64,000 nucleotides of DNA from Synechococcus sp. PCC 7335 (GTDB lineage Bacteria > Cyanobacteriota > Cyanobacteriia > Phormidesmidales > Phormidesmidaceae): contig NZ_DS989904.1 in assembly GCF_000155595.1 (NCBI RefSeq), forward strand, positions 1,385,636 through 1,449,635. Direction: 5' to 3'. Under the pieces are notes generated by a model. It saw only the letters and a program-made list of their open reading frames with translations. It had not been told where the DNA came from and did no database searches. Position 1 is the stretch's first letter. Every line of letters begins with the position of its first letter. Shown here one piece after another: positions 1-64,000 of the stretch. A program made the position numbers and the translations under genes.

Positions 1-548
1 TTAGTCTGCATAGGTAAGTTGGGAATAACGACTGAATCAGTAGGCAGATATATCTGTTTGGAACGATACGCCCAGCTACCTTTAGGATTTTGATAGGGAG
101 CTTTATAGCATTCTAAAACTGCATCTAAGAGGTTAAAGATCCAATAGTGAGCAATATCGTACTCCGCATAGAGCGAGAGCTTATTGCTTTGGTCGTAGGC
201 TATTGATGAGTCTGAGACCTCAACTAACAGTAGGATATCCTCTGGCTGAGGATGGCCATCCATGTAGTCATCTATGCGATTGCGTACGATCACAAAGTCT
301 GGTTCAGGTTCGCTGTGTATAGGTAGTAAGATAGGTGACTGACAGCGGATAGTGGCAGTATCGCCTATCTGTTTTAGTAATTCTCTGCACAAACGGGTGA
401 TACAAACTTCGTGCGCTACGCCTTTAGCTGCCATATAGACAATCTCACCTCGAATCAGCTCTACGCGGTTCTTCTCTTGGAAGAAGCCAAGCTCAGCTAG
501 CTGATGATACTCCTCTAGACTGAATCGTTTGGCAGTAACTGGTGACAT
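1..548 (-). CDS. Uma2 family (DUF820) endonuclease-fold protein, 3' end cut by window edge
   Basis: An open frame begins with ATG at 546-548 and stays open to the window edge; the TAA-like bases at 1-3 are out of frame, so the C-terminus is missing. The 182 visible residues show the Uma2 pattern: an N-terminal Phe-Ser-Leu-Glu-Glu-Tyr helix, the RVELIRGEIVYM strand, PEPDFVIV, and LLLVEVSDSSIAYD, which carry the acidic residues of the PD-(D/E)XK-like fold, then a YWIFNL strand. Family members are usually about 180-200 residues, so little is lost. Cyanobacterial genomes carry many Uma2 copies and their role is not established. No operon partner is visible. Confidence 0.8.
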   Translation of the reverse strand, partial: MSPVTAKRFSLEEYHQLAELGFFQEKNRVELIRGEIVYMAAKGVAHEVCITRLCRELLKQIGDTATIRCQSPILLPIHSEPEPDFVIVRNRIDDYMDGHPQPEDILLLVEVSDSSIAYDQSNKLSLYAEYDIAHYWIFNLLDAVLECYKAPYQNPKGSWAYRSKQIYLPTDSVVIPNLPMQT

Positions 549-765
549 TGAACCCGAAAGGTGCAGAATAGTTGGATTATAGCGTTTGGTTATCGGGGTG
601 ATGTCTGGCTCTATCGCAAAATAAGCAGTACCGACTGATCAATCGGTAGGATATCTGCTCAGAGAGGGATAGCTACAGTAGGACTGCTTAGCCGGAAGCT
701 GATTAGATACTGCGAGATTTGTGCAAGATTTGATGTGTTCTGCGGCTCTAACTCGCGTACCCTTG

Positions 766-1665
766 CTAAGCAGCGGGACTCATCGCCTTGGAGGTGTTCG
801 CAGAGGGAGTTCCTTTTGCAATTGCTTTTAGCCGCTCGATTCTGTCCTCTGTCGGTGGATGAGTCAGGAAAAGCTTCATCAAGCCTTCTTTTGATAGCGG
901 ATTGACGATAAATAGGGGCGCAAAGGCTGGATTGCCGTGAATGGGAACTTTTTGACCTATTTCTTCTAGCTTTGTCAGGGCACGGACCAAGGCAAGAGGA
1001 TTACCGGTAATTTCAGCGGCGCCTTCATCTGCGGCATATTCTCGGGTTCTAGAGATAGCCATGCGTAGTAGTCCAGCGCTGAAAGGGCCAATCACTAACA
1101 AAAATAAGATGGCTAGAGGATTGTTGCCTCGGCGTCCTATCCTAGCAATCGGAACGTATAGTGCGCCAATAGTTAAGATACGTCCGAGATAGGTTAATGA
1201 ACCTGAAAGAGTACCCGCGACGGCCTGGGTGAGGGTGTCGCGATTGCGGACATGGGTGAGTTCGTGGGCAATCACAGCGTCTAGTTCGTCGGGTGGAAGC
1301 AGGTCGATAATGCCTTGGGTAAGCGCGATCGCAGCGTGCTCAGGATCGCGCCCAGTCGCGAACGCGTTTGGTGACTCCGATGGGAGAACATACAGTTTAG
1401 GATTTGGCAGCTCAGCGCGATCACATAGTTTTTCAATCCGTTCGTACAGCTCCGGTGCCTCTTCTCGTGCTATCGGCTGCGCCTTGAATGCAGATAGGGC
1501 TGCCTGATCAGAATAGTACCAAGAACCAAAGCTACTGAAAGCAGCAAACGCCAATCCATAATACAGACCCGTTTCATTGCCGACTAGCAGATAGCCTGCT
1601 AGCACGATTAAACCACTGAGCAACATCAGCAACAGCAGCGTTTTTAATTGATTGATTCGGACCAT
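766..1665 (-). CDS. htpX: HtpX-like M48 zinc metalloprotease, membrane bound
   Basis: The 299-residue protein has two N-terminal hydrophobic segments (about 8-28 and 33-50), the zinc motif HELTH at 134-138, two further membrane segments (about 155-205), and the downstream REYAAD at 208-213 whose Glu is the third zinc ligand. This order is that of HtpX, an inner-membrane protease that degrades misfolded membrane proteins under heat or envelope stress. Length matches the family (about 290). The start is ATG at 1663-1665. It lies alone, convergent with nothing and followed by a 222-base gap before atpC. Cyanobacteria often hold several M48 paralogues, so the symbol marks the family rather than strict orthology. 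Confidence 0.88.
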   Translation of the reverse strand: MVRINQLKTLLLLMLLSGLIVLAGYLLVGNETGLYYGLAFAAFSSFGSWYYSDQAALSAFKAQPIAREEAPELYERIEKLCDRAELPNPKLYVLPSESPNAFATGRDPEHAAIALTQGIIDLLPPDELDAVIAHELTHVRNRDTLTQAVAGTLSGSLTYLGRILTIGALYVPIARIGRRGNNPLAILFLLVIGPFSAGLLRMAISRTREYAADEGAAEITGNPLALVRALTKLEEIGQKVPIHGNPAFAPLFIVNPLSKEGLMKLFLTHPPTEDRIERLKAIAKGTPSANTSKAMSPAA

Positions 1666-1887
1666 GGACTGACTTTTCTGACCTCTTGCGCTGGAGTTTA
1701 TGGCGTTACTGCGCCTTGACTAGTTAAGCGCATAACCCCAAACGCACTTGTCCCCCGTAGGTGAGATCTCCCTTTTCACTCTAGCTACATCATCACTAGC
1801 ACTAGCTAAGCGAACAGAAATCGCTGTAGAGTTAGCGCTAAGTTCTAAATCTACAGCGATTCACAAGGGATAGATTGTTCCAAATCT

Positions 1888-2304
1888 CTAGAGTTTACCA
1901 CCTGCTGCTTGCAAGCGAGCGCGGGCTTTCTTCAGGGCTTGATTTGCTTTCAACGTGCCCTGACGATCTTCTACAGAAAGGCTGTTTGCCTTTTCTTGGG
2001 CTGCTGCATAAGCTTTCTCGGCTTCGGCTTGATCGATACTATCACCACGTTCTGCGCCGTTGACAAGGATAGTCACCTCATCCTCGTCGACTTCTGCAAA
2101 GCCGCCCATCAGCGCGATCGCAGTCCACTCTTTTGCCCCTTCCGCCGAACGCACTCGCAGCACACCCGTATCTAGCGCTGTTAGCAAAGGCGCGTGGCCG
2201 CCTAAAATGCCCAGCTGACCAGTTGTGCTTGGCAAAATCACTTCTTCAGCTTCGTCATCCCAGACCGTTTTATCAGGCGCAACCACACGCACGACTAAAG
2301 ACAT
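1888..2304 (-). CDS. atpC: ATP synthase F1 epsilon subunit
   Basis: This 138-residue protein is the epsilon subunit of the thylakoid F1Fo ATP synthase, part of the central stalk and an inhibitor of ATP hydrolysis. It opens with [20 protein letters not shown] and contains the beta-sandwich signature [16 protein letters not shown], then a C-terminal helical hairpin (about 90-135). I take ATG at 2304. The open frame extends 19 codons further upstream, but that extension is not conserved in the family and crosses the hairpin in the atpB-atpC gap. It lies 80 bases downstream of atpB on the same strand, the usual cyanobacterial atpB-atpC pair separate from the main atp cluster. Confidence 0.95.
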
Positions 2305-2334
2305 AGTTCTCTGTTGAATAATGTTGTTAAAGAA

Positions 2335-2368
2335 GGAAGCACCCCCACTTGAGAGGGGCATTGCTTCC
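2335..2368 (-). other. intercistronic stem-loop between atpB and atpC
   Basis: Arms GGAAGCA (2335-2341) and TGCTTCC (2362-2368) are complementary, with an inner CCCC/GGGG pairing. On the transcribed strand the hairpin is followed by a short T-rich stretch. It may attenuate transcription into atpC or stabilise the upstream mRNA; F1 needs three beta per epsilon. The function is inferred. Confidence 0.55.
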
Positions 2369-2384
2369 TATTTGGATCAAGACG

Positions 2385-4340
<1,956 letters not shown>

Positions 4341-4655
4341 ATGGCAGCTATCTCTTTAGGTAAAGCAACACTCAAGCCCTTGGGCGATCGCGTATTCGTC
4401 AAAGTCAGCGAGTCGGCAGAGCAGACTGCTGGCGGTATCATTTTGCCTGATGCGGCTAAGGAAAAGCCTCAGGTTGGCGAAATTACAGCCGTTGGCCCTG
4501 GCAAAGTAGACGAGAGCGGTAGCCGCCAGTCCATGGATGTGAGCGTAGGTGATAAGGTGCTCTATTCCAAATACGCGGGTACCGAAATCAAGATGGAAGG
4601 CGGTGAGTACATTTTGCTTTCTGAAAAAGACATTTTAGCTACTGTTACTTATTAG
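4341..4655 (+). CDS. groS: GroES co-chaperonin
   Basis: A 104-residue Cpn10 that caps the GroEL cavity. Visible motifs are [12 protein letters not shown] near the N-terminus, the mobile loop with [12 protein letters not shown], and the C-terminal [18 protein letters not shown] strand pair. I use ATG at 4341 because a GGAG ribosome binding site lies at 4329-4332 and the product then starts like other cyanobacterial GroES; the open frame extends 18 codons further upstream without similarity. It is the first gene of groES-groEL behind the CIRCE operator, so it is expected to be heat induced through HrcA, perhaps also through other cyanobacterial inputs. Confidence 0.97.
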
Positions 4656-4735
4656 TTATTTGCCTAGCTAGTTGGTTTCCCCACAGCTACTGGTTCATCT
4701 TGTTTTTTCACTAACACTCTTCCCTATCTATAACT

Positions 4736-6361
4736 ATGGCAAAACGCATCATCTATAACGAAAATGCCCGACGCGCTCTAGAGCGTGGGATGGACATTTT
4801 GTCTGAAGCGGTGGCAGTCACCCTCGGTCCTAAAGGCCGTAACGTCGTACTTGAAAAGAAATTTGGCTCTCCTCAAATTGTCAACGACGGTGTGACTATC
4901 GCCAAAGAAATTGAGCTTGAAGATAACGTCGAAAACACTGGCGTCTCGTTGATTCGTCAGGCAGCGTCTAAGACTAACGACTCTGCGGGTGACGGCACGA
5001 CAACTGCGACTGTACTAGCTCACGCGATTGTTAAAGAAGGCTTGCGCAACGTAGCGGCAGGTGCAAACGCGATCGCCCTCAAGCGCGGCGTTGATAAAGC
5101 GACGGCTTATCTCGTCGATAAGATTGCTGAGCAGGCACAGCCAGTGGGTGATTCGAATGCGATCGCCCAGGTGGGTTCTATCTCTGCGGGTAACGATGAA
5201 GAAGTCGGTCAAATGATCGCCAACGCTATGGAGAAAGTAGGCCGCGAAGGCGTTATCTCCTTAGAAGAAGGCAAATCGATGTTCACCGAACTCGAGATTA
5301 CCGAAGGGATGCGCTTTGACAAAGGCTATATCTCGCCTTACTTCGTGACTGACCCCGAACGGATGGAAGCGGCTTTTGATGAGCCCTATATCTTGATCAC
5401 TGACAAGAAGATTGCCCTTGTACAAGATCTTGTGCCTGTGCTTGAGCAAGTTGCTCGTGGCGGCCGTCCTTTGCTGATCATCTCCGAGGATATCGAGAAA
5501 GAAGCGCTAGCTACTTTAGTGGTCAACCGTTTGCGTGGTGTGTTGAATGTAGCTGCGGTCAAAGCACCCGGTTTTGGCGATCGCCGCAAAGCCATGCTTG
5601 AAGATATTGCTATTCTCACAGGCGGTACCCTGATTACCGAGGACGCTGGGCTTAAAATTGACACGACCACTCTCGAGCAGCTTGGCTCGGCTCGCCGCGT
5701 CACTATCACCAAAGACAGCACAACTTTGGTCGCTGAAGGCAACGAGGCTGCTGTGAAGAGTCGCTGCGATCAGATTCGCCGCCAGATTGACGAGTCTGAA
5801 TCTAGCTATGACACTGAGAAGCTACAAGAGCGCTTGGCTAAGCTCTCTGGTGGTGTCGCCGTGATCAAAGTCGGGGCTGCAACCGAGACCGAGATGAAAG
5901 ACCGCAAGCTTCGCCTTGAAGATGCGATCAATGCAACCAAAGCTGCTGTTGAAGAAGGTATCGTTCCTGGCGGCGGCACGACGCTAGCGCACCTTTCTCC
6001 TGGTCTAGAGTCCTGGGCGACTTCTAACTTAGAGGGTGAAGAGCTAGTTGGTGCAATGATTGTGACTCGTGCGTTGACTTCACCGCTGAAGCGAATCGCT
6101 GAGAACGCCGGTCAAAACGGTGCAGTGATTGCTGAGCGGGTCAAAGAGAAAGACGCCAATGTTGGCTACAACGCGGCGACCAATGAGTTCGTCAGCATGC
6201 TAGAAGCTGGTATTGTCGATCCTGCAAAAGTTACCCGTTCTGCTTTGCAAAACGCGGCTTCTATCGCAGCGATGGTGCTAACTACAGAGTGCATTGTCGT
6301 TGACAAGCCTGAAGACGATAAAGCTCCATCAGGTGGTGGTATGGGTGATTTTGATTACTAA
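4736..6361 (+). CDS. groL: GroEL chaperonin (groES-linked copy, GroEL1 type)
   Basis: A 541-residue 60-kDa chaperonin. It begins [20 protein letters not shown] and carries the ATP-binding signatures [19 protein letters not shown] and [28 protein letters not shown], and the late equatorial segment [16 protein letters not shown]. It ends in a short Gly-Gly-Met tail (GGGMGDFDY). The gap to groES is 80 bases. Cyanobacteria usually have a second, unlinked groEL2; linkage to groES marks this one as groEL1. A terminator-like hairpin follows at 6437. Confidence 0.97.
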
Positions 6362-6436
6362 GTCGAAATCGGTCGAGCCAGTAGAAAAGTAAAGGAATTT
6401 AGCTAGACTAATCTCCTTTTACCAATTCTAGAACCA

Positions 6437-6466
6437 GGCGGTCTATCTTTTGATGGGCCGCCTTTT
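6437..6466 (+). terminator. probable terminator of groESL
   Basis: Arms GGCGG (6437-6441) and CCGCC (6458-6462) are followed by TTTT, 76 bases past the groEL stop. The stem is short. Confidence 0.5.
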
Positions 6467-6560
6467 GTGATGACGATGCTAGGTTTTAAACAGGCAGAGC
6501 TTCTTTTCAAGAACCTTCTGTACGACTTTCCTAAATGATGAAGCTCTTCCCATTTGTGAT

Positions 6561-7127
6561 ATGACGCCTGATGACCTGACTGATGCACTGACCGCTAGAT
6601 TTGGCAAGGCCGCTCAGTATGCGCCCCCGGATGCTTGGCAAGTAGAAACGGAGGAGATGCGGCTGATTGCGATCGCAAATCCGCCGCTTCTAAAGCTCAT
6701 GACACCAATCATGCCAATTGCGGAGGCTCAGTCATTCATCACTCAAATGCTAGAGGCTAACTTCGATCAGACTCGAGAGGCCCGCTACGCTTTTCATCAG
6801 AACGTCGTTTGGGGCGTTTCTCAATTTGATTTTGAGTCCTTGACTCCGCCGTTGCTAGCACGAGCTATTGATCAACTAACCAAAATGAAATCGCAAGGCG
6901 CAGAGATTTTTTTCTCTCGTTTAATGGAAGCCCAAATTACTCAGATTATTACTGCCGCTAAACTTCAAGGCCAGTCTCTAGAAGACACAATCAGGACCTT
7001 AGACCGCTTCTACTCAGAAGGGGTGATGGGTGAGATGGGCGAGCAAGATTATCAGAATAAGGCAATGACGGCTTGGCGAGCACAGCTAGAGAGGCTTTGG
7101 CCTACTGTCGATGTTGATCGGGCGTAG
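6561..7127 (+). CDS. conserved hypothetical protein, 188 aa
   Basis: I do not recognise a named family. The product is soluble-looking, with no signal peptide or membrane segment. It has a mixed alpha/beta first half (including a MRLIAIANPPLLKLMTPIM stretch) and a mainly helical second half. The layout vaguely recalls small CesT-like chaperone folds, but I cannot support that. The start is ATG at 6561, giving MTPDDLTDALTARFGKAAQY. The next gene starts five bases after this stop, so the two are probably co-transcribed. Codon use and composition resemble the neighbours. Confidence 0.7.
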   Translation: MTPDDLTDALTARFGKAAQYAPPDAWQVETEEMRLIAIANPPLLKLMTPIMPIAEAQSFITQMLEANFDQTREARYAFHQNVVWGVSQFDFESLTPPLLARAIDQLTKMKSQGAEIFFSRLMEAQITQIITAAKLQGQSLEDTIRTLDRFYSEGVMGEMGEQDYQNKAMTAWRAQLERLWPTVDVDRA

Positions 7128-7131
7128 CACT

Positions 7132-7545
7132 ATGAAGATCGTGAAGCAACTAACGAAGCAACAGATCATTGAACAGCTAAAGCAAGACTACGAGAGGTTC
7201 CCAAAAGACCAGTCCTATGGTCTCTACGCTGAAGATGTAAAGTTTAAAGACCCAATGAACAAGTTTGAAGGAGTTGAGCTGTTTCGCCGAATGATTGGCT
7301 TTATCGACTGGTTCTTTGGGGATGTGCAAATGGATCTGCACAGTATCGAAGCGTCTGCGCCCTCTCTAATTGAGCTGCGGTGGACGCTTAATATGAATCC
7401 CCCCGTTCCCTGGTCTTCGAGACTCCATATCCCTGGACGCACGGAGTTATGGCTAAGCGAGCAGAATCTTATTGAGTCGCATGTGGACTATTGGAGTTGC
7501 TCACGGTTAGATGTGTTAAAGCAGGTGTTCAAAACAGAAGCTTAA
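7132..7545 (+). CDS. DUF2358 family protein (SnoaL/NTF2-like fold)
   Basis: The 137-residue product shows the DUF2358 pattern: an N-terminal helix, LYAEDVKFKDPMNKFEGVEL, MIGFIDWFFGDVQMDLHSIE, a WTLNMNPPVPW core and RTELWLSEQNLIESHVDYWS. Such proteins are common in cyanobacteria and plastids, have an NTF2-like cone fold, and have no settled function. I choose ATG at 7132; an in-frame ATG at 7111 would overlap the upstream gene and add seven unconserved residues. It follows the 188-residue gene directly, which suggests one transcript. Confidence 0.75.
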   Translation: MKIVKQLTKQQIIEQLKQDYERFPKDQSYGLYAEDVKFKDPMNKFEGVELFRRMIGFIDWFFGDVQMDLHSIEASAPSLIELRWTLNMNPPVPWSSRLHIPGRTELWLSEQNLIESHVDYWSCSRLDVLKQVFKTEA

Positions 7546-7618
7546 TGAGTATAGGGCATCTCGCAACTGTGGTTGTGAGTCGGTACGAGAGTTAAGCCAT
7601 CGAGTTAGGCTCTTCGCG

Positions 7619-9274
7619 CTAGCTATAGCTTTTGCCAAGCCTCTGCAGTCTTATCTGATCGCCTTCTATCACTGTATGACCTAACCACTGTTCATCTTGA
7701 GCAGGATGATCGCGGCGATAATGACCGCCTCGACTTTCTGTGCGGAAGTTAGCGCTTCTAAGAATGAGCGCTGCGATCGCTAGCAAGTTTCTTACCTCTC
7801 CCCAAAGCCTAACTTTTCCGGCACTAACTGAGGGTAGTCTCACAGTTTCTCCAGGCTCGAAGTTCAAATCTTTGCTGATAGAAAGCTGGTCAAATTGCTG
7901 CTGCCATTGAGTAATCTGTGCGATCGCCTCTTCCATCAAGGCTTGCTCTCGGCTAATCCCTGAATGGCTCCAAATTAGCTGAGGAATCTCTTCGCGCCAT
8001 CGAATCAACTGCTTTTGCGAGCTATCATCGACCACAACCATCTTAGCCTTTGCTCTCTCAGCGTTAGTAGCGATAGGAATCGCCGCTTTGTCAGCTAACC
8101 GGATACTCCTAAGCTGCGCTCCATACACTAAACACTCCAACAGAGAATTGCTCGCTAGCCTGTTTGCTCCATGAACACCCGTACTAGCGTTCTCTCCCAC
8201 CGCGTACAAATTCGCGATGGTTGTTTCACTACTAAGTCCAGCAACAATTCCCCCCATCCAGTAGTGTGCTGCTGGAGAGACGGGAATCGGTTGATTGAAT
8301 AAGTCAACCCCCCACTGTTTGCAAACGCGAATAATATTAGGAAAGCGATACTGAATTCGTTCTGGCTCGATAGGGCTAAGGTCTAAGTAGACAACTTCCG
8401 TACCCCTATTTTTCTGCAAGTGAGAGAAGATTGCTCGACTGACTACATCACGTGGGGCCAGCTCCCCATCTGGATGATAGTCAAAAGCAAATCGATATCC
8501 TTCGCTATCTAGTAGATGTGCGCCTTCACCTCTGACTGCTTCACTGATCAAAAAGTGCGGCGCTTCTGCTTTTGTAAGTGCAGTTGGATGAAACTGAAAG
8601 AATTCTAGATCTCTAACACTTGCCCCTGCTCGCCAAGCCATGGCCACCCCATCTCCTGTACTAGCTTCAGGATTAGTCGTTTGTGAAAAAACCTGGCCAC
8701 CGCCGCCTGTTGCCAGCACAACCGCCTGCGCTGGTAGCCAGCGGATATCCGATGCTCCTTCTCTGTTGATTTGGGAAAGACAAACTCCTTTGCAGACACC
8801 TGCTTCTATCCACAGATCTAATGCGAAAGATTGATCAAAGACTTGTATATTCTTTTGACTTAGTACTCGCTGGGCCAGCGTTAGGACGATTGCGTGTCCG
8901 GTCGTATCTGCTGCGTGCAAAACTCGTTTGCGAGAATGCGCAGCTTCTAGCGTCATCGCTAGTTGCTGTCCGCTACGGTCGAAAGCCACACCTAGATCAA
9001 CCAAAGAATTTATACATTGCCGAGCTTCCTCGACGAGTAGCTCTACCGCCTCAGGCTCACAGAGCCCAGCGCCTGCTCTTAGCGTGTCATCGATGTGTAA
9101 GGTAGTTGAATCATCAGGTGCGATCGCGGCCGCAATTCCACCTTGGGCCCAGTCACTTGCTGATAGCGCCAGTGTGTCTTTAGTCAGCAGGCCTACCTTA
9201 AGATGCGTTGGCAGACACAGCGCTGAATAAAGCCCAGCAGCACCACCGCCTACAACCAATACATCGAAGCCCAT
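7619..9274 (-). CDS. nadB: L-aspartate oxidase (quinolinate synthesis)
   Basis: NadB is an FAD enzyme that oxidises L-aspartate to iminoaspartate, the first step of de novo NAD synthesis, handing its product to NadA. The FAD-binding VVGGGAAGLYSALCLP is at the N-terminus. The family signatures SASDWAQGGIAAA, EAAHSRKRVLHAADTTGHAI, a fumarate reductase-like FQFHPTAL and GENASTGVHGANRLASNSLLE follow in order. I prefer ATG at 9274 (551 residues) because the flavin strand then begins two residues in; the frame can extend to a TTG at 9298. No nadA or nadC is adjacent. Confidence 0.94.
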   Translation of the reverse strand: MGFDVLVVGGGAAGLYSALCLPTHLKVGLLTKDTLALSASDWAQGGIAAAIAPDDSTTLHIDDTLRAGAGLCEPEAVELLVEEARQCINSLVDLGVAFDRSGQQLAMTLEAAHSRKRVLHAADTTGHAIVLTLAQRVLSQKNIQVFDQSFALDLWIEAGVCKGVCLSQINREGASDIRWLPAQAVVLATGGGGQVFSQTTNPEASTGDGVAMAWRAGASVRDLEFFQFHPTALTKAEAPHFLISEAVRGEGAHLLDSEGYRFAFDYHPDGELAPRDVVSRAIFSHLQKNRGTEVVYLDLSPIEPERIQYRFPNIIRVCKQWGVDLFNQPIPVSPAAHYWMGGIVAGLSSETTIANLYAVGENASTGVHGANRLASNSLLECLVYGAQLRSIRLADKAAIPIATNAERAKAKMVVVDDSSQKQLIRWREEIPQLIWSHSGISREQALMEEAIAQITQWQQQFDQLSISKDLNFEPGETVRLPSVSAGKVRLWGEVRNLLAIAALILRSANFRTESRGGHYRRDHPAQDEQWLGHTVIEGDQIRLQRLGKSYS

Positions 9275-9374
9275 TGTCTTGGAAGAAATTGCCAACAAAA
9301 AACGCTCTCATAAGTGGCAGCTGAGTGGCAGCTCGAGCTGTCTTACTCTATCAGTCACAATACTTCAAAAGGCA

Positions 9375-9404
9375 AAGCCTTCAGCCGAAGTTGGCTAAAG
9401 GCTT
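9375..9404 (-). terminator. Rho-independent terminator of psbU
   Basis: Arms AAGCCTT (9375-9381) and AAGGCTT (9398-9404), with inner AGCC/GGCT pairing. Read on the minus strand, the hairpin is followed by a T-rich stretch. It lies 60 bases past the psbU stop. Confidence 0.7.
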
Positions 9405-9464
9405 CAAAGGGATGGTTCAGTGGTAAGAGATAGCTCTGACTATAGTTAGTCCATCACCTAGGCG

Positions 9465-9947
9465 TTACTTATAGACACCGTTGTTGAATCGATCTGCACC
9501 CTCTACCAGAGCAGGAACCGGATCAGAGATTGTAAAGATGTCCATATTCTTCTGAAGACGATCTTTCTCAACTTCTCTCAGACCAGGAATATCCAAGATG
9601 TCCTCTATAGAATCATAAGGTGCGTTAGAAACCACCTTGCCTGCAATGGTTGGATATAAACCGCGGTGCTTGCGAAAAGCAGCAATATTAGTGTTGTTCA
9701 CGTCAATTTTACTGCCGTATGCGGTAGCTAGTTTGTCGTCTACAGTGTTACGCAAGTCCTTTCCACCGGCGTTGGCTAGTAGCGTGATGCCGTTAATTTG
9801 GCCGTTGGCAAAAAAGGCTGTATTGCTGTTGGAAGGCGATGCCATAGCTGACAGCGAAGATCCAGAGAGCATGAAGCCCTGGACAATCATCAGTGTGATA
9901 CCGAAGACAAGCCATCTACCCAATGCTTTTCTGATTGCTAGTTTCAT
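9465..9947 (-). CDS. psbU: photosystem II extrinsic 12 kDa protein PsbU
   Basis: PsbU binds the lumenal side of photosystem II, shields the Mn4CaO5 cluster, and stabilises the complex under heat and oxidative stress. With ATG at 9947 the product is 160 residues, with a Lys/Arg-containing N-terminus, a hydrophobic core, and a likely signal peptidase site after Ala-Met-Ala (about residue 36). The mature part is about 124 residues. The helix-hairpin-helix-like core is visible in [20 protein letters not shown] and [14 protein letters not shown]. The open frame runs 33 codons further upstream, but that extension would bury the signal peptide. The gene is monocistronic, with its own terminator. Confidence 0.95.
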
Positions 9948-10085
9948 CCGCTCAAAACCTCGTTTTAAATATACTCTCAGCAGCTTTACTATGAGGATAT
10001 CATTTTTGCGCGGATCTCTAGAGAGACACTGTCTTCTAATAGCCATCTAATGCCCTATATAGCCAGTCCCTTATGAACTAGTGCT

Positions 10086-11138
10086 CTATATGGCCACTGA
10101 TTCTTCGTAGCTGGGCTCATGGCTAGCAATGAAGCTTTCTAGATCGCAAAAGGCGCAACCGTAAGTGACTACCCTCTGCTCATATCCCTTTAGCTCGGTG
10201 GCATAACGTTTAAAGGTTTCTTCGTTAACGCCTATTTGCGCTAGTGCTTGATAGGTCGTCTCACCCACCGATAGATCTAGGCCCAAGTGCTTAGTCGAAC
10301 TCTCAAATCGAAAAGCCGCATTCACCGTATCGCCTAGGGGGGTGTAGTCGGGGCGATCGCGGCTACCTGCATTCCCGACCATGGCATAGCCAGTGTTGAG
10401 TCCAGCTCCAATGCGCAGAGGCAAGGGCAAGGAAAATTCTTTATGGAGCTGCATTGTCATCTGATTAAGTTCGCTGATGGCTTTGGCAATTTGCAATATG
10501 GACTCCGGTGTCACCTCTTGGGTGCCATGAATCCAGACCGCCATCACCGCATCGCCAATATACTTATCAACCCAGCTATCATGCTTGCCAAGGATTTCTC
10601 CGGCGTAACGAAACCAAGTGCCAATTACTGCAGATAAGACTTTCTCGTCAAGCCGACGGGCCATAACGGTGTAGTCGCGAATGTCGATGACTAGTACCGA
10701 AATTAACTTGCGAATGTGAAGAGTAGCGGTGGCACTATGGTCCTGAACTTGTTTGTCATCGCAATCTAGATCCGGTTTGGCGATCGGACAGTAGAAATTG
10801 AGTTCAGTTTGTCCGAAGGTGATTGCATCGCCATCGCGCAAGGTAACTGGCACACTTACGCGGCGACCATTGAGAAAGGTCCCGTTACGACTCCCTAAGT
10901 CGATGAGATAAAACTCACCCGTTTCCATGTATTGCAGCATGGCATGGTTACGCGAGATCCAGCGATCGCACAGCACAAAGTGATTGTCCTCACTACGACC
11001 CACTGTCCAGCACTGATTGCCAGCTAATAGCATCGGCCGCTGCTTGCAGTCTTTTTTCAGGACTAAGTAGGGCCCAATCTCGGTGGTAGGCTTAGAAGTT
11101 GCCACAGCTACCAATAAATAACTTTTCTTTGAAGACAC
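10086..11138 (-). CDS. FHA domain-class III adenylate/guanylate cyclase
   Basis: The 350-residue protein joins a phosphothreonine-binding FHA domain (about 25-118; GRSEDNHFVLCDRWISRNHAM then LGSRNGTFLNG) to a class III nucleotidyl cyclase domain (about 145-320). All expected catalytic residues are visible: metal-binding Asp152 and Asp196, substrate Lys192 and Asp264 (the Lys/Asp pair points to ATP), and transition-state Asn273 and Arg277. It should make cAMP in response to a Thr-phosphorylated partner. The start is GTG at 11138, with no upstream ATG in frame. No membrane segment is seen. No Ser/Thr kinase is adjacent. Confidence 0.9.
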   Translation of the reverse strand: MSSKKSYLLVAVATSKPTTEIGPYLVLKKDCKQRPMLLAGNQCWTVGRSEDNHFVLCDRWISRNHAMLQYMETGEFYLIDLGSRNGTFLNGRRVSVPVTLRDGDAITFGQTELNFYCPIAKPDLDCDDKQVQDHSATATLHIRKLISVLVIDIRDYTVMARRLDEKVLSAVIGTWFRYAGEILGKHDSWVDKYIGDAVMAVWIHGTQEVTPESILQIAKAISELNQMTMQLHKEFSLPLPLRIGAGLNTGYAMVGNAGSRDRPDYTPLGDTVNAAFRFESSTKHLGLDLSVGETTYQALAQIGVNEETFKRYATELKGYEQRVVTYGCAFCDLESFIASHEPSYEESVAI

Positions 11139-11169
11139 ACGAGCTGATAGGAAAATCTATCCAACCCCG

Positions 11170-11297
11170 GTCACTCGAGCCCCAGTCACTTAAGACCTAG
11201 TCACTTAAGACCTAGTCACTTGAGCCATGGTTGTTCGGGGTTTGACTACCTAGGCTTTGGTCACTTAAGCAAGTCACTTAGGCATATCACTTAGGCA
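11170..11297. repeat. degenerate tandem repeat array built on GTCACTTAAG
   Basis: Four units of 15 bases (11170-11229, core GTCACTTAAGACCTA) are followed, after a non-repeat stretch, by three units of 13 bases (11259-11297, core GTCACTTAGGCA). The last unit contains the stop codon of the DUF3120 gene. The array fills the gap between two minus-strand genes. Confidence 0.85.
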
Positions 11298-12139
11298 AAA
11301 ATAGCAGCCACAAAAAATAGGCTATCTACCAAGATAGTACTTAGCACCGCACCACTGAAAGCCCACCACTTAGTGCTATTCGATCTTAACGGTATAGTCC
11401 CTAGCATGACTAATAGAGACAACAGCACAATCGCGCTGCCTACCCCCTGGTAGGTTCCCATCCGCATCAGGGCGCTGTGTAGAATCCTGCCTGCTTGGTC
11501 AGGTGGATTTACCATGAGCGCTCGCCAGTAAGGAATTAGACCTACGCAATAGAAGTATAGGTCTGTGATCGCTGTACCCAGGAGCGAACCCAAGTAAAAA
11601 TAGTTGCCGATTTTTGCTTTTCCGTAGCGCAACAGAATCAGCACCATCGGCAGACCTAAAGCCTCTATGGGCAGATGGACATATGGGTCCCACCGAAACC
11701 AGCCCCAATAGACCGCTCCGGCTAACCAGGTCCAACTAAACCCAATCATCAAGTCTCCCCAAAGCTGGGTATTGTCTTTTTGTAGTAGCTTCCAGCCTAT
11801 GAATAGCCAGATAGCACTCATCAGTAAGCTGACTTGCGGAACTAAGCGAACTAGGGGGGCTTGAACAAAAACCGGAACGGCGACTAAAAAGGCGGCAGCC
11901 GTAAAAGCCTGAACGCGAGTGCGACTAAAAAGGCTAGCAATTCTATACCGTAGCTGGCTGCCCGCTCGACTAGCCGTAGGCAGACTAGCTGTAGGTAGTG
12001 GTCTGCGTAGCGACACAACAGAATCATCGTCACTCTTGCTCAGCCGGTTGCTTAATGAGCTGTTGACGCTACTTTTATTAGAAATCTGCAAAGTCTCAAT
12101 ATCCTTGACTTGTGGCGTGATTGTTTGGAGAACTTGCAA
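11291..12139 (-). CDS. DUF3120-like membrane protein
   Basis: A polytopic membrane protein of up to 282 residues. About 65 N-terminal residues are Ser/Leu-rich and poorly ordered. Then about six hydrophobic segments follow, with conserved-looking WKLLQKDNTQLWGDLMIGFSW in a loop, GAVYWGWFRWDPYVHLPIEAL and SLLGTAITDLYFYCVGLIPYW. This pattern fits DUF3120, a family of cyanobacteria and plastids with unknown function. No ATG lies before the first membrane helix, so the start is non-ATG; TTG at 12139 is the furthest option and a shorter one is possible. Its stop codon is embedded in a tandem repeat. Confidence 0.75.
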   Translation of the reverse strand: MQVLQTITPQVKDIETLQISNKSSVNSSLSNRLSKSDDDSVVSLRRPLPTASLPTASRAGSQLRYRIASLFSRTRVQAFTAAAFLVAVPVFVQAPLVRLVPQVSLLMSAIWLFIGWKLLQKDNTQLWGDLMIGFSWTWLAGAVYWGWFRWDPYVHLPIEALGLPMVLILLRYGKAKIGNYFYLGSLLGTAITDLYFYCVGLIPYWRALMVNPPDQAGRILHSALMRMGTYQGVGSAIVLLSLLVMLGTIPLRSNSTKWWAFSGAVLSTILVDSLFFVAAIFA

Positions 12140-12739
12140 GGCTTTTCTGAGATTGATTAACCATTCTTAACATAGCACGATTTATCCTAGGCTGTGGCTA
12201 TGCTGCTGTGCTCCAAAATTAGGGTTGTCTTAAGTCAAAGGTTCTATAGCAGTCTGTAGTCGGCGTTTAGTATTCTTGGTGGCTACTCTCAATGACTACA
12301 ATCTTCGCCAAATGAAGCTAATTGCTACACGTATGTATTTTATCTCTGTAGAGCTTAGCGGTGAAGCAGTGAAGTTGCCCGTTAACTTAATGCACTCTTT
12401 ACAGAGTTCTTTCAAAATCCTCCGATTGGGGGAACGCTTAGTAGTTATAGAATATCGCCGTGACTACTAGCCGTGACTACGTGACTACTAGTAGGAGGAC
12501 GTACTTGAAACGATGGCTTGGGTCATTTGGTTTTGGCATTAGCTTTGGCATTAGCTGTAGGAGCTTTCGATTGCCCTAATGAACGTCTTATCAAGGGGTC
12601 CAAGCTAGCGTATGTGCGAGATTCAAGCTAGCGTATCTCAGCGCCCTATCTAGACAGGTATCGCGAGATAAGTCTTGATTAAGCGCTGAAAGTTCGAGCG
12701 TCAAAAGTAGACAAAATAGATTGCAGGTTGAAATCATAC
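12140..12739. other. 600-base intergenic region, no supported gene
   Basis: A short plus-strand open frame (12276-12470, TTG start, or 52 codons from ATG at 12312) lacks a ribosome binding site and any family likeness, so I do not call it. Short direct repeats are present: CGTGACTAC around 12465-12490 and AAGCTAGCGTAT around 12601-12635. Confidence 0.5.
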
Positions 12740-13633
12740 ATGCTGATACCAGGAATGCTGCTCTGGATGATGACGGCCTCGGGAGCCACTGACCAATCAA
12801 TGACGCTGATTCGAGCTGTTGTGATTGGGATTGTCCAAGGGCTAACAGAATTTTTGCCGATTAGCAGTACAGCTCATGTAAAAGTCGTGCCGGTTGTGCT
12901 CGGCTGGGGCGATCCGGGGGTATCGTTTACGGCAGTGATTCAGCTGGGCAGCGTTGCCGCGATTCTTTGGTACTTTTGGAACGATCTGTCTATGGTGACA
13001 GTGAATTTTCTCAAGGCGCTGTTGGCAAAGCGCTTTGGCTCGCTTGAGTTTCGATTGGGTTTAGGTATTCTGCTAGGAACGTTGCCAATCGTGGTAGTGG
13101 GCCTGTATCTAAAGCTGTTTGTCCCTGGCTACGAGGATTCAATCGTGCGTTCGACATCAGCGATCGCCATCACCTCAATTGTAATGGCGATCTTGCTGGC
13201 GATCGCAGAACTACTGGGTAAGCGCAGGCGTGATTTTGGCAAGCTAGGGCTCTTTGATGGTTTGCTTGTGGGCATTGCTCAAGCCTTTGCGCTGGTTCCT
13301 GGGGCCTCTCGCTCTGGTTCTACGCTGACGGCTGGGCTGTTCATTGGTCTCAAGCGGGAAACGGCGGCTAGATTTTCTTTCTTATTAGGAATGCCAGCAA
13401 TACTACTATCAGGGCTAGTGTCTATCACAGATGTTGTCGGCGCTGATAGTGCCGTTGCCTTAGTGCCTTTATTAGGGGGCTTAGCAGCGGCGGTAGTATC
13501 GTCTTATCTAGCGATCGCCTGGCTAATTGATTTTTTAAAAAAGCACAGTACTTGGGTCTTCGTCTGGTACCGTCTTGCGTTTGGTGCGGTGATTTTGATT
13601 GCGATCGCGCTTGGAAGATTGGAGAATATATAG
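12740..13633 (+). CDS. uppP: undecaprenyl-diphosphatase (BacA/UppP)
   Basis: UppP dephosphorylates undecaprenyl pyrophosphate to recycle the lipid carrier of peptidoglycan synthesis. The signature GIVQGLTEFLPISSTAH and the second active-site motif VPGASRSGSTLTAGLFIGL are both present among about seven membrane segments. The motif variant with Thr-Ala-His followed by VVPVVLGWGDPGVSF is the usual cyanobacterial form. I use ATG at 12740 (297 residues), giving an extra N-terminal hydrophobic helix; ATG at 12800 would give the shorter bacterial length. It acts in the same pathway as ddl and murF, which lie a few kilobases away but are not co-transcribed with it. Confidence 0.92.
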   Translation: MLIPGMLLWMMTASGATDQSMTLIRAVVIGIVQGLTEFLPISSTAHVKVVPVVLGWGDPGVSFTAVIQLGSVAAILWYFWNDLSMVTVNFLKALLAKRFGSLEFRLGLGILLGTLPIVVVGLYLKLFVPGYEDSIVRSTSAIAITSIVMAILLAIAELLGKRRRDFGKLGLFDGLLVGIAQAFALVPGASRSGSTLTAGLFIGLKRETAARFSFLLGMPAILLSGLVSITDVVGADSAVALVPLLGGLAAAVVSSYLAIAWLIDFLKKHSTWVFVWYRLAFGAVILIAIALGRLENI

Positions 13634-13711
13634 CTCAAGGCTGTATACACTGACACCATATGGAAATGGAACTGGCACCATTGATAAAACGATATTTGTT
13701 CGCTACCGCCT

Positions 13712-15139
13712 ATGAAAACCACCACTCTTTCCCCTGCTAAAGTCACCAGCGTGGTCTCAGGCTCGATTGCTGAAGAGATTGGATTTGAAGCGGGCGATCG
13801 GCTGGTCTCTGTGAACGGGCAGCGCCCTAGAGACTTGATCGACTACCGATTTTTGTGCGCTGATGAAGTTTTAAACTTGGAAGTGATAGACGCAAAAGGC
13901 GTCTCGCATCAGATCGAAATCGAAAAGGATTTTGATGAGGAGCTTGGTTTAGAGTTTGAGACAGCGCTATTTGATGGACTCATTCAGTGTGTCAATCGCT
14001 GTCCGTTTTGCTTTATCGATCAGCAGCCACCTGGAAAAAGAGAGACGCTGTATCTAAAAGACGATGACTACCGACTGAGCTTTCTATATGGCAGCTATCT
14101 GACACTGACTAACATTCCACCTGCCGAGTGGGATCGGATTGCTCAGCTGCGCCTGTCTCCTCTCTATGTTTCGGTGCATGCGACTGAACCGGAAGTGCGA
14201 TCGCGTTTGCTCAAAAATGACAGAGCCGCTCAGATTCTAGATCACATCCGCTGGTTCCAATCGCACCGGCTGCAGATTCATGCCCAGGTCGTTGTTTGCC
14301 CTGGGATTAACGACGGTCCCCATCTAGAAAGAACCCTAAAAGATCTCGCCGCTTTTCATACAGGCGATGTCCCTACGGTCATTTCTGCTGCTGTTGTTCC
14401 GGTCGGGCTTACCCGCTTTCGCCCAGACCAAGATGAACTAGTTCCAGTGACGACTGCCAAAGCGCAGGAAGTGATCGATCAAGTTACGGCTATCCAGGCC
14501 GATTTCCAAGCCAAGCTAGGGACTACTTTTGCTTGGCTAGCCGATGAGTGGTTTCTGATGGGACGGCGATCGCTGCCTCCTGAACATCACTATGAGTCTT
14601 ATCCGCAAATTGGTAATGGAGTAGGTTCTATTCGATTGTTTCTTAAAGAGTTTGATCAGCTTGCTCAAAAGTTACCGGCAAAGGTCACTCCGCCGCGTAA
14701 GGTTACCTGGGTGGTTGGTAACGCTGTTGAGCATGCCTTTGCGCCGTTGGTTGATCGCTTAAATCAGGTCGATGGTCTGAGTGTGGATATGGTGGCTATC
14801 AACAGTGACTATTGGGGGCAAGAAATCACCGTAACAGGGCTACTGACTGGCCAGGATGTCGCTAGGCACTTGAGTCGAAGAGCCCTAGGCGATTATGTTC
14901 TGCTGCCTACCGTGATGCTCAAACAAGGCGATAGCCAGCGCCCAGAAGACACTTACTTTCTCGACGATATGTCCCTACTGAGCTTAGAAAATGAACTAAA
15001 CTGTTCAGTATTATCCGTTGCAAGTCTATCAGAACTCATAGATGCCTGCTGTGGATCTACTCCTAGCTATATGCCTTTGAGTAGGGTGGCTATGTCGGCT
15101 AAGCTTAACCAGGTCATCGATCCCCACTTATTGAATTAG
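13712..15139 (+). CDS. radical SAM protein with PDZ-like and DUF512 domains (TIGR03279 type)
   Basis: A 475-residue protein. An N-terminal PDZ-like segment (about 8-75, with SGSIAEEIGFEAGDRLVSVNG) precedes a radical SAM core whose [4Fe-4S] cysteines Cys93, Cys97 and Cys100 sit in CVNRCPFCF (CX3CX2C). LYVSVHATEPEVRSRLLKN follows, and the C-terminal third is DUF512-like. This architecture matches a conserved FeS protein found in all cyanobacteria and some clostridia; its substrate is unknown. The start is ATG at 13712. The tolC-like gene begins eight bases after the stop, so the two may share a transcript, though no functional link is apparent. Confidence 0.88.
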   Translation: MKTTTLSPAKVTSVVSGSIAEEIGFEAGDRLVSVNGQRPRDLIDYRFLCADEVLNLEVIDAKGVSHQIEIEKDFDEELGLEFETALFDGLIQCVNRCPFCFIDQQPPGKRETLYLKDDDYRLSFLYGSYLTLTNIPPAEWDRIAQLRLSPLYVSVHATEPEVRSRLLKNDRAAQILDHIRWFQSHRLQIHAQVVVCPGINDGPHLERTLKDLAAFHTGDVPTVISAAVVPVGLTRFRPDQDELVPVTTAKAQEVIDQVTAIQADFQAKLGTTFAWLADEWFLMGRRSLPPEHHYESYPQIGNGVGSIRLFLKEFDQLAQKLPAKVTPPRKVTWVVGNAVEHAFAPLVDRLNQVDGLSVDMVAINSDYWGQEITVTGLLTGQDVARHLSRRALGDYVLLPTVMLKQGDSQRPEDTYFLDDMSLLSLENELNCSVLSVASLSELIDACCGSTPSYMPLSRVAMSAKLNQVIDPHLLN

Positions 15140-15147
15140 TTAGTTTT

Positions 15148-17172
15148 ATGCGCTATCTCCAATCAGCTGCATTCTTCTTGTTAGCAGCCAGTAGTTCGAT
15201 GTCTTTTCTACCTAAAGCTGCTATTGCTGCCTCGGAAGAAACGCCTACGAATAATGATTCGCGGCTAGAAGATCAGCCTCAAGATGCCACAGTAGGTAAT
15301 TCGCTCGGGCTCGCTCCGCGCGCACTGTCTGAGTCCTCTGCGAGCGAGAACGTTACACTCACTGCTCAGCCTACTGCTGGCACAGTCCAGAGTGATATAG
15401 TACCGAGTAGCATAGTACCGAGCATAGAGCCTGCTGCCCCAAAATTTTCCAAGCTCCGCGATCGCCTGCTCGGAGACTCCGCTCAGCCGCTGCCTATAGA
15501 AGTACGCAATCGACGACAGGCCATAGAATCAGAGCTTTCTACTCAGACTCGCTGGGCTCAATCTGCTGAAAGTAGTGATCTAGAAATCAAGTCATTAGCC
15601 AAGCTAGACACTAGGCTAGAAGCTGGCGCGAGCTTTTCAGAAGCGGTTGCTCAGGCGAACACTACCTCTGAGATCGAAGCTGATGAAGATGGTAATGGTC
15701 TGCCTACTTTGGAGTCACCCATTCCAAGGCCCCCCCTGATCATTGAGTCCATCCCAGCGCCCCCTCCCACAACCCCAGATTCTGAGACGGAGACACCCTC
15801 AGAGATACTAGATTCGGAGACTCTAGACTCAGAACTCGGTGCGCCCTCAGAGGCATCAGGCCGTGAAATCGACGTAGTCCCTGACAGCTTAACTGCCGAT
15901 CCTAATCCACTAACTTTTCCAACTACAACAGAAGAAGTCTCAATCGAAGAAACGCAAGTTATCACCTTAGAACAGGCTGTAGAGCTGGCCTATCGTAATA
16001 ACCAGTCGCTTCAGGCAGCTTTACTGAGCCTAGAGCAGGCCACTGCTGCAGTTAGAGAAGCAAGAGCCGCTCTTTTGCCTGGTATAGACGTCACTGCCAA
16101 TGCCATCACTCAAGAAAGTACTCGTGCAGATTTTTTGGAAGAACCAAGCGGCATAGATACGCTAGTCAGCGGCTCAACTGAAATTAATTACGATGTCTTT
16201 ACTGGCGGCGCGCGCCGTGCCAGCATCCGAGCCGCAGAACTCCAAGAGGAAATTAGTACGCTGGCTGTAGAAGTTCAACAGGAGGATATCCGGCTGACTA
16301 CTGCCAATGCCTATTACGATCTGCAAGATGCGGGTGAACAAATTCGGATCAACCAGTCTTTCCTAGAAGAAGCCGCCCGTAACCTTCGCGATTCTAGACT
16401 TAGACAGGAAGTGGGCGTAGGTACTCGGTTTGATACCTTGCGCGCCGAAGTTCAGTTTGCCAATGCGCGCCAAGCGGTGATTCAAGCTCAAAGTCAAGAG
16501 CGGATCAATCGCCGGGCGATCGCTCAGGTGCTCAACTTGCCCCCAACTGCTACTATTGCCACGACCCCAGTAGCCGTCGCAGAAAACTGGCCCTTAGACT
16601 TAGAAGAAAGTATTGTACTAGCCTTTCAAAACCGCGCCGAACTAGAGCAGCAGCTATACCAAGCCGATCTTAGCGACGAGCAGCGAAAAATTGCGCTAGC
16701 GGCAATTAGACCTTCTGTTCAGCTATTCGCAAACTACAGCGCACAGACGTTTATTAATGATAACGATGGCGTCACAGATGCCTATTCTTTTGGTGCTCGC
16801 TTTGTCTGGAATCCCTTCGACGGTGGGGCAGCGCGTGCTAGTGCTAGACAGCAGGAAATTGCTAGTCAAATTGCTGAAGAACAGTTCAGCTCGAACCTAG
16901 ACGAAGTTCGATTTGACGTAGAGCAAGCTTTCTTTAATTTGCAGGCTAACCAAGAGAACATTGCTACTTCAGAAGTCGCTGTTGTGCAAGCAGAAGAAGC
17001 CTTGGCACTAGCTAACTTGCGACTACAAGCGGGTGTAGGCACTCAGCTAGACGTCCTAAGTGCTCAGAGCGAGCTGACAGAGGCTGAAGCTAACAACGTG
17101 GCGGCCATTTTGGGCTATAACCGGGCTTTAGTCGCGATAGAACGCGCAATTAGTAACGTCAGCGCACTCTAG
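15148..17172 (+). CDS. TolC-family outer membrane efflux protein with long N-terminal extension
   Basis: A 674-residue outer membrane factor that would form the export channel for tripartite efflux pumps or type I secretion. A signal peptide ends near AAIAA (about residue 28). Residues 30-270 are Ser/Glu/Pro-rich and low complexity. The two outer-membrane efflux repeats begin at about 272 (ITLEQAVELAYRNNQSLQAA) and about 490, with the typical long helices and the strand around DVFTGGARRASIRAAE and its repeat WNPFDGGAARASARQQE. The total is much longer than E. coli TolC (about 490) because of the extension. It is the only visible component; no membrane fusion protein or pump is nearby. Confidence 0.88.
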   Translation: MRYLQSAAFFLLAASSSMSFLPKAAIAASEETPTNNDSRLEDQPQDATVGNSLGLAPRALSESSASENVTLTAQPTAGTVQSDIVPSSIVPSIEPAAPKFSKLRDRLLGDSAQPLPIEVRNRRQAIESELSTQTRWAQSAESSDLEIKSLAKLDTRLEAGASFSEAVAQANTTSEIEADEDGNGLPTLESPIPRPPLIIESIPAPPPTTPDSETETPSEILDSETLDSELGAPSEASGREIDVVPDSLTADPNPLTFPTTTEEVSIEETQVITLEQAVELAYRNNQSLQAALLSLEQATAAVREARAALLPGIDVTANAITQESTRADFLEEPSGIDTLVSGSTEINYDVFTGGARRASIRAAELQEEISTLAVEVQQEDIRLTTANAYYDLQDAGEQIRINQSFLEEAARNLRDSRLRQEVGVGTRFDTLRAEVQFANARQAVIQAQSQERINRRAIAQVLNLPPTATIATTPVAVAENWPLDLEESIVLAFQNRAELEQQLYQADLSDEQRKIALAAIRPSVQLFANYSAQTFINDNDGVTDAYSFGARFVWNPFDGGAARASARQQEIASQIAEEQFSSNLDEVRFDVEQAFFNLQANQENIATSEVAVVQAEEALALANLRLQAGVGTQLDVLSAQSELTEAEANNVAAILGYNRALVAIERAISNVSAL

Positions 17173-17234
17173 CTCGGCTCAGGTGACTACTTCTATTTTT
17201 CCCCAAGCCACTTCTGCTAGCCAGCGACTGGGCG

Positions 17235-17531
17235 CTAAATGTCAGTGAACACTTTCTCCTGACATAGCCGGTCGATGACTTGCTCTGCCGTGAGTAATCT
17301 TTTGAGAACAACTTGACCGATAGCGGGCGCTGTGGCCTCCTTTGGTTTCACTTCGATCATCAATATTGATTCTTCTACCTGATAGAGCCGCAGGTTGTCG
17401 CCATCTTCTTGAATATAGAGTGATTGACGACTGACATAGGGTTTCCGCTTCCAGGCAAGTTCGTTCCAAAGACCGCCAAACTCCCAAACTCTACCAGTCG
17501 TCCAATTTTCAGAAAGGAAAAAATATTTCAC
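17235..17531 (-). CDS. small conserved hypothetical protein, 98 aa
   Basis: The product is Trp/Glu-rich, starting (GTG at 17531) with KYFFLSENWTTGRVWEFGG, then WNELAWKRKPYVSRQSLYI and a strand pair LRLYQVEESILMIEVKP. It has no signal peptide or membrane segment. I recall similar short proteins in other cyanobacteria but know no function. An alternative overlapping frame on the same strand (17242-17487) is poorer in composition. The gene stands alone between tolC-like and ddl. Confidence 0.6.
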   Translation of the reverse strand: MKYFFLSENWTTGRVWEFGGLWNELAWKRKPYVSRQSLYIQEDGDNLRLYQVEESILMIEVKPKEATAPAIGQVVLKRLLTAEQVIDRLCQEKVFTDI

Positions 17532-17650
17532 AGCGTCCTTATCAAAAAGTAGTTATCTGCTCAAATGCATTTCGAGCATTGGGCTTGAAACTGTGCGGAT
17601 TCATTATGACCAGAAAGGTTCAACCTTTGTCAAAAAAACGCTCCTGACGA

Positions 17651-17678
17651 GCAAAGTAAGCGCGCATCCTTACTTTGC
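17651..17678. repeat. palindromic hairpin GCAAAGTAAG, dispersed repeat copy 1
   Basis: Ten-base perfect arms (17651-17660 and 17669-17678) with an eight-base loop lie upstream of ddl. A close relative lies at 53403-53425, so this looks like a dispersed intergenic element rather than a terminator. Confidence 0.6.
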
Positions 17679-17730
17679 TATATCTGCCGTGATAGGCTAG
17701 CCGGAAGCATTGGATAGGGAAGTGACAGCG

Positions 17731-18816
17731 ATGGCTATGCAGGTGGGTTTAGTTTTTGGCGGACGCTCTGGTGAGCACGAAGTATCGATTCGCTCGGCAG
17801 GTGCGATCGCCCAGGCCCTGTCCATAGACGAGAACCAAACTAAGTACGCTGTAGTGCCTATTTTGATTCATAAAGATGGCAGTTGGGAAAGTGGGCAAAC
17901 CGCTCAGCAAGTCTTGGCTTCTGGCAAACCTGCCATGCAGGACGAAGGCCCTATTGGGGAGTTGCCCTCTGCTGCTAAACCTATCAAACGTCTGCCTGAC
18001 CTGTCGGCGCTAGGCCATATCGATATTTGGTTCCCTGTTATCCACGGTCCAAATGGAGAAGACGGCACGCTTCAAGGCCTATTTGAAGTGCTAGAAGTGC
18101 CCTACGTCGGCTGTGGGGTACTTGGGTCATCATTGGGGATGGACAAGCTTGCCTCGAAAAGCGCCTTTGCTCAGGCCGGGTTGCCCCAGGTCAACTATCG
18201 CGGTGTCTCACGCGCAGAAATCTATTCCAACCCCTGCATATTTCCTAAGCTCTGTGATGGTATAGATGAAGCACTGGGTTATCCCTGTTTCGTTAAGCCA
18301 GCAAACCTAGGCTCCTCTGTGGGTATCTCTAAAGCAACCAATCGGCAAGAGCTGGAAACCGCCTTAGATCTAGCAGCTAGCTATGATCGACGGGTGATTG
18401 TAGAAACTGGCGTGGTTGCCCGTGAAATAGAGTGCTCAATTCTGGGCAATGACAACCCCAAAGCCTCAGTGCTGGGTGAGACTAGGTTTAGCACTGACTT
18501 TTACGATTACGCAGCGAAATACACCGAAGGGGGAGCAGAACTATTGATTCCTTCCCCGGTGTCGGACCAGGTGCGCGATCGCATCCAAGAAATGGCCATT
18601 GCTGCCTTTCAAGCGATCGATGGCTCTGGCCTTGCCCGAGTAGACTTCTTCTATATCGAAAAGACAGATCAGATCTTGATCAACGAAATCAACACTATGC
18701 CTGGATTTACTGCAACCAGTATGTACCCCATGATGTGGGAAGCCTCTGGCATCAAGTTCTCTGATTTGGTAGACAAGCTAATTCAGCTAGGATTAGAGAG
18801 AACAGCTCATACGTAG
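17731..18816 (+). CDS. ddl: D-alanine--D-alanine ligase
   Basis: Ddl joins two D-alanines with ATP to make the dipeptide that MurF adds to the peptidoglycan precursor. Visible motifs are [18 protein letters not shown] at the N-terminus, [15 protein letters not shown], the ATP-grasp segments [16 protein letters not shown] and ARVDFFY, and [17 protein letters not shown], which carries metal and substrate ligands. I choose ATG at 17731 (361 residues) because AGGGAAG at 17716-17722 is well spaced; a TTG at 17710 is also in frame. murF lies 3 kb downstream on the opposite strand. Confidence 0.95.
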
Positions 18817-18833
18817 TGCATTCGCTAGTTCCT

Positions 18834-19271
18834 ATGCTCAAGCTCAAATCCCTATACGATATTGATTTTAATCTTTGGATAGAAGATCAGGCGGCCGCGC
18901 TTAGAGCAAAGCGGCTAGAAGACTTGGATGTAGCTAACCTGGTAGCGGAGATAGAAGATTTGGCGAAGCGGGATAAGAAGGCCCTTCGCAGCTATTTGAA
19001 GGTGCTTTTATTGCATCTATTGAAATGGCAGTATCAGCCTGATAAGCAGTCGAAAAGTTGGAAGGCCTCTATATCGAATTCTAGAATCGAGATCGAAGAT
19101 ATTTTGTTGGACAGTCCCAGTTTGAGAAACTATCTACCCACTGTGGTTGACAAAACTTATGCAAACGCTAGAACGCTAGCATCTGACGAAACTGGTCTGA
19201 TATTAGAGACGTTTCCAATCGATTGTCCCTATGAGTTAGAGAAAGCATTAGACCTCAGTTTCTTACCCTGA
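18834..19271 (+). CDS. DUF29 family protein
   Basis: A 145-residue protein of the DUF29 family, recognised by SLYDIDFNLWIEDQAAALRA near the N-terminus, LDVANLVAEIEDLAKRDKKAL, LLLHLLKWQYQP and the C-terminal FPIDCPYELEKALDL. The family is abundant in cyanobacteria, is often found in toxin-antitoxin-like or mobile contexts, and has no proven function. I use ATG at 18834; a GTG at 18816 that overlaps the ddl stop codon is the other option. It follows ddl closely and may be co-transcribed, but no functional link is implied. Confidence 0.85.
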   Translation: MLKLKSLYDIDFNLWIEDQAAALRAKRLEDLDVANLVAEIEDLAKRDKKALRSYLKVLLLHLLKWQYQPDKQSKSWKASISNSRIEIEDILLDSPSLRNYLPTVVDKTYANARTLASDETGLILETFPIDCPYELEKALDLSFLP

Positions 19272-19307
19272 CTCTACAATGTTTCTTTAAAAAAGGAAGG
19301 CTGAGCG

Positions 19308-19766
19308 TCAATTCATCAGCTTTGATTTCACAATCGCCTGTACTTTTCCACCGTCTGCTTGACCTTTGAGCTTTTGCATCACAGGTCCCATGACTTTACC
19401 CATATCTCGAGGGCCAGTGGCTCCAACCTGTGCGATCGCTTCATCCACAGCCGCTTCGATCTCTTCTTCAGATAGCTGAGCAGGCAGGTATTCTTCTAAG
19501 ACTTCTAGCTCTTTAGCTTCTTTGTCGGCTAGCTCTTCACGACCTGCATCCGTGAACTGCTTGATAGAGTCGCGGCGCTGCTTAGCCAACTGCATGACGA
19601 CGGCTAGCTCTTCTTCTTCAGTGAGTTTGTCACGGCCTTTACCTCGGATTTCGCTCTCTTTTTCAAGGATGACTTTTTTAATACCGCGCACGGTTTCGAG
19701 CCGCAGCTTGTCTTTTGCCTTCATCGCCGCTTTGATTTCTTCGGAGATGCGATCTTTTAAGCTCAT
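19308..19766 (-). CDS. yqeY: GatB/YqeY domain protein
   Basis: A 152-residue helical protein with the YqeY pattern: MSLKDRISEEIKAAMKAKDK, RLETVRGIKKVILEKE, QRRDSIKQFTDAGREELADKE, YLPAQLSEEEIEAAVDEAI and the C-terminal GPRDMGKVMGPVMQKLKGQADG. The domain resembles the tRNA-binding tail of GatB in the amidotransferase that makes Gln-tRNA, and the free-standing form is thought to bind tRNA. Length matches the family (about 150). The start is ATG at 19766 behind an AGGA site. It lies downstream of moeB on the same strand, but a terminator separates them. Confidence 0.92.
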   Translation of the reverse strand: MSLKDRISEEIKAAMKAKDKLRLETVRGIKKVILEKESEIRGKGRDKLTEEEELAVVMQLAKQRRDSIKQFTDAGREELADKEAKELEVLEEYLPAQLSEEEIEAAVDEAIAQVGATGPRDMGKVMGPVMQKLKGQADGGKVQAIVKSKLMN

Positions 19767-19818
19767 GATTTATTGGTCCTAGTTGATTGTCCTAGCTGGT
19801 CTGTGGCTATAGATGACA

Positions 19819-19843
19819 AAAGGCTCGCGGTTTGCAAGCCTTT
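19819..19843 (-). terminator. Rho-independent terminator of the moeB gene
   Basis: Arms AAAGGCT (19819-19825) and AGCCTTT (19837-19843). On the minus strand the hairpin runs into TTTTG. It lies between moeB and yqeY. Confidence 0.65.
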
Positions 19844-19886
19844 CTAATTCAGAGTGAATGAGTAAAACTTGACGTTTAGTCAGCGT

Positions 19887-21065
19887 TTAATATTCAGGGA
19901 CAGAAGGATCGACTTCTCGGCTCCAGGCGAGAATGCCACCTTTGACGTTAGTCCCTTCAATCCCAGCTTCTTTTAGAATAGCGAGCGCTTTAGCAGAGCG
20001 ACCCCCCATCTTACAGTGGGCAACTAGTTTGTGACCGTTGAGCATGCCTTTGAGTTTAAGTACGCCGTCCCCGTTCTCGATTTCACCAAGTGGAATTAGG
20101 GTCGAACCCGGAATATGAGCTATCTCGTACTCATTAGGATTACGAACATCTAGTAAGAAGTAGTCGTCTGAGCCGCTGTCGATGAGTTTTTTAAGATCTG
20201 TGGCAGACATCTCCGACATTTCGGATAGTTTTTTGGCTTCTGCTTCCGCTGCTTGGGGAATGCCGCAGAACTGGTCATAGTCGATCAGTTTATCGATGAC
20301 GGCGCGGTGCTCTTCGGGCGGCTTACGTAGCTTTAGCTCTCGAAAGCTCATGTCCAGAGAGTTGTAGACCAGAAGTCTGCCGCTCAGCGTGTTGCCTTTG
20401 CCAAGGATAATCTTGATAGTTTCAGTCGCTTGGATAACACCAATCATCCCTGGCAAAATTCCTAGCACGCCGCCTTCCGCGCAGGAAGGAACGAGCCCCG
20501 GCGGTGGTGGCTCGGGGTAGAGATCTCTGTAGTTGGGCCCCCCTTCGTAGTTGAAGACGGTGGCTTGCCCTTCAAAGCGGTAGATTGAGCCGTAGACGTT
20601 GGGTTTGTCTAGGAGAACGCAAGCGTCGTTGACCAGATAGCGAGTAGGAAAGTTGTCGGTGCCATCTACAACAATGTCGTAGGGCTCAAAGATTTCTAAG
20701 GCGTTGTCAGAAGAGAGCCGAACTTCGTGGAGATCTACCTGACAATGGGGATTAATTTCGAGAATACGATTTTTGGCAGATTCGATCTTCGGTTTGCCAA
20801 CCCAGGAAGTGCCGTGGATGACTTGGCGTTGGAGGTTGGAGTGATCGACTACATCAAAATCAACGATGCCGATACGACCGATACCTGCTGCTGCTAAGTA
20901 GAGGAGAAGCGGTGAACCGAGCCCGCCTGTACCGACGCAGCAGATACTGGCAGCTTTGAGCTTTTTTTGACCCTCGAGGCCAACTTCGGGAAGAATTAAG
21001 TGCCGCGAGTAGCGTTCGTACTCATGTTTGGTTAGTTGGATATCATCCAAGTTTGGATTCAGCAT
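19887..21065 (-). CDS. moeB: MoeB/ThiF-type adenylyltransferase with C-terminal rhodanese domain
   Basis: A 392-residue E1-like enzyme that adenylates the C-terminal glycine of a small sulfur carrier (MoaD or ThiS type). The ThiF domain (about 12-260) has the nucleotide motif CVGTGGLGSPLLLYLAAAG, the DGTDNFPTRYLVND segment and PSCAEGGVLGILPG with the candidate catalytic Cys. The rhodanese domain (about 285-392) ends in VAHCKMGGRSAKAL with the persulfide Cys, so it can also load sulfur. The paired CxxC zinc motifs of E. coli MoeB are not visible. The JAMM protease gene lies 117 bases upstream on the same strand and may act on the same sulfur carrier. Confidence 0.9.
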   Translation of the reverse strand: MLNPNLDDIQLTKHEYERYSRHLILPEVGLEGQKKLKAASICCVGTGGLGSPLLLYLAAAGIGRIGIVDFDVVDHSNLQRQVIHGTSWVGKPKIESAKNRILEINPHCQVDLHEVRLSSDNALEIFEPYDIVVDGTDNFPTRYLVNDACVLLDKPNVYGSIYRFEGQATVFNYEGGPNYRDLYPEPPPPGLVPSCAEGGVLGILPGMIGVIQATETIKIILGKGNTLSGRLLVYNSLDMSFRELKLRKPPEEHRAVIDKLIDYDQFCGIPQAAEAEAKKLSEMSEMSATDLKKLIDSGSDDYFLLDVRNPNEYEIAHIPGSTLIPLGEIENGDGVLKLKGMLNGHKLVAHCKMGGRSAKALAILKEAGIEGTNVKGGILAWSREVDPSVPEY

Positions 21066-21182
21066 GGTGAATGGATAAAGGGGCTTGGAGTCTGGATTTG
21101 AGGCGGTGATTACATACTGTGAATCACAAACCTATTGCAGCTGACGGCAGCTAGAGAGCGTGAGTAGTGGTAAGACAATTAT

Positions 21183-21710
21183 TTAAGCCGAGAGCGGCAT
21201 TCGATCTGTTGCTGAAGAGGGCGCTATTTGCATGGCTTCTGGTTGAAACTGATGGGCGATGTCTAGTGCCCAGTTTTGAACATCAACTGCCTTGCCACGC
21301 TGAACTGACACAATTGTATAGGCGTAGTCAGGCCAGGCTAGAGCGCGATCGCACTCTGAAGGCACCGCTCTATGATCTGGATGCGAGTGGTAAACCCCAA
21401 TGATGTTGAGGCCTTTATTTCTTGCCTGCTTCTGCACCCGTAACATGTCCGCAGGATCTATCCAGTAGCGTCGCTGTTTGGAGAGATGCCTTGAGCGCCC
21501 TGGGTCACTACCTGGCTCAACAGCATTAGATTCAATGACATCAGGTGTCCACCTATTGTCGAGCGCCACTAACTCAGCGACCCTTTTGAAGGGTTGGGCT
21601 TGAGAAGCGTCGAGGGTACCAACCATAAGCCCACAGCACTCTTCGGGATATACCCGTTCAGCGTGAGAGTACATAGCTAATAGCTGTTGGTTAGAAAGGA
21701 CTAGCACCAC
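21183..21710 (-). CDS. JAMM (MPN+, M67) metalloprotease
   Basis: A 175-residue zinc protease with the full JAMM motif: Glu23/Glu24 in YPEECCGLMVG, His108 and His110 in GVYHSHPDHRA, then Ser118 and Asp121 (SECD). Related bacterial enzymes such as Mec+ cleave amino acids or fusions from the C-terminus of sulfur-carrier proteins, and the neighbouring MoeB-rhodanese gene fits that role. The start is GTG at 21710 or 21707. The C-terminal 25 residues are less conserved. No sulfur-carrier gene is visible in the window. Confidence 0.9.
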   Translation of the reverse strand: MVLVLSNQQLLAMYSHAERVYPEECCGLMVGTLDASQAQPFKRVAELVALDNRWTPDVIESNAVEPGSDPGRSRHLSKQRRYWIDPADMLRVQKQARNKGLNIIGVYHSHPDHRAVPSECDRALAWPDYAYTIVSVQRGKAVDVQNWALDIAHQFQPEAMQIAPSSATDRMPLSA

Positions 21711-21770
21711 AAAGCGCTGACTCTTAGGAATAGAGGTGTGAAAAATACTTGTTAATTCTAGGCTACTAGG

Positions 21771-23138
21771 CTACGTATCAACCATGAAATCTTTTAGAAG
21801 CTGATCGACGACTTTGTCCATTTCGACTGAGCGCGAAGCTTTAAAAAGAAGGCGATCGCCTGCCTGAAGCTGAGCTTTCAAACATTGGGCTAGCTGATCA
21901 TGATTGTCAAACTGCTGACTAGGCACTGATCTAGCGCTGTCGGCCATCGCTTTAGCTTCAATGGGATCAGCCAAGATCAGGAGCTGATCGAGTGCTAGGT
22001 CGGCGACGGTTTTACCGACAAGTCTGTGTAAGTCAACCGATTGAGTTCCTAGCTCTTTCATAGTACCAAGTACAGCAATATGCCTAGTGCCTGGCTGATC
22101 TGCTAATAGCTCTAGGGCGGCGATCGTAGCTTCGGCTCCAGCATTATAGGTTTCATCTAACAACAGAATATCGTTGGGCAGTTGATGTCTTTGAGATCGC
22201 CCAGCTGGCATGGGGACGCTGAAGCCTTGCGAGAGCTGCTGCCAATTGAGATTAAGCGCTTTAAGAGTGGCGATCGCGCTCAATAAGTTCAGCGCATTAT
22301 GACGACCCGGTAAAGGTAGCGGAATCTTTACCCCGTCAACGATGATATCGCTGCCTGCTATCTGGCCGCGTACATCACCGCCTTCGAGCCCATAAGTGAT
22401 TTGCGTCCCAGACCAGAATCTAGCCGCAGTAGACATCAACCGGGCATCGTCATGATTCAGAACAGCCGTTCCATCAGTGGGTAATTCTCTTAGCAGTTCA
22501 CATTTAGCCTGGGCGATCGCCGCTCTTGATCCTAGCCTGCCGATATGCGCTGTTCCTACGTTGGTGATCAGCGCGACCGTTGGCTTGGCAATCTGGGTGA
22601 GTAGCGCAATTTCTTCTAAGCCACGCATTCCCATCTCGACCACTGCATAATCGTGCTCGGTTGTCAGGCCTAGTAGCGTCTTGGGTACGCCAATCTCGTT
22701 GTTGTAGTTTGCTCGCGTTTTAAACACGGTTCCGAATTGAGAGAGTGCCGCTGCGACCAGTTCTTTGGTGGTGGTTTTACCGACTGACCCGGTGATTGCG
22801 ACAACCGGTATGGCACATTGCGATCGCCACCACTGACCTAAGGTTTGATAGGCTGCGAGCGTATCGGTTACTTCTATACGTGGCAAAGTTACTGTCTTAG
22901 AAAAGACGCCTTTTTTGACAATCGTTGCGATCGCGCCTTTTTCCACCGCCTGTTTAGCAAACTCATGCCCGTCAAAAGTTTCACCGACTAATGCTACGAA
23001 CAGCTCGCCAGCTTGTACCGTTCGTGTATCTGTGGTTACTCCTGTTGCCATAGCTTGTGTTTCTATCTCCACACAAGCCTGTGGTGCTACCCCAAGCACC
23101 TTTGCAATTTCACCTAGAGAAGCACTGAAACCGCCCAT
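21771..23138 (-). CDS. murF: UDP-MurNAc-tripeptide--D-alanyl-D-alanine ligase
   Basis: MurF adds D-Ala-D-Ala to UDP-MurNAc-tripeptide, completing the cytoplasmic peptidoglycan precursor. At 455 residues it matches the family. The ATP-binding loop VVAITGSVGKTTTKELVAA is followed by TRANYNNEIGVPKTLLGL, VGTAHIGRLGS, and the C-terminal domain with LLLDETYNAGAEATIAALE and HIAVLGTMKELG. The start is ATG at 23138 (MGGFSASLGEIAKVLGV). It is 60 bases upstream of the JAMM gene on the same strand. Confidence 0.96.
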   Translation of the reverse strand: MGGFSASLGEIAKVLGVAPQACVEIETQAMATGVTTDTRTVQAGELFVALVGETFDGHEFAKQAVEKGAIATIVKKGVFSKTVTLPRIEVTDTLAAYQTLGQWWRSQCAIPVVAITGSVGKTTTKELVAAALSQFGTVFKTRANYNNEIGVPKTLLGLTTEHDYAVVEMGMRGLEEIALLTQIAKPTVALITNVGTAHIGRLGSRAAIAQAKCELLRELPTDGTAVLNHDDARLMSTAARFWSGTQITYGLEGGDVRGQIAGSDIIVDGVKIPLPLPGRHNALNLLSAIATLKALNLNWQQLSQGFSVPMPAGRSQRHQLPNDILLLDETYNAGAEATIAALELLADQPGTRHIAVLGTMKELGTQSVDLHRLVGKTVADLALDQLLILADPIEAKAMADSARSVPSQQFDNHDQLAQCLKAQLQAGDRLLFKASRSVEMDKVVDQLLKDFMVDT

Positions 23139-23301
23139 ACATTTTTATGCCCCACTTGACTAATCGGATAATACAAGTACCTGCGCTAGAAACGGCAGAA
23201 GAAAACAGAGCTTAGTAACTGGCATAGTCTTAAGGGCATAGTCTTAAGGAGCTTCTTGTCGAGAGATCCTCAACCAAACTGGTTCTCATTCGAGCTAAAC
23301 A

Positions 23302-24921
23302 TTGAAACTTGATAGGTTTGTCGAGCGCTCGGGCAAAATTAGCTCGCAAGGAACATCACCAGAAAACTTGATGCCAAGGTCTACTCTATCTACTAGAATC
23401 TCGATCTCGAATAGCCGTTCTATCTCCAGCAATGCTGCTGTCGGTCTGGCAACACAGTCTAGTGAGCCGATGATCGATTCGTACAGCGATAGCCTGATGG
23501 ACGATCTTTTTGGCGACGTTGACCGGCTCTTAAACGGTGATCTTAGTGACTATGAGCCCCTCGTTAGGCCGCACTCCCAACTCGCTCCTGCGCCTACGTC
23601 CCCCATCGTTCAACCAGCTTCTCACTTCCCTGCTCGAAGTGCCGCAGATGTTTACGAAACGGCCATCGCCGCCTGTCCTTCTAGTAGCTCATCATTCAGT
23701 TCCTCGATACTCAGTTCCTTGTCGCCTGTTCCTTGCGTATCATCAAGCTACCGAACTGGCTATCAGGTAGGGGAGCAGCCTGCCACTCGGTTTGAACAGT
23801 CATTTGTAAGTATCCTTCAAAGCAGTATGCAGACATCTGGCTATCCACTTGCTGATGGTGCTTCAAGTGCAGATAGTGTTTCAAGTCAGGGCATACCGAG
23901 CGCAAACACGAATAGCTTTAAGCTTGATCCTGCTGTTCAGCCAGTTTTAGTGTCTCTCTATCCACCCTCCCCTAACTCGAATTCTACCACTAAGACTTTA
24001 TCTCGGCCTTTTCAGACCCTCTCTAGCTTCAAACACTGGCGAGCGTCACTACTTTATCTAACGATGGGCGCGGTGGGAGTCATCATTGCGGGTGTGCTAG
24101 GACTTTGGACTGCTAGCGCTGCGCTTGATACAAAGTTACCGTTAGATTCAGATCCTGTTGTAGAGCCGGCTGCTGTCTCTGATGCGGATTTTCTAACTTA
24201 TCTAGAAAAGGCACTAGCAACTGTCAGTGCGAGTCAGCGCATAGCGGCTCAGGCAGTTGCTATCACTCCGGTTCCTGCTCTCGATTTGCCTAAGACCTTA
24301 CCTACAATCAGTGCTGCTGCCAGTAGTGCTGCTGGTGCTGACGGATTGCCGCAGCTACCCAGTGTAGTGACTGACCCCCCTGTAGTGATTGACCCCCCTA
24401 ATGTTGAGCATGTCTCTGTGCCGACCTATCAAAATGGTCGATTGCAAGATAATGTAGCTGCAAACTCTCCCTCCGCTCGGGCAACGGCTGCGCTACCGCC
24501 GATTGCACTATCCGCTGCGACTGGCCTGCCACAGCGTCCTACTATTCCTGTTCTAGAATCTAGTACGGCCATGGCCTTGCCGCCCGACCCACCAACTACC
24601 GGAATCTCTTCTATTCCGCTCGTGCCTGCTAGTAGTGAGTCATTACCTCCTCCTAGCGTTGATTTGGCCGTAGGTTCTGCTGTCGCCCCAACGGCTGCGC
24701 TAAATGATGTGACGCCGAGATCGGAATTAGCGCTGGTGGGCGTATTGAATTTAGGCGATCGCTCAGCAGCACTATTTGAAGTCGATGGCAGTTCGCAACG
24801 GGCCTATGTAGGCGATCGCATCGGTTTGTCCAACTGGACGCTGGTCGGTGTGAATGGCAAAGACGTTATGATTCGCCGCAACGATGAAGTGCGCTCAGTT
24901 TATATTGGTCAAAGGTTCTAA
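23302..24921 (+). CDS. Ser/Pro-rich single-pass membrane protein with GspC/PilP-like C-terminus
   Basis: Up to 539 residues; I do not recognise a named family. Residues 1-245 are Ser/Pro/Thr-rich and low complexity. One membrane helix lies at about 250-272 (GAVGVIIAGVLGLW). A second Pro/Ala/Val-rich linker runs to about 470. The last 65 residues form a compact beta-rich unit (LALVGVLNLGDRSAALFEVDG then YVGDRIGLSNWTLVGVN and VYIGQRF), resembling the homology-region domains of GspC and PilP that sit in the periplasm of secretion and pilus machines. The start is uncertain: TTG at 23302 or ATG at 23371. The TIGR04376-like gene follows 17 bases later. Confidence 0.7.
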   Translation: MKLDRFVERSGKISSQGTSPENLMPRSTLSTRISISNSRSISSNAAVGLATQSSEPMIDSYSDSLMDDLFGDVDRLLNGDLSDYEPLVRPHSQLAPAPTSPIVQPASHFPARSAADVYETAIAACPSSSSSFSSSILSSLSPVPCVSSSYRTGYQVGEQPATRFEQSFVSILQSSMQTSGYPLADGASSADSVSSQGIPSANTNSFKLDPAVQPVLVSLYPPSPNSNSTTKTLSRPFQTLSSFKHWRASLLYLTMGAVGVIIAGVLGLWTASAALDTKLPLDSDPVVEPAAVSDADFLTYLEKALATVSASQRIAAQAVAITPVPALDLPKTLPTISAAASSAAGADGLPQLPSVVTDPPVVIDPPNVEHVSVPTYQNGRLQDNVAANSPSARATAALPPIALSAATGLPQRPTIPVLESSTAMALPPDPPTTGISSIPLVPASSESLPPPSVDLAVGSAVAPTAALNDVTPRSELALVGVLNLGDRSAALFEVDGSSQRAYVGDRIGLSNWTLVGVNGKDVMIRRNDEVRSVYIGQRF

Positions 24922-24938
24922 TTTCTTTGACCAATCCT

Positions 24939-25526
24939 ATGAGCTTATTCGACGATCTCAGCCGTTTTCTAGAAACTCGGCTAGACGAGTTCTTGAGAGC
25001 TAACCCCCATCTAGAGTTACGGGCGCTAGAAGATCAGCTACGCGGGCAAGAAGAAGATGCGCTTAGACTATTAACCAATCTAAAGCGACGTGAAAAGGAA
25101 TTAGAAAGCAATATTCTAGATACCGCGCAAGACATTCAGCAATGGCACAAACGCATTGAGAAGGCAAAAGCCGCTAATCGGCAAGATCTCGTTGGCCCTG
25201 CTCAAGAAAGAGAAGCTGCCCTACTACGAAGAGGCAATCATCTGTGGGGTCAGATGAAAAGCGTCAAAGAGCGCATCACCCAAACGACACAGCTGCGGCA
25301 GCGCGTTAGCAAAAAGCGCCAAGAAGTCAAAACAAAGATTGCTCAGGCAGCAGCTCAACAGGCTGCTCAAAGGGCCGCTCAATCTGCAGATACCGACTGG
25401 GGGACCGCTGGCTGGAATCAAACCACCTACACGGGGAATCAAGCCTTCGATCCTTTAGATGAAACCTTTCGTCAGTGGGAAGCAGAAGAAGATCTCAACG
25501 AGCTTAAACGCAAGATGGGACGGTGA
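24939..25526 (+). CDS. cyanobacterial coiled-coil protein (TIGR04376-like)
   Basis: A 195-residue soluble protein that starts MSLFDDLSRFLETRLDEFLR, then a long helical region (about 25-150) rich in Glu, Arg and Gln that should form a coiled coil. A short QTTYTGNQAFDPLDETFRQWE segment follows and the tail is ELKRKMGR. I recall this as the TIGR04376 family of cyanobacteria, function unknown. ATG at 24939 fits the family start; a TTG at 24927 is in frame. It follows the membrane protein gene by 17 bases and probably shares its transcript. The next gene converges with a 12-base gap. Confidence 0.75.
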   Translation: MSLFDDLSRFLETRLDEFLRANPHLELRALEDQLRGQEEDALRLLTNLKRREKELESNILDTAQDIQQWHKRIEKAKAANRQDLVGPAQEREAALLRRGNHLWGQMKSVKERITQTTQLRQRVSKKRQEVKTKIAQAAAQQAAQRAAQSADTDWGTAGWNQTTYTGNQAFDPLDETFRQWEAEEDLNELKRKMGR

Positions 25527-25538
25527 GATAAATTTTCT

Positions 25539-26330
25539 CTACTGCCAGTCGCCAGAAGTCACCTCAATGGGTTGTCCCGATACACTCACAACGGTTAGTG
25601 GCAAAGTTTCCGAGCGGTCTCTTCGCTCGAATTGAACGACCTGCATCCCGGTTGAGACTGGCTCTACGATCATCACGTAGCTGCTGCCATCCCATTGCAA
25701 GCGGGTAATTTGCTGGTTGAGAAGCCAGGTTTCAGCGCGATCACCTTCATTGATCTCGGCAGTGACTTCGGGTTCGTAGCAGTCCCATAGCTGATCTTCT
25801 ACGGTCCACAGTCCAGCCAAGCTGATGGGCTCTATCCGAGCGCTGAGACCATAAGTGGTAAAGCTAATAATGCGATGATCCCAGAATTGACTAGATGCCA
25901 TTTTTGATGGACTTTCTGAGTGATCGCTGTTGAGCGCTTCAGCGTACCTACCATTCTGGCTAAGCTGTTTTTCCTGCTCGCTCTCAGTAGGTCTTCGCCA
26001 GCTATCGACTGCCGCACATACCTCAAACTCAACAGGTTCAGCGTCCGCTATCGAACTTGGAGTGCTTGGATTACTCGATATCTGAGTGACCTCTGCTTGA
26101 GCAAGATTTTCGTTGTTGAGTAGATTGCCGACTATGGGCGATTCGGTGCAGCCCACGGTCATAAAGGTAGCTGCGATCGCCAACCCTAACTGCTCTAGCC
26201 GACTGATTTTCGTACTTTTCGTGTTCACTGATTGCACCACCACCACTAAATTATTTTGGGTTTGTATGTAGTTTTTGCTGTCTGTGTCTCGCTGACGCGA
26301 TCGCAGCAGTGATGTATTGACTAAACTCAA
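25539..26330 (-). CDS. hypothetical secreted or lipoprotein-like protein
   Basis: Up to 263 residues, not recognised. Residues near 42-60 form a hydrophobic helix ending in MTVGC, a weak lipobox-like sequence, so the protein may be exported and possibly lipidated at that Cys. The rest is soluble, Ser/Glu-rich, then beta-rich with ISFTTYGLSARIEPISLAGLW, DQLWDCYEPEV and QITRLQWDGSSYVMIVEP. The start is uncertain: the furthest is TTG at 26330, and a GTG at 26228 would place the hydrophobic helix at the N-terminus as a proper signal. It converges with the coiled-coil gene. Confidence 0.6.
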   Translation of the reverse strand: MSLVNTSLLRSRQRDTDSKNYIQTQNNLVVVVQSVNTKSTKISRLEQLGLAIAATFMTVGCTESPIVGNLLNNENLAQAEVTQISSNPSTPSSIADAEPVEFEVCAAVDSWRRPTESEQEKQLSQNGRYAEALNSDHSESPSKMASSQFWDHRIISFTTYGLSARIEPISLAGLWTVEDQLWDCYEPEVTAEINEGDRAETWLLNQQITRLQWDGSSYVMIVEPVSTGMQVVQFERRDRSETLPLTVVSVSGQPIEVTSGDWQ

Positions 26331-26782
26331 TAGAATAGGTAAAGCCTAGCGCTTATTGGTAGAAAAGAGATCCGAAGAGAAAGGAAATTTACCTTACTTT
26401 TATTTTGCTAATATCTTCGTTCTACGGAGGTACAAAGTCGTGTGACAATTTGTTCATTTAGCAGTTGGCAACAGGCCAACTGTTGTAACGAGGCTTAGCG
26501 TTTTCCTTTGTCCCTACCACGGCTCAAACGCTCGCCCCGAACTCTAGCCCTGTATGAGATTCAGACAACTGAGAAGGCCTGTGTGCTTGACGAGAATATT
26601 ATGCACAATGCGTTGGAGATGACTATCTTAGGGTAGACCAGTTTATAGAAAACGTAACGACTGACTGTGATGTACGAAGCTGTCACCCGCACCAACCTGC
26701 CGATAGGCCGTCTTGATAAGAGAATTTAGTCTGTCCCTCTACTCAAAAAGTAGAACACATCACCTAGCAGATCGTAGTTTGG
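26331..26782. other. 452-base intergenic region with one hairpin
   Basis: No gene is supported. A perfect eight-base hairpin CAGTTGGC/GCCAACTG lies at 26462-26482 without a T-run. This gap separates the putative defence cassette from the secreted-protein gene downstream. Confidence 0.5.
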
Positions 26783-29700
26783 CTATTGAGATTGGGCTGC
26801 TATCTTTTTAATCTCCTCAAGAGGCACTTGCTCTGCTCTGACCAGCGACATGTTAGCTTTCAAACTCGTGACATTGCCAGCGCGAATGTCAAAGAACTCA
26901 CCAACCTTTTGATTGGCTAGCTTGCTAGTAACGTCAATTTTGGCTTCGCTCAGCATTGGCTTCAGCTTTTTGAGTGCTGTGTTTTCTTTTACTTTCCCAA
27001 CAAACCAAGAGGAAATTTGATCACGGCATTTGTAATCTAGGTCACCGGGGCTTTGAGTTGCCAATAGAATTCCGATCCCAGCCGAACGAGCCCGCTTTAG
27101 GAGACTTTCCATCGGCTCTTTAGTAGATGGTTTACCTTGCGCTGGTAAATAGAGATCGGCTTCATCAAATAGGACCACTGCTTGCAGCTTTCCTGAGGGA
27201 TGTTTCTGAGCGTATCGGTTGAGATCGAGCAAAAACTGAGAGATCCAAAAAAGAATGTTGTCGTTGTCGCCTAAAGAACCCAAATTGATGATCGATAGAG
27301 GTGTTTTTTCAGATGTTGGACTAGTCAATAGTCGATCGACTGATAGTTGCTCTGATTGACTATTGAATAGATGACCTCTCATTAGGCTGAGTGTCTGAAG
27401 ATCTTCGGCAAGTTTTTTGCAGTGCTTTGGATCTAGAACGCCGATCGCGTTTACTAACAATGGATCTTCTTCTGCAATGAATTCTATGAGTCGGTTGATG
27501 CTAAGTGGGTTGTCGATTTGTAATTCGCTAAGAACTGTGATCGCCTGCCCTAAAATAGCTACGCGCGATTTGTCTTGACCATACTGCTTGTAGTTCAAGA
27601 TGCCTCCAATTGCTGTTGCACAATAGTTGGCAATTTGCTGGCGTTCGCCGCTGGGCAGTTGACCTAAGCCAGGAGGTGCGATCGCAATGCTCAACGGTCG
27701 ACCTTGTCCTGGGATGGTTCCAGGTGTGTAGACAGAAACCTCTATCTTGTCTTGTAATAGTTGACGAGACACAGCAACTTGAGGATCGCTGTTGGGCTTG
27801 TTCCAAGCCGTAGGATCTGCATAGCTGCATAAGTCACCCTTGCGATCAAGCAAGATTGCTGGAATTTCACGCAGCAGTAGCTGTTCAATTAGGCTTAGCG
27901 CTAGCGTTGTTTTTCCACTGCCGGAGCCACCAAGAAAGGCACCGTGCCGCACCAGAGCTTCTGGTTTGATCTCTACCGACGTTGGCACAGATGTGCGGGT
28001 ATGACCTAGTAGGATGGCTGAACCTGGCTTGGGTGGAGAAGAGTTGATTGTATAGGACGAAGAAGATGCGGGTCTTTTTGGTTGTGGTTCTGTAGAGCTA
28101 GTTTCGCGAGTCGGACTAGGGTATGCAGGTATAGCCGTGGGCGGTGAGTTTGGAATCTCTACTATCAGTTGCCTCAACTTAAGTATTTCTTGGATAGAGG
28201 GAAGCTGAGACAGCGGCCGTTCTGTTTGCAACCACTGCTGATAGTCAGTCCGGGAACCATGAAGTTCCCGAAACTTTTGAAGCGCTATCATTTTGCGCCA
28301 GTCAGAATCTACAACCATAGCTCTGCGGCCACCATTGCTGATGAAACTACCTATCTTCGCAGCAGTTTGTGTTCTAGGGTTGCCCGGAAATTCTGTGGTC
28401 CTAAGAATTACTGGAATGTAGCCACTAGCAGCGCTCTCAAAAGCTTGGATCTGTCGTAATAAAGCACCCCCAGCAGATGACTTTTGACATAGCCCAAGCA
28501 GCAGGGATTCTTGAATTGGGTTTTGTCCTATCTGAATATCAGTTGTGAGATAGTCTCCGCTTTTGTCCACTGTAAAACAATAGCTGTCACCTAGTTCTTT
28601 GGCGCACTGTACGATGCTGTTGCCTAGAAGGCGCAGTAGGTCGTGATCGCTCTCAGGTGGTAAAAAGGTACCAGCTGAATGATCGTTCCAAAGCTGGCTG
28701 AGCTCTGTGAACTCCGGGTCTGGGTCTGGGCCTAGGCTAGGACCAAGCTCAGGAGGCTTACCTGTAGAAATGCTCTCTTCTCTCTTTTGCAGGCACCAAT
28801 CTAGAACACGTCTAGTAGGCAAGCTTGCCAGTTTATCTACTGTTCCCGATGGAAAAGGATACAAAGAATTTTGAATATCTGATATGTCAATATCGGCTGC
28901 ATCATAAAGGTGCTGCAATCGTTTTTCAATGATCAGATGAACCTCATCGGTCGTTCTTTGCGCTTTGAGTGTGACAGGCGTAGGATCTAGCTCCAAACGA
29001 TCAACATAGGGTGTAGGCAGTTGCTTCTTCAAGCTTTCATAGAAATCGGCTAGGCAAGAGAGTACTACAACCACGTTAGGAATTTCAGCTAGGGTAACAA
29101 TGGTTTGAATAGCTCTTTGAAATCTCTGTTCGGCAAATTCCATTGTGCGTATGTCTTCTAGCTGATCGAGGCAGATAACAAAAGCGCCGCTTGTCACCGC
29201 TCGAACCAGAAGCGCTAGAGACTGTAGCACTCGTAAGGGATCGTCGTCATGATCTCGCGAAGCCATCCCACCTAACATGTCGCTGTCATAGGGCGCTAGT
29301 GGCTCGCATCGCAAAAACTTCAGCACCTTAGCGCTGATAGCCGGTTGACCTGATTGAAGATACAGCAACGCTCGGATAACGTCCAAATCCACACCACTGA
29401 ACTTCTCTAGCCCTATCACCCGATCCGCAACAGGATAGATCAGACCTAATAGCTCAGAAGGGTTGAGATTCTCTTGTCTCAATAGATGCAGCTCGCTTTT
29501 GGTCATCACGCTAGGGCTTTCTGCCAGAGCGTTTGAAATTTTCATCAATCCTGTCGTGACGCCAAAGTTCTCATAATAAGGTTTCTCAAAAGAGTCAATG
29601 GTGCTTCTCAGCACATACCGCGCATAGTTGGAAACAGCAGAGGTCATCTGCATATAGCTAAAAAATCCCTGATTACGCCCGTGAGTTTGATTACGGAAAA

Positions 29701-29944
29701 CGCGCATCAGGTGAGTTTTGCCTGCTCCCGACTCTCCTAGCAGCAGCAAAATACGCCCCGAATCATCCGCAACACCGCTATCTACTCTGCTGAGTAAGCG
29801 TTCATAAGCAGATCGAGCCGGCTGATGAATGGTGTCGACATCGTAAGGATCTGAATGCCAGATGTGATGCTGATGCGTAATTGCGTGAAAAGTATCTAAG
29901 CCTTGGTGAGAGCAAAATACGGTTAGCCGCGGTTCTATGGTCAT
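26783..29944 (-). CDS. two-module P-loop ATPase: N-terminal AAA/STAND-like plus C-terminal HerA/DUF87 motor
   Basis: A 1053-residue protein. Module one (about 35-390) has Walker A GESGAGKT at 70-77 and Walker B FVICLDQLED at about 255-264. A middle domain (about 430-590) contains GGRRAMVVDSDWRKM and has no clear family; a Pro/Ser linker follows (600-645). Module two (645-1053) is HerA/DUF87-like: GGSGSGKT at 672-679, LLDRKGDL, VVLFDEADLYLP at 923-934, and ATQSPGDLDY with a sensor. HerA-type motors are hexameric DNA translocases. It is the last gene of the minus-strand cassette, 45 bases after the 362-residue gene. The start is ATG at 29944. Motor activity on DNA is inferred. Confidence 0.85.
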   Translation of the reverse strand: MTIEPRLTVFCSHQGLDTFHAITHQHHIWHSDPYDVDTIHQPARSAYERLLSRVDSGVADDSGRILLLLGESGAGKTHLMRVFRNQTHGRNQGFFSYMQMTSAVSNYARYVLRSTIDSFEKPYYENFGVTTGLMKISNALAESPSVMTKSELHLLRQENLNPSELLGLIYPVADRVIGLEKFSGVDLDVIRALLYLQSGQPAISAKVLKFLRCEPLAPYDSDMLGGMASRDHDDDPLRVLQSLALLVRAVTSGAFVICLDQLEDIRTMEFAEQRFQRAIQTIVTLAEIPNVVVVLSCLADFYESLKKQLPTPYVDRLELDPTPVTLKAQRTTDEVHLIIEKRLQHLYDAADIDISDIQNSLYPFPSGTVDKLASLPTRRVLDWCLQKREESISTGKPPELGPSLGPDPDPEFTELSQLWNDHSAGTFLPPESDHDLLRLLGNSIVQCAKELGDSYCFTVDKSGDYLTTDIQIGQNPIQESLLLGLCQKSSAGGALLRQIQAFESAASGYIPVILRTTEFPGNPRTQTAAKIGSFISNGGRRAMVVDSDWRKMIALQKFRELHGSRTDYQQWLQTERPLSQLPSIQEILKLRQLIVEIPNSPPTAIPAYPSPTRETSSTEPQPKRPASSSSYTINSSPPKPGSAILLGHTRTSVPTSVEIKPEALVRHGAFLGGSGSGKTTLALSLIEQLLLREIPAILLDRKGDLCSYADPTAWNKPNSDPQVAVSRQLLQDKIEVSVYTPGTIPGQGRPLSIAIAPPGLGQLPSGERQQIANYCATAIGGILNYKQYGQDKSRVAILGQAITVLSELQIDNPLSINRLIEFIAEEDPLLVNAIGVLDPKHCKKLAEDLQTLSLMRGHLFNSQSEQLSVDRLLTSPTSEKTPLSIINLGSLGDNDNILFWISQFLLDLNRYAQKHPSGKLQAVVLFDEADLYLPAQGKPSTKEPMESLLKRARSAGIGILLATQSPGDLDYKCRDQISSWFVGKVKENTALKKLKPMLSEAKIDVTSKLANQKVGEFFDIRAGNVTSLKANMSLVRAEQVPLEEIKKIAAQSQ

Positions 29945-29989
29945 TATGAGAGGAAAGTCCAGACAGTAAAAAGCTTGTTCGTGGCGAAC

Positions 29990-31078
29990 TCAGTCGATAC
30001 GGATGAAATGGAATTGGCTTTGCAAATAGATAATTTCAGAAGCGGCCAAGTCCTTGGCGTTGAGCAAATAGCCTAAGTCAGCGCGGCTGAGCTGAATCCA
30101 TTCTTTGCGACTCGCTTCTAATAGCTTTTGCTTAAACGCCTCTAGCGTGAGGTTCCAATCTGGCTGCTGCGAATTCAGCGTCTCCCACACTCGCGAGATA
30201 AACACCTTATTATCTCCAAACCAGCCTTCATCAGTATCTTTAGCAGCCATCAATACGGTATTGGAAAAGTCCTCAAGCTCCAGATTGGAGAACTCTTGGT
30301 GGTCAGTAGAAGGTTTAGATATTGATTGATCTAAAACCTCAAGACCAGAGACTGATTCGGCTACAGTATCCGAGAGCGCCTGACGCAACACCGCTAAGCG
30401 CAATTCGTTGGGATCAGTTCGCCTAGCGCTGATGGCTTTGGCTACGAGCTGTTTGAGAGCCTTATCCCATTTCAAAGAATTGGGTGTTTGCAAAAGATTA
30501 TTCAGCAACGCACCCATAATGTTCCCCTGATTGAATGGTTGCTGATTAAGCTGGTGTAGCTGGTCTTGCAAGCTCTGGCTGACGGACGGATCGCATAGTT
30601 GCTGCCACAGCAGAGCGTTGCGGGTTTGGACGAGTGTCGAGAATGCCTCTACGGGCAGGTCATATTCAGACTGGAGAATAGCTGCTCGTAATCCGTCCGC
30701 ATCAGCTAGCTGCTTTCTGGTTTCTGAACTCAGCGCTGGCAAACTTAGGGCGTAGGCGATCCAGTATGTACTTTTGAGGGTAGTCCACTGCAACCTAGTC
30801 GGCAGCGTTTTTAACCCGAGCAGACTAAGAATGTGCTGAGTACCTTTATCCGTAGTCTGGTAACGGGCTTTCCCAATTAGCTCAACGTAGCTCTGTTTCT
30901 CAAGTAATAGAAGCGCTTGTTCTAGTTTCTCAGACAAGGCTGATGCAGACAGCTGACTAGCTGTAATCGCCTTTACAGCATCTTTTAACTTACTTTTAGT
31001 CAAACCGCCATCTTTTACCAGGAGCAGTCGACTAAGAATCAAATCTGAGAGGAATATGGGTTTTAGTGGACGCATCAT
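29990..31078 (-). CDS. conserved cassette protein of unknown function, 362 aa
   Basis: I do not recognise a family. The product is soluble and mostly helical. Its N-terminus (PLKPIFLSDLILSRLLLVK and the helices after it, to about residue 90) looks like a winged-helix unit, with KARYQTTDKGTQHILSLLGL as the wing. The C-terminal 85 residues (GWFGDNKVFISRVWETL, FKQKLLEASRKEWIQLSRAD, ASEIIYLQSQFHFIRID) resemble another small winged-helix domain. The start ATG at 31078 overlaps the stop of the nuclease gene as ATGA, so the two are translationally coupled and probably made in fixed ratio. A second ATG follows immediately. Confidence 0.75.
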   Translation of the reverse strand: MMRPLKPIFLSDLILSRLLLVKDGGLTKSKLKDAVKAITASQLSASALSEKLEQALLLLEKQSYVELIGKARYQTTDKGTQHILSLLGLKTLPTRLQWTTLKSTYWIAYALSLPALSSETRKQLADADGLRAAILQSEYDLPVEAFSTLVQTRNALLWQQLCDPSVSQSLQDQLHQLNQQPFNQGNIMGALLNNLLQTPNSLKWDKALKQLVAKAISARRTDPNELRLAVLRQALSDTVAESVSGLEVLDQSISKPSTDHQEFSNLELEDFSNTVLMAAKDTDEGWFGDNKVFISRVWETLNSQQPDWNLTLEAFKQKLLEASRKEWIQLSRADLGYLLNAKDLAASEIIYLQSQFHFIRID

Positions 31079-32349
31079 GTCTCCATTTGAACGGGCGCTT
31101 CAGCTAGCCGCAGGGCTAGGGCCTGGTCGATAGCATTGAGGATGTCTTCGAGGTGAGTGATCACATCTTCAGAAAGAAAGCGAAGAACCCAGAAGCCTTC
31201 TTGCTGCAAGGCAAAGTCTTTACGGCGATCACGGCGATAGCTATCAAGTGATCGCAGATGGTGGTAGCTACCATCTAGTTCAATAACGACTTTGGCCTTG
31301 TCTGCTAAAAAATCGACTTCCATAGCGCGATTACCAAAGGTAATATCAACCTGGGCGTTCACCTGAAACTGTCCGGCAGTTGCCGGCCTAGCTTCTAAAT
31401 ATTGAAACAGAAGCCGTTCTGGGTGACTGCGATAGATATCGCCACTACTATTAGCAGGTTCGTTTTGGCTAACTGTCTTAGCAAGTCCTACCGCTGCTAT
31501 TAAGATTTCCTTGGTAGCGCCGTACTGCCGCGCAGCATGAAGAATAGGCTGTATCTTATCTTCTTGATGTAGTCCGTGTTCGCCCAGCCACTGACGCAGC
31601 TCCTCTTCTTTCGGTGTGGTTAGCTTTACCATTCCGCCTCGAACAACTGCCTTCTCCCTAGATTCTGGTAGCTGCTCTATCAGCTCATCGGATTGCGACA
31701 GACTAAACAAAAGGCCAACCGGGATTGCAGGGACGGATTCAACTAACCGAGTTAGAGCTGGCAGGACAGAGTATCGAAAGAATAGCTCGCTGCAACCAGA
31801 AGGTAAGTGAATAAGGAGTCCTGGGATTGTGGTGTCAGGCAGAAGGTTAGACACAACAGCGAAACCTTGAGCAACCACAGTTGGATCATCTTCTTGTAAT
31901 GTGATTCCCTCAAGCGTGAGCGTCTCCATACATTTGGCAGGATGATTCATGCCCAGTGATATCAGTGCTCTTAGCCAAAGAGCCTGAGGAAACAGAGCAG
32001 TAAGATGCTGCCAGAATTGATTTTTTTGATATTCACCCACGTAGGCTAACCACTTAGAAAGCTGCTCAACCTCTCGTTCAGCCAATTGAGCCGTCCGCGT
32101 CAATGCTAAGGACTGCAAGTCACAGTACGAAATAGCTGTAGAGAGCCACGCACAAAAGAGCGATGGCAGTGACTCGTAGGTACAAACAGCCGTACATCGC
32201 CCCGTCTGACGCATCCATCTGACCCACAGCAGATGCGTTGCTGCAGTCCCTCCTACTAGAGTAGAAAGCGTAGGAATAGACTGATTTCGGCGGGATTGGT
32301 GCAACGACAGCTTGTTTACAAAGCCTGTTTGCTGTTGATCAACTGACAT
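31075..32349 (-). CDS. DUF559/Vsr-fold nuclease with N-terminal degenerate P-loop region
   Basis: A 424-residue protein. The C-terminal domain (about 305-412) is DUF559-like, a PD-(D/E)XK fold related to Vsr: Glu311, Asp346 in MEVDFLAD, Glu357 and Asp359 in VVIELDGSYHH, then YRRDRRKDFALQQEGFWVLRF. These acids are intact, so nuclease activity is plausible. Residues 30-250 have the strand-helix rhythm of a P-loop ATPase, but the loop reads LVGGTAATHLL (31-41), with Ala-Ala where Gly-Lys is expected, so ATP hydrolysis is unlikely. It lies five bases after the upstream gene and overlaps the next by four. The start is ATG at 32349. The catalytic role is inferred. Confidence 0.8.
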   Translation of the reverse strand: MSVDQQQTGFVNKLSLHQSRRNQSIPTLSTLVGGTAATHLLWVRWMRQTGRCTAVCTYESLPSLFCAWLSTAISYCDLQSLALTRTAQLAEREVEQLSKWLAYVGEYQKNQFWQHLTALFPQALWLRALISLGMNHPAKCMETLTLEGITLQEDDPTVVAQGFAVVSNLLPDTTIPGLLIHLPSGCSELFFRYSVLPALTRLVESVPAIPVGLLFSLSQSDELIEQLPESREKAVVRGGMVKLTTPKEEELRQWLGEHGLHQEDKIQPILHAARQYGATKEILIAAVGLAKTVSQNEPANSSGDIYRSHPERLLFQYLEARPATAGQFQVNAQVDITFGNRAMEVDFLADKAKVVIELDGSYHHLRSLDSYRRDRRKDFALQQEGFWVLRFLSEDVITHLEDILNAIDQALALRLAEAPVQMET

Positions 32350-32354
32350 AGAAA

Positions 32355-32954
32355 CTATCTAGGATGCTCAGTCGGTGAGCGCCGCGCAGCCTCTCGACCC
32401 AAGTTTTCACGCAAAAAGCGCACGTAGTGGGCCATTATGTCTGCTGTGCCAATCACATAGTTCCCACTGGGCTCATAGTCATGACACAAGAATTGCTTTC
32501 CTTCGGTAGTTAGCCAGACTTCCTTAATCACGGACTTGGTAATCTTCAGCATCCTTCGCTCCGCAAGGTTTCTAATGAGCTGTTGCTTTGCGTTGTCGGG
32601 GACTCTACTACCTAGACTTTCAGGCGTCATTGATCCTTTGCAAGCTCTTAGTACCTTTAGCTCATCTGGAGTCACCGGCAAGCTAGTGGTGTCTAGTGCT
32701 AGCAACGTTCTACCGGGCGGGGCAATTGTGAAACGAGCAATCTCGCTGCTGTAATTTACTAGTCCCTTAGATTTCAACGACTCACAAATCCGGCTGTACT
32801 CAGCCAGACTAGTTTTGCTGCTAGGACTTAATTCTGAAACACTGACTTGATAGTTGTCACATCCCAGCAGCTTCAGCAAGAACTTCACCTCTGCTGCCCC
32901 CAAGCTTGTCATCCTCTGCTTATCCAATCCAATAGCTTTCAATAGCTTAGCCAA
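32355..32954 (-). CDS. small winged-helix-like cassette protein, 199 aa
   Basis: Not assigned to a named family. Two winged-helix-like units are visible: residues about 15-95 (RMTSLGAAEVKFLLKLLGC, then ICESLKSKGLVNYSSEIARF) and about 110-170 (DELKVLRACKGSMTPESLGS, LIRNLAERRMLKITKS, VWLTTEGKQFL). It probably binds DNA or bridges cassette proteins. The start is uncertain: TTG at 32954 gives 199 residues, and ATG at 32912 with an upstream AGAGG gives 185. It lies five bases upstream of the nuclease gene and 74 bases after the methyltransferase, all on one strand. Confidence 0.72.
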   Translation of the reverse strand: MAKLLKAIGLDKQRMTSLGAAEVKFLLKLLGCDNYQVSVSELSPSSKTSLAEYSRICESLKSKGLVNYSSEIARFTIAPPGRTLLALDTTSLPVTPDELKVLRACKGSMTPESLGSRVPDNAKQQLIRNLAERRMLKITKSVIKEVWLTTEGKQFLCHDYEPSGNYVIGTADIMAHYVRFLRENLGREAARRSPTEHPR

Positions 32955-33028
32955 ACTTGATAGGGCTAAAAGCTATTCTTCCGCTTTCTTTGCGCACTTA
33001 CGTATAGGTTGTGTGGGAAGTGATCGGG

Positions 33029-33952
33029 TTAGTGATTCTGTTTCACTGCCGGTATGCGATCACCCAGCCCCACATTCCGCTCCCAGAAATACCCATCTGT
33101 ATATCCCTGAATCGAAGTATCTTGCTCAGCGAGTGCCAATCGTTTCTGTGCCCAACAGGCATAGAGTTCTTCCTGCTCTATACCCACATAGTGCCGACCG
33201 AGCTTTTTAGCCACAACAGAAGTCGTTCCAGATCCAAGAAATGGATCGAACACCACATTACCCGGGTTGGAGCTGGCTAGAACCATCTTGGCTATCAGCT
33301 TTTCAGGCTTTTGAGTAGGGTGGTCTGTGTTTTCTGCCATGGACCAGAAAGGAATAGAGATATCGGTCCATAGGTTTGAGGGATAGGTGTTGCGGAAGTT
33401 GCCTTGCTGAGTTTCTTGCCAGTCTTTGGGTTTACCAGCGTTGTCTCGATAAGGCGCTCGAACTCGCCGCTGTAGCTTCACTGCTTCCACATTAAAGGTG
33501 TACTTGTCCGACATTGTGCCAAACCAAATATCTTCAGAGGCATTTTTCCAATTGCGCTTTGCCCCGCGTCCTTTTTCGCGTTCCCAAGTGATTCGGTTAC
33601 GTACCTGAAAGTGCCTAGAAAACACCTGATAGATCGCATTTGATGACTGCCAATCACAGCACATATATATAGAGGCTGTTGGCTTTAGTAGACGCGGTAG
33701 TTGGGACATCCAGCTCGCTAGCCAGATCTGATAGTCAGCCTCAGGCATCACCTTAAAGGTCGAACCGTTGAAATCTTTCTGGCGGTTGTAGGGCGGATCG
33801 ACGATCAGCAAGTCAACGAAGCTATCTGGCATCAACGGTAAAGCAGTCAACGAATCTTGATGAATTGTCCGATCTAGAATATCGGCTACTGACTGGGGGC
33901 CACTTATCCTTAGCAATTTGGTTGCATAGGCAACTTTTTCTGCTGTACTCAT
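33029..33952 (-). CDS. beta-class DNA methyltransferase (N6-adenine or N4-cytosine)
   Basis: A 307-residue amino-methyltransferase of the N6_N4 family. The catalytic motif IV DPPYN is at 52-56 and the SAM-binding motif I DPFLGSGTT at 236-244. Motif IV before motif I defines the beta class; HPTQKPEKL at 211-219 is typical. The recognition sequence cannot be read from the protein. I choose ATG at 33952 (MSTAEKVAYATKLL); the frame runs on to a GTG at 34024. It is the first gene of the five-gene cassette and divergent from ffh. It could be an orphan methylase, but linkage to a nuclease and motor suggests self-marking. Methylation is established for the family; the role in the cassette is inferred. 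Confidence 0.88.
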   Translation of the reverse strand: MSTAEKVAYATKLLRISGPQSVADILDRTIHQDSLTALPLMPDSFVDLLIVDPPYNRQKDFNGSTFKVMPEADYQIWLASWMSQLPRLLKPTASIYMCCDWQSSNAIYQVFSRHFQVRNRITWEREKGRGAKRNWKNASEDIWFGTMSDKYTFNVEAVKLQRRVRAPYRDNAGKPKDWQETQQGNFRNTYPSNLWTDISIPFWSMAENTDHPTQKPEKLIAKMVLASSNPGNVVFDPFLGSGTTSVVAKKLGRHYVGIEQEELYACWAQKRLALAEQDTSIQGYTDGYFWERNVGLGDRIPAVKQNH

Positions 33953-34116
33953 TGTCAGGGTTCGATTGTTGGGTGCTTTTTGCTTTGACAATCTTTGCTT
34001 CGACAGCGGTTCAGGCTCCACCACTCAACTCACACAGCAGCTTATCAGATGATTTGAACCGAACCCCTTAGAATAGAAACACGTAATTAACTTTGTCTAT
34101 AACCCGATCACTTCCT

Positions 34117-35592
34117 ATGTTTGAAGCCCTCTCAGAACAATTTGAATCCGCCTGGAAAAAACTGCGTGGCCAGGACAAAATTTCGGATGCAAATATTACA
34201 GAGGCGCTGAGAGAAGTTCGGCGCGCCCTTTTAGAAGCGGATGCGAACTTGGACGTGGTCAAAGGCTTCGTCGCCGATGTTAAAGAAAAGGCCCAGGGCG
34301 CTGATGTGGTATCTGGCGTTCGCCCTGACCAGCAGTTCATCAAGATCGTCTATGACGAGCTGGTGGAGACTATGGGCGATACTAATGTCCCCTTGGCCGA
34401 TAGCGAGAACAAGCCAACGGTTGTCTTGATGGCTGGTTTGCAAGGTACGGGTAAGACAACAGCTTCTGCCAAACTCGCTCTGCATCTACGCAAGCAAGAA
34501 CGCTCTGCTTTGCTAGTCGCAACTGACGTATATCGACCAGCGGCGATTGATCAGCTTCTGACGTTAGGTAAGCAGATCGATGTGCCCGTCTTTGAGATCG
34601 GCGCGGATGCAAACCCGGTGGAAATCGCCCGGCAGGGTTTGAAAAAGGCAAAAGCAGACGGTATTGATACGGTCATTATCGATACGGCGGGTCGATTGCA
34701 AATTGATACGGACATGATGGCCGAGCTGGCGCAGGTTAAAGAAGTTGCGCAGCCAGATGAAGTATTGCTGGTTGTAGATGCGATGACAGGCCAAGAGGCG
34801 GCCACATTGACTCGCACGTTCCACGATGAAATTGGGATTACCGGCGCGATCTTAACCAAGATGGATGGCGATTCGCGCGGGGGGGCGGCGCTATCTGTGC
34901 GGCGAATTTCTGGGCAGCCGATCAAGTTCATTGGTGTCGGCGAGAAAGTTGAAGCGCTACAGCCTTTCTATCCAGACCGGATGGCCTCTCGAATTCTGGG
35001 GATGGGTGATGTGTTGACCCTAGTAGAGAAGGCCCAAGAAGAAGTTGATATTGCCGATGCAGAGAAGCTGCAAGAGAAGATTCTGTCGGCGAAATTTGAT
35101 TTTAATGACTTCTTGAAGCAGACCCGACTGATGAAAAACATGGGGTCACTAGCAGGCATCATGAAGATGATTCCAGGTATGGGGAATAAGCTCTCTTCTG
35201 ACCAGCTACAGCAGGGTGAGCAGCAGCTAAAGCGCTGTGAGGCCATGATCAATTCGATGACGATGGAAGAACGGCAGAACCCAGAAGTGTTGTCCGGTTC
35301 GCCTAGTCGGCGGCGGCGGGTGGCAAAGGGTGCTGGCTATGCCGAGAAGGATGTCGGCAAGCTGGTGAGTGATTTTCAGCGGATGCGCGGACTCATGCAG
35401 CAAATGGGCCAAGGAAATATGGGGCTACCAGGATTTGACGGTAGCTTTCCTGGTATGGGCGGCGGTCCAATGGGTGGCGGACCGATGGGGAGAAATCCTT
35501 TCGGTGGGGCGCCTAGGCCCGGTTGGCGTGGCGCTGGCGGTGGAAAGAAGAAAAAGAAGAACAAAAAAAAGAAGGGATTTGGCTCTCTATAG
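34117..35592 (+). CDS. ffh: signal recognition particle protein Ffh (SRP54)
   Basis: Ffh binds 4.5S/SRP RNA and signal sequences and delivers ribosomes to FtsY at the membrane. The order is an N domain (1-90), a G domain with GLQGTGKTTASAKLA, DVYRPAAIDQL, DTAGRLQIDTDMM and TKMDGDSRGGAALS, then a Met-rich M domain (about 310-440). The tail is unusual: a Gly/Met/Pro repeat (GMGGGPMGGGPMG) and a lysine-rich segment before GFGSL. ATG at 34117 (491 residues) fits the family start; a TTG at 34093 is also in frame. Its stop codon overlaps that of the convergent photolyase gene by six bases. Confidence 0.96.
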   Translation: MFEALSEQFESAWKKLRGQDKISDANITEALREVRRALLEADANLDVVKGFVADVKEKAQGADVVSGVRPDQQFIKIVYDELVETMGDTNVPLADSENKPTVVLMAGLQGTGKTTASAKLALHLRKQERSALLVATDVYRPAAIDQLLTLGKQIDVPVFEIGADANPVEIARQGLKKAKADGIDTVIIDTAGRLQIDTDMMAELAQVKEVAQPDEVLLVVDAMTGQEAATLTRTFHDEIGITGAILTKMDGDSRGGAALSVRRISGQPIKFIGVGEKVEALQPFYPDRMASRILGMGDVLTLVEKAQEEVDIADAEKLQEKILSAKFDFNDFLKQTRLMKNMGSLAGIMKMIPGMGNKLSSDQLQQGEQQLKRCEAMINSMTMEERQNPEVLSGSPSRRRRVAKGAGYAEKDVGKLVSDFQRMRGLMQQMGQGNMGLPGFDGSFPGMGGGPMGGGPMGRNPFGGAPRPGWRGAGGGKKKKKNKKKKGFGSL

Positions 35593-36996
35593 CCTTTGCT
35601 CAATCCATGCTTTCATGCCGTCTCTTTTCAAGATAGCTCTGTCAGACTTCGGTGCTACCCATCCGTAAATCTCCTTCTCGCTGTAGCCTTTTTTCGCATT
35701 ACCGAAGGCCCACTGCATAGAGGCATAGGTTGCAGGATCTCTGCCATCTAAAGAGAAATGGTCATTGATGTAGCAAGCCATTTCCCAGGCGGCTTCTGGT
35801 GTTCGGGTAAAGCGTAAGATTTGTTTTGACCAGTACATCCGCAGGTTGTTGTGTAGCCATCCCGTATTCGACCACTCGTTTTGAGCAGCATTCCAGGTAC
35901 TATCGGACGTGCGAGCGTTCAAAATGTCTTCATCTGATTGCAGCTCGGGGCGTGGATCGCCTGCATGAGCCTCTAGCGTCTCTTTTGCTTTGTCTGGTAA
36001 GGCCCTGTATTCATGCAGATTAGGAACGTAGAAGGCCTGATAGTGGGACCATTCTCGCCAGGTTAGGAATTCGTCTCGAAATTTCCAGGTGTAAGTTTTG
36101 GGAACCTCTGAAGATTCAATTTCAGCTAGGAGCTGGTGCGGGCTAATCATGCCAAAGTGTAGATAGGGGGATAGCTGTGAGGTGGAATGTTCTAGTGCTG
36201 CGTTGTTTCTAATCCATTTGTATTTGGCAAGGATTTTCTCTTTTAGGATTTTGACTCGAGCTTCTATGACTGCTTGAGTCGGTGGGTGCTCTTTCGAGAT
36301 TCTGATACTGTGATTGATATCGCACTGTGAAACCAGATCTTTGAGAGCTGCGTCGCTGTAGTCTGCGAAGTTGTGTTCGTTTGGTAGCGATAGCGTTTGT
36401 GCCTTGATCTGACTGGTTTGGGTCGCTGCTCGCAGCTCAGCATAACGCTCTCTCAACTCTCCGTGCGCTTTTCTAAAAGCAGGGGTTGTCTTGAGCCCTT
36501 TTGGCAGCTTGCGGACAGGAACAAGTCTAGCGGCGTCTACAAAGAATACGGTTTGATGGGCAGTTGCTAGAATTTTGTCTAATCTAGCCCTATCTCGAAA
36601 GGTAGGATCTTCGTCGGTATAGATGGCGACGGCTTCGGCGAGCAGCGATCGCATAGTCCCTTCCTCATCCTTTCGCTCTAGAGTCTGTACGCACTGGATT
36701 TTGCGCTTTCTAAGGGCGATCGCACATTCTCTAAACGCACCCAAAGCAAAGTAGAACAGACGGTCATTCGCCCAATCGATCTGCTCGTCTAACTGGCTGT
36801 AAACAACAACAGGTAAATCCAGCGCCCGCGCGTGATGGTGTGCTGCGTCTATGACCGGGTTGTCTTCACCTCGTAAGGCTCGGTTGAGGATCACTAGAAC
36901 ATAGTTGCCCTCTCCCAAAACAGGTTGATCATTCGCAACAGTCACTCTATCAGGCAGATCGCCGCTGCTTTGAGCGAACCCGATATCAACTGACAT
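35587..36996 (-). CDS. class II-like CPD photolyase
   Basis: A 469-residue photolyase that should repair cyclobutane pyrimidine dimers using light and FADH2. The N-terminal Rossmann-like part (about 30-170; YVLVILNRALRGEDNPVIDAA) would hold an antenna cofactor. The C-terminal FAD domain shows class II hallmarks: TGWLHNNLRMYWSKQIL, EMACYINDHFSLDGRDP and TYASMQWAFG. The sister gene upstream overlaps it by 11 bases (36986-36996), so both are on one transcript. The start is ATG at 36996. Its stop overlaps that of ffh. Repair activity is established for the family and inferred here. Confidence 0.85.
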   Translation of the reverse strand: MSVDIGFAQSSGDLPDRVTVANDQPVLGEGNYVLVILNRALRGEDNPVIDAAHHHARALDLPVVVYSQLDEQIDWANDRLFYFALGAFRECAIALRKRKIQCVQTLERKDEEGTMRSLLAEAVAIYTDEDPTFRDRARLDKILATAHQTVFFVDAARLVPVRKLPKGLKTTPAFRKAHGELRERYAELRAATQTSQIKAQTLSLPNEHNFADYSDAALKDLVSQCDINHSIRISKEHPPTQAVIEARVKILKEKILAKYKWIRNNAALEHSTSQLSPYLHFGMISPHQLLAEIESSEVPKTYTWKFRDEFLTWREWSHYQAFYVPNLHEYRALPDKAKETLEAHAGDPRPELQSDEDILNARTSDSTWNAAQNEWSNTGWLHNNLRMYWSKQILRFTRTPEAAWEMACYINDHFSLDGRDPATYASMQWAFGNAKKGYSEKEIYGWVAPKSDRAILKRDGMKAWIEQRL

Positions 36997-38587
36997 GAGC
37001 AGCCTCCTGAGCAGCTTTTGTAGGGAGTTTTTCAGTCGTTTTTTGTGCGCTTGCCTTGCCTTTTGAAGTACGCTTAGCTTTTGTGCGCTGAGCGGAAGTA
37101 GCCGAAGCCTTTCTTGAAGAAGTTCTGCGACGAGGTTTCTTTCTAGATCCGTGCTTTTCGTATACTTGCTCAGCTTCTTTCTTTGCTTCAGGTGTTTTCT
37201 TGATTGCCCAGAGCCTAGACTTTGCTAAGGCTGCAGCCTCTTTATGTTCCACAATGGGCGGCGGATACGAGAGTTCTCCTTCTAAGAGCCAAGGTGTCTG
37301 TAGTATTTCGTCAGGTAGTGCGGCGAGTTCTGGAACCCACTGGCGGGTAAACGTCCCTTCTATATCTTGGTCTAGCCCTTGTTTGATAGGTGAATAGATC
37401 CGGATAGCGTTGATACCTGTGACGCCTGATTGCATCTGAGATTGAGGCCAGTGGATGCCAGGCTCATAATCGGTGAAAAGCCTGGCTAGAACATCGCCAC
37501 TCTTTTGCCAGGGCAGCCATAGGTCGTAGCTAGCAAAGCTCATCAGCATCGCTCGCATCCGGAAGTTAATCCAACCGGTCGCGCGCAGGTAACGCATACA
37601 GGCATCAACAAAGGGGTAGCCAGTTTGACCTTCTGCAAACGCTCGTAGCTTAATTGCATGGTCGCCGTCGTCTCGGATGCCTGTATAGGCTCTTGCCATG
37701 GGTAGCCACTCAAGTTCAGGCTCTAGCTCTAGCTTTTGAGTGAAATGACAGTGCCAGTGCAGACGGCCCACAAAAGAAGAGAGCGATCCGGCCCAGGTCC
37801 CCCTTTCTGCTTTGGGCATAGCAGCGACTTCGGCAATTCTTTTTTGAGTGGCTTGATAGGTTTCGCGCATGGAGATCGCACCGTAGGCCAGGTATGGAGA
37901 AAGCCTAGAGCAGCCACTTTCACCAGTCACAGGCGAAGACATATCTGTACGATATCTCTCGCCGCGTTCGTACAAAAAACTGCTTAGAACCTGAAGCGCT
38001 GCGTTTCTACCGGGTGGCTGCAGTGCGGTGATGCCATCGTGCTTCAGCCCTAGTACTTCGGGCGATGGCATCGTTCTATCTTCAGAATGCGCTACAAAAG
38101 AGATGCTTTCTGGCAGTGATGCGATGGGTTCTGCCATCAGCGAATCCCACTGCTTAGCCCAGTGATCGCGGTTTATTTTGGAGCCTCGCCATACGCCAAA
38201 CTGAAGCGGCTCATGGAAGGCTACCCCTGCTTGCTGGCACCACTTTCTAACCGCTTTATCCCGTTGAAACGTCCAGTTGTTGCCTGTTTCCTGATGTGCC
38301 CAAAGCTCGATATTGCCGTATGTTTTCTGGAGTCGACTGAGCACCTCTACTACATCACCAGAGGCGATCGCCATCGACCCACCCAGCTCTTCTAATGCCT
38401 CAATCGTTTCTTCTACACAGCCCTTGAGGAACAAATACTGCCGATAGCTCGTATCTTCTAGTGCCCAGTAGTCTGGCTCGACAACATAAAGCGGTAGAAC
38501 CGGTCCCTTTTGCGCAGCGAACGTCAAGCAGCGATGATCGAAGAGTCGAAAGTCTTTTTTGAACCACACAACTTGTACAGCGCTCAT
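36986..38587 (-). CDS. cryptochrome/photolyase family flavoprotein with basic C-terminal tail
   Basis: A 533-residue protein. Photolyase N-domain (VQVVWFKKDFRLFDHRCLTFAA, about 5-135) and FAD-binding domain (about 195-460): SRLSPYLAYGAISMRE, GRLHWHCHFTQKLE, TGYPFVDACMRYLRATGWINFRMR and the DYEPGIHWPQSQMQSGVTG loop. It belongs to the photolyase/cryptochrome superfamily but is a different class from its neighbour; whether it repairs DNA or signals is open. The last 60 residues are rich in Lys, Arg, Ser, Ala and Thr, like a histone H1 tail, which may bind DNA. The start is ATG at 38587 (a TTG lies one codon earlier). It is first in a two-gene operon. Confidence 0.87.
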   Translation of the reverse strand: MSAVQVVWFKKDFRLFDHRCLTFAAQKGPVLPLYVVEPDYWALEDTSYRQYLFLKGCVEETIEALEELGGSMAIASGDVVEVLSRLQKTYGNIELWAHQETGNNWTFQRDKAVRKWCQQAGVAFHEPLQFGVWRGSKINRDHWAKQWDSLMAEPIASLPESISFVAHSEDRTMPSPEVLGLKHDGITALQPPGRNAALQVLSSFLYERGERYRTDMSSPVTGESGCSRLSPYLAYGAISMRETYQATQKRIAEVAAMPKAERGTWAGSLSSFVGRLHWHCHFTQKLELEPELEWLPMARAYTGIRDDGDHAIKLRAFAEGQTGYPFVDACMRYLRATGWINFRMRAMLMSFASYDLWLPWQKSGDVLARLFTDYEPGIHWPQSQMQSGVTGINAIRIYSPIKQGLDQDIEGTFTRQWVPELAALPDEILQTPWLLEGELSYPPPIVEHKEAAALAKSRLWAIKKTPEAKKEAEQVYEKHGSRKKPRRRTSSRKASATSAQRTKAKRTSKGKASAQKTTEKLPTKAAQEAAHVS

Positions 38588-38842
38588 CAATTGCTATCCG
38601 CTAACGGTAAGGGTCTGATCAAAACAGCAGCGTCAATCAAGAAGAAATAAGTCCTTCGAATCAAACAGCGCTATTTTATTCAAACATTAGAAGATTCTGG
38701 GTGCCCAGAGCATCATCCTTCCTACTTACTTTTTACTTTTGTCTGTAAGCGCCTGTATAGCAAAGCGCGGATGCATACGCTTCAAGAAGGCAATTGTGAT
38801 TGTGTTTGTTGTTCTGGTAATTTACTCACTATTCCCGTTAGT

Positions 38843-41800
38843 TCAAGGGCTATCTGGCTGAGCCCATTTCACTAACTTACGTTCTAGATCGTCACTGGCA
38901 AAGGGCTTAGTGATGTAATCACTCATTCCTGCAGCTAGGCATTTGTCGCGATCGCCTTTCATGGCATTCGCAGTGATTGCAATGACTGGAATACTACTAT
39001 TGCGAGAGTTTTGCTTTCTTAGTTTTCTAGTCGCTTCATATCCATCGACTATTGGCATCTGACAGTCCATCAAAATTAGATCGAATAATTCGGCGTTGAT
39101 TTTATTCAGCGCTTCTTGCCCATTTTCTACGGTCACCACATTGTCGTAGCCTATATCTTCTAGCAGCATCACTAGCAAATCTCGGTTGTCGATATTGTCT
39201 TCAGCCACCAAGATGCGAGCCTGACTACTGTCGATAGCATCCTCTGCCGGCGGTTGAAGGGCTTGTGCTTCTAAAACGTCTTCACTGTCTCCCGCTTTCT
39301 CTAACGGTACTACAAACCAAAAGGTGCTCCCTTGGTTAGGTTGACTTTCGACGCCGATCTCGCCTCGCATGAGTTCGACGATGCGACGACAGATGGTTAA
39401 GCCTAGTCCAGTGCCGCCATATTGGCGAGTGCTCGAATTGTCTGCTTGAATGAAAGGCTCAAACAGATTTTCTTGTGCATCTGGGTGAATTCCTACACCT
39501 GTATCCGTAACGCTAAAGCGGACGGTTACTTTGTTCTTAGCTCTCTGAATGCGTTGCGATCGCAGCTGTATACTTCCTTTTGCTGTAAACTTGACTGCGT
39601 TTCCTAGTAGATTATGCAATATTTGTTGTAGTCGAAAGCTATCGCCGATAACAAGGGTTGGTAAAGTGCTATCTACCTCTAATGTTATCGATAGTCCTTT
39701 CTCCTCTGCGCTAGGTGCAAAGTTAGCGAAAGTCGTTTTAAGTAGGGTCCCAAGATCAAAAGGCTTGCAGTCAATGTGGAGTTCTTGAGCCTCTAACTTA
39801 GAAAGATCTAGCACGTCATTAATTAAAGTCAGCAGGGTTTGTCCATTGCGCTGGAGGACTTCTAATAGATTTTGCTGCCTTTCGTTTAATCCTGTGCGCT
39901 CTAGTAACTGGCTAGTTCCTAGTATTAAGTTCATTGGGGTGCGAATTTCGTGACTCATATTCGCAAGAAATTCCGATTTGGCTTGGTTGGCAGAATCAGC
40001 AGCCTGGGCCGCCGCGATCGCATTTTCCAAGGTTTGTTTCTGTTTTGTCAGCCGCCTTTCGGTTGTTTTCCTCCCGGTAATATCTGTTGCAAGGCCTAAT
40101 ACTTGCTGGACTCTTCCTGCGCTATCGACATCAAAAGCCACGCTGCGAAGCGCTATCCATCTCCAGCTTCCATTTTTGTGTTTGATCTGGAGTTCGGTCT
40201 CTAAGACGTCTGTATGATTATGGATAAATCGCTGATAGTACTGAATGACTTTAGAGAAATCCTTGGGATGAACAAGTCTTTGGATGATGTGATCACCCAT
40301 ATCACGAACTTCTCTTGGGGTATAGCCCAAGATCTTACTCACCGAGGAGTTTAGATACGTCGCTGACATAGAGGGAATATCGTATATGTAAATGATGCCA
40401 GGATTAGACTCAGACAGTCTCTGAGCAAAGTTACGGCTATCTTGCAGTTCTGTTTGTACCTTCTTGATCGCTGTGATTTCATTGACCACGGCAGCTACCC
40501 AGCGGCGACCATTCTTTAGATCTACGGGAAAGTAGCTCGCTAGCCAGTGGCGATACGCATCCGGTTCGGTTGGCAGCGCCCCTTCAAATTCGTAATCTAG
40601 AACAGGGTTTCCTGTTTCTAATACCTGTCGATGTAGAGCCATTGCTTGCTCTCCGATTTCAGACGGCAGGATTTCAGCCATTGTCCTACCAATATGCTCT
40701 TCGATCGATAGCTGATCGATCTCTGCTAGCATTTGATTTAGCCTAACAAAGCGCAGATTCTCATCGTGCAGCGCAAATCCTACTGGACTCGTAGCATAGA
40801 CAGTTTCTAATACGGCGTTACTTTCTTCTAGTTTTGCCTGCACCCGCTTTAGTTCAGTGACTTCTAAGAATGTCAAGGTCACACCGTCTAGTTCACCATC
40901 CGCTTTGATATACGGATAGGCTCTTAGCAACAGGGATTCTTTGGTATCGGCGTTGCAGACCTCTTTCTCTATCAAAGATTCATGAGCAATGACCTCTCGG
41001 GCCAAAGCGTCTAGACTCGTTTCCACTAAGCGATTAGTGAAGTTAGCAATGGGTCGATCGACATCACCCGCCTGCAGGTTTACCACAGCCGCAGCAGCAG
41101 GCGTAAATTTTCTAATATACAAATTGCGGTCTAAGAAGACTACGCCGACATTTGTACTGCGTAACAGATTGTCAATATCTTCGTTGAGCTGCACTAATTC
41201 ATTTATCTTTCTTTGATACTCAGCGTTAACAGTGTATAGCTCCTCATTGACGGACTGCATCTCCTCATTGGTACTTTGTAGTTCTTCGTTCGAGGCCAAC
41301 AGCTCTTCATTCGTAGCCTGTTGTTCTTCGTTGATGGTTTCTAATTCTTCGATCGTAACCTGTAAGTTCTCTTTGGTTTGTCTAAGTTCGTATTCTAGAG
41401 CACTGATTTGTTCTGCCGCATCCGCCGAGATTTCACAAGGACTCGAATCAACAGCAAGCGTAGCACTAACAATCTCTAGCATAACCACTAAAAGATTGTT
41501 GTCTCGCCCGTTTTCTGGCTCAAAGCCTACCTTTAAATCTATATGGTGAACGGTATCGTTTTTAGGCAGCGGGATGCCTGTATAGGTCACCGATTCTTTC
41601 TCACGTTTAGCTCGATGCAGGGCGGTTTCTAGGGGTAAGCGTAGCGCTTTTGGCACCATCTCAGTAACATCCATCCGTACCTCCCCAATAGCAAGCTCTA
41701 GAAGCTGCGCCGAATTGTGGAAAATTTGCAGCAGCTGATTATTGTGGTTGACGGCTAGGCAAGTAACTTTGCGATCACCCAGCGCATGCTTAAACGCAGT

Positions 41801-43321
41801 TTCAACAATTTGTTTATCTCTTTGACTGTCGTCTTTGATCTGTCTTCGCGATCGAGACGCTGTGGCAGTAGGCTGCACATAGGCGTTGGGTAGTAGCCTT
41901 CGCCCGTTCTCTCTTTTACGATACAGCCTACTTTCAGCATGGACTACCTCAAAATCTTCAGCGTATTCACCTAGCGTTTCAGATCCACCAAGAAATAGAA
42001 TGCCTTCTGGTGCAAGTGTAAAGTGCAACAGTCTCACTACCTGCTGCTGAAGGCGAGAATTCATGTAGATCAGCACATTGCGGCAGCTAACTAGATGCAT
42101 CTTTGAGAATCCCGCATTTTTAGTCAAATCGTGCGGCGCGATAATCAGCATCTCTCTCAAGAACCGCTTAACCCTGTACATATCTCCGACTTTATCGAAG
42201 TAGTCCTCTAAGCGATCTGCCGTGATTTCGTTGGCGATGCTGGCTGGATAAACGCCTTTTGCCGCGAAAGAGAGTGACTTAGAATCAATATCTGTCGCAA
42301 AGATCTTAACTGTTAGCTCTTTATTCGCTGTCTCCAACGCATCCGCGACTGTCATCGCCATGCTGTAAGCTTCTTCTCCCGTAGAGCAAGCGCTTACCCA
42401 GATCCGAAGCTGGCCGCCTGCTTCCTGTTTTTCTATGAGGTCGGGCAGTATTTGATTTCTTAAGCGTACCCAAGGCGCACCGTCCCTAAAAAAGCGAGTA
42501 GCACCGATCAACAAGCTTTGTCGTAGCAGCTGCCGCTCTTCTGCTGACTCAGAAAGAATGCTAATGTACTCAGTGATATTCCGGCAGTGATTGAGCGCAC
42601 AGCGATGATGTGTTCGTCTTCGAAGGGTATTTGTCTTATAGTCAGAAAAGTCAATGTCGGCTTGATCTGCTAGGATGCTAATTATTTCTTGAAGTGCATC
42701 GGGGCTAACAAAGGCTGCTTCGGCTTTCTCCCCTTGATTTTGGTCATAGGTGAAGCGAACAATATTGTAGACAGCTCTAGCAAGTTCTTGGGGAGAGAGG
42801 ATTTTGTCGATGATGCCTGTGGCGATCGCATTAATAGGCATACTGCTAAACTGGGCCGACTCTGGTGTTTGAGCTAAAACAACACCCCCCGCTCTACTGA
42901 TCTGCTGCAACCCATCTGACCCATCACTGCCACCGCCTGTTAGCACCACTCCAATGGCTCGCTCAGCGAAGTTTTGAGCCATCGATTCAAAAAAGAGGTT
43001 GATCGGATAGTTCAGATGCTCAGCGCGATCAACTAAGACAAACTGCCGATCTTGCAATAGCATGTTCTTCCCAGGCGGCATCACGTACACCATGCCAGCC
43101 TCTACAGGCATCTCTTCGACCACCTGACGCACCTGCATCGCTGTCTTGCGCTGCAGAATTTCACTCATCATGCTACGAAAATCTGGCGAAAGATGTTGAA
43201 TAACTACAAACGCCGCATTCGGATGATCAGAAAGGTTTGAGAAGAACTCTTCTAGCGCCTGGATACCTCCGGCTGAGGTACCAATCCCAACGATAAAGAA
43301 ATCTGAGGATGAGACTGTCAT
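38843..43321 (-). CDS. CheB-CheR-PAS-histidine kinase-receiver fusion protein
   Basis: A 1492-residue cytoplasmic sensor. The CheB methylesterase domain (about 8-190) has the triad Ser16, His43 and Asp133. A CheR methyltransferase domain follows (about 205-480, with [15 protein letters not shown]). A long coiled coil (about 650-730) contains repeated NEELxSxNEELQS-like heptads, then about three PAS domains (730-1090). The HisKA domain has its phospho-acceptor His1124 in [11 protein letters not shown]; an ATPase domain (about 1170-1340, [11 protein letters not shown]) and a receiver with Asp1419 (LILMDCQMP) complete it. No chemoreceptor or CheA is nearby, so it probably serves in general sensing rather than flagellar chemotaxis. 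The start is ATG at 43321. Confidence 0.93.
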
Positions 43322-43715
43322 ACTGGGAAGAATTGTCGACGGTAGCTAGGCTTACTATTATCGCTTATTACTAATATCTCTTATATGCTTAAAGAGTGAG
43401 TTCTATCGCATATCAATTGTATCGATATATGACAACACATCACGGTTGATTGAGATTGTTGGATTTAATTTATTATTAAGAACAAATTACATAGATGTAG
43501 TCTTAATGAAAGCAGTACTTTTTGTCCAATGATATCGATTGATAGTCCAACGATGTCGGTGTAAATGCGCAGGTATAAAATACTGCTATGTCGGTATAAA
43601 ATCTCTATTTATGAAGTGTCTGTGCTTATGAAATTTCCGTCGAAGCTTCTTAGCATTAGAACTGTGCATGGTAGACACTCCTCTGATTGGAAAGGTATTA
43701 AAGAAGATAGGCTTT
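43322..43715. other. 394-base AT-rich intergenic region with short repeats
   Basis: No gene is supported. Two diverged copies of GTCCAANGATNTCGNT lie around 43528-43560, and GGTATAAAAT occurs twice around 43571-43602. The region lies upstream of the CheB-CheR kinase gene and downstream of uvrB. Confidence 0.5.
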
Positions 43716-45758
43716 CTAACTGACTTCTTGTTTGTCTAGCCTAGAAGGCGATTTGTGTTTCCCCAGCAGGCGATCGCGCAAATGTTTAATCCGATCTCGA
43801 AACTCACTAGCCTCTTCAAATTTCAATTCCTTCGCTGCCTGTTTCATCTTTGTCTCTAACTGACCGATCAGCGCCGGAATATCTTCTAACGCTAGCTCAT
43901 CGCTATGACTAACAGCTTGTTCTAATTCTTCAGCATTAAGACGACGCGAAACATCCAAGAAAGAGAGAATAGAGTTGGACTGACGACGAATCAACGCGGT
44001 CGGCGTAATTCCGTTTTTCTCGTTGTATTCAGCCTGAATGGCCCGTCGGCGCTCAGTTTCACCAATTGCCTGCTCCATACTCTCAGTCATATTATCCGCG
44101 TAGAGAATCGCCTTGCCTTCTATATGGCGAGCCGCACGGCCAATGGTTTGAATCAGCGATCGCTGCGCTCGCAAAAAGCCTTCTTTATCCGCATCTAGGA
44201 TAGCCACGAGGGAAACTTCGGGTAGGTCTAGTCCTTCTCTCAATAGATTGACGCCTATGAGCACGTCAAATACACCGTTGCGCAAGTCTTGAATAATCTC
44301 GATTCGCTCAATTGAATGCACTTCTGAGTGAAGGTAGCGAACTCGAACCCCGTGCTCGTTAAAGTAGTCGGTAAGATCTTCGGCCATGCGTTTGGTCAAG
44401 GTAGTTACCAGAGTTCGCTCATCTTTTTCTGCTCGCATACGAACCTCACCTAGCAAATCATCTACTTGACCTTCGGAAGGTCGCACCATGATTTCAGGAT
44501 CAAGTACGCCTGTTGGGCGAATAATCTGATCGACAACGTGTCCTTCAGAAAGACCGATTTCCCAGTCCCCGGGCGTCGCTGATACAAAGATGCACTGATT
44601 GACTTTATCCCAAAATTCCTCGGCCTTTAACGGTCGATTATCAGCAGCACTGGGCAACCGGAAGCCGTGCTCGATCAGCACTCTCTTGCGGGCCTGGTCG
44701 CCGTTGTACATGGCTCGAATCTGAGGCACAGTCACGTGAGACTCATCTACAGCGAGTAGCCAGTCATCATGTGGAAAATAGTCGAGCAGGCACTCTGGCG
44801 GCGCACCCGGTAGGCGACCCGCTAGATGGCGAGTATAGTTTTCGACGCCGTTGCAATAGCCAACTTCTTCGAGCATTTCTAGGTCGTAGCGAGTTCGCTG
44901 CTCCAACCTTTGGGCTTCTAGCAGCTTACCTTGACTCTCTAAAAATTCGAGCTGCTCTTTAAGCTCAGCTCGAATGCCTTTGCAAGCAGCCTCTAGCTTG
45001 TCATCGGGGGTAACAAAGTGACGGGCCGGATAGATATTTAGCGCGTCCATGCTTTGCAGCGTCGCCCCTGTCACCGGATCGATGTAGCGAATAGCGTCAA
45101 TCTCATCGCCAAAGAACTCGACGCGAATCACCCGGTCTTCATAAGCAGGCCCAATTTCTAGCACGTCGCCTTTGACCCGAAAGCGACCGCGGCCCATTTC
45201 AAGATCGTTACGCGTGTATTGAACAGAAGCTAGATCGCGTAGTACTTGGCGCTGGTTGGTCTCTGCACCTACTCGCAGCGGAATCGAAGCGTTGAGATAT
45301 TCAGAGGGAATCCCTAAGCCGTAGATACAGCTGATAGAGGCAACAACGATGACATCTTTGCGCTCGAAGAGTGATCTGGTAGCAGAGTGCCGCAGCATAT
45401 CAATCTCATCGTTGATAGAAGATGTCTTTTGGATATAGGTATCGGTGACAGGGATGTAGGCTTCTGGCTGATAGTAGTCGTAGTAGCTGATGAAGTATTC
45501 GACGGAATTATCTGGAAAGAACTCGCGCAGCTCGTTGCATAGCTGAGCGGCCAACGTTTTGTTGTGGGCTAGCACCAACGTCGGTTTACCTACCTGATCG
45601 ATAGTGCGGGCAATGGTGTGCGTTTTACCGGTACCGGTCGCGCCTAGTAGGGTCTGATACTCTCTGTTCGCTTTGAGGTTTTTTACAAGCTGCTTGATTG
45701 CTTGGGGCTGATCGCCTGCAGGTTCAAAAGGGGCTTGAATATTGAATTTCTTTGGCAT
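43716..45758 (-). CDS. uvrB: excinuclease ABC subunit B
   Basis: UvrB is the damage-verification helicase-like subunit of nucleotide excision repair, loaded by UvrA and nicked by UvrC. The 680-residue protein has Walker [14 protein letters not shown], the beta-hairpin region [18 protein letters not shown], helicase motifs including DESHVTVPQ and TIGRAARH, and a C-terminal UVR domain ([20 protein letters not shown]). I use ATG at 45758 ([17 protein letters not shown]); a TTG at 45782 would add eight unconserved residues. It joins the two photolyases in a window rich in UV repair, but they are not one operon. Confidence 0.96.
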
Positions 45759-46241
45759 GGATGAGAACAAGAGCGGCGGCAACCGTCAGGCTTTATAGCA
45801 CTTAACCTGTCTTATGGTAGACGAATTAGCTAGCGGCGATCGCATCTTTCGATAGAGACCGCGATCGCTCAAGTGCAGAACAAATGAGAGCTAGTGCGTT
45901 CATAATAATACACAAGTACTAACTTCGCTATCTATGCCTAACGCTCTTTCAAGGCAACTCTATGCAAGCCACGGGTGCCAGACCGTTAAGGCTAAAATTT
46001 CTAAGGCCAAAATGTCAGGGAGAGCAACCCTGTCGTCTACGAACAAAACCAGACAGCTATCCATAAAGGAAAAGGCGTCTTTAGGAATAAGCTTTCGCTT
46101 ACCATCTCTCCTAGAGAGATGGCCTCTATACCGTCATATATAGCTGGCAATAGTTTGGCGTAGTCGGATCGCTAAATATAGTTGGCGCAGTTGACAAAGC
46201 GTAGGATAATCCGGGGTGTTCTAGCGTGTAGTGTCCTATAG
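45759..46241. other. 483-base intergenic region, no supported gene
   Basis: The region lies between divergent uvrB and the GH116 gene. Two HIP1 octamers GCGATCGC sit 17 bases apart at 45836-45843 and 45861-45868. A 69-codon plus-strand frame (45934-46143) is basic and Ser-rich and looks like chance. Nothing else is recognised. Confidence 0.5.
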
Positions 46242-48728
46242 ATGAAGCCCAGTGATCCTAGCTCTAAGATTCCGCAGTGCGTCTGGCAGTGGCCAATTGG
46301 AAAGACCTGGGATACCCCCTATATTGTGCGCTATGCCAGTAATCTGGATGATGGGCCAGAGCATGGTGCGCCTTTAGGTGGGTTTGGAGCAGGCTGTATT
46401 GGTCGCTCTCCGCACGGTACATTCAATCTATGGCATCTAGACGGGGGCGAACATGTCTTTGACAGTTTCCCTGGCTGTCAGTTCAGTGTCTTTGAGCAAA
46501 GCGCGGACGGTGAAACAAAAGCCTATGCAATGAGTTCGGATAAGCCAGAGACTGAACTCGCTAGCTGGCAGTGGTATCCCGCTGGCAAAACAACAGAAAA
46601 CACAGGCACCTATCATGCGCTGTATCCACGTAGCTGGTACCTGTATGAAAATATCTTCAAAGCAGATCTAACCTGTGAGCAGCTTTCTCCTATCTGGGCA
46701 AACAACTATATAGAAAGCAGCTATCCAACCGCTACTTTCATATGGACTGCTCACAATCATACTGACCAACCGTTGACACTTAGCATCATGCTGAGCTGGG
46801 AGAATATGGTGGGCTGGTTCACTAATAGTGAGACCTCTCCAGAGATTCAGCAAAGAGAGGATGGCAGTCCTTTTTACGACTACGTTCCGCTACTGAGAGA
46901 AAGTAAAGGAAATTACAACACCCTGGTTTGTGAGGAAGGTGTTGCTAGAGGTGTTGTTCTAGACGGGAACTGGACAGGTAGTCCGGCGGAAGGTCAAGGA
47001 CAGTTGGCGATCGCAGCTCATCATCTCGAAGCGGAAGTCTCGTATCATACCCGATGGCATCCCGATGGAGACGGCAGTGAGCTATGGAATGACTTTTCAA
47101 CAACCGGCCGCCTCAGCAATCTTGAAGATGTAGATCAAAGCGGCGGTGAACGGATTGGAGGGGCGATCGCCCTACGCTTCACACTTGCCCCTGGTGAGAC
47201 GAAACAAATTCCTTTTACTCTTAGCTGGGACTTACCCGTCACTGAATTTGCTAAGGGAAAGCGAGCCTATCGGCGCTACACAGACTTTTTTGATCGGAGC
47301 GGTCGCAATGCTTGGGTGATCGCCTCTACTGCTCTAAATAACTACGCCATTTGGCAACAGAACATCATTAACTGGCAGCAGCCAATTCTAGATAGAACAG
47401 ATTTGCCTAACTGGTTCAAGATGGCCCTGTTCAACGAGCTATATGATCTCGCGAGTGGCGGTACGCTATGGTCTGCTGCTAGCAAAAGCGACCCGGTTGG
47501 ACAGTTCGGTGTGCTCGAATGCATTGACTACCGTTGGTATGAGAGCTTAGATGTGCGTCTCTATGGTGGCTATGCTCTCCTCCTGCTTTGGCCAGAACTG
47601 GAGAAATCCATCCTGCGAGCCTTTGCTAGAGCGATTCCTACTGCTAACGCGAAAGAACGGATCATTGGCTATTACTACACCGTTGGCGAAGCCGATCACA
47701 TGGCCCCACGCAAGCTCAAAGGTGCCACTCCACACGATCTGGGGGCACCAAATGAGAATCCGTGGATGGCAACGAATTACACGAGCTATCAAGATTGTAA
47801 TCAGTGGAAAGATCTTTCTAGCGACTTTGTTCTACAGGTATATAGGGCCTTTGAATCGACGGGCAGCGTGGATATGGACTTTCTCTTAGATTGTTGGCCT
47901 GCGATTGTAGAAACTCTAGGCTATACAAAGTTGTTCGATACCGATGGCGACGGTTTGATCGAAAATAGCGGCGCACCCGACCAGACCTTTGATGATTGGA
48001 AATTGCAGGGAATTAGCGCCTACTGTGGCGGCCTATGGATTGCGGCTCTAAGTGCAGCCATCAAGATAGGAGAGATTTTACAAGAGAGCAAGCGAGTAGA
48101 AGGAACGATTGTGATTTTACTTGCTCAATATCGACGCTGGTGGCAGCATGGCCGCACAGCTTATCAAAAGCAGCTTTGGAATGGCGAATATTATCGATTG
48201 GATACAGGCAGCGGTTCGGATGTCGTCATGGCCGATCAGCTCTGTGGGCAGTTTTGTGCCTCTACGATGGGCCTTCCAGATGTGGTGGATAGCGAATTTG
48301 TAGAACCGACCTTGAGAGCGATTTATGAGGCTTGTTTCGTTAGGTTTAATCAGTACACTGCGCAGTTGGGTCCTCAGAATCAGAAGTTTGAAGGTGCTCA
48401 GACTGGATATTTTAGCGCTTCAGAACTTGGCGTTAAAGTAGGTTGTGCGAATGGTGTACGACCGGACGGCTCACCGCAAAACCCTGACGATACTCATCAA
48501 CTAGAGGTTTGGACAGGGATTAATTTTGGTTTAGCGGCATTCTTGGCTCATGAGGGCAAGCTGCACGAAGCAATGGAAATTACAGAGGCGGTGGTACGAC
48601 AGGTGTATGAGCACGGATTGCAGTTTCGTACACCAGAGGCAATCACAGCGGTTGGCACGTTTCGCGCCTGTCACTATCTAAGGCCAATGGCAATTTGGGC
48701 AGTGTACCAATGCGGGTTCGTAAGGTAG
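46242..48728 (+). CDS. GH116 family glycosidase (GBA2-like beta-glucosidase)
   Basis: An 828-residue protein of glycoside hydrolase family 116, related to human non-lysosomal glucosylceramidase GBA2 and the Thermoanaerobacterium TxGH116. The N-terminal beta domain (about 25-340) has GAPLGGFGAGCIGRSPHGTF. The C-terminal (alpha/alpha)6 domain (about 370-825) has the candidate nucleophile Glu426 (FGVLECIDYRWYESLDVR) and the acid/base region DQTFDDW with Asp584/Asp585, then YCGGLWIAAL. There is no signal peptide, so it is probably cytoplasmic. The natural substrate is unknown; a beta-glucoside or glucosylated lipid is likely from the family. The start is ATG at 46242. Confidence 0.9.
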   Translation: MKPSDPSSKIPQCVWQWPIGKTWDTPYIVRYASNLDDGPEHGAPLGGFGAGCIGRSPHGTFNLWHLDGGEHVFDSFPGCQFSVFEQSADGETKAYAMSSDKPETELASWQWYPAGKTTENTGTYHALYPRSWYLYENIFKADLTCEQLSPIWANNYIESSYPTATFIWTAHNHTDQPLTLSIMLSWENMVGWFTNSETSPEIQQREDGSPFYDYVPLLRESKGNYNTLVCEEGVARGVVLDGNWTGSPAEGQGQLAIAAHHLEAEVSYHTRWHPDGDGSELWNDFSTTGRLSNLEDVDQSGGERIGGAIALRFTLAPGETKQIPFTLSWDLPVTEFAKGKRAYRRYTDFFDRSGRNAWVIASTALNNYAIWQQNIINWQQPILDRTDLPNWFKMALFNELYDLASGGTLWSAASKSDPVGQFGVLECIDYRWYESLDVRLYGGYALLLLWPELEKSILRAFARAIPTANAKERIIGYYYTVGEADHMAPRKLKGATPHDLGAPNENPWMATNYTSYQDCNQWKDLSSDFVLQVYRAFESTGSVDMDFLLDCWPAIVETLGYTKLFDTDGDGLIENSGAPDQTFDDWKLQGISAYCGGLWIAALSAAIKIGEILQESKRVEGTIVILLAQYRRWWQHGRTAYQKQLWNGEYYRLDTGSGSDVVMADQLCGQFCASTMGLPDVVDSEFVEPTLRAIYEACFVRFNQYTAQLGPQNQKFEGAQTGYFSASELGVKVGCANGVRPDGSPQNPDDTHQLEVWTGINFGLAAFLAHEGKLHEAMEITEAVVRQVYEHGLQFRTPEAITAVGTFRACHYLRPMAIWAVYQCGFVR

Positions 48729-48819
48729 CCATTTGTAACGCATATCTTCAATTCCATAAGCGCTGCGACTTCATACGCTGCGACATGTAGCATAGTGTAG
48801 ATAGATAGTGTGGATAGAT

Positions 48820-49032
48820 TTAGTTATCTATAGAATCAGTGATTGCCACAGACACCAGAAACCAGAAGGGAATAACAACAACTAAGGTAGCTGGAAAAAT
48901 CCATACGGGTACGTTTAGCACCAATAGTTGGATATGAAAGGAGACCACCGCAAATATGAACCCCATTGCTAGAAGCAGTGCGAATATAATCGATTTTTTC
49001 GTAGGTTTGTTCTTACTAGGTTTTTTCTGCAT
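48820..49032 (-). CDS. small two-helix membrane protein, 70 aa
   Basis: Not recognised. A lysine-rich N-terminus (MQKKPSKNKPTKKS) precedes two hydrophobic helices (about 15-35 and 42-63) and a short acidic tail. The positive N-terminus and even spacing make it a credible membrane protein rather than chance. The start is ATG at 49032. It lies 97 bases downstream of the histidine kinase gene on the same strand. Confidence 0.5.
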   Translation of the reverse strand: MQKKPSKNKPTKKSIIFALLLAMGFIFAVVSFHIQLLVLNVPVWIFPATLVVVIPFWFLVSVAITDSIDN

Positions 49033-49129
49033 GTGACTGTTCGTGTTTAGACATACGTTTGTTGCTACGGTTCTAGTTTGCCCAGCGCTAATAGAGGCAT
49101 ACCTTTTCCGCGGCTTGTAACACTACCGA

Positions 49130-50722
49130 CTAGTCCACTACCCTACGCTCTACCTCCAATAGCCACACAATAAATACGGTTCCTGGTCCAGAATGAGCAT
49201 CGAAAGCGCTTAACGGCAACCAGGGTGTTCCTGCTGCCGGACTAACAACTTCAATGAATCCCTGCATCTCAGCAGTCAGCGACTGTGCGATCGCTAACCC
49301 CAACCCAGTCCCTGGAATATCGCCCTCAGCCTGCACGCCTCGATAGTTCCGTTCAAACAGCCGTACCAAATCATCCGCTGGAATCCCCGGTCCTGTATCA
49401 CCGACTACGATTCCTTGATACTGCCCCTGCGCTGAATACCGACTGCTAATCTGACGCATTCGACTGACACCAGTTTGTACCCATACCTGAGCGCCAGCAG
49501 GAGTGTATTTCACCGCATTATCGACCAGATTACTCACTACCTCACCTAGCGCTTCTTCGTCTCCCCACACCGAAGGTGTATCTGGTGCCACCTGTGCGTG
49601 TAGCTCTATTCCTTTTTCAGTAGCAACAATGTCAGCCACCGCCAAGACAGGTTCTAAAATGTCAGGCAAGTACTGGGCAGATAGCGTCAGCGCGTGCCCC
49701 AGCCCTGTTCCTGTTCCATTTTCCTTTGCTGCTGCGGTTACCCTATCCCCAGCTGCTGACACCACAGGCTCTGTCCGAGGTGGTAGGCTCAGCGGCGCAG
49801 GTGGTAGCAGTGGTGGACCAAGCGCGACATCATCTGCTAGATTCGCATCACCAATCGCCACCGTCTCGTCAAAGTGGGCCACCATCTCTCGCAGCCGTTT
49901 ACTCTCGCGCACAATTCCTGTTGCTACTGGCTTATTTGAGTCTTCTGGTTCTAGCCGCCGTACCAGTAACTGACCAAAGGTCGTCACGGCAGTCAGGGGA
50001 TTGCGGAACTGGTGCAGCAAATTGTGAAAAATTTCTGACTGACGGCTTTGAAGCGCTCGCTTGTTAGAAAGCTGTGCTTGCAGCCACTGGTTGCGCCGCT
50101 CTAATACACAGCTTGCCGCTAGCATCTGAGCAACTGCTTCAATATGCTGCTGTTCGTCCTCTCTCCAAGCGCGGTCACGTCGCACAGTTACCAGTAGTCC
50201 GACTACCACATCGCTATAGACCAGTGGCACCACTAACCGTCGATCAGACTGAAGCTCTGGCCAAGGGTGATCGCCTTTGGCCCTATCAAAAACGCTATCA
50301 GACTCGGCTCTGTCGCTAGCCCTGTCACTAGGGGGTTTGTCGCCTGAGGATTTTTCAGAACTTTGCTCACTAGATTGCTCACCAGAGTTCCGTGTATCAG
50401 TACTCTGCTTGCTAGCGCTGGTTTTCGATTCTTTCGACAGGGCTGTCTCAGCACTTCCTGGTAACGCCAGTACCCTAAACTGACTGTCGCCCCGTCGGCC
50501 TTCAAAGTTCTCTACCCAGCGCTCAATCGACTCAGGATAGCTGACTACAGGCGCAAAACTGGACTGCTGACGAGTATACGCCTCGCCCTCCTCTGCTGCT
50601 GAATCGTCGGTTGCTAGTTCGGCAATATAGATAGCTGCAGAAGACTCCTCCATCTGCTGAATTAACAACCGCAGCTGAACCTGGCAAAGCGATAAAAATT
50701 CTGGACTGGCGATCGCGGCCAT
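49130..50722 (-). CDS. GAF-domain histidine kinase (Hik2/CSK-like)
   Basis: A 530-residue soluble sensor kinase. A GAF-like domain (about 10-205) is interrupted by a Ser/Glu/Asp-rich insert (about 95-150). The dimerisation helix contains the phospho-acceptor His in FHNLLHQFRNPLTAVTTFGQLL, where the RNPLTA pattern recalls Hik2 and the plastid CSK. The ATPase domain (about 370-525) carries NLVDNAVKYTP, GIVVGDTGPGIP and GTGLGLAIAQSL. Hik2/CSK kinases link redox and salt state to photosystem gene expression. I am sure of the kinase; the Hik2 link rests on the His-box alone. The start is ATG at 50722. No cognate response regulator is adjacent. Confidence 0.85.
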   Translation of the reverse strand: MAAIASPEFLSLCQVQLRLLIQQMEESSAAIYIAELATDDSAAEEGEAYTRQQSSFAPVVSYPESIERWVENFEGRRGDSQFRVLALPGSAETALSKESKTSASKQSTDTRNSGEQSSEQSSEKSSGDKPPSDRASDRAESDSVFDRAKGDHPWPELQSDRRLVVPLVYSDVVVGLLVTVRRDRAWREDEQQHIEAVAQMLAASCVLERRNQWLQAQLSNKRALQSRQSEIFHNLLHQFRNPLTAVTTFGQLLVRRLEPEDSNKPVATGIVRESKRLREMVAHFDETVAIGDANLADDVALGPPLLPPAPLSLPPRTEPVVSAAGDRVTAAAKENGTGTGLGHALTLSAQYLPDILEPVLAVADIVATEKGIELHAQVAPDTPSVWGDEEALGEVVSNLVDNAVKYTPAGAQVWVQTGVSRMRQISSRYSAQGQYQGIVVGDTGPGIPADDLVRLFERNYRGVQAEGDIPGTGLGLAIAQSLTAEMQGFIEVVSPAAGTPWLPLSAFDAHSGPGTVFIVWLLEVERRVVD

Positions 50723-50770
50723 AAAAACGTCTACAAAAGCAAAGCGGAACGATATCTATGTGAACTATAT

Positions 50771-50814
50771 CTATATACAGAGCAACAGCAGACTATATAC
50801 AAAGCAACAGCAGA
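50771..50814. repeat. two-copy 22-base tandem repeat
   Basis: Copies at 50771-50792 and 50793-50814 differ at one base (core ATATACARAGCAACAGCAGA). They lie just upstream of the histidine kinase start, in the 334-base gap before the DUF3155 gene, in which I recognise no other element. Confidence 0.85.
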
Positions 50815-51056
50815 AAAGGGAACGAAAGCAATAAGTTTCTAACATTTCCTTAATACATTCTGGTTAAGAACGCTGCCGAGTGCAACCTATAGAAACACTG
50901 CCTGCTATACGACACGCCGCAAAACGCAAGCAAAAACAAACGTAGATTGATTTTTAAACCAACTTGAAATTCTAAGTCGTACCTGATATATTTTGCAAGG
51001 CTTTAATTATTTTGTAGCTCTCGCTACATCTAAATCACACTACAGGAGGGAAGAAG

Positions 51057-51365
51057 TTGGCACGAAGACGCAAGCGCAAAAGCCGTCGTCGCCTAGAGGG
51101 ACGTCGCATTTTAGAATCAGTTCCTCAATTTAGCATCGAAAGTGGCGAGGAGAAGCCAGTCACAGCGGCTCGAAACTACATTCATGCTCAAGGTATCTGT
51201 CCTCCGGCCCTGCTGCTAGTCAAGCGTAATGAACATACAACTGATCGCTACTTTTGGGCAGAGAAAGGCCTATTTGGCGCTCAGTATGTGGAAGAGAACC
51301 ACTTTTTGTTCCCCAGCCTTCGCCTACTCATGAGCGAAGAAGAAGACGTAGCAGTTTCCATGTAG
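51057..51365 (+). CDS. DUF3155 family small basic protein
   Basis: A 102-residue protein with a strongly basic N-terminus (ARRRKRKSRRRLEGRRILE), then ARNYIHAQGICPPALLLVKRNE, RYFWAEKGLFGAQYVEENHFLFPSL and an acidic tail. This is the DUF3155 family, found throughout cyanobacteria, function unknown; the basic segment suggests nucleic acid or ribosome binding. The start codon is TTG at 51057, preceded by a near-perfect AGGAGGG at 51044-51050. No ATG or GTG occurs nearby, so the TTG call is firm. A hairpin terminator follows at 51447. Confidence 0.85.
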   Translation: MARRRKRKSRRRLEGRRILESVPQFSIESGEEKPVTAARNYIHAQGICPPALLLVKRNEHTTDRYFWAEKGLFGAQYVEENHFLFPSLRLLMSEEEDVAVSM

Positions 51366-51733
51366 AAAAGGCTTTAGCTGCGGACCTCAACCTATTTGAG
51401 ATGACTAGTTGAGATAAGCATAGGGCTAAATAAGTACCAGATAAGAGGAGTGGTGGATATCCATCGCTCCTTTCTTATTGCGCTTCTTAGTGTGCTACAA
51501 ATCCGTTTCAAACAGATGCGTTGCAACTATGTAGCTTTGGTCACTTAGCTTGCGGCATAGTCGTTGGCTATAACCCTTGTGTTTCAACAGGCTAAGTGAC
51601 TCGCAATGTGCGGATGTATTCGCGCATTGCTATAGCGTTCACCACTTAGCTCTACACATTCGTGATGGGTAGAGTCGTTGATACATATAGATCTTGGTTG
51701 GGAATCGCCAGTTGCATTTGGCAATTCCTGCTA
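51366..51733. other. 368-base convergent intergenic region with terminator and inverted repeat
   Basis: It contains the DUF3155 terminator and a perfect ten-base inverted repeat, GTCACTTAGC at 51540-51549 and GCTAAGTGAC at 51591-51600. The related sequence CACTTAGCTC lies at 51643-51652. No gene is supported; a plus-strand frame at 51662-51868 overlaps the next gene's end and looks like chance. Confidence 0.6.
51447..51475 (+). terminator. Rho-independent terminator of the DUF3155 gene
   Basis: Stem GGAG (51447-51450)/CTCC (51467-51470), extended by GTGGAT/ATCCAT, followed by TTTCTT. Confidence 0.65.
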
Positions 51734-53227
51734 CTAGCGCCAGCGCTGCGTTCCCCAAACCAACAGATCATGCCTGGATATGAAGATCTCTCCGCCAATT
51801 GTTTGGATTTTGAGCATATCATCGGCCAATGTCAGAGACTGGACGTGATACCAGCTGCCTCGTCTTAGCACCATAAGATTCGCCCTAGAGACTGTAGCGC
51901 TAGCTGTCTCGTCCCCTTTTGGACAGGCTTTCCCATGCCATACTTCCCACAGCTCTTGTGCATGAGTACGATACACCTGACAATTCTTAGGAACGGTGCA
52001 ATGTTGAAAATAGCAGGTTCCATTCGTTCTTTGGCTGACTGGGAAAAAGCTATTTACTATCAAGTGATGGCACACCGCTTCCCAATAGTCGGAGTTACGG
52101 TTGACAATAGCCGTCTGTGTGCCTCGCACCAGCTTTCCGATAACGATATCGCCTTGTGTTTGACTAGTGAGTGTAGCTGATGCGTGGTCGTAGCTAGCAG
52201 TTAGCTCACCGCTCGTAAAGTGGGTAGGCTGCTTACTAACAAACGAGTCGATAAATGTTTTTATAGCGTCGATTTCGCGATCGCCAATCAACTCACTGGT
52301 AGTACTGGGTGTTTTGGTTATCAGCGGTGGCTGACTCTCTTTTGAAGTATCTAACGAAGAGTTTGACGACTTGGTTTGAGCTGTGATCACAGGGGTTCTA
52401 AATGTGAAAAGACAGCCTGTAATATCGCCTATCGTATCTCTGATAGCGACTACATGTCCTACTATCGAGACTGCTTGTTTCGAACGCGGTAATAGCTGAG
52501 TGTGCGCCGGTAGCTGCACAACATCTGTCCCTTCTAGGATCGCTTTCACAATCGAGCGAACACTTCTTAAGCCCACGGCTTGGGAGCTATTTATAGTGTC
52601 AGAAGTGTCAGATTTTTGCATTTCGCTTCGAAACTTGAGGACATCAGCAATTGGCCGATCCAAAGCTTCTTGTAGCGACCAGTCTGTAATGGACTCGGCC
52701 ATGGCATTCATAAAGATGACATTACCATGACGATCGGTTGCCATTACTGCTTCGCTCAGCGATTGGAAAGCGGTTGCATACCAGTGCTCGCTAGAGCGAA
52801 TAACTTGTTCTTGCTCGTGCTTGTGAAGGGCAATTTCGATTGCGATGCTTAGCTCTCTTTCTTCAAACGGCTTTAGCAAATAGCCGTATGGTTCGGTCTG
52901 ATTGGCTTGCTTGAAGGTGCTATCATCTGCATTAGCTGTCAAATACACGATTGGAATTTGAAATTCCGATTTGACTTTTTCAGAAATATCGATTCCTGTC
53001 ATTTCCCCTTTGATATGGATGTCCATCAGGATCAGATCGGGGCGACTGTTTTGAATCTTTCTTAGTGCGCTATCTCCAGAAGCCGCTTTCCCTGCAACGT
53101 CATAGCCTAGTCGAGTAAGACTAGATATGATGTCTAGCGCAATCACGCTCTCATCTTCGACGACCATGATCCTCTTTTTAGGAGGTGCCGACTGGTGGAT
53201 AGGTTTAGCGTCTAGCTCAGTTGTCAT
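51734..53227 (-). CDS. receiver-PAS protein with Cys/His-rich C-terminal domain
   Basis: A 497-residue signalling protein. The receiver (about 18-135) has phospho-acceptor Asp69 (LILMDIHI) and Lys119. A PAS domain (about 145-280) includes YATAFQSLSEAVMATDRHGNV. A Ser/Thr-rich linker follows (285-315). The C-terminal domain (about 320-497) is unfamiliar and has five cysteines within 50 residues (386, 405, 410, 416, 435) with His387, His388 and His409, a possible metal or redox site, then a beta-rich end (LRRGSWYHVQSLTLADDMLK). There is no kinase or DNA-binding domain that I can identify. The start is ATG at 53227. The kinase and Hpt genes lie upstream on the same strand. Confidence 0.85.
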   Translation of the reverse strand: MTTELDAKPIHQSAPPKKRIMVVEDESVIALDIISSLTRLGYDVAGKAASGDSALRKIQNSRPDLILMDIHIKGEMTGIDISEKVKSEFQIPIVYLTANADDSTFKQANQTEPYGYLLKPFEERELSIAIEIALHKHEQEQVIRSSEHWYATAFQSLSEAVMATDRHGNVIFMNAMAESITDWSLQEALDRPIADVLKFRSEMQKSDTSDTINSSQAVGLRSVRSIVKAILEGTDVVQLPAHTQLLPRSKQAVSIVGHVVAIRDTIGDITGCLFTFRTPVITAQTKSSNSSLDTSKESQPPLITKTPSTTSELIGDREIDAIKTFIDSFVSKQPTHFTSGELTASYDHASATLTSQTQGDIVIGKLVRGTQTAIVNRNSDYWEAVCHHLIVNSFFPVSQRTNGTCYFQHCTVPKNCQVYRTHAQELWEVWHGKACPKGDETASATVSRANLMVLRRGSWYHVQSLTLADDMLKIQTIGGEIFISRHDLLVWGTQRWR

Positions 53228-53402
53228 AACAGTACTCCATCAATTGAATAGCAGTGGACGGTTGCTTCGATAGCAGCTATAGCTTTCATAGGGTTGCTTA
53301 GGATCTGCTCATCGGCTAAAGCCGTTATAGGGCAAAGGGGCGACTCTACCCGCAGTGGTAGGAACCGCGTCGTCGTAAGGCGCTACCGAATGTCTATCAA
53401 GA

Positions 53403-53425
53403 CAAAGTAAAGCACCCTTACTTTG
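53403..53425. repeat. palindromic hairpin CAAAGTAA, dispersed repeat copy 2
   Basis: Arms CAAAGTAA (53403-53410) and TTACTTTG (53418-53425), followed by GCGTTATCT, closely matching the hairpin and right flank at 17651-17684. It sits between the kinase gene and the receiver-PAS gene. Confidence 0.55.
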
Positions 53426-53431
53426 CGTTAT

Positions 53432-54598
53432 CTAGCTCGATAGCGAAAGTTGACTGAGGCGAAATTCTGTTGGCTGATGGTTGTTTATATCCAAGAGCCC
53501 TCCTAACTGTTCGGTGAGACTAGTCACAAGCTGTAGTCCTAGCGATTTTGTATTCTCAATATCTAAGTCATCAGGCAGCCCAATCCCATTGTCTTGATAG
53601 CAGATAGAGAAGTGATTGGAATCGGTTAGCTTGGCGGCAATATTGATTTGTCCTAGTGGGCACGGGGCTCGATCTGGAGGAAAGGCGTATTTCAAAGAGT
53701 TAGTAATTAGTTCATTGATGATCAAGCCGCAGGAAACAGCAGTATCTATCTCTAAATAGATACGTTCGATATCAATCTCTAGACAGAATTTAGTCTGATC
53801 GATTCTATAGGAGCGCAGTAAGTGACTAGATAAATCTCGAATGTAGCCTGATAGCTCAATAGTTCCAAAGTCATTAGATTGATAGAGCTTTTCGTGGATC
53901 ATTGCCATCAGTCGAACTCGGTTTTGGCTGTCTTGAAAAAGTTCTAAGATATTCTCGTCTTCAACGGCATTGGACTGAAGACTTAGCAAACTAGAGATGA
54001 TCTGTAGGTTGTTCTTTACTCGGTGATGGACCTCTTTTAGCAAGGCTTCTTTTTCTCTTAGGGATTTTTTGATCTGAGCTTCAGCCTGTCGACGTTTGAT
54101 ACTATCTCGTAAGCCTCGCACCCGCTGACGGAGCAGCGCCCAATGAATCGGTTTGGTCACGTAGTCGCTGGCGCCCACTGCAAAAGCCTGTTCGACAGAC
54201 TGAGAATCATCCAAGCTCGTGATCATCAAAATAGGTGTGGCGCCTTTCTGTTCTGATTTAGGAATTATTTTTTGAGATGTCTCTCGTAGCGCAGCGCAGC
54301 ATCTAAACCCATCCATCTCAGGCATGACAGCATCTAATAGAACAATATCTGGACGCTCTTGCTCAAAAAGAGACAGGCACTCTACACCATTGCTTGCTTC
54401 GATTACTCGAAAGCCTTCTTTCTGCATAGCGACCCTGAGCAATAATCGAATGGTGGTCTCATCATCGACGACTAAAACTGATAAGCATTTGAGCTTCCTA
54501 TCTGTAAGGGACTGGATGGTCTTGGATGCTGGAGATTGATAGCTAGGAACTTTACCCGCTTCGGCTTTGTTTTCTTTTGGAGTAGTGGTAGGCAGCAT
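53432..54598 (-). CDS. receiver-histidine kinase (HisKA_2 type)
   Basis: A 388-residue protein. The receiver (about 38-165) has Asp89 (IVLLDAVMPEMDG) and Lys149. A short helix leads to a HisKA_2 kinase core with the His in KEVHHRVKNNLQIISSLLSL (His191/192). The ATPase domain (about 290-380) has INELITNSLKYAFP and ICYQDNGIGLPDD. An N-terminal receiver feeding a kinase is typical of phosphorelay intermediates. I use ATG at 54598; a TTG at 54604 is in frame two codons earlier. It begins 11 bases after the Hpt gene, so the two are co-transcribed. Confidence 0.92.
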   Translation of the reverse strand: MLPTTTPKENKAEAGKVPSYQSPASKTIQSLTDRKLKCLSVLVVDDETTIRLLLRVAMQKEGFRVIEASNGVECLSLFEQERPDIVLLDAVMPEMDGFRCCAALRETSQKIIPKSEQKGATPILMITSLDDSQSVEQAFAVGASDYVTKPIHWALLRQRVRGLRDSIKRRQAEAQIKKSLREKEALLKEVHHRVKNNLQIISSLLSLQSNAVEDENILELFQDSQNRVRLMAMIHEKLYQSNDFGTIELSGYIRDLSSHLLRSYRIDQTKFCLEIDIERIYLEIDTAVSCGLIINELITNSLKYAFPPDRAPCPLGQINIAAKLTDSNHFSICYQDNGIGLPDDLDIENTKSLGLQLVTSLTEQLGGLLDINNHQPTEFRLSQLSLSS

Positions 54599-54609
54599 AT
54601 GCAATTTTT

Positions 54610-54969
54610 CTAGTGGGCCTCTTTATAAGCCTGAATAGCGAGGTGAACAGTTTGATATTCGGCGCTGACTTGTTCTACCAGTGATAGAGACGGCCGTGTA
54701 CAGTTATCTTTCCCAATCACTTCTATTACCTCAGCGATCTTGAATAGACCTGTGGCTCTCACACAGCTACTGATCGACTTTAGGTCATGAGCTGTCTTAC
54801 TCAGTTCAGCAGAATCTTCTTTGGCGAACGCACCCTCTATCGCTGCTATACGCTGGGGTGCTTCTTTCAAGAAACTGTCACACACCTCAATTAGAAATGA
54901 GCTATCACTACTGATACTTTCTAGCGCCTGCGTATCTAGCGTCGGAACATTTTGCGTATTGATAGACAT
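54610..54969 (-). CDS. Hpt phosphotransfer protein
   Basis: A 119-residue histidine phosphotransfer protein. The phospho-acceptor His61 sits in KTAHDLKSISSCVRATGL, a slightly unusual variant of the AHxLKGSS box, within a four-helix-bundle-like sequence. It passes phosphate between a hybrid kinase and a response regulator. It lies directly upstream of the receiver-kinase gene and 1.4 kb upstream of the receiver-PAS gene, all on one strand. The large CheB-CheR kinase, with its own C-terminal receiver, lies elsewhere in the window and could be a donor; this is speculative. The start is ATG at 54969. Confidence 0.88.
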   Translation of the reverse strand: MSINTQNVPTLDTQALESISSDSSFLIEVCDSFLKEAPQRIAAIEGAFAKEDSAELSKTAHDLKSISSCVRATGLFKIAEVIEVIGKDNCTRPSLSLVEQVSAEYQTVHLAIQAYKEAH

Positions 54970-55685
54970 ATTGACCCCTAGTGCCTACTATCCTTCGTAG
55001 CTATGGTTCATAGAGTTTCTGAGTGTTAGGATTTGCCACGTTGGCTGTAGTAAAACGCTGCTCTAGCTATGAACGCTGTCGCAAGAAGTCCAGTAAGTCT
55101 GGCTAGCGATTAGCTTTTGACACAGAAAGATTCCCTTGCCTCATTCTTATCAGAAGCGGTAGGAAGTGACTAGCGCCTCGTCGATCGAAGCTATGTGCCG
55201 GTTGAACTGATTGGTGTTCCATATCAGCAGGCATAGACGAAAACATAGAAGCTTTTGACTAACTTGGTGCTTCTTCTTATAAAACCCACGTTGCTGATGG
55301 AAGAATCTAGGTAGTTCCTGTGATTTTTATTCCACACGAACAAATAAACGAATGAGCCTAGTAAGTTCACCCCAGTGCGCCTATATCTCTTAAGCATTCA
55401 GGTTTTAGAGAATTCTTTCCCTGCTATAGCAAGCAAAGTTGTTCTAAGTAGTTAACTTCCATAGAAGATGGCTATGCGAACAAATGATACATTGCTAAGC
55501 AAGTTACCCTTGGCGGAGGGTTTTAGCGTTTGAGCATGCGATAAGCCAAGTGTAGATTTCTACAAGTAGTCAGTCTTTAGCAGTCTTTAATTGAAGGGAC
55601 GTTGACTATTTCTTATTTTGCTAAGCACGAAGCTTAAGAATGAGATCTAGGAGGTCCTTATTTACTAGCACTTTAGTGTAAACAG
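54970..55685. other. 716-base region without a recognised gene
   Basis: The longest empty stretch in the window. No open frame on either strand is credible, and no tRNA, riboswitch or repeat was recognised. It may hold the promoter of the hpt-kinase operon near 55000; a non-coding RNA cannot be excluded by eye. Confidence 0.45.
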
Positions 55686-56258
55686 CTAGCAGGCCGTTAG
55701 CTGAGAAGAAAAGGCCTGCTTGAACTTTGCGAGCTCATCTCGATGCCCTTTTACCGTCAGTTTAGAAACAAAGTTCTCTGTTTTCTCACTCTCTACTTTA
55801 AAAACGACTTTTTCGGGCCGACTTGACTTCCGCCAGTAGAAAATGCCTGCTAAAGGGGAAGCTGCGACTAGTCCAAACATCACTTGGCCCCAGCTTGGGA
55901 ACAGCGTAATCATAATGAGTGCTAAACAGGCAAATCCTACTGCTGCTAAAGCCGATAGAAAAATTGCCAAAAACCAGCTAGGTCTAACTAACCCAGCTAC
56001 AGTGATGGCTGCGTCGTCTTTGAGGGATGCAACAGGTTCGGTTGTATCAATATCTTCTACCGGGGACTCTATTTGCCTATAGGCACGGCGCTGAAAATAG
56101 TCGATCACTGCTTTTTGCAACGGTTCAGCAGGTTGGGTAGAGCCAAACTGAGCTACCTCAATTCTGTCCTTAGTGGAGGCTCGAATGAAAAAGACCAGCC
56201 CAATTACCATCAGACTCGTCAGTAGTAGTGTAGATGTTCTAGTAGGGTCAGTGAACAC
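55686..56258 (-). CDS. cofactor assembly of complex C subunit B-like protein (CCB2/CCB4 family)
   Basis: A 190-residue membrane protein. An N-terminal helix (TLLLTSLMVIGLVFFIRAS, about 10-28), a soluble segment with AVIDYFQRRAYRQIESPVED, two central helices (about 95-145) with VRPSWFLAIFLSALAAVGFA, then SPLAGIFYWRKSSRPEKVVF and the C-terminal KGHRDELAKFKQ. The pattern fits the CCB2/CCB4 group, which helps attach haem c(i) to cytochrome b6 of the b6f complex in thylakoids. The start is GTG at 56258. It is a single gene here. Confidence 0.82.
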   Translation of the reverse strand: MFTDPTRTSTLLLTSLMVIGLVFFIRASTKDRIEVAQFGSTQPAEPLQKAVIDYFQRRAYRQIESPVEDIDTTEPVASLKDDAAITVAGLVRPSWFLAIFLSALAAVGFACLALIMITLFPSWGQVMFGLVAASPLAGIFYWRKSSRPEKVVFKVESEKTENFVSKLTVKGHRDELAKFKQAFSSQLTAC

Positions 56259-56366
56259 GTCGAAAAGGAACTCCGAGGCAAACGATAATAACAGCTATCT
56301 AGCAAGCTGTACGCACATGGCGATCGCCACTTTATTTCGTACAGTCTTAAACGGCAAAATCACTGG

Positions 56367-56494
56367 TGTGACAAAGTGATGTGACAAAGTAAGGCGCTCA
56401 GCTAGCGCATATAGGTATAGCTACTCATCCGATGCGTATCCGTAGGCTAGCTATATTAAAACTCTCAGGTTGACTAGCATCTCAGGCTGACTAG
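56367..56494. repeat. short direct repeats upstream of the CCB gene
   Basis: TGTGACAAAGT occurs at 56367-56377 and 56380-56390 (period 13). CTCAGGYTGACTAG occurs at 56464-56477 and 56481-56494 (period 17). They lie in the 446-base gap between the CCB gene and padR. No gene is supported there. Confidence 0.7.
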
Positions 56495-56605
56495 GACTAC
56501 GAATGAAGTTTGGAGTGCAAAATCTTAAGTTGTAACGGTTTACCCGACTATTGAAGTTAAGAATACATCCTGACTGTGATCTACTTTCCCATGAAAGCAC
56601 CCTTT

Positions 56606-56639
56606 AAAAAACGCTGGGGCAATTGTTTGCCTCAGCGTT
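56606..56639 (-). terminator. Rho-independent terminator of the padR gene
   Basis: Thirteen-base arms (56610-56622 and 56627-56639) with one G-T pair and a four-base loop. On the minus strand the hairpin is followed by TTTTT. It lies 65 bases past the padR stop. Confidence 0.85.
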
Positions 56640-56704
56640 TAGTCTAAGCAAGCCATTTTACCCAATAGGTATTGACTTTATAGGTAGCTTTAGCATGCTG
56701 CTAG

Positions 56705-57139
56705 TTAGGAGCCTGCGTACTTGATGCCGGCTGGTACGGAGCGAACTGTAGCCGCAACTGGTATGCCACTCTTTTGCGAGATAGATGGCGTCGTGCCTTG
56801 TTTTCCTACCATATAGCGTTGCCATAGATCGGCTAACTCACGAGCTTTCATCTGCCAGTCCGGGCGCAAGCGATACATTCGTCTAGGTCGACCTCGTCCT
56901 TCTACTTTTTTCCAATAGCCCATAATGGCCGCTTGGTTCTCAAGAAATTTGAGAGCGTTGTAGAGCACAGTGTCAGACAGCCGATAGTTTGGGTAGTCTT
57001 TCTCAATAGCATGGATAAGCTCAGTGCCGTATGAGTCATGCCGGATGAGTACAGACAGAACGTAACAGACAGCAAGCTCTTTATTGAGATAAACCGGCGG
57101 CGGATCGTCAAAAAACTGATAGATATCTTCAAACTTCAT
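56705..57139 (-). CDS. PadR family transcriptional regulator
   Basis: A 144-residue winged-helix regulator. The PadR domain (about 20-100) shows KELAVCYVLSVLIRHDSYGTELI, then TVLYNALKFLENQAAIMGYWKK and the wing GRGRPRRMYRLRPDW. The C-terminal 40 residues are less ordered and lack the long PadR dimerisation helix, as in other short cyanobacterial members. PadR proteins repress targets in response to small ligands; neither ligand nor target is known here. The start is ATG at 57139 with GGAGC upstream. A strong terminator follows. Confidence 0.88.
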   Translation of the reverse strand: MKFEDIYQFFDDPPPVYLNKELAVCYVLSVLIRHDSYGTELIHAIEKDYPNYRLSDTVLYNALKFLENQAAIMGYWKKVEGRGRPRRMYRLRPDWQMKARELADLWQRYMVGKQGTTPSISQKSGIPVAATVRSVPAGIKYAGS

Positions 57140-57427
57140 GGGGAAGCTCCGATAGCGGGTGAGTAAAGGAACAGCGACAGCCGGCTTAGATGAATTACGT
57201 CAGGATGTTTAGCACGTGCGCTAGAACTGCTGATTTATTTTAGGCATGGAATAAAAGATTTGCTTAACTTTCACGTAAGTAGTAATCATCTGCAAGAATT
57301 TGTCAGATTTGTACCTAGAATTATGATAAAAAGTTTAACTTCGTCATATTCTTGTAAGTCCTTGCTCTAGATAGAAGAACTTTTGTTACGGAGTATGGTT
57401 ATTTGCTTTTAGCGAAATAGCGTTTGA

Positions 57428-58858
57428 CTAGAACGGTCTAGGTGCTTCGGACGCTTCTGTTTGTAAGCTCTGGGTAGTAAAGAGCACCCGATCTCGCTGG
57501 ACGGCAGCTAGCTCCAAATAGACTGGGCCTATGGTGTAAGTCGATTGGCTTGCGATCGCCTGAATTTCTATGGGCTGATCGTAAACTTGTACCTGCCGCA
57601 AAAAATCTACGACCGGATCAGTTAGCCCCCTAGCAACAATTGGATTGAAGTAGACAATACCGTCTCTTCTAGCTTGAATTTCGGCGCGCACCTGCAAGGC
57701 CCTGTAGCGTTCTGCTAGGTCTTCATCGGTCAGATCTTCTTGAGTTACTTGCACAGAGGCAACCGTTTCGCCAGGGATATATCGAATTTCGTTCACAGGT
57801 GCTTCTAGGTTGACCTGTAAACAGGGTTCGCCCCCCCCATTCAAGATTTCGCCTACGCAAGGTTCACCTACTACATAGTTAGCGGCTGAGGAGACTCTGA
57901 TGATATAGCTTCTAGCATCTATCGTTGTTTCGATAATCTGTTGGACAATATCAGGATCGAACTGGATGACAAAGTCTTCAACCTCCTCTAGTCCAGGCCA
58001 GATACTTCGCAACGCGATCGCATTGGCTTGAACTAGGGCAGCTTCTACTGCCCGCTGAGCGGCTTCTTCAGAATCAGAACGCGCTAGCGTAACCGCTAAG
58101 GTCTCATTTCGGCGAATCGCCACATTGCCTAAGCGTAAAACCTGAAATTCATCGTCTAGGCGGGCAATTTCTTCGGTGAGCAGCGTTTGCTGAGCTTGGA
58201 GATCGTTGAGGCGGCGGGCACGTTCCTCAATCTCTTGATCGCGCTGGGCGATCTGTTGGTCACGTGATTGTAGTTCTTGATCACGTGAGCGCAGGGCCTG
58301 GTCACGCTGCTCAATTTGGGAGCGCACGGCTGCTCGTTCTTCGATTAGCTGCTGCCGCTCGGACCGCAGTCCGCCAATTTCATCGCGCAGACTTCCGATT
58401 TGGGCCGAGACGCTCTCCAGCTGGTCTTGTGTCTCAATTAGGCTGCTAAGGGTTTCTTCTTCTCTGGCGATCGCCGTCCGTAAAGATCGATTTGTTTGCC
58501 TAAGTCTGTCTTGCGCCTCTGACTGTAGCTGCCTCGATTCTTCTAGTGTCCCTTCTACGCTCTCTCGCTCATTGACCGCCGATTCTAAATCTCTTTGAGC
58601 TTGGGACAGTTCTTGCTGAATGTCATCGAGCTGGAACAATCCTTTTCGCAGTTGGCCATCTAGTGCAATCAGCAGCATTAGCGTGGAAAAAGAGGCCACC
58701 ATTCCAGTGACCACGCTGACTAGCGTCGCCGTCTGACGCGGACGCAGGTTGAACAAACTCAGGCGAGATTTGCCCACCTTCATGCCGATGCGATCGCCCA
58801 CCGTAGCAATCACACCGCCCAAACAAGCCACTGCAAAAAGTAATATAAATCCAGTCAT
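57428..58858 (-). CDS. DUF3084 family membrane-anchored coiled-coil protein
   Basis: A 476-residue protein with two N-terminal membrane segments (about 2-18 and 45-67) flanking GDRIGMKVGKSRLSLFNLRPRQTA, a long coiled coil (about 75-235) with repeated RDQELQSRDQQIAQRDQEIE units, and a C-terminal globular DUF3084 domain (about 240-465, with FNPIVARGLTDPVVDFLRQV). The family is cyanobacterial and functionally undefined; the form suggests an envelope scaffold. The start is ATG at 58858 behind AGGGATGA. ntcA lies upstream on the same strand, 97 bases away. Confidence 0.88.
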   Translation of the reverse strand: MTGFILLFAVACLGGVIATVGDRIGMKVGKSRLSLFNLRPRQTATLVSVVTGMVASFSTLMLLIALDGQLRKGLFQLDDIQQELSQAQRDLESAVNERESVEGTLEESRQLQSEAQDRLRQTNRSLRTAIAREEETLSSLIETQDQLESVSAQIGSLRDEIGGLRSERQQLIEERAAVRSQIEQRDQALRSRDQELQSRDQQIAQRDQEIEERARRLNDLQAQQTLLTEEIARLDDEFQVLRLGNVAIRRNETLAVTLARSDSEEAAQRAVEAALVQANAIALRSIWPGLEEVEDFVIQFDPDIVQQIIETTIDARSYIIRVSSAANYVVGEPCVGEILNGGGEPCLQVNLEAPVNEIRYIPGETVASVQVTQEDLTDEDLAERYRALQVRAEIQARRDGIVYFNPIVARGLTDPVVDFLRQVQVYDQPIEIQAIASQSTYTIGPVYLELAAVQRDRVLFTTQSLQTEASEAPRPF

Positions 58859-58955
58859 TCATCCCTGTGTGGCCGCAAGAAAATCGCATCACTCGCATCA
58901 AGATAGTAACTGATTGTCTTGAGAAGCGAAGACACTCGTCTCTATGCGCTTGCCA

Positions 58956-59627
58956 CTAGGTGAACTGCTGAGACAGCGTTACCGGGTCATGAACTGTAAT
59001 TTTTTTCTTGTGGATAGAGATCATTCCCTGCTCGCGCAGATCGCCTAGTAGACGAGTCACCGTTACCCGTGTAGAACCGATTGCCTCGGCGATCGCCTGG
59101 TGAGACAGCTTTAGATCAACCGTGATCCCTTCATTCCCAGGTACTCCAAAATCACGACATAGAATGAGCAAGAAGCTTACTAGGCGCGACCCCATATCTC
59201 GATGGGCCAGAGTTTCAATCATCATTTCAGTTTGTAAGATTCGCGATGACAGACCCCGCAGCATCATCGCCGAAAGCTCAGGATGCTCTTTCAGTGCCAC
59301 GCTCATCTGATCGGCCTGCAAAGACATAAGCTCAACCGGCGTAAAGGCCACTGCGTGATAAAACCGGTCCGAGCGATCGCCTGTAATTAGAGAAAGTACG
59401 CCAAACACGCTGTTCTCACGCAGTAGAGCGACCGTTATTTCTTCACCTGCCTCGTATACCCGAGAAAGCTTCACCGCCCCTTTTGTTAAAAAATACACTC
59501 GCTCAGCCGGATCCCCAGGGAAGAAAATCGTCTTATTGCGCTCATACGATTCAACGACCGGCGGCAAAGTTCCTCCCGCAAACGAGCGAAACATATCAGA
59601 AATTGGCGAACTGGGAACTGCAACCAT
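58956..59627 (-). CDS. ntcA: global nitrogen regulator NtcA
   Basis: NtcA is the CRP-family regulator that senses 2-oxoglutarate, with PipX as coactivator, and controls nitrogen assimilation across cyanobacteria. The 223-residue protein has the effector domain (about 20-140; [22 protein letters not shown], then [17 protein letters not shown]), the dimer helix and a C-terminal helix-turn-helix with [26 protein letters not shown], the NtcA hallmark. Length matches exactly. The start is ATG at 59627. A near-consensus NtcA site upstream suggests autoregulation. Confidence 0.97.
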
Positions 59628-60076
59628 GATGACAAGAATTAAGAGGGATTTCGGGGCTAAGCTGGCCTATGCATGTTGAAAAGTCAAGGCTTTTACGAGA
59701 GCAAAACTCAAATGTTACGAGAAGCTCACTATGCTACATAACACTAAAGCCCATGCCATCAGTAACAGTTTGTATCGAAAAGCACAAGATACATTCACGA
59801 TTCGTGTGCAGCTCATCAGCGTAAGATGCCCTAGCGCAGCTGAAAGGTCTATCTGATGATGTTCTGGTGGTAGCTCAAAGAGAACCGCTGTCTTTATCGT
59901 GTGAGATTGTGTGAGTCGGGAAAAGAGATATCCTCTAAAGCTTCAAGTGACAATAACAGCAACAACAGCTAACCTGACAGGCAAAGCGCCGTGCATGAAG
60001 CAAAGCCAAAGTATAAGGTCAGACTATTCGTCGCACTATTCATCGCCTTGTTTTAATTCTATTGAATCCTAATCAT
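59628..60076. other. 449-base divergent intergenic region upstream of ntcA
   Basis: It contains the putative NtcA box at 59762-59775 and must hold promoters for ntcA and for the peroxiredoxin-like gene. No open frame or RNA gene is recognised. Confidence 0.5.
59762..59775 (-). promoter_or_regulatory. putative NtcA binding site upstream of ntcA
   Basis: On the minus strand the site reads ATA, eight bases, TAC, one mismatch from the NtcA consensus GTA-N8-TAC. A TAGCAT that fits the TAN3T minus-10 form lies about 25 bases downstream, close to the usual 22-base spacing. It is about 135 bases before the ATG. Confidence 0.4.
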
Positions 60077-60916
60077 ATGAACGCCTACTCCTGTTTAAAT
60101 GAGGCCGAATTTCAACGGGTCAGTGATGGAAAACTAGGGTCGCTGTTACAATCGTGCCACTCTTCCCGGTGGACGCTAGCGCTAGTATGGCCAGTTCTGG
60201 GAGATTTCGATACGTTGGAGTACGCTTGGTGGTTGCAGCGTGAGCGCCCGTACATAGAAGCTGCGAATATCCAAGTAAGAGCGGTTGCCATTGGCGATCG
60301 CACCGCTGGACAAAAATTCTGCGACTATACAGGGTTTCCTCCAGAGCATCTATATATAGACCCGACTGCTGCAATCCATCGCCAACTGAGCTTGTACAAG
60401 GGACTATCTGTCTCGTTTCCAGGGCTGAGCACTAGGCAAAGTGGCTATCTCAACCTGCTACTGATGTGCGCTGGCATCGGCAGCCCTGGCACACTCAAAG
60501 AAGTCTTTCGTGGCTATATTGGCGATAGATCTGCCCCGCAGCTAATCTCTGATGATGAAGTAATCAAAGCGAAGCCACTCCCCGCACTCAGCGGCGACGC
60601 CTTTAAATTAGCAGGCGGCAAAGGTTTTCAACGGCCTTTTGAGCTAGCGACCTTGCGGCTGCGGAATATGAGCGAAGTCTTGAGTAATTGGCAAACGTAT
60701 ATGCCGGATGCGATGTATCTCACGCAGCGCGGAGCGACGTTCTTGATTGGCGCTAGTAGTGGGAGCGCTCCAGAGATAGTCTATGAGTGGCGCGATCACA
60801 ATATTCTTGGATTCGCAGAAAACATGAGCGATCCACTATCATTCTTAGAGAATTACGTTGCTGACTACCGGCAAGCAGCAGACGGGAAACCGATCGCTAC
60901 GAGTAGGGCAATATAA
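60077..60916 (+). CDS. AhpC/TSA (peroxiredoxin-like) family protein
   Basis: A 279-residue protein with a thioredoxin-like region in the first 150 residues (SSRWTLALVWPVLGDFDTLEYAWWL, ANIQVRAVAIGDRTAGQKFC, then FPPEHLYIDPTAAIHRQL), like the AhpC/TSA-type proteins common in cyanobacteria and plastids. The classical peroxidatic motif (Pro-x-x-x-Thr-x-x-Cys) is not visible, so peroxidase activity is doubtful. The second half (about 150-270) is characteristic of this subgroup. I use ATG at 60077; a TTG at 60062 is in frame. A hairpin terminator follows at 61005. Confidence 0.72.
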   Translation: MNAYSCLNEAEFQRVSDGKLGSLLQSCHSSRWTLALVWPVLGDFDTLEYAWWLQRERPYIEAANIQVRAVAIGDRTAGQKFCDYTGFPPEHLYIDPTAAIHRQLSLYKGLSVSFPGLSTRQSGYLNLLLMCAGIGSPGTLKEVFRGYIGDRSAPQLISDDEVIKAKPLPALSGDAFKLAGGKGFQRPFELATLRLRNMSEVLSNWQTYMPDAMYLTQRGATFLIGASSGSAPEIVYEWRDHNILGFAENMSDPLSFLENYVADYRQAADGKPIATSRAI

Positions 60917-61004
60917 TTTACAATGTTTAACAGTTGGTACCACTACCACATCCATTAGCAGCACTATTGAGCTATCCGACACACTTTTGCAGACCCCTTA
61001 CATG

Positions 61005-61050
61005 AAGGCGTCTCGTTGAAGGTTAGTTACGCCGCTAACGAGACGCCTTT
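61005..61050 (+). terminator. terminator-like hairpin before fusA
   Basis: Thirteen-base perfect arms AAGGCGTCTCGTT (61005-61017) and AACGAGACGCCTT (61037-61049), followed by a short T stretch. It lies 88 bases past the peroxiredoxin-like gene. Confidence 0.7.
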
Positions 61051-61161
61051 AACGCTCAATAAAAGGGTGTGAGGCTTGTTCACCGCACTTGTAAGCACCA
61101 CCTCCTTAATCTAAGGTGTGGTGTGCTTTCAGTTTTTATCACTCAACTAACCAAAATCACC

Positions 61162-63249
61162 ATGAAAGACCTGACCAAATACCGGAATATCGGTATCTTT
61201 GCCCATGTAGACGCAGGTAAGACGACTACTACTGAAAGAATCTTGAAGCTCACCGGTAAAATCCATAAGATTGGTGAAGTTCATGATGGTGCGGCAACTA
61301 CAGACTTCATGGACCAAGAGCAAGAGCGCGGTATCACCATTCAGTCTGCAGCGACAACCTGCTTCTGGGACGACCATCAGCTTAATATTATTGACACGCC
61401 CGGACACGTAGACTTCACCATCGAGGTGTACCGTTCTTTGAAGGTACTTGATGGCGGCATCGGAGTATTCTGTGCCTCTGGTGGCGTAGAGCCTCAGTCC
61501 GAAACCAACTGGCGCTACGCAAACGACTCGAAAGTAGCTCGCATTATCTATGTTAATAAGCTTGATCGTACCGGTGGCGACTTCTACAGCGTCGTCAAGC
61601 AGGTAGAGGATATCCTAGCGGCTAAGCCTTTGGTCATGGTGCTGCCTATCGGTATCGAAGACGGCTTTGTCGGCGTGGTTGATTTGCTAACTCAAAAAGC
61701 TTGGATCTGGGATGATTCTGGCGACCCAATGAACTATGAACTCACTGACGTTCCCGAAGACATGGTGGAAAAGGTCGCTGAGTATCGCGAAATGCTGGTC
61801 GAGTCAGCAATTGAAATGGACGACGAGGTTATGGAAGCTTACCTCGAAGGGAATGAGCCAGACATCGATACGCTTAAGCGCTGTATCCGAAAAGGTACTC
61901 GTGAATTAGCGTTCTTCCCTACTTACTGCGGTTCTTCCTTTAAGAACAAGGGCGTACAGAACGTACTCGATGCGGTTGTCGACTACCTACCTAACCCAAC
62001 CGAAGTGAAGCCTCAGCCTGAGGTAGACCTCGAAGGTAATGAGACGGGTGAGGTGGCAAAAGTCACTCCTGATGCACCGTTACGGGCACTAGCGTTCAAG
62101 ATTATGGATGACCGCTATGGCGCTCTTACCTTTACTCGGATCTACTCTGGCACGCTTAGCAAAGGCGATACGATCCTCAATACCTTTACGGGTAAAACTG
62201 AACGAGTGGGTCGCCTAGTCGAGATGCATGCTAACTCTAGAGAAGAGATCGATACTGCCCAGGCGGGTGATATCGTTGCTATCGTCGGGATGAAGAACGT
62301 TCAGACAGGTCATACACTCTGCGATCCTAAGAACCCTGCTACCTTAGAACCGATGGTCTTCCCTGATCCGGTGATCTCGATTGCGATTGAGCCGAAGCAG
62401 AAAGGCGGTTCTGAGAAAATGGGTCTGGCGCTTAGTAAGATGGTCCAAGAGGATCCTTCCTTCTATGTAGAGACTGACCAAGAAAGTGGCGAAGTCATCA
62501 TCAAGGGTATGGGTGAGCTGCACCTAGATATCAAGGTGGATATTCTAAAGCGGACTCATGGTGTGGAAGTCGAAGTGGGTAAGCCTCAGGTGGCTTATCG
62601 CGAGTCTATCACTCGTCTGCTAGACGATAGCTACACGCACAAGAAGCAATCAGGGGGTTCTGGTCAGTTTGCGAAGATTGACTACACTATTGAGCCCGCT
62701 GAACCTGGCGTTGGTTTTGAGTTCGAGTCGAAGGTCACAGGCGGTAACGTGCCGCGTGAATTCTGGCCTGCGGTTGAGAAGGGCTTTGCGACTAGCCTAG
62801 AGAAAGGGCCTTTGGCTGGCTATCCAATGGTGGATGTGAAGGTCACGCTCAAAGACGGTGGTTTCCACCCGGTTGACTCTAGTGCGATCGCCTTTGAGAT
62901 CGCGGCCAAATCTGCCTACCGTCAGTCTTTTCCTAAAGCAGGTCCGCAGATTCTAGAGCCAATCATGAACGTAGATGTCTTCACGCCTGACGATCATATG
63001 GGTGATGTCATTGGCGATCTCAACCGTCGTCGCGGCATGATCAAGTCTCAAAACTCGAATCCGATGGGTGTTCGAATCAAAGCAGATGTGCCTTTGAGTG
63101 AGATGTTTGGCTACATTGGCGATTTACGGACCATGACTTCCGGACGCGGTCAGTTCTCTATGGAATTTGGCAACTATGCGCCATGTCCCAAGAATGTCGC
63201 TGAAGAAGTGATCAAAGAAGCTAAAGAGCGCCAAGAAGCGAAGAAGTAA
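61162..63249 (+). CDS. elongation factor G paralogue (EF-G2 type)
   Basis: A 695-residue translational GTPase. The G domain has [23 protein letters not shown] and NKLDR; domains II-V follow, ending near [19 protein letters not shown]. It is full length for EF-G, which drives ribosomal translocation or recycling. Its first residues ([20 protein letters not shown]) and [22 protein letters not shown] resemble the secondary EF-G of several bacteria rather than the str-operon EF-G. The usual neighbours rpsL, rpsG and tuf are absent, which also argues for a paralogue. I use ATG at 61162; the frame extends 31 codons upstream without similarity. Confidence 0.88.
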
Positions 63250-63286
63250 GTTCTCTAAGCTTTGTGATGAGCCATTGAGCTAGACA

Positions 63287-63328
63287 AAAGCGCATTCCTT
63301 GGCCAACGCTGAGGAGTGCGCTTTGTCT
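63287..63328 (+). terminator. Rho-independent terminator of the EF-G gene
   Basis: Arms AAAGCGCATTCCT (63287-63299) and AGGAGTGCGCTTT (63312-63324) with one G-T pair, followed by a T-rich stretch; 37 bases past the stop. Confidence 0.8.
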
Positions 63329-63401
63329 TTAGTCCTTTCAATCCGTGATTATCTAACTTTCATCCAATCCATCTAAAGAGCATCTAAAGAGCTCAGAGCT
63401 T

Positions 63402-63755
63402 ATGGAGAAAAAAGCACTTCCTACCGACATCGTCCTAAGTGATACAAAGACCGTACTGGGACATATCAAAATGGACCGCAGTCTTTACCCTGGAACCTTT
63501 GTCGATATTGATGGACAGACCTACCAAATCCTAGTGCGCCGTCACCAGTACCAGCTCAAACTTGGTCGCTACTATCTTCACAAGGCCGTTGTTCACGTCA
63601 AAGAAACCGCGATCCCAGAAGAACGAACTCTCCTGAATGGCACTTGGGTGATTGGCGATACTTCCTGTACGTACAACGCTCGATCAGAGCTAGTTCGCTG
63701 CGCTATCAATCCTGCTGGTCCTTGTGATGATTGCATCCACTATACGGCTCTATAG
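63402..63755 (+). CDS. DUF6464-like small protein, 117 aa
   Basis: A 117-residue protein. The middle is beta-rich (SLYPGTFVDIDGQTYQILVRRHQYQLKLGRYYLHKAVVHV), and the C-terminus has four cysteines: one in DTSCTYNARSEL, one in VRCAINPAGPC, then Cys-Asp-Asp-Cys near the end, a possible metal site. I recall this as the cyanobacterial DUF6464 family, function unknown. The start is ATG at 63402. Its stop codon lies inside a repeat-like sequence (63750-63772). Confidence 0.7.
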   Translation: MEKKALPTDIVLSDTKTVLGHIKMDRSLYPGTFVDIDGQTYQILVRRHQYQLKLGRYYLHKAVVHVKETAIPEERTLLNGTWVIGDTSCTYNARSELVRCAINPAGPCDDCIHYTAL

Positions 63756-63954
63756 CAATTCGCACTTAGCTCAAACCATCACCAGCAGCGGTAGGCCCTT
63801 GTTTTGTAAAGCGCTAATGTAAAGCGCCAAGTGCATAGCAACTCGCTAATGCATCAGTGGCTCGCTATGTCCTCTGTCTAGAAGACAGCTTGTCTTTTGA
63901 CCTGCCGCTAAGCTTTTTCCTAAAGTGATGCTGGCAATTGAGAGGACAATTTTT

Positions 63955-64000
63955 ATGAAGGGTTTTATAGCAGCAGTAATCGGCTTTGTTTTTGGAGCGG
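63955..64000 (+). CDS. 5' end of a membrane or exported protein, cut by window edge
   Basis: ATG at 63955, behind GAGAGGAC, opens a frame of 15 codons (MKGFIAAVIGFVFGA) to the window edge. The sequence looks like a signal peptide or first membrane helix. The product cannot be named. Confidence 0.55.
   Translation, partial: MKGFIAAVIGFVFGA

Follow-up and report, generated by a model that had tools for sequence, protein, structure and literature searches.

A three-gene nuclease and HerA-type ATPase cassette of probable counter-invader function in place of most of a resident sister cassette in Synechococcus sp. PCC 7335

The locus and its question

Within the 64,000-base stretch of Synechococcus sp. 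PCC 7335 DNA analysed here (the window), five minus-strand open reading frames lie in tight order, and the question they raise is whether a methyltransferase, a small winged-helix-like protein, a nuclease, a protein of unknown kind and a large ATPase form one defence system. A sequence-only reading had proposed that they do. The list of open reading frames in the window returns the same five genes in the same order and with identical gaps of 74, 5, -4 and 45 bases; the unit itself did not hold, and what is conserved is a set of three genes of about 5.6 kb, comprising the DUF559 nuclease, U362 and the ATPase. The features are:

25539..26330, minus strand: U263, right flank of the site; relatives at the same place in the genus where the flank is readable
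26680..26783, no strand: right boundary of the swapped stretch, with G443 homologous again from 26680
26783..29944, minus strand: fused AAA/STAND-HerA ATPase, 1053 aa (Pfam, PADLOC, alignment of 12)
29990..31078, minus strand: U362, the middle gene, 362 aa, placed between nuclease and ATPase
31075..32349, minus strand: predicted nuclease, 424 aa, C-terminal DUF559 (Vsr-like) domain (Pfam 6.4e-13; 13 aligned)
32355..32954, minus strand: WH199, 199 aa from TTG (more likely start 32912), a truncated form of the gene that opens the sister cassette
33029..34024, minus strand: orphan beta-class DNA methyltransferase, 331 aa from GTG, flanking gene outside the conserved cassette
34093..35592, plus strand: ffh-like gene on the left of the site, identified from sequence only as that of the signal recognition particle GTPase

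The methyltransferase

The methyltransferase is of the beta class, as previously read, with a match to N6_N4 methylase (3.6e-44, Pfam) and with DPPY preceding an FxGxG-like motif. The ATG at 33952 used before, giving 307 residues, is probably not its start, because the alignments with 17 close orthologues begin at residue 4-14, which precedes that codon. M.Ssp6803II/sll0729 was considered as a possible identity. In a 386-genome sample of the phylum, a 57-65% orthologue is present in 17 of the 385 other genomes, and 11 orthologue loci were inspected. Under five-gene modification-dependent restriction, this enzyme would mark self and a nuclease-ATPase complex would cut unmarked DNA, and the presence of the methyltransferase beside one or the other cassette in all seven genomes of the genus fits such an arrangement. 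However, a relative is absent from each of the 10 other cassettes with readable flanks, so that the pairing of a conserved methyltransferase with a nuclease expected of Type II restriction-modification is lacking as well; the gene lies on a different contig from the cassette in LEGE 07170 and G215, is also conserved where the cassette is missing and, within the genus, stays while the neighbouring cassette changes. In BC1307 and G443, other genes stand between the two. The phylum sample, the inspected orthologue loci, the two split genomes and the cassette loci together led us to reject the five-gene reading, which we regard as extremely improbable: the methyltransferase is an orphan neighbour and not a conserved partner of the cassette. 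With the methylase conserved in the absence of the others, the claim that all five co-occur fails on the terms of the sequence-only reading itself, and methylation-based discrimination of self from non-self is unsupported.

A conserved three-gene cassette

The order of DUF559 nuclease, middle protein and fused ATPase is kept in 13/13 loci with visible upstream genes, spread over three phyla, and neighbouring genes are separated by -4 to 45 bases. Of the 63 genomes of the order searched, 12 have a complete or nearly complete ATPase, these including three (G397, G401 and G413) where it is broken up or truncated at a contig end; G429, G430 and a second site in G423 hold fragments. The ATPase searches covered one phylum and plasmid records, only 3 of 72,556 of the latter carrying the gene; neither U362 nor the nuclease had a match in the plasmid records, and pattern scans of viral contigs, built from alignments of the ATPase and of U362, yielded no confirmed relative of these two. 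The cassette of nuclease and HerA-like motor is conserved and patchy in its distribution, and it probably acts against invaders; of the defence role suggested earlier it is this part that stands, the methyltransferase as a component being unsupported.

Among the relatives, a Cas12k gene stands about 2.5 kb or less from the copy in G422, and a PDC-S46 candidate defence gene no farther from that in G423; a divergent MerR-like gene, recognised by eye, is also present near the G422 copy. We do not claim this copy as cargo of a CRISPR-associated transposon, because no tnsB, tnsC or tniQ was recognised by eye among the open reading frames of 54 kb and Rfam at gathering thresholds returned nothing at the locus.

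The two-module architecture read earlier for the ATPase is confirmed by Pfam, with AAA_16 (2.4e-10), AAA_22 and, just over its threshold, nSTAND1 passing the cut-offs at the N-terminus, and DUF87 (1.4e-10) and HerA_C (1.7e-8) doing so at the C-terminus. The residues G70...K76-T77 and D260-Q261 of the AAA_16/STAND-like module and G673...K678-T679, D927-E928 and Q964 of the HerA/FtsK module are invariant in the 12 aligned ATPases, the one in the window included. Residues 433-546, for which no Pfam match was found among the families listed, are modelled as alpha-beta-beta-beta-alpha-beta-alpha-beta, nearly all of it below pLDDT 50 in an AlphaFold model with a mean pLDDT of 33. The nSTAND1 and AAA_16 matches, together with the invariant D260-Q261 in the Walker B position, would also suit abortive infection of the STAND type, in which the AAA/STAND module senses a phage product, the HerA-nuclease pair cuts DNA indiscriminately and the cell dies. 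On the other hand, Pfam recognised no sensor repeat domain among the best 25 of 41 families, and the wHTH-like proteins and the HerA motor suggest a DNA substrate; we consider this explanation unlikely.

The assignment of the nuclease to the DUF559/Vsr fold is likewise upheld: the domain spans residues 311-411, and the candidate active-site residues E311, D346, E357, D359 and H364 are invariant in 13/13 aligned nucleases. The 362-residue protein keeps its label of unknown kind, matching neither a PADLOC family nor, above the cut-off, any Pfam family, and its AlphaFold model (mean pLDDT 41) is poor except at about residues 263-340. U362 stands between nuclease and ATPase in all six type B loci with visible upstream genes, its position in type A loci being taken by a wHTH-like protein of 212-235 aa. 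Homology between the two was looked for and not found, HHalign giving only 3.2% against type A; the type A protein aligns with the WH protein of the sister cassette (HHalign 81.8%, E 1e-5), and U362 does not.

Replacement of the sister cassette

The site is occupied in five of the seven genomes of the genus by a sister cassette, wHTH-AAA-REase/FtsK, and in the other two, the window and BC1307, by the nuclease-U362-ATPase cassette. Gene comparisons identify WH199 as a shortened first gene of the sister cassette formerly at the site, having no counterpart of its C-terminal domain of about 110 residues, and indicate that in both genomes the AAA and REase/FtsK genes were replaced and the WH gene kept. 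BC1307 also retains an FtsK stub of the sister cassette. At the DNA level, both edges of the swap are visible in BC1307, and the window becomes homologous again to G443, a genome with the sister cassette, at 26680, 103 bases beyond the stop codon of the ATPase gene; a search for repeats at the edges with words of 10-12 bases gave a single 10-base inverted match, which we take as chance. The swap is well resolved; the replacement site lies downstream of ffh and the orphan methyltransferase and has U263 as its right flank.

The TTG called as the start of WH199 is probably wrong, because the relatives in BC1307 and G442 begin at about the internal ATG at 32912. The winged-helix label given earlier is tentative: no Pfam family exceeds its cut-off and the PADLOC matches of wHTH type are marginal (0.0018 and 0.0026). 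WH199 as a decayed pseudogene was rejected, because the frame is open and pN/pS between the window and BC1307 is 0.36, similar to the 0.39 of the nuclease. The ATPase has a value of 0.17; with pS of 0.60-0.74, synonymous sites are near saturation in these comparisons. In the comparison with BC1307 the cassette genes show purifying selection, and WH199 is still under constraint.

Such selection, and the housekeeping look of the genes around the locus (20000-42000 of the window), with no look of a defence island, might point to machinery for repair or recombination, as with archaeal HerA-NurA, or to another housekeeping role unrelated to invaders; HerA motors paired with nucleases also carry out end resection, according to the abstract of PMC12977600. 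The distribution, however, is patchy, decaying and exchangeable, and the three-gene set is found in distant phyla too, and we judge such a role very unlikely.

Proposed role

Our preferred reading, to which we give a probability of roughly two in three, is that the three genes form a counter-invader cassette of the HerA/FtsK-capture type, which replaced the AAA and REase/FtsK genes of the resident sister cassette, WH199 being kept. The constant order in all 13 loci, the patchiness, the invariant motifs, the purifying selection, the swap and the Cas12k and PDC-S46 neighbours were counted in its favour, as was the independent proposal of the class as anti-invader in the sections of PMC10853773 cited below; the housekeeping surroundings, the G+C content close to that of the flanks (0.46-0.48 vs about 0.48-0.52), the lack of confirmed viral relatives and the rarity on plasmids were counted against it. 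As our best guess at a mechanism, recognition of invading DNA, or loading onto it, would fall to the N-terminal AAA/STAND module together with U362 and perhaps WH199, while the HerA module would pump this DNA, presumably as a hexamer, and the DUF559 nuclease would cut it; the defence role, the formation of a complex and the trigger are part of the same conjecture.

More speculatively, and less probably than not, the site between ffh-methyltransferase and U263 may be a slot where DNA-capture machines are exchanged, with the WH gene kept, the motor and nuclease swapped and WH199 rewired as an adaptor. If true, the recognition and destruction modules of HerA/FtsK-capture systems would be interchangeable, WH199 serving the motor of another subtype. 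Close relatives with either cassette version at the same place, both edges being visible in BC1307, amount to a natural experiment, which makes the action of a HerA-type motor and nuclease against phages or plasmids without DNA modification, as well as recognition-module exchange, directly testable.

Comparison with known systems

The locus had been called undescribed. No PADLOC model set and no NCBIfam equivalog fits it among the families listed, the PADLOC lists being complete for four of the proteins and holding the best 25 of 73 families for the methyltransferase; the class, however, was predicted in 2024 (PMC10853773). For BREX and BREX-related capture, PglZ, BrxC/DUF6079 and DUF4007 were not found among the families listed, where BREX-type P-loop matches are sub-threshold only (BrxC_BrxD 0.002, Pfam; BrxD 0.018, PADLOC). 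The HerA module resembles mad8 of MADS (3.9e-20, PADLOC), as do those of the other HerA/FtsK cassettes compared, but the rest of the mad1-mad8 set is represented among the families listed only by a marginal mad3 P-loop (0.0039). HerA-DUF4297 and HerA-SIR2 likewise couple a HerA-type ATPase to an effector; theirs is a different one, the cassette has an extra AAA module fused to HerA, and NF042943, the model for antiphage HerA, gives 23.9 bits where 800 are required.

With DndFGH/SspFGH, as portrayed in PMC10853773, the cassette shares the logic of a C-terminal HerA/FtsK motor, a nuclease and wHTH proteins. The FtsK stub of BC1307 resembles the C-terminus of SspH (1.4e-55), and the sister-cassette AAA matches DndF weakly (7e-4). 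The DndH/SspH architecture of ~1700 aa is absent, however, and no PT-modification genes were recognised at the locus; within the ATPase, DndH models cover no more than about 855-989 (best E 4.6e-6), and the complete PADLOC lists hold no other Dnd/Ssp F/G/H match for the ATPase, nuclease, U362 or WH199.

The locus most plainly resembles, in gene content, the Orc/CDC6-coupled HerA/FtsK capture systems predicted by Rakesh, Aravind and Krishnan (PMC10853773, section 22), neighbourhoods of HerA with an Orc/CDC6-type ATPase, a REase and wHTH proteins, whose class is proposed there as anti-invader (sections 22 and 26). The Orc/CDC6 clade, an inactive REase insert and the wHTH folds are features given by that paper, the main text of which does not use the term "DUF559", and no Orc/CDC6-specific model matches our ATPase among the Pfam/NCBIfam families listed. 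The sister cassette has the FtsK-alpha domain of the same paper, its L055 copy also a 3'-5' exonuclease domain. Our literature search found no experiment on the nuclease/U362/AAA-HerA arrangement, and met the class only as a sequence-based prediction. In common with these systems, the cassette has an AAA-type ATPase together with HerA, the HerA/FtsK domain being borne out by DUF87, HerA_C, the invariant Walker residues and Q964, a REase-like nuclease in the form of the predicted DUF559 protein, small DNA-binding-like proteins and a compact, patchy occurrence, and it may offer a compact three-gene representative of HerA/FtsK-capture defences.

Domain content of the locus

Two relatives, Leptolyngbya sp. 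BC1307 and the filamentous cyanobacterium LEGE 07170, place the source genome among the cyanobacteria. The locus holds five minus-strand open reading frames, at the positions and with the gaps (74, 5, -4 and 45 bases) that the sequence-only reading had given them:

33029-34024, minus strand, DNA methyltransferase
32355-32954, minus strand, WH199, a 199-aa winged-helix-like protein
31075-32349, minus strand, DUF559 nuclease, 424 aa
29990-31078, minus strand, U362, 362 aa
26783-29944, minus strand, fused AAA/STAND-HerA ATPase, 1053 aa

Pfam matches over the cut-off are N6_N4 methylase, DUF559, and AAA_16/AAA_22 with DUF87/HerA; the 199-aa and 362-aa proteins matched no Pfam model over any cut-off, and among the NCBIfam matches listed, no equivalog reaches its own cut-off. 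PADLOC, a check proposed by the same reading, finds no complete system at the window locus, the HerA half of the ATPase being closest to mad8 (3.9e-20). The G+C content of the cassette region, 0.46-0.48, is near the flank values, and two neighbouring cryptochrome/photolyase-like genes (35587-38590), as judged from sequence, adjoin the locus.

A conserved three-gene cassette

The nuclease, a middle protein and the ATPase recur together. A seven-row ATPase profile, run against 63 genomes of the order, all of one family, finds a full or near-full fused ATPase in 12 (G000, the window's own genome, G215, G396, G397, G401, G402, G412, G413, G422, G423, G441 and G447; in pieces or cut at contig ends in G397, G401 and G413). 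Remnants turn up in G429, in G430 and at another position in G423. G441 and BC1307 are one assembly, with identical proteins, and count once in the locus tallies. Within a 386-genome phylum sample, both ATPase halves stand in one open frame in the own genome and G215 only, a count that scored two first-look candidates per genome and may miss some; G215 has a DUF559 gene and a short middle gene upstream. The nuclease profile matches in 29 of the 386 genomes, outside the own genome only across the DUF559 end, and among the matches read, that of G215 is the one adjoining an ATPase of the cassette kind. The own genome has a second DUF559 match (G000:C1:951508-951834), within a 126-aa open frame. 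Beyond Cyanobacteriota, the spread of the cassette is based on three of 72,556 plasmid-collection records, from Tsukamurella, Nonomuraea (an 11.85 Mb record) and Methylobacterium, whose ATPases are preceded by a DUF559 gene and one of 223-235 aa.

Gene order is constant in the loci where both upstream genes are visible: type B, with U362 in the middle, in 6/6 (window, BC1307, LEGE 07170, G422, G396, G397) and type A, with a 212-235-aa middle protein, in 7/7 (G215, G447, G402, G401, Tsukamurella, Nonomuraea, Methylobacterium), the tally excluding G412, where the contig ends with the U362 gene alone visible, and G423 and G413, with no upstream gene visible. Spacing in the cassette loci is -4 to 16 bases between nuclease and middle gene and -4 to 45 between middle gene and ATPase. 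Type A and type B ATPases are 20-23% identical and align end to end (HHalign 100%, 982 columns). DUF559 residues E311, D346, E357, D359 and H364 show no variation across the 13 nucleases aligned, nor do both Walker A motifs, D260-Q261, D927-E928 and Q964 across 12 aligned ATPases (window included; G397, G401, G413 and G423 left out).

Methyltransferase (METHYLTRANSFERASE)

The sequence-only reading had counted the methyltransferase as a cassette component, a view the wider sample contradicts. An orthologue (E <= 1e-100, at most five candidates scored per genome) occurs in 18 of 386 genomes including the own, the other 17 at 57-65% identity and that of G008 with an internal stop; none of the 11 orthologue loci read, about 1.5 kb to each side, shares another window gene (E <= 1e-8). 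The gene lies near the cassette in two of 13 cassettes, the window and BC1307; leaving out G397, where the contig ends too soon, 10/10 remaining cassettes have no methyltransferase relative in the 14-26 kb fetched (tblastn E <= 0.01). LEGE 07170 and G215 carry methyltransferase and cassette on different contigs. The window methyltransferase is therefore an orphan. A published account describes the three chromosomal methyltransferases of Synechocystis as well conserved within the phylum (PMC6560206). Distant relatives are numerous in phage records (206 of 50,697 at E <= 1e-10). In L048, a record from human faeces labelled Bacteriophage sp., a gene with 57% identity to the window methyltransferase (1179-2117) has neighbours that were judged by eye to be bacterial-looking.

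Cassette exchange at one site

WH199 shares homology with the initial portion of a protein of 273-285 aa whose gene comes first in another cyanobacterial cassette (HHalign 100%, 169 columns), and WH199 is still under constraint (pN/pS 0.36). This WH-AAA-REase/FtsK cassette recurs in cyanobacteria (L055, L056, L119, L121, L122, L123), a 3'-5' exonuclease domain being present in some copies and absent from others. In L055 and L056 it comprises WH, AAA (657 and 690 aa) and a protein of 842 aa, whose domains in L055 are exonuclease, PD-(D/E)XK, FtsK-alpha and FtsK; L056 has additional AAA genes and a second WH. A third arrangement (L057 6555-10551, L058 2629-7418, L116 5381-9696) joins a 219-234-aa protein, an AAA ATPase and a protein of about 490 aa, DUF1802 in L057.

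In the seven same-genus genomes of the 63 searched, the site after the methyltransferase is occupied by a cassette: WH-AAA-REase/FtsK in five (G438, G439, G440, G442, where it is broken, and G443; the G439 contig begins within the methyltransferase and that of G442 stops short of the right flank) and WH-nuclease-U362-ATPase in two, the own genome and BC1307. BC1307 (L002) runs methyltransferase, threonine-synthase-like gene, WH, nuclease, U362, ATPase; in LEGE 07170 (L003) the set is confined to nuclease, U362 and ATPase. Between methyltransferase and WH, G443 carries a toxin-antitoxin-like pair where BC1307 has the threonine-synthase-like gene, both identified by eye. Against G443, homology of the window DNA stops at 33051 and resumes at 26680, just beyond the ATPase, with a single short patch in WH (32915-32827). 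Homology of the BC1307 DNA continues across WH to 7406 and returns at 13196, within the FtsK gene, 19 bases past the ATPase stop. There BC1307 retains a 211-aa stub, 60-68% identical to the FtsK end and beginning, by sequence, downstream of the Walker A motif. The simplest reading, though not a proof, would be a single ancestral swap followed by trimming in the window line, because the C-terminal domain present in the five full-length WH copies of the genus is missing from those of the window and BC1307, and the BC1307 copy is the longer of these two by about 20 residues. A shortened WH beside the full one in G438 hints at repeated turnover.

Surroundings in relatives

In G422 (L103), a Cas12k gene (PADLOC 5.4e-226, against 2.3e-235 for a Cas12j-labelled model) and a divergent MerR-like gene (12117-13973 and 14035-14679) lie 1.8 kb from the cassette; inspection by eye of 54 kb revealed no recognisable transposition genes. 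G423 has a match to the candidate phage-defence family PDC-S46 (L102 5587-7761, 3.7e-266) about 2.3 kb from the cassette ATPase. In Tsukamurella (L046 6888-16951), the cassette sits between the ribosomal protein genes rplN and rpsQ, on a stretch that also includes a VapB/PIN pair and a helicase gene. Three chance-looking ORFs (L084 359-673, L103 10348-10605, L111 10088-10366) have the translated stretch GMAGFEPTAPSSRTKFRKSSNP in common; in three genomes they directly follow the ATPase or what remains of it, and ARAGORN finds no tRNA there.

Proposed role and known systems

We infer a role in defence for the cassette. Drawing on the parts present, the DNA-binding-like proteins and the AAA/STAND module would serve recognition or loading, the HerA motor would translocate DNA, and the Vsr-like nuclease would cut it. 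Titles and abstract openings of the papers listed, with subscription journals and preprints outside the scope, reveal no apparent experiments on the DUF559-HerA arrangement. BREX-related capture systems are described in a 2026 paper (PMC12839542), and the logic that we suggest for the window cassette is the one that Rakesh et al. proposed for Orc/CDC6-coupled HerA/FtsK capture systems (PMC10853773).
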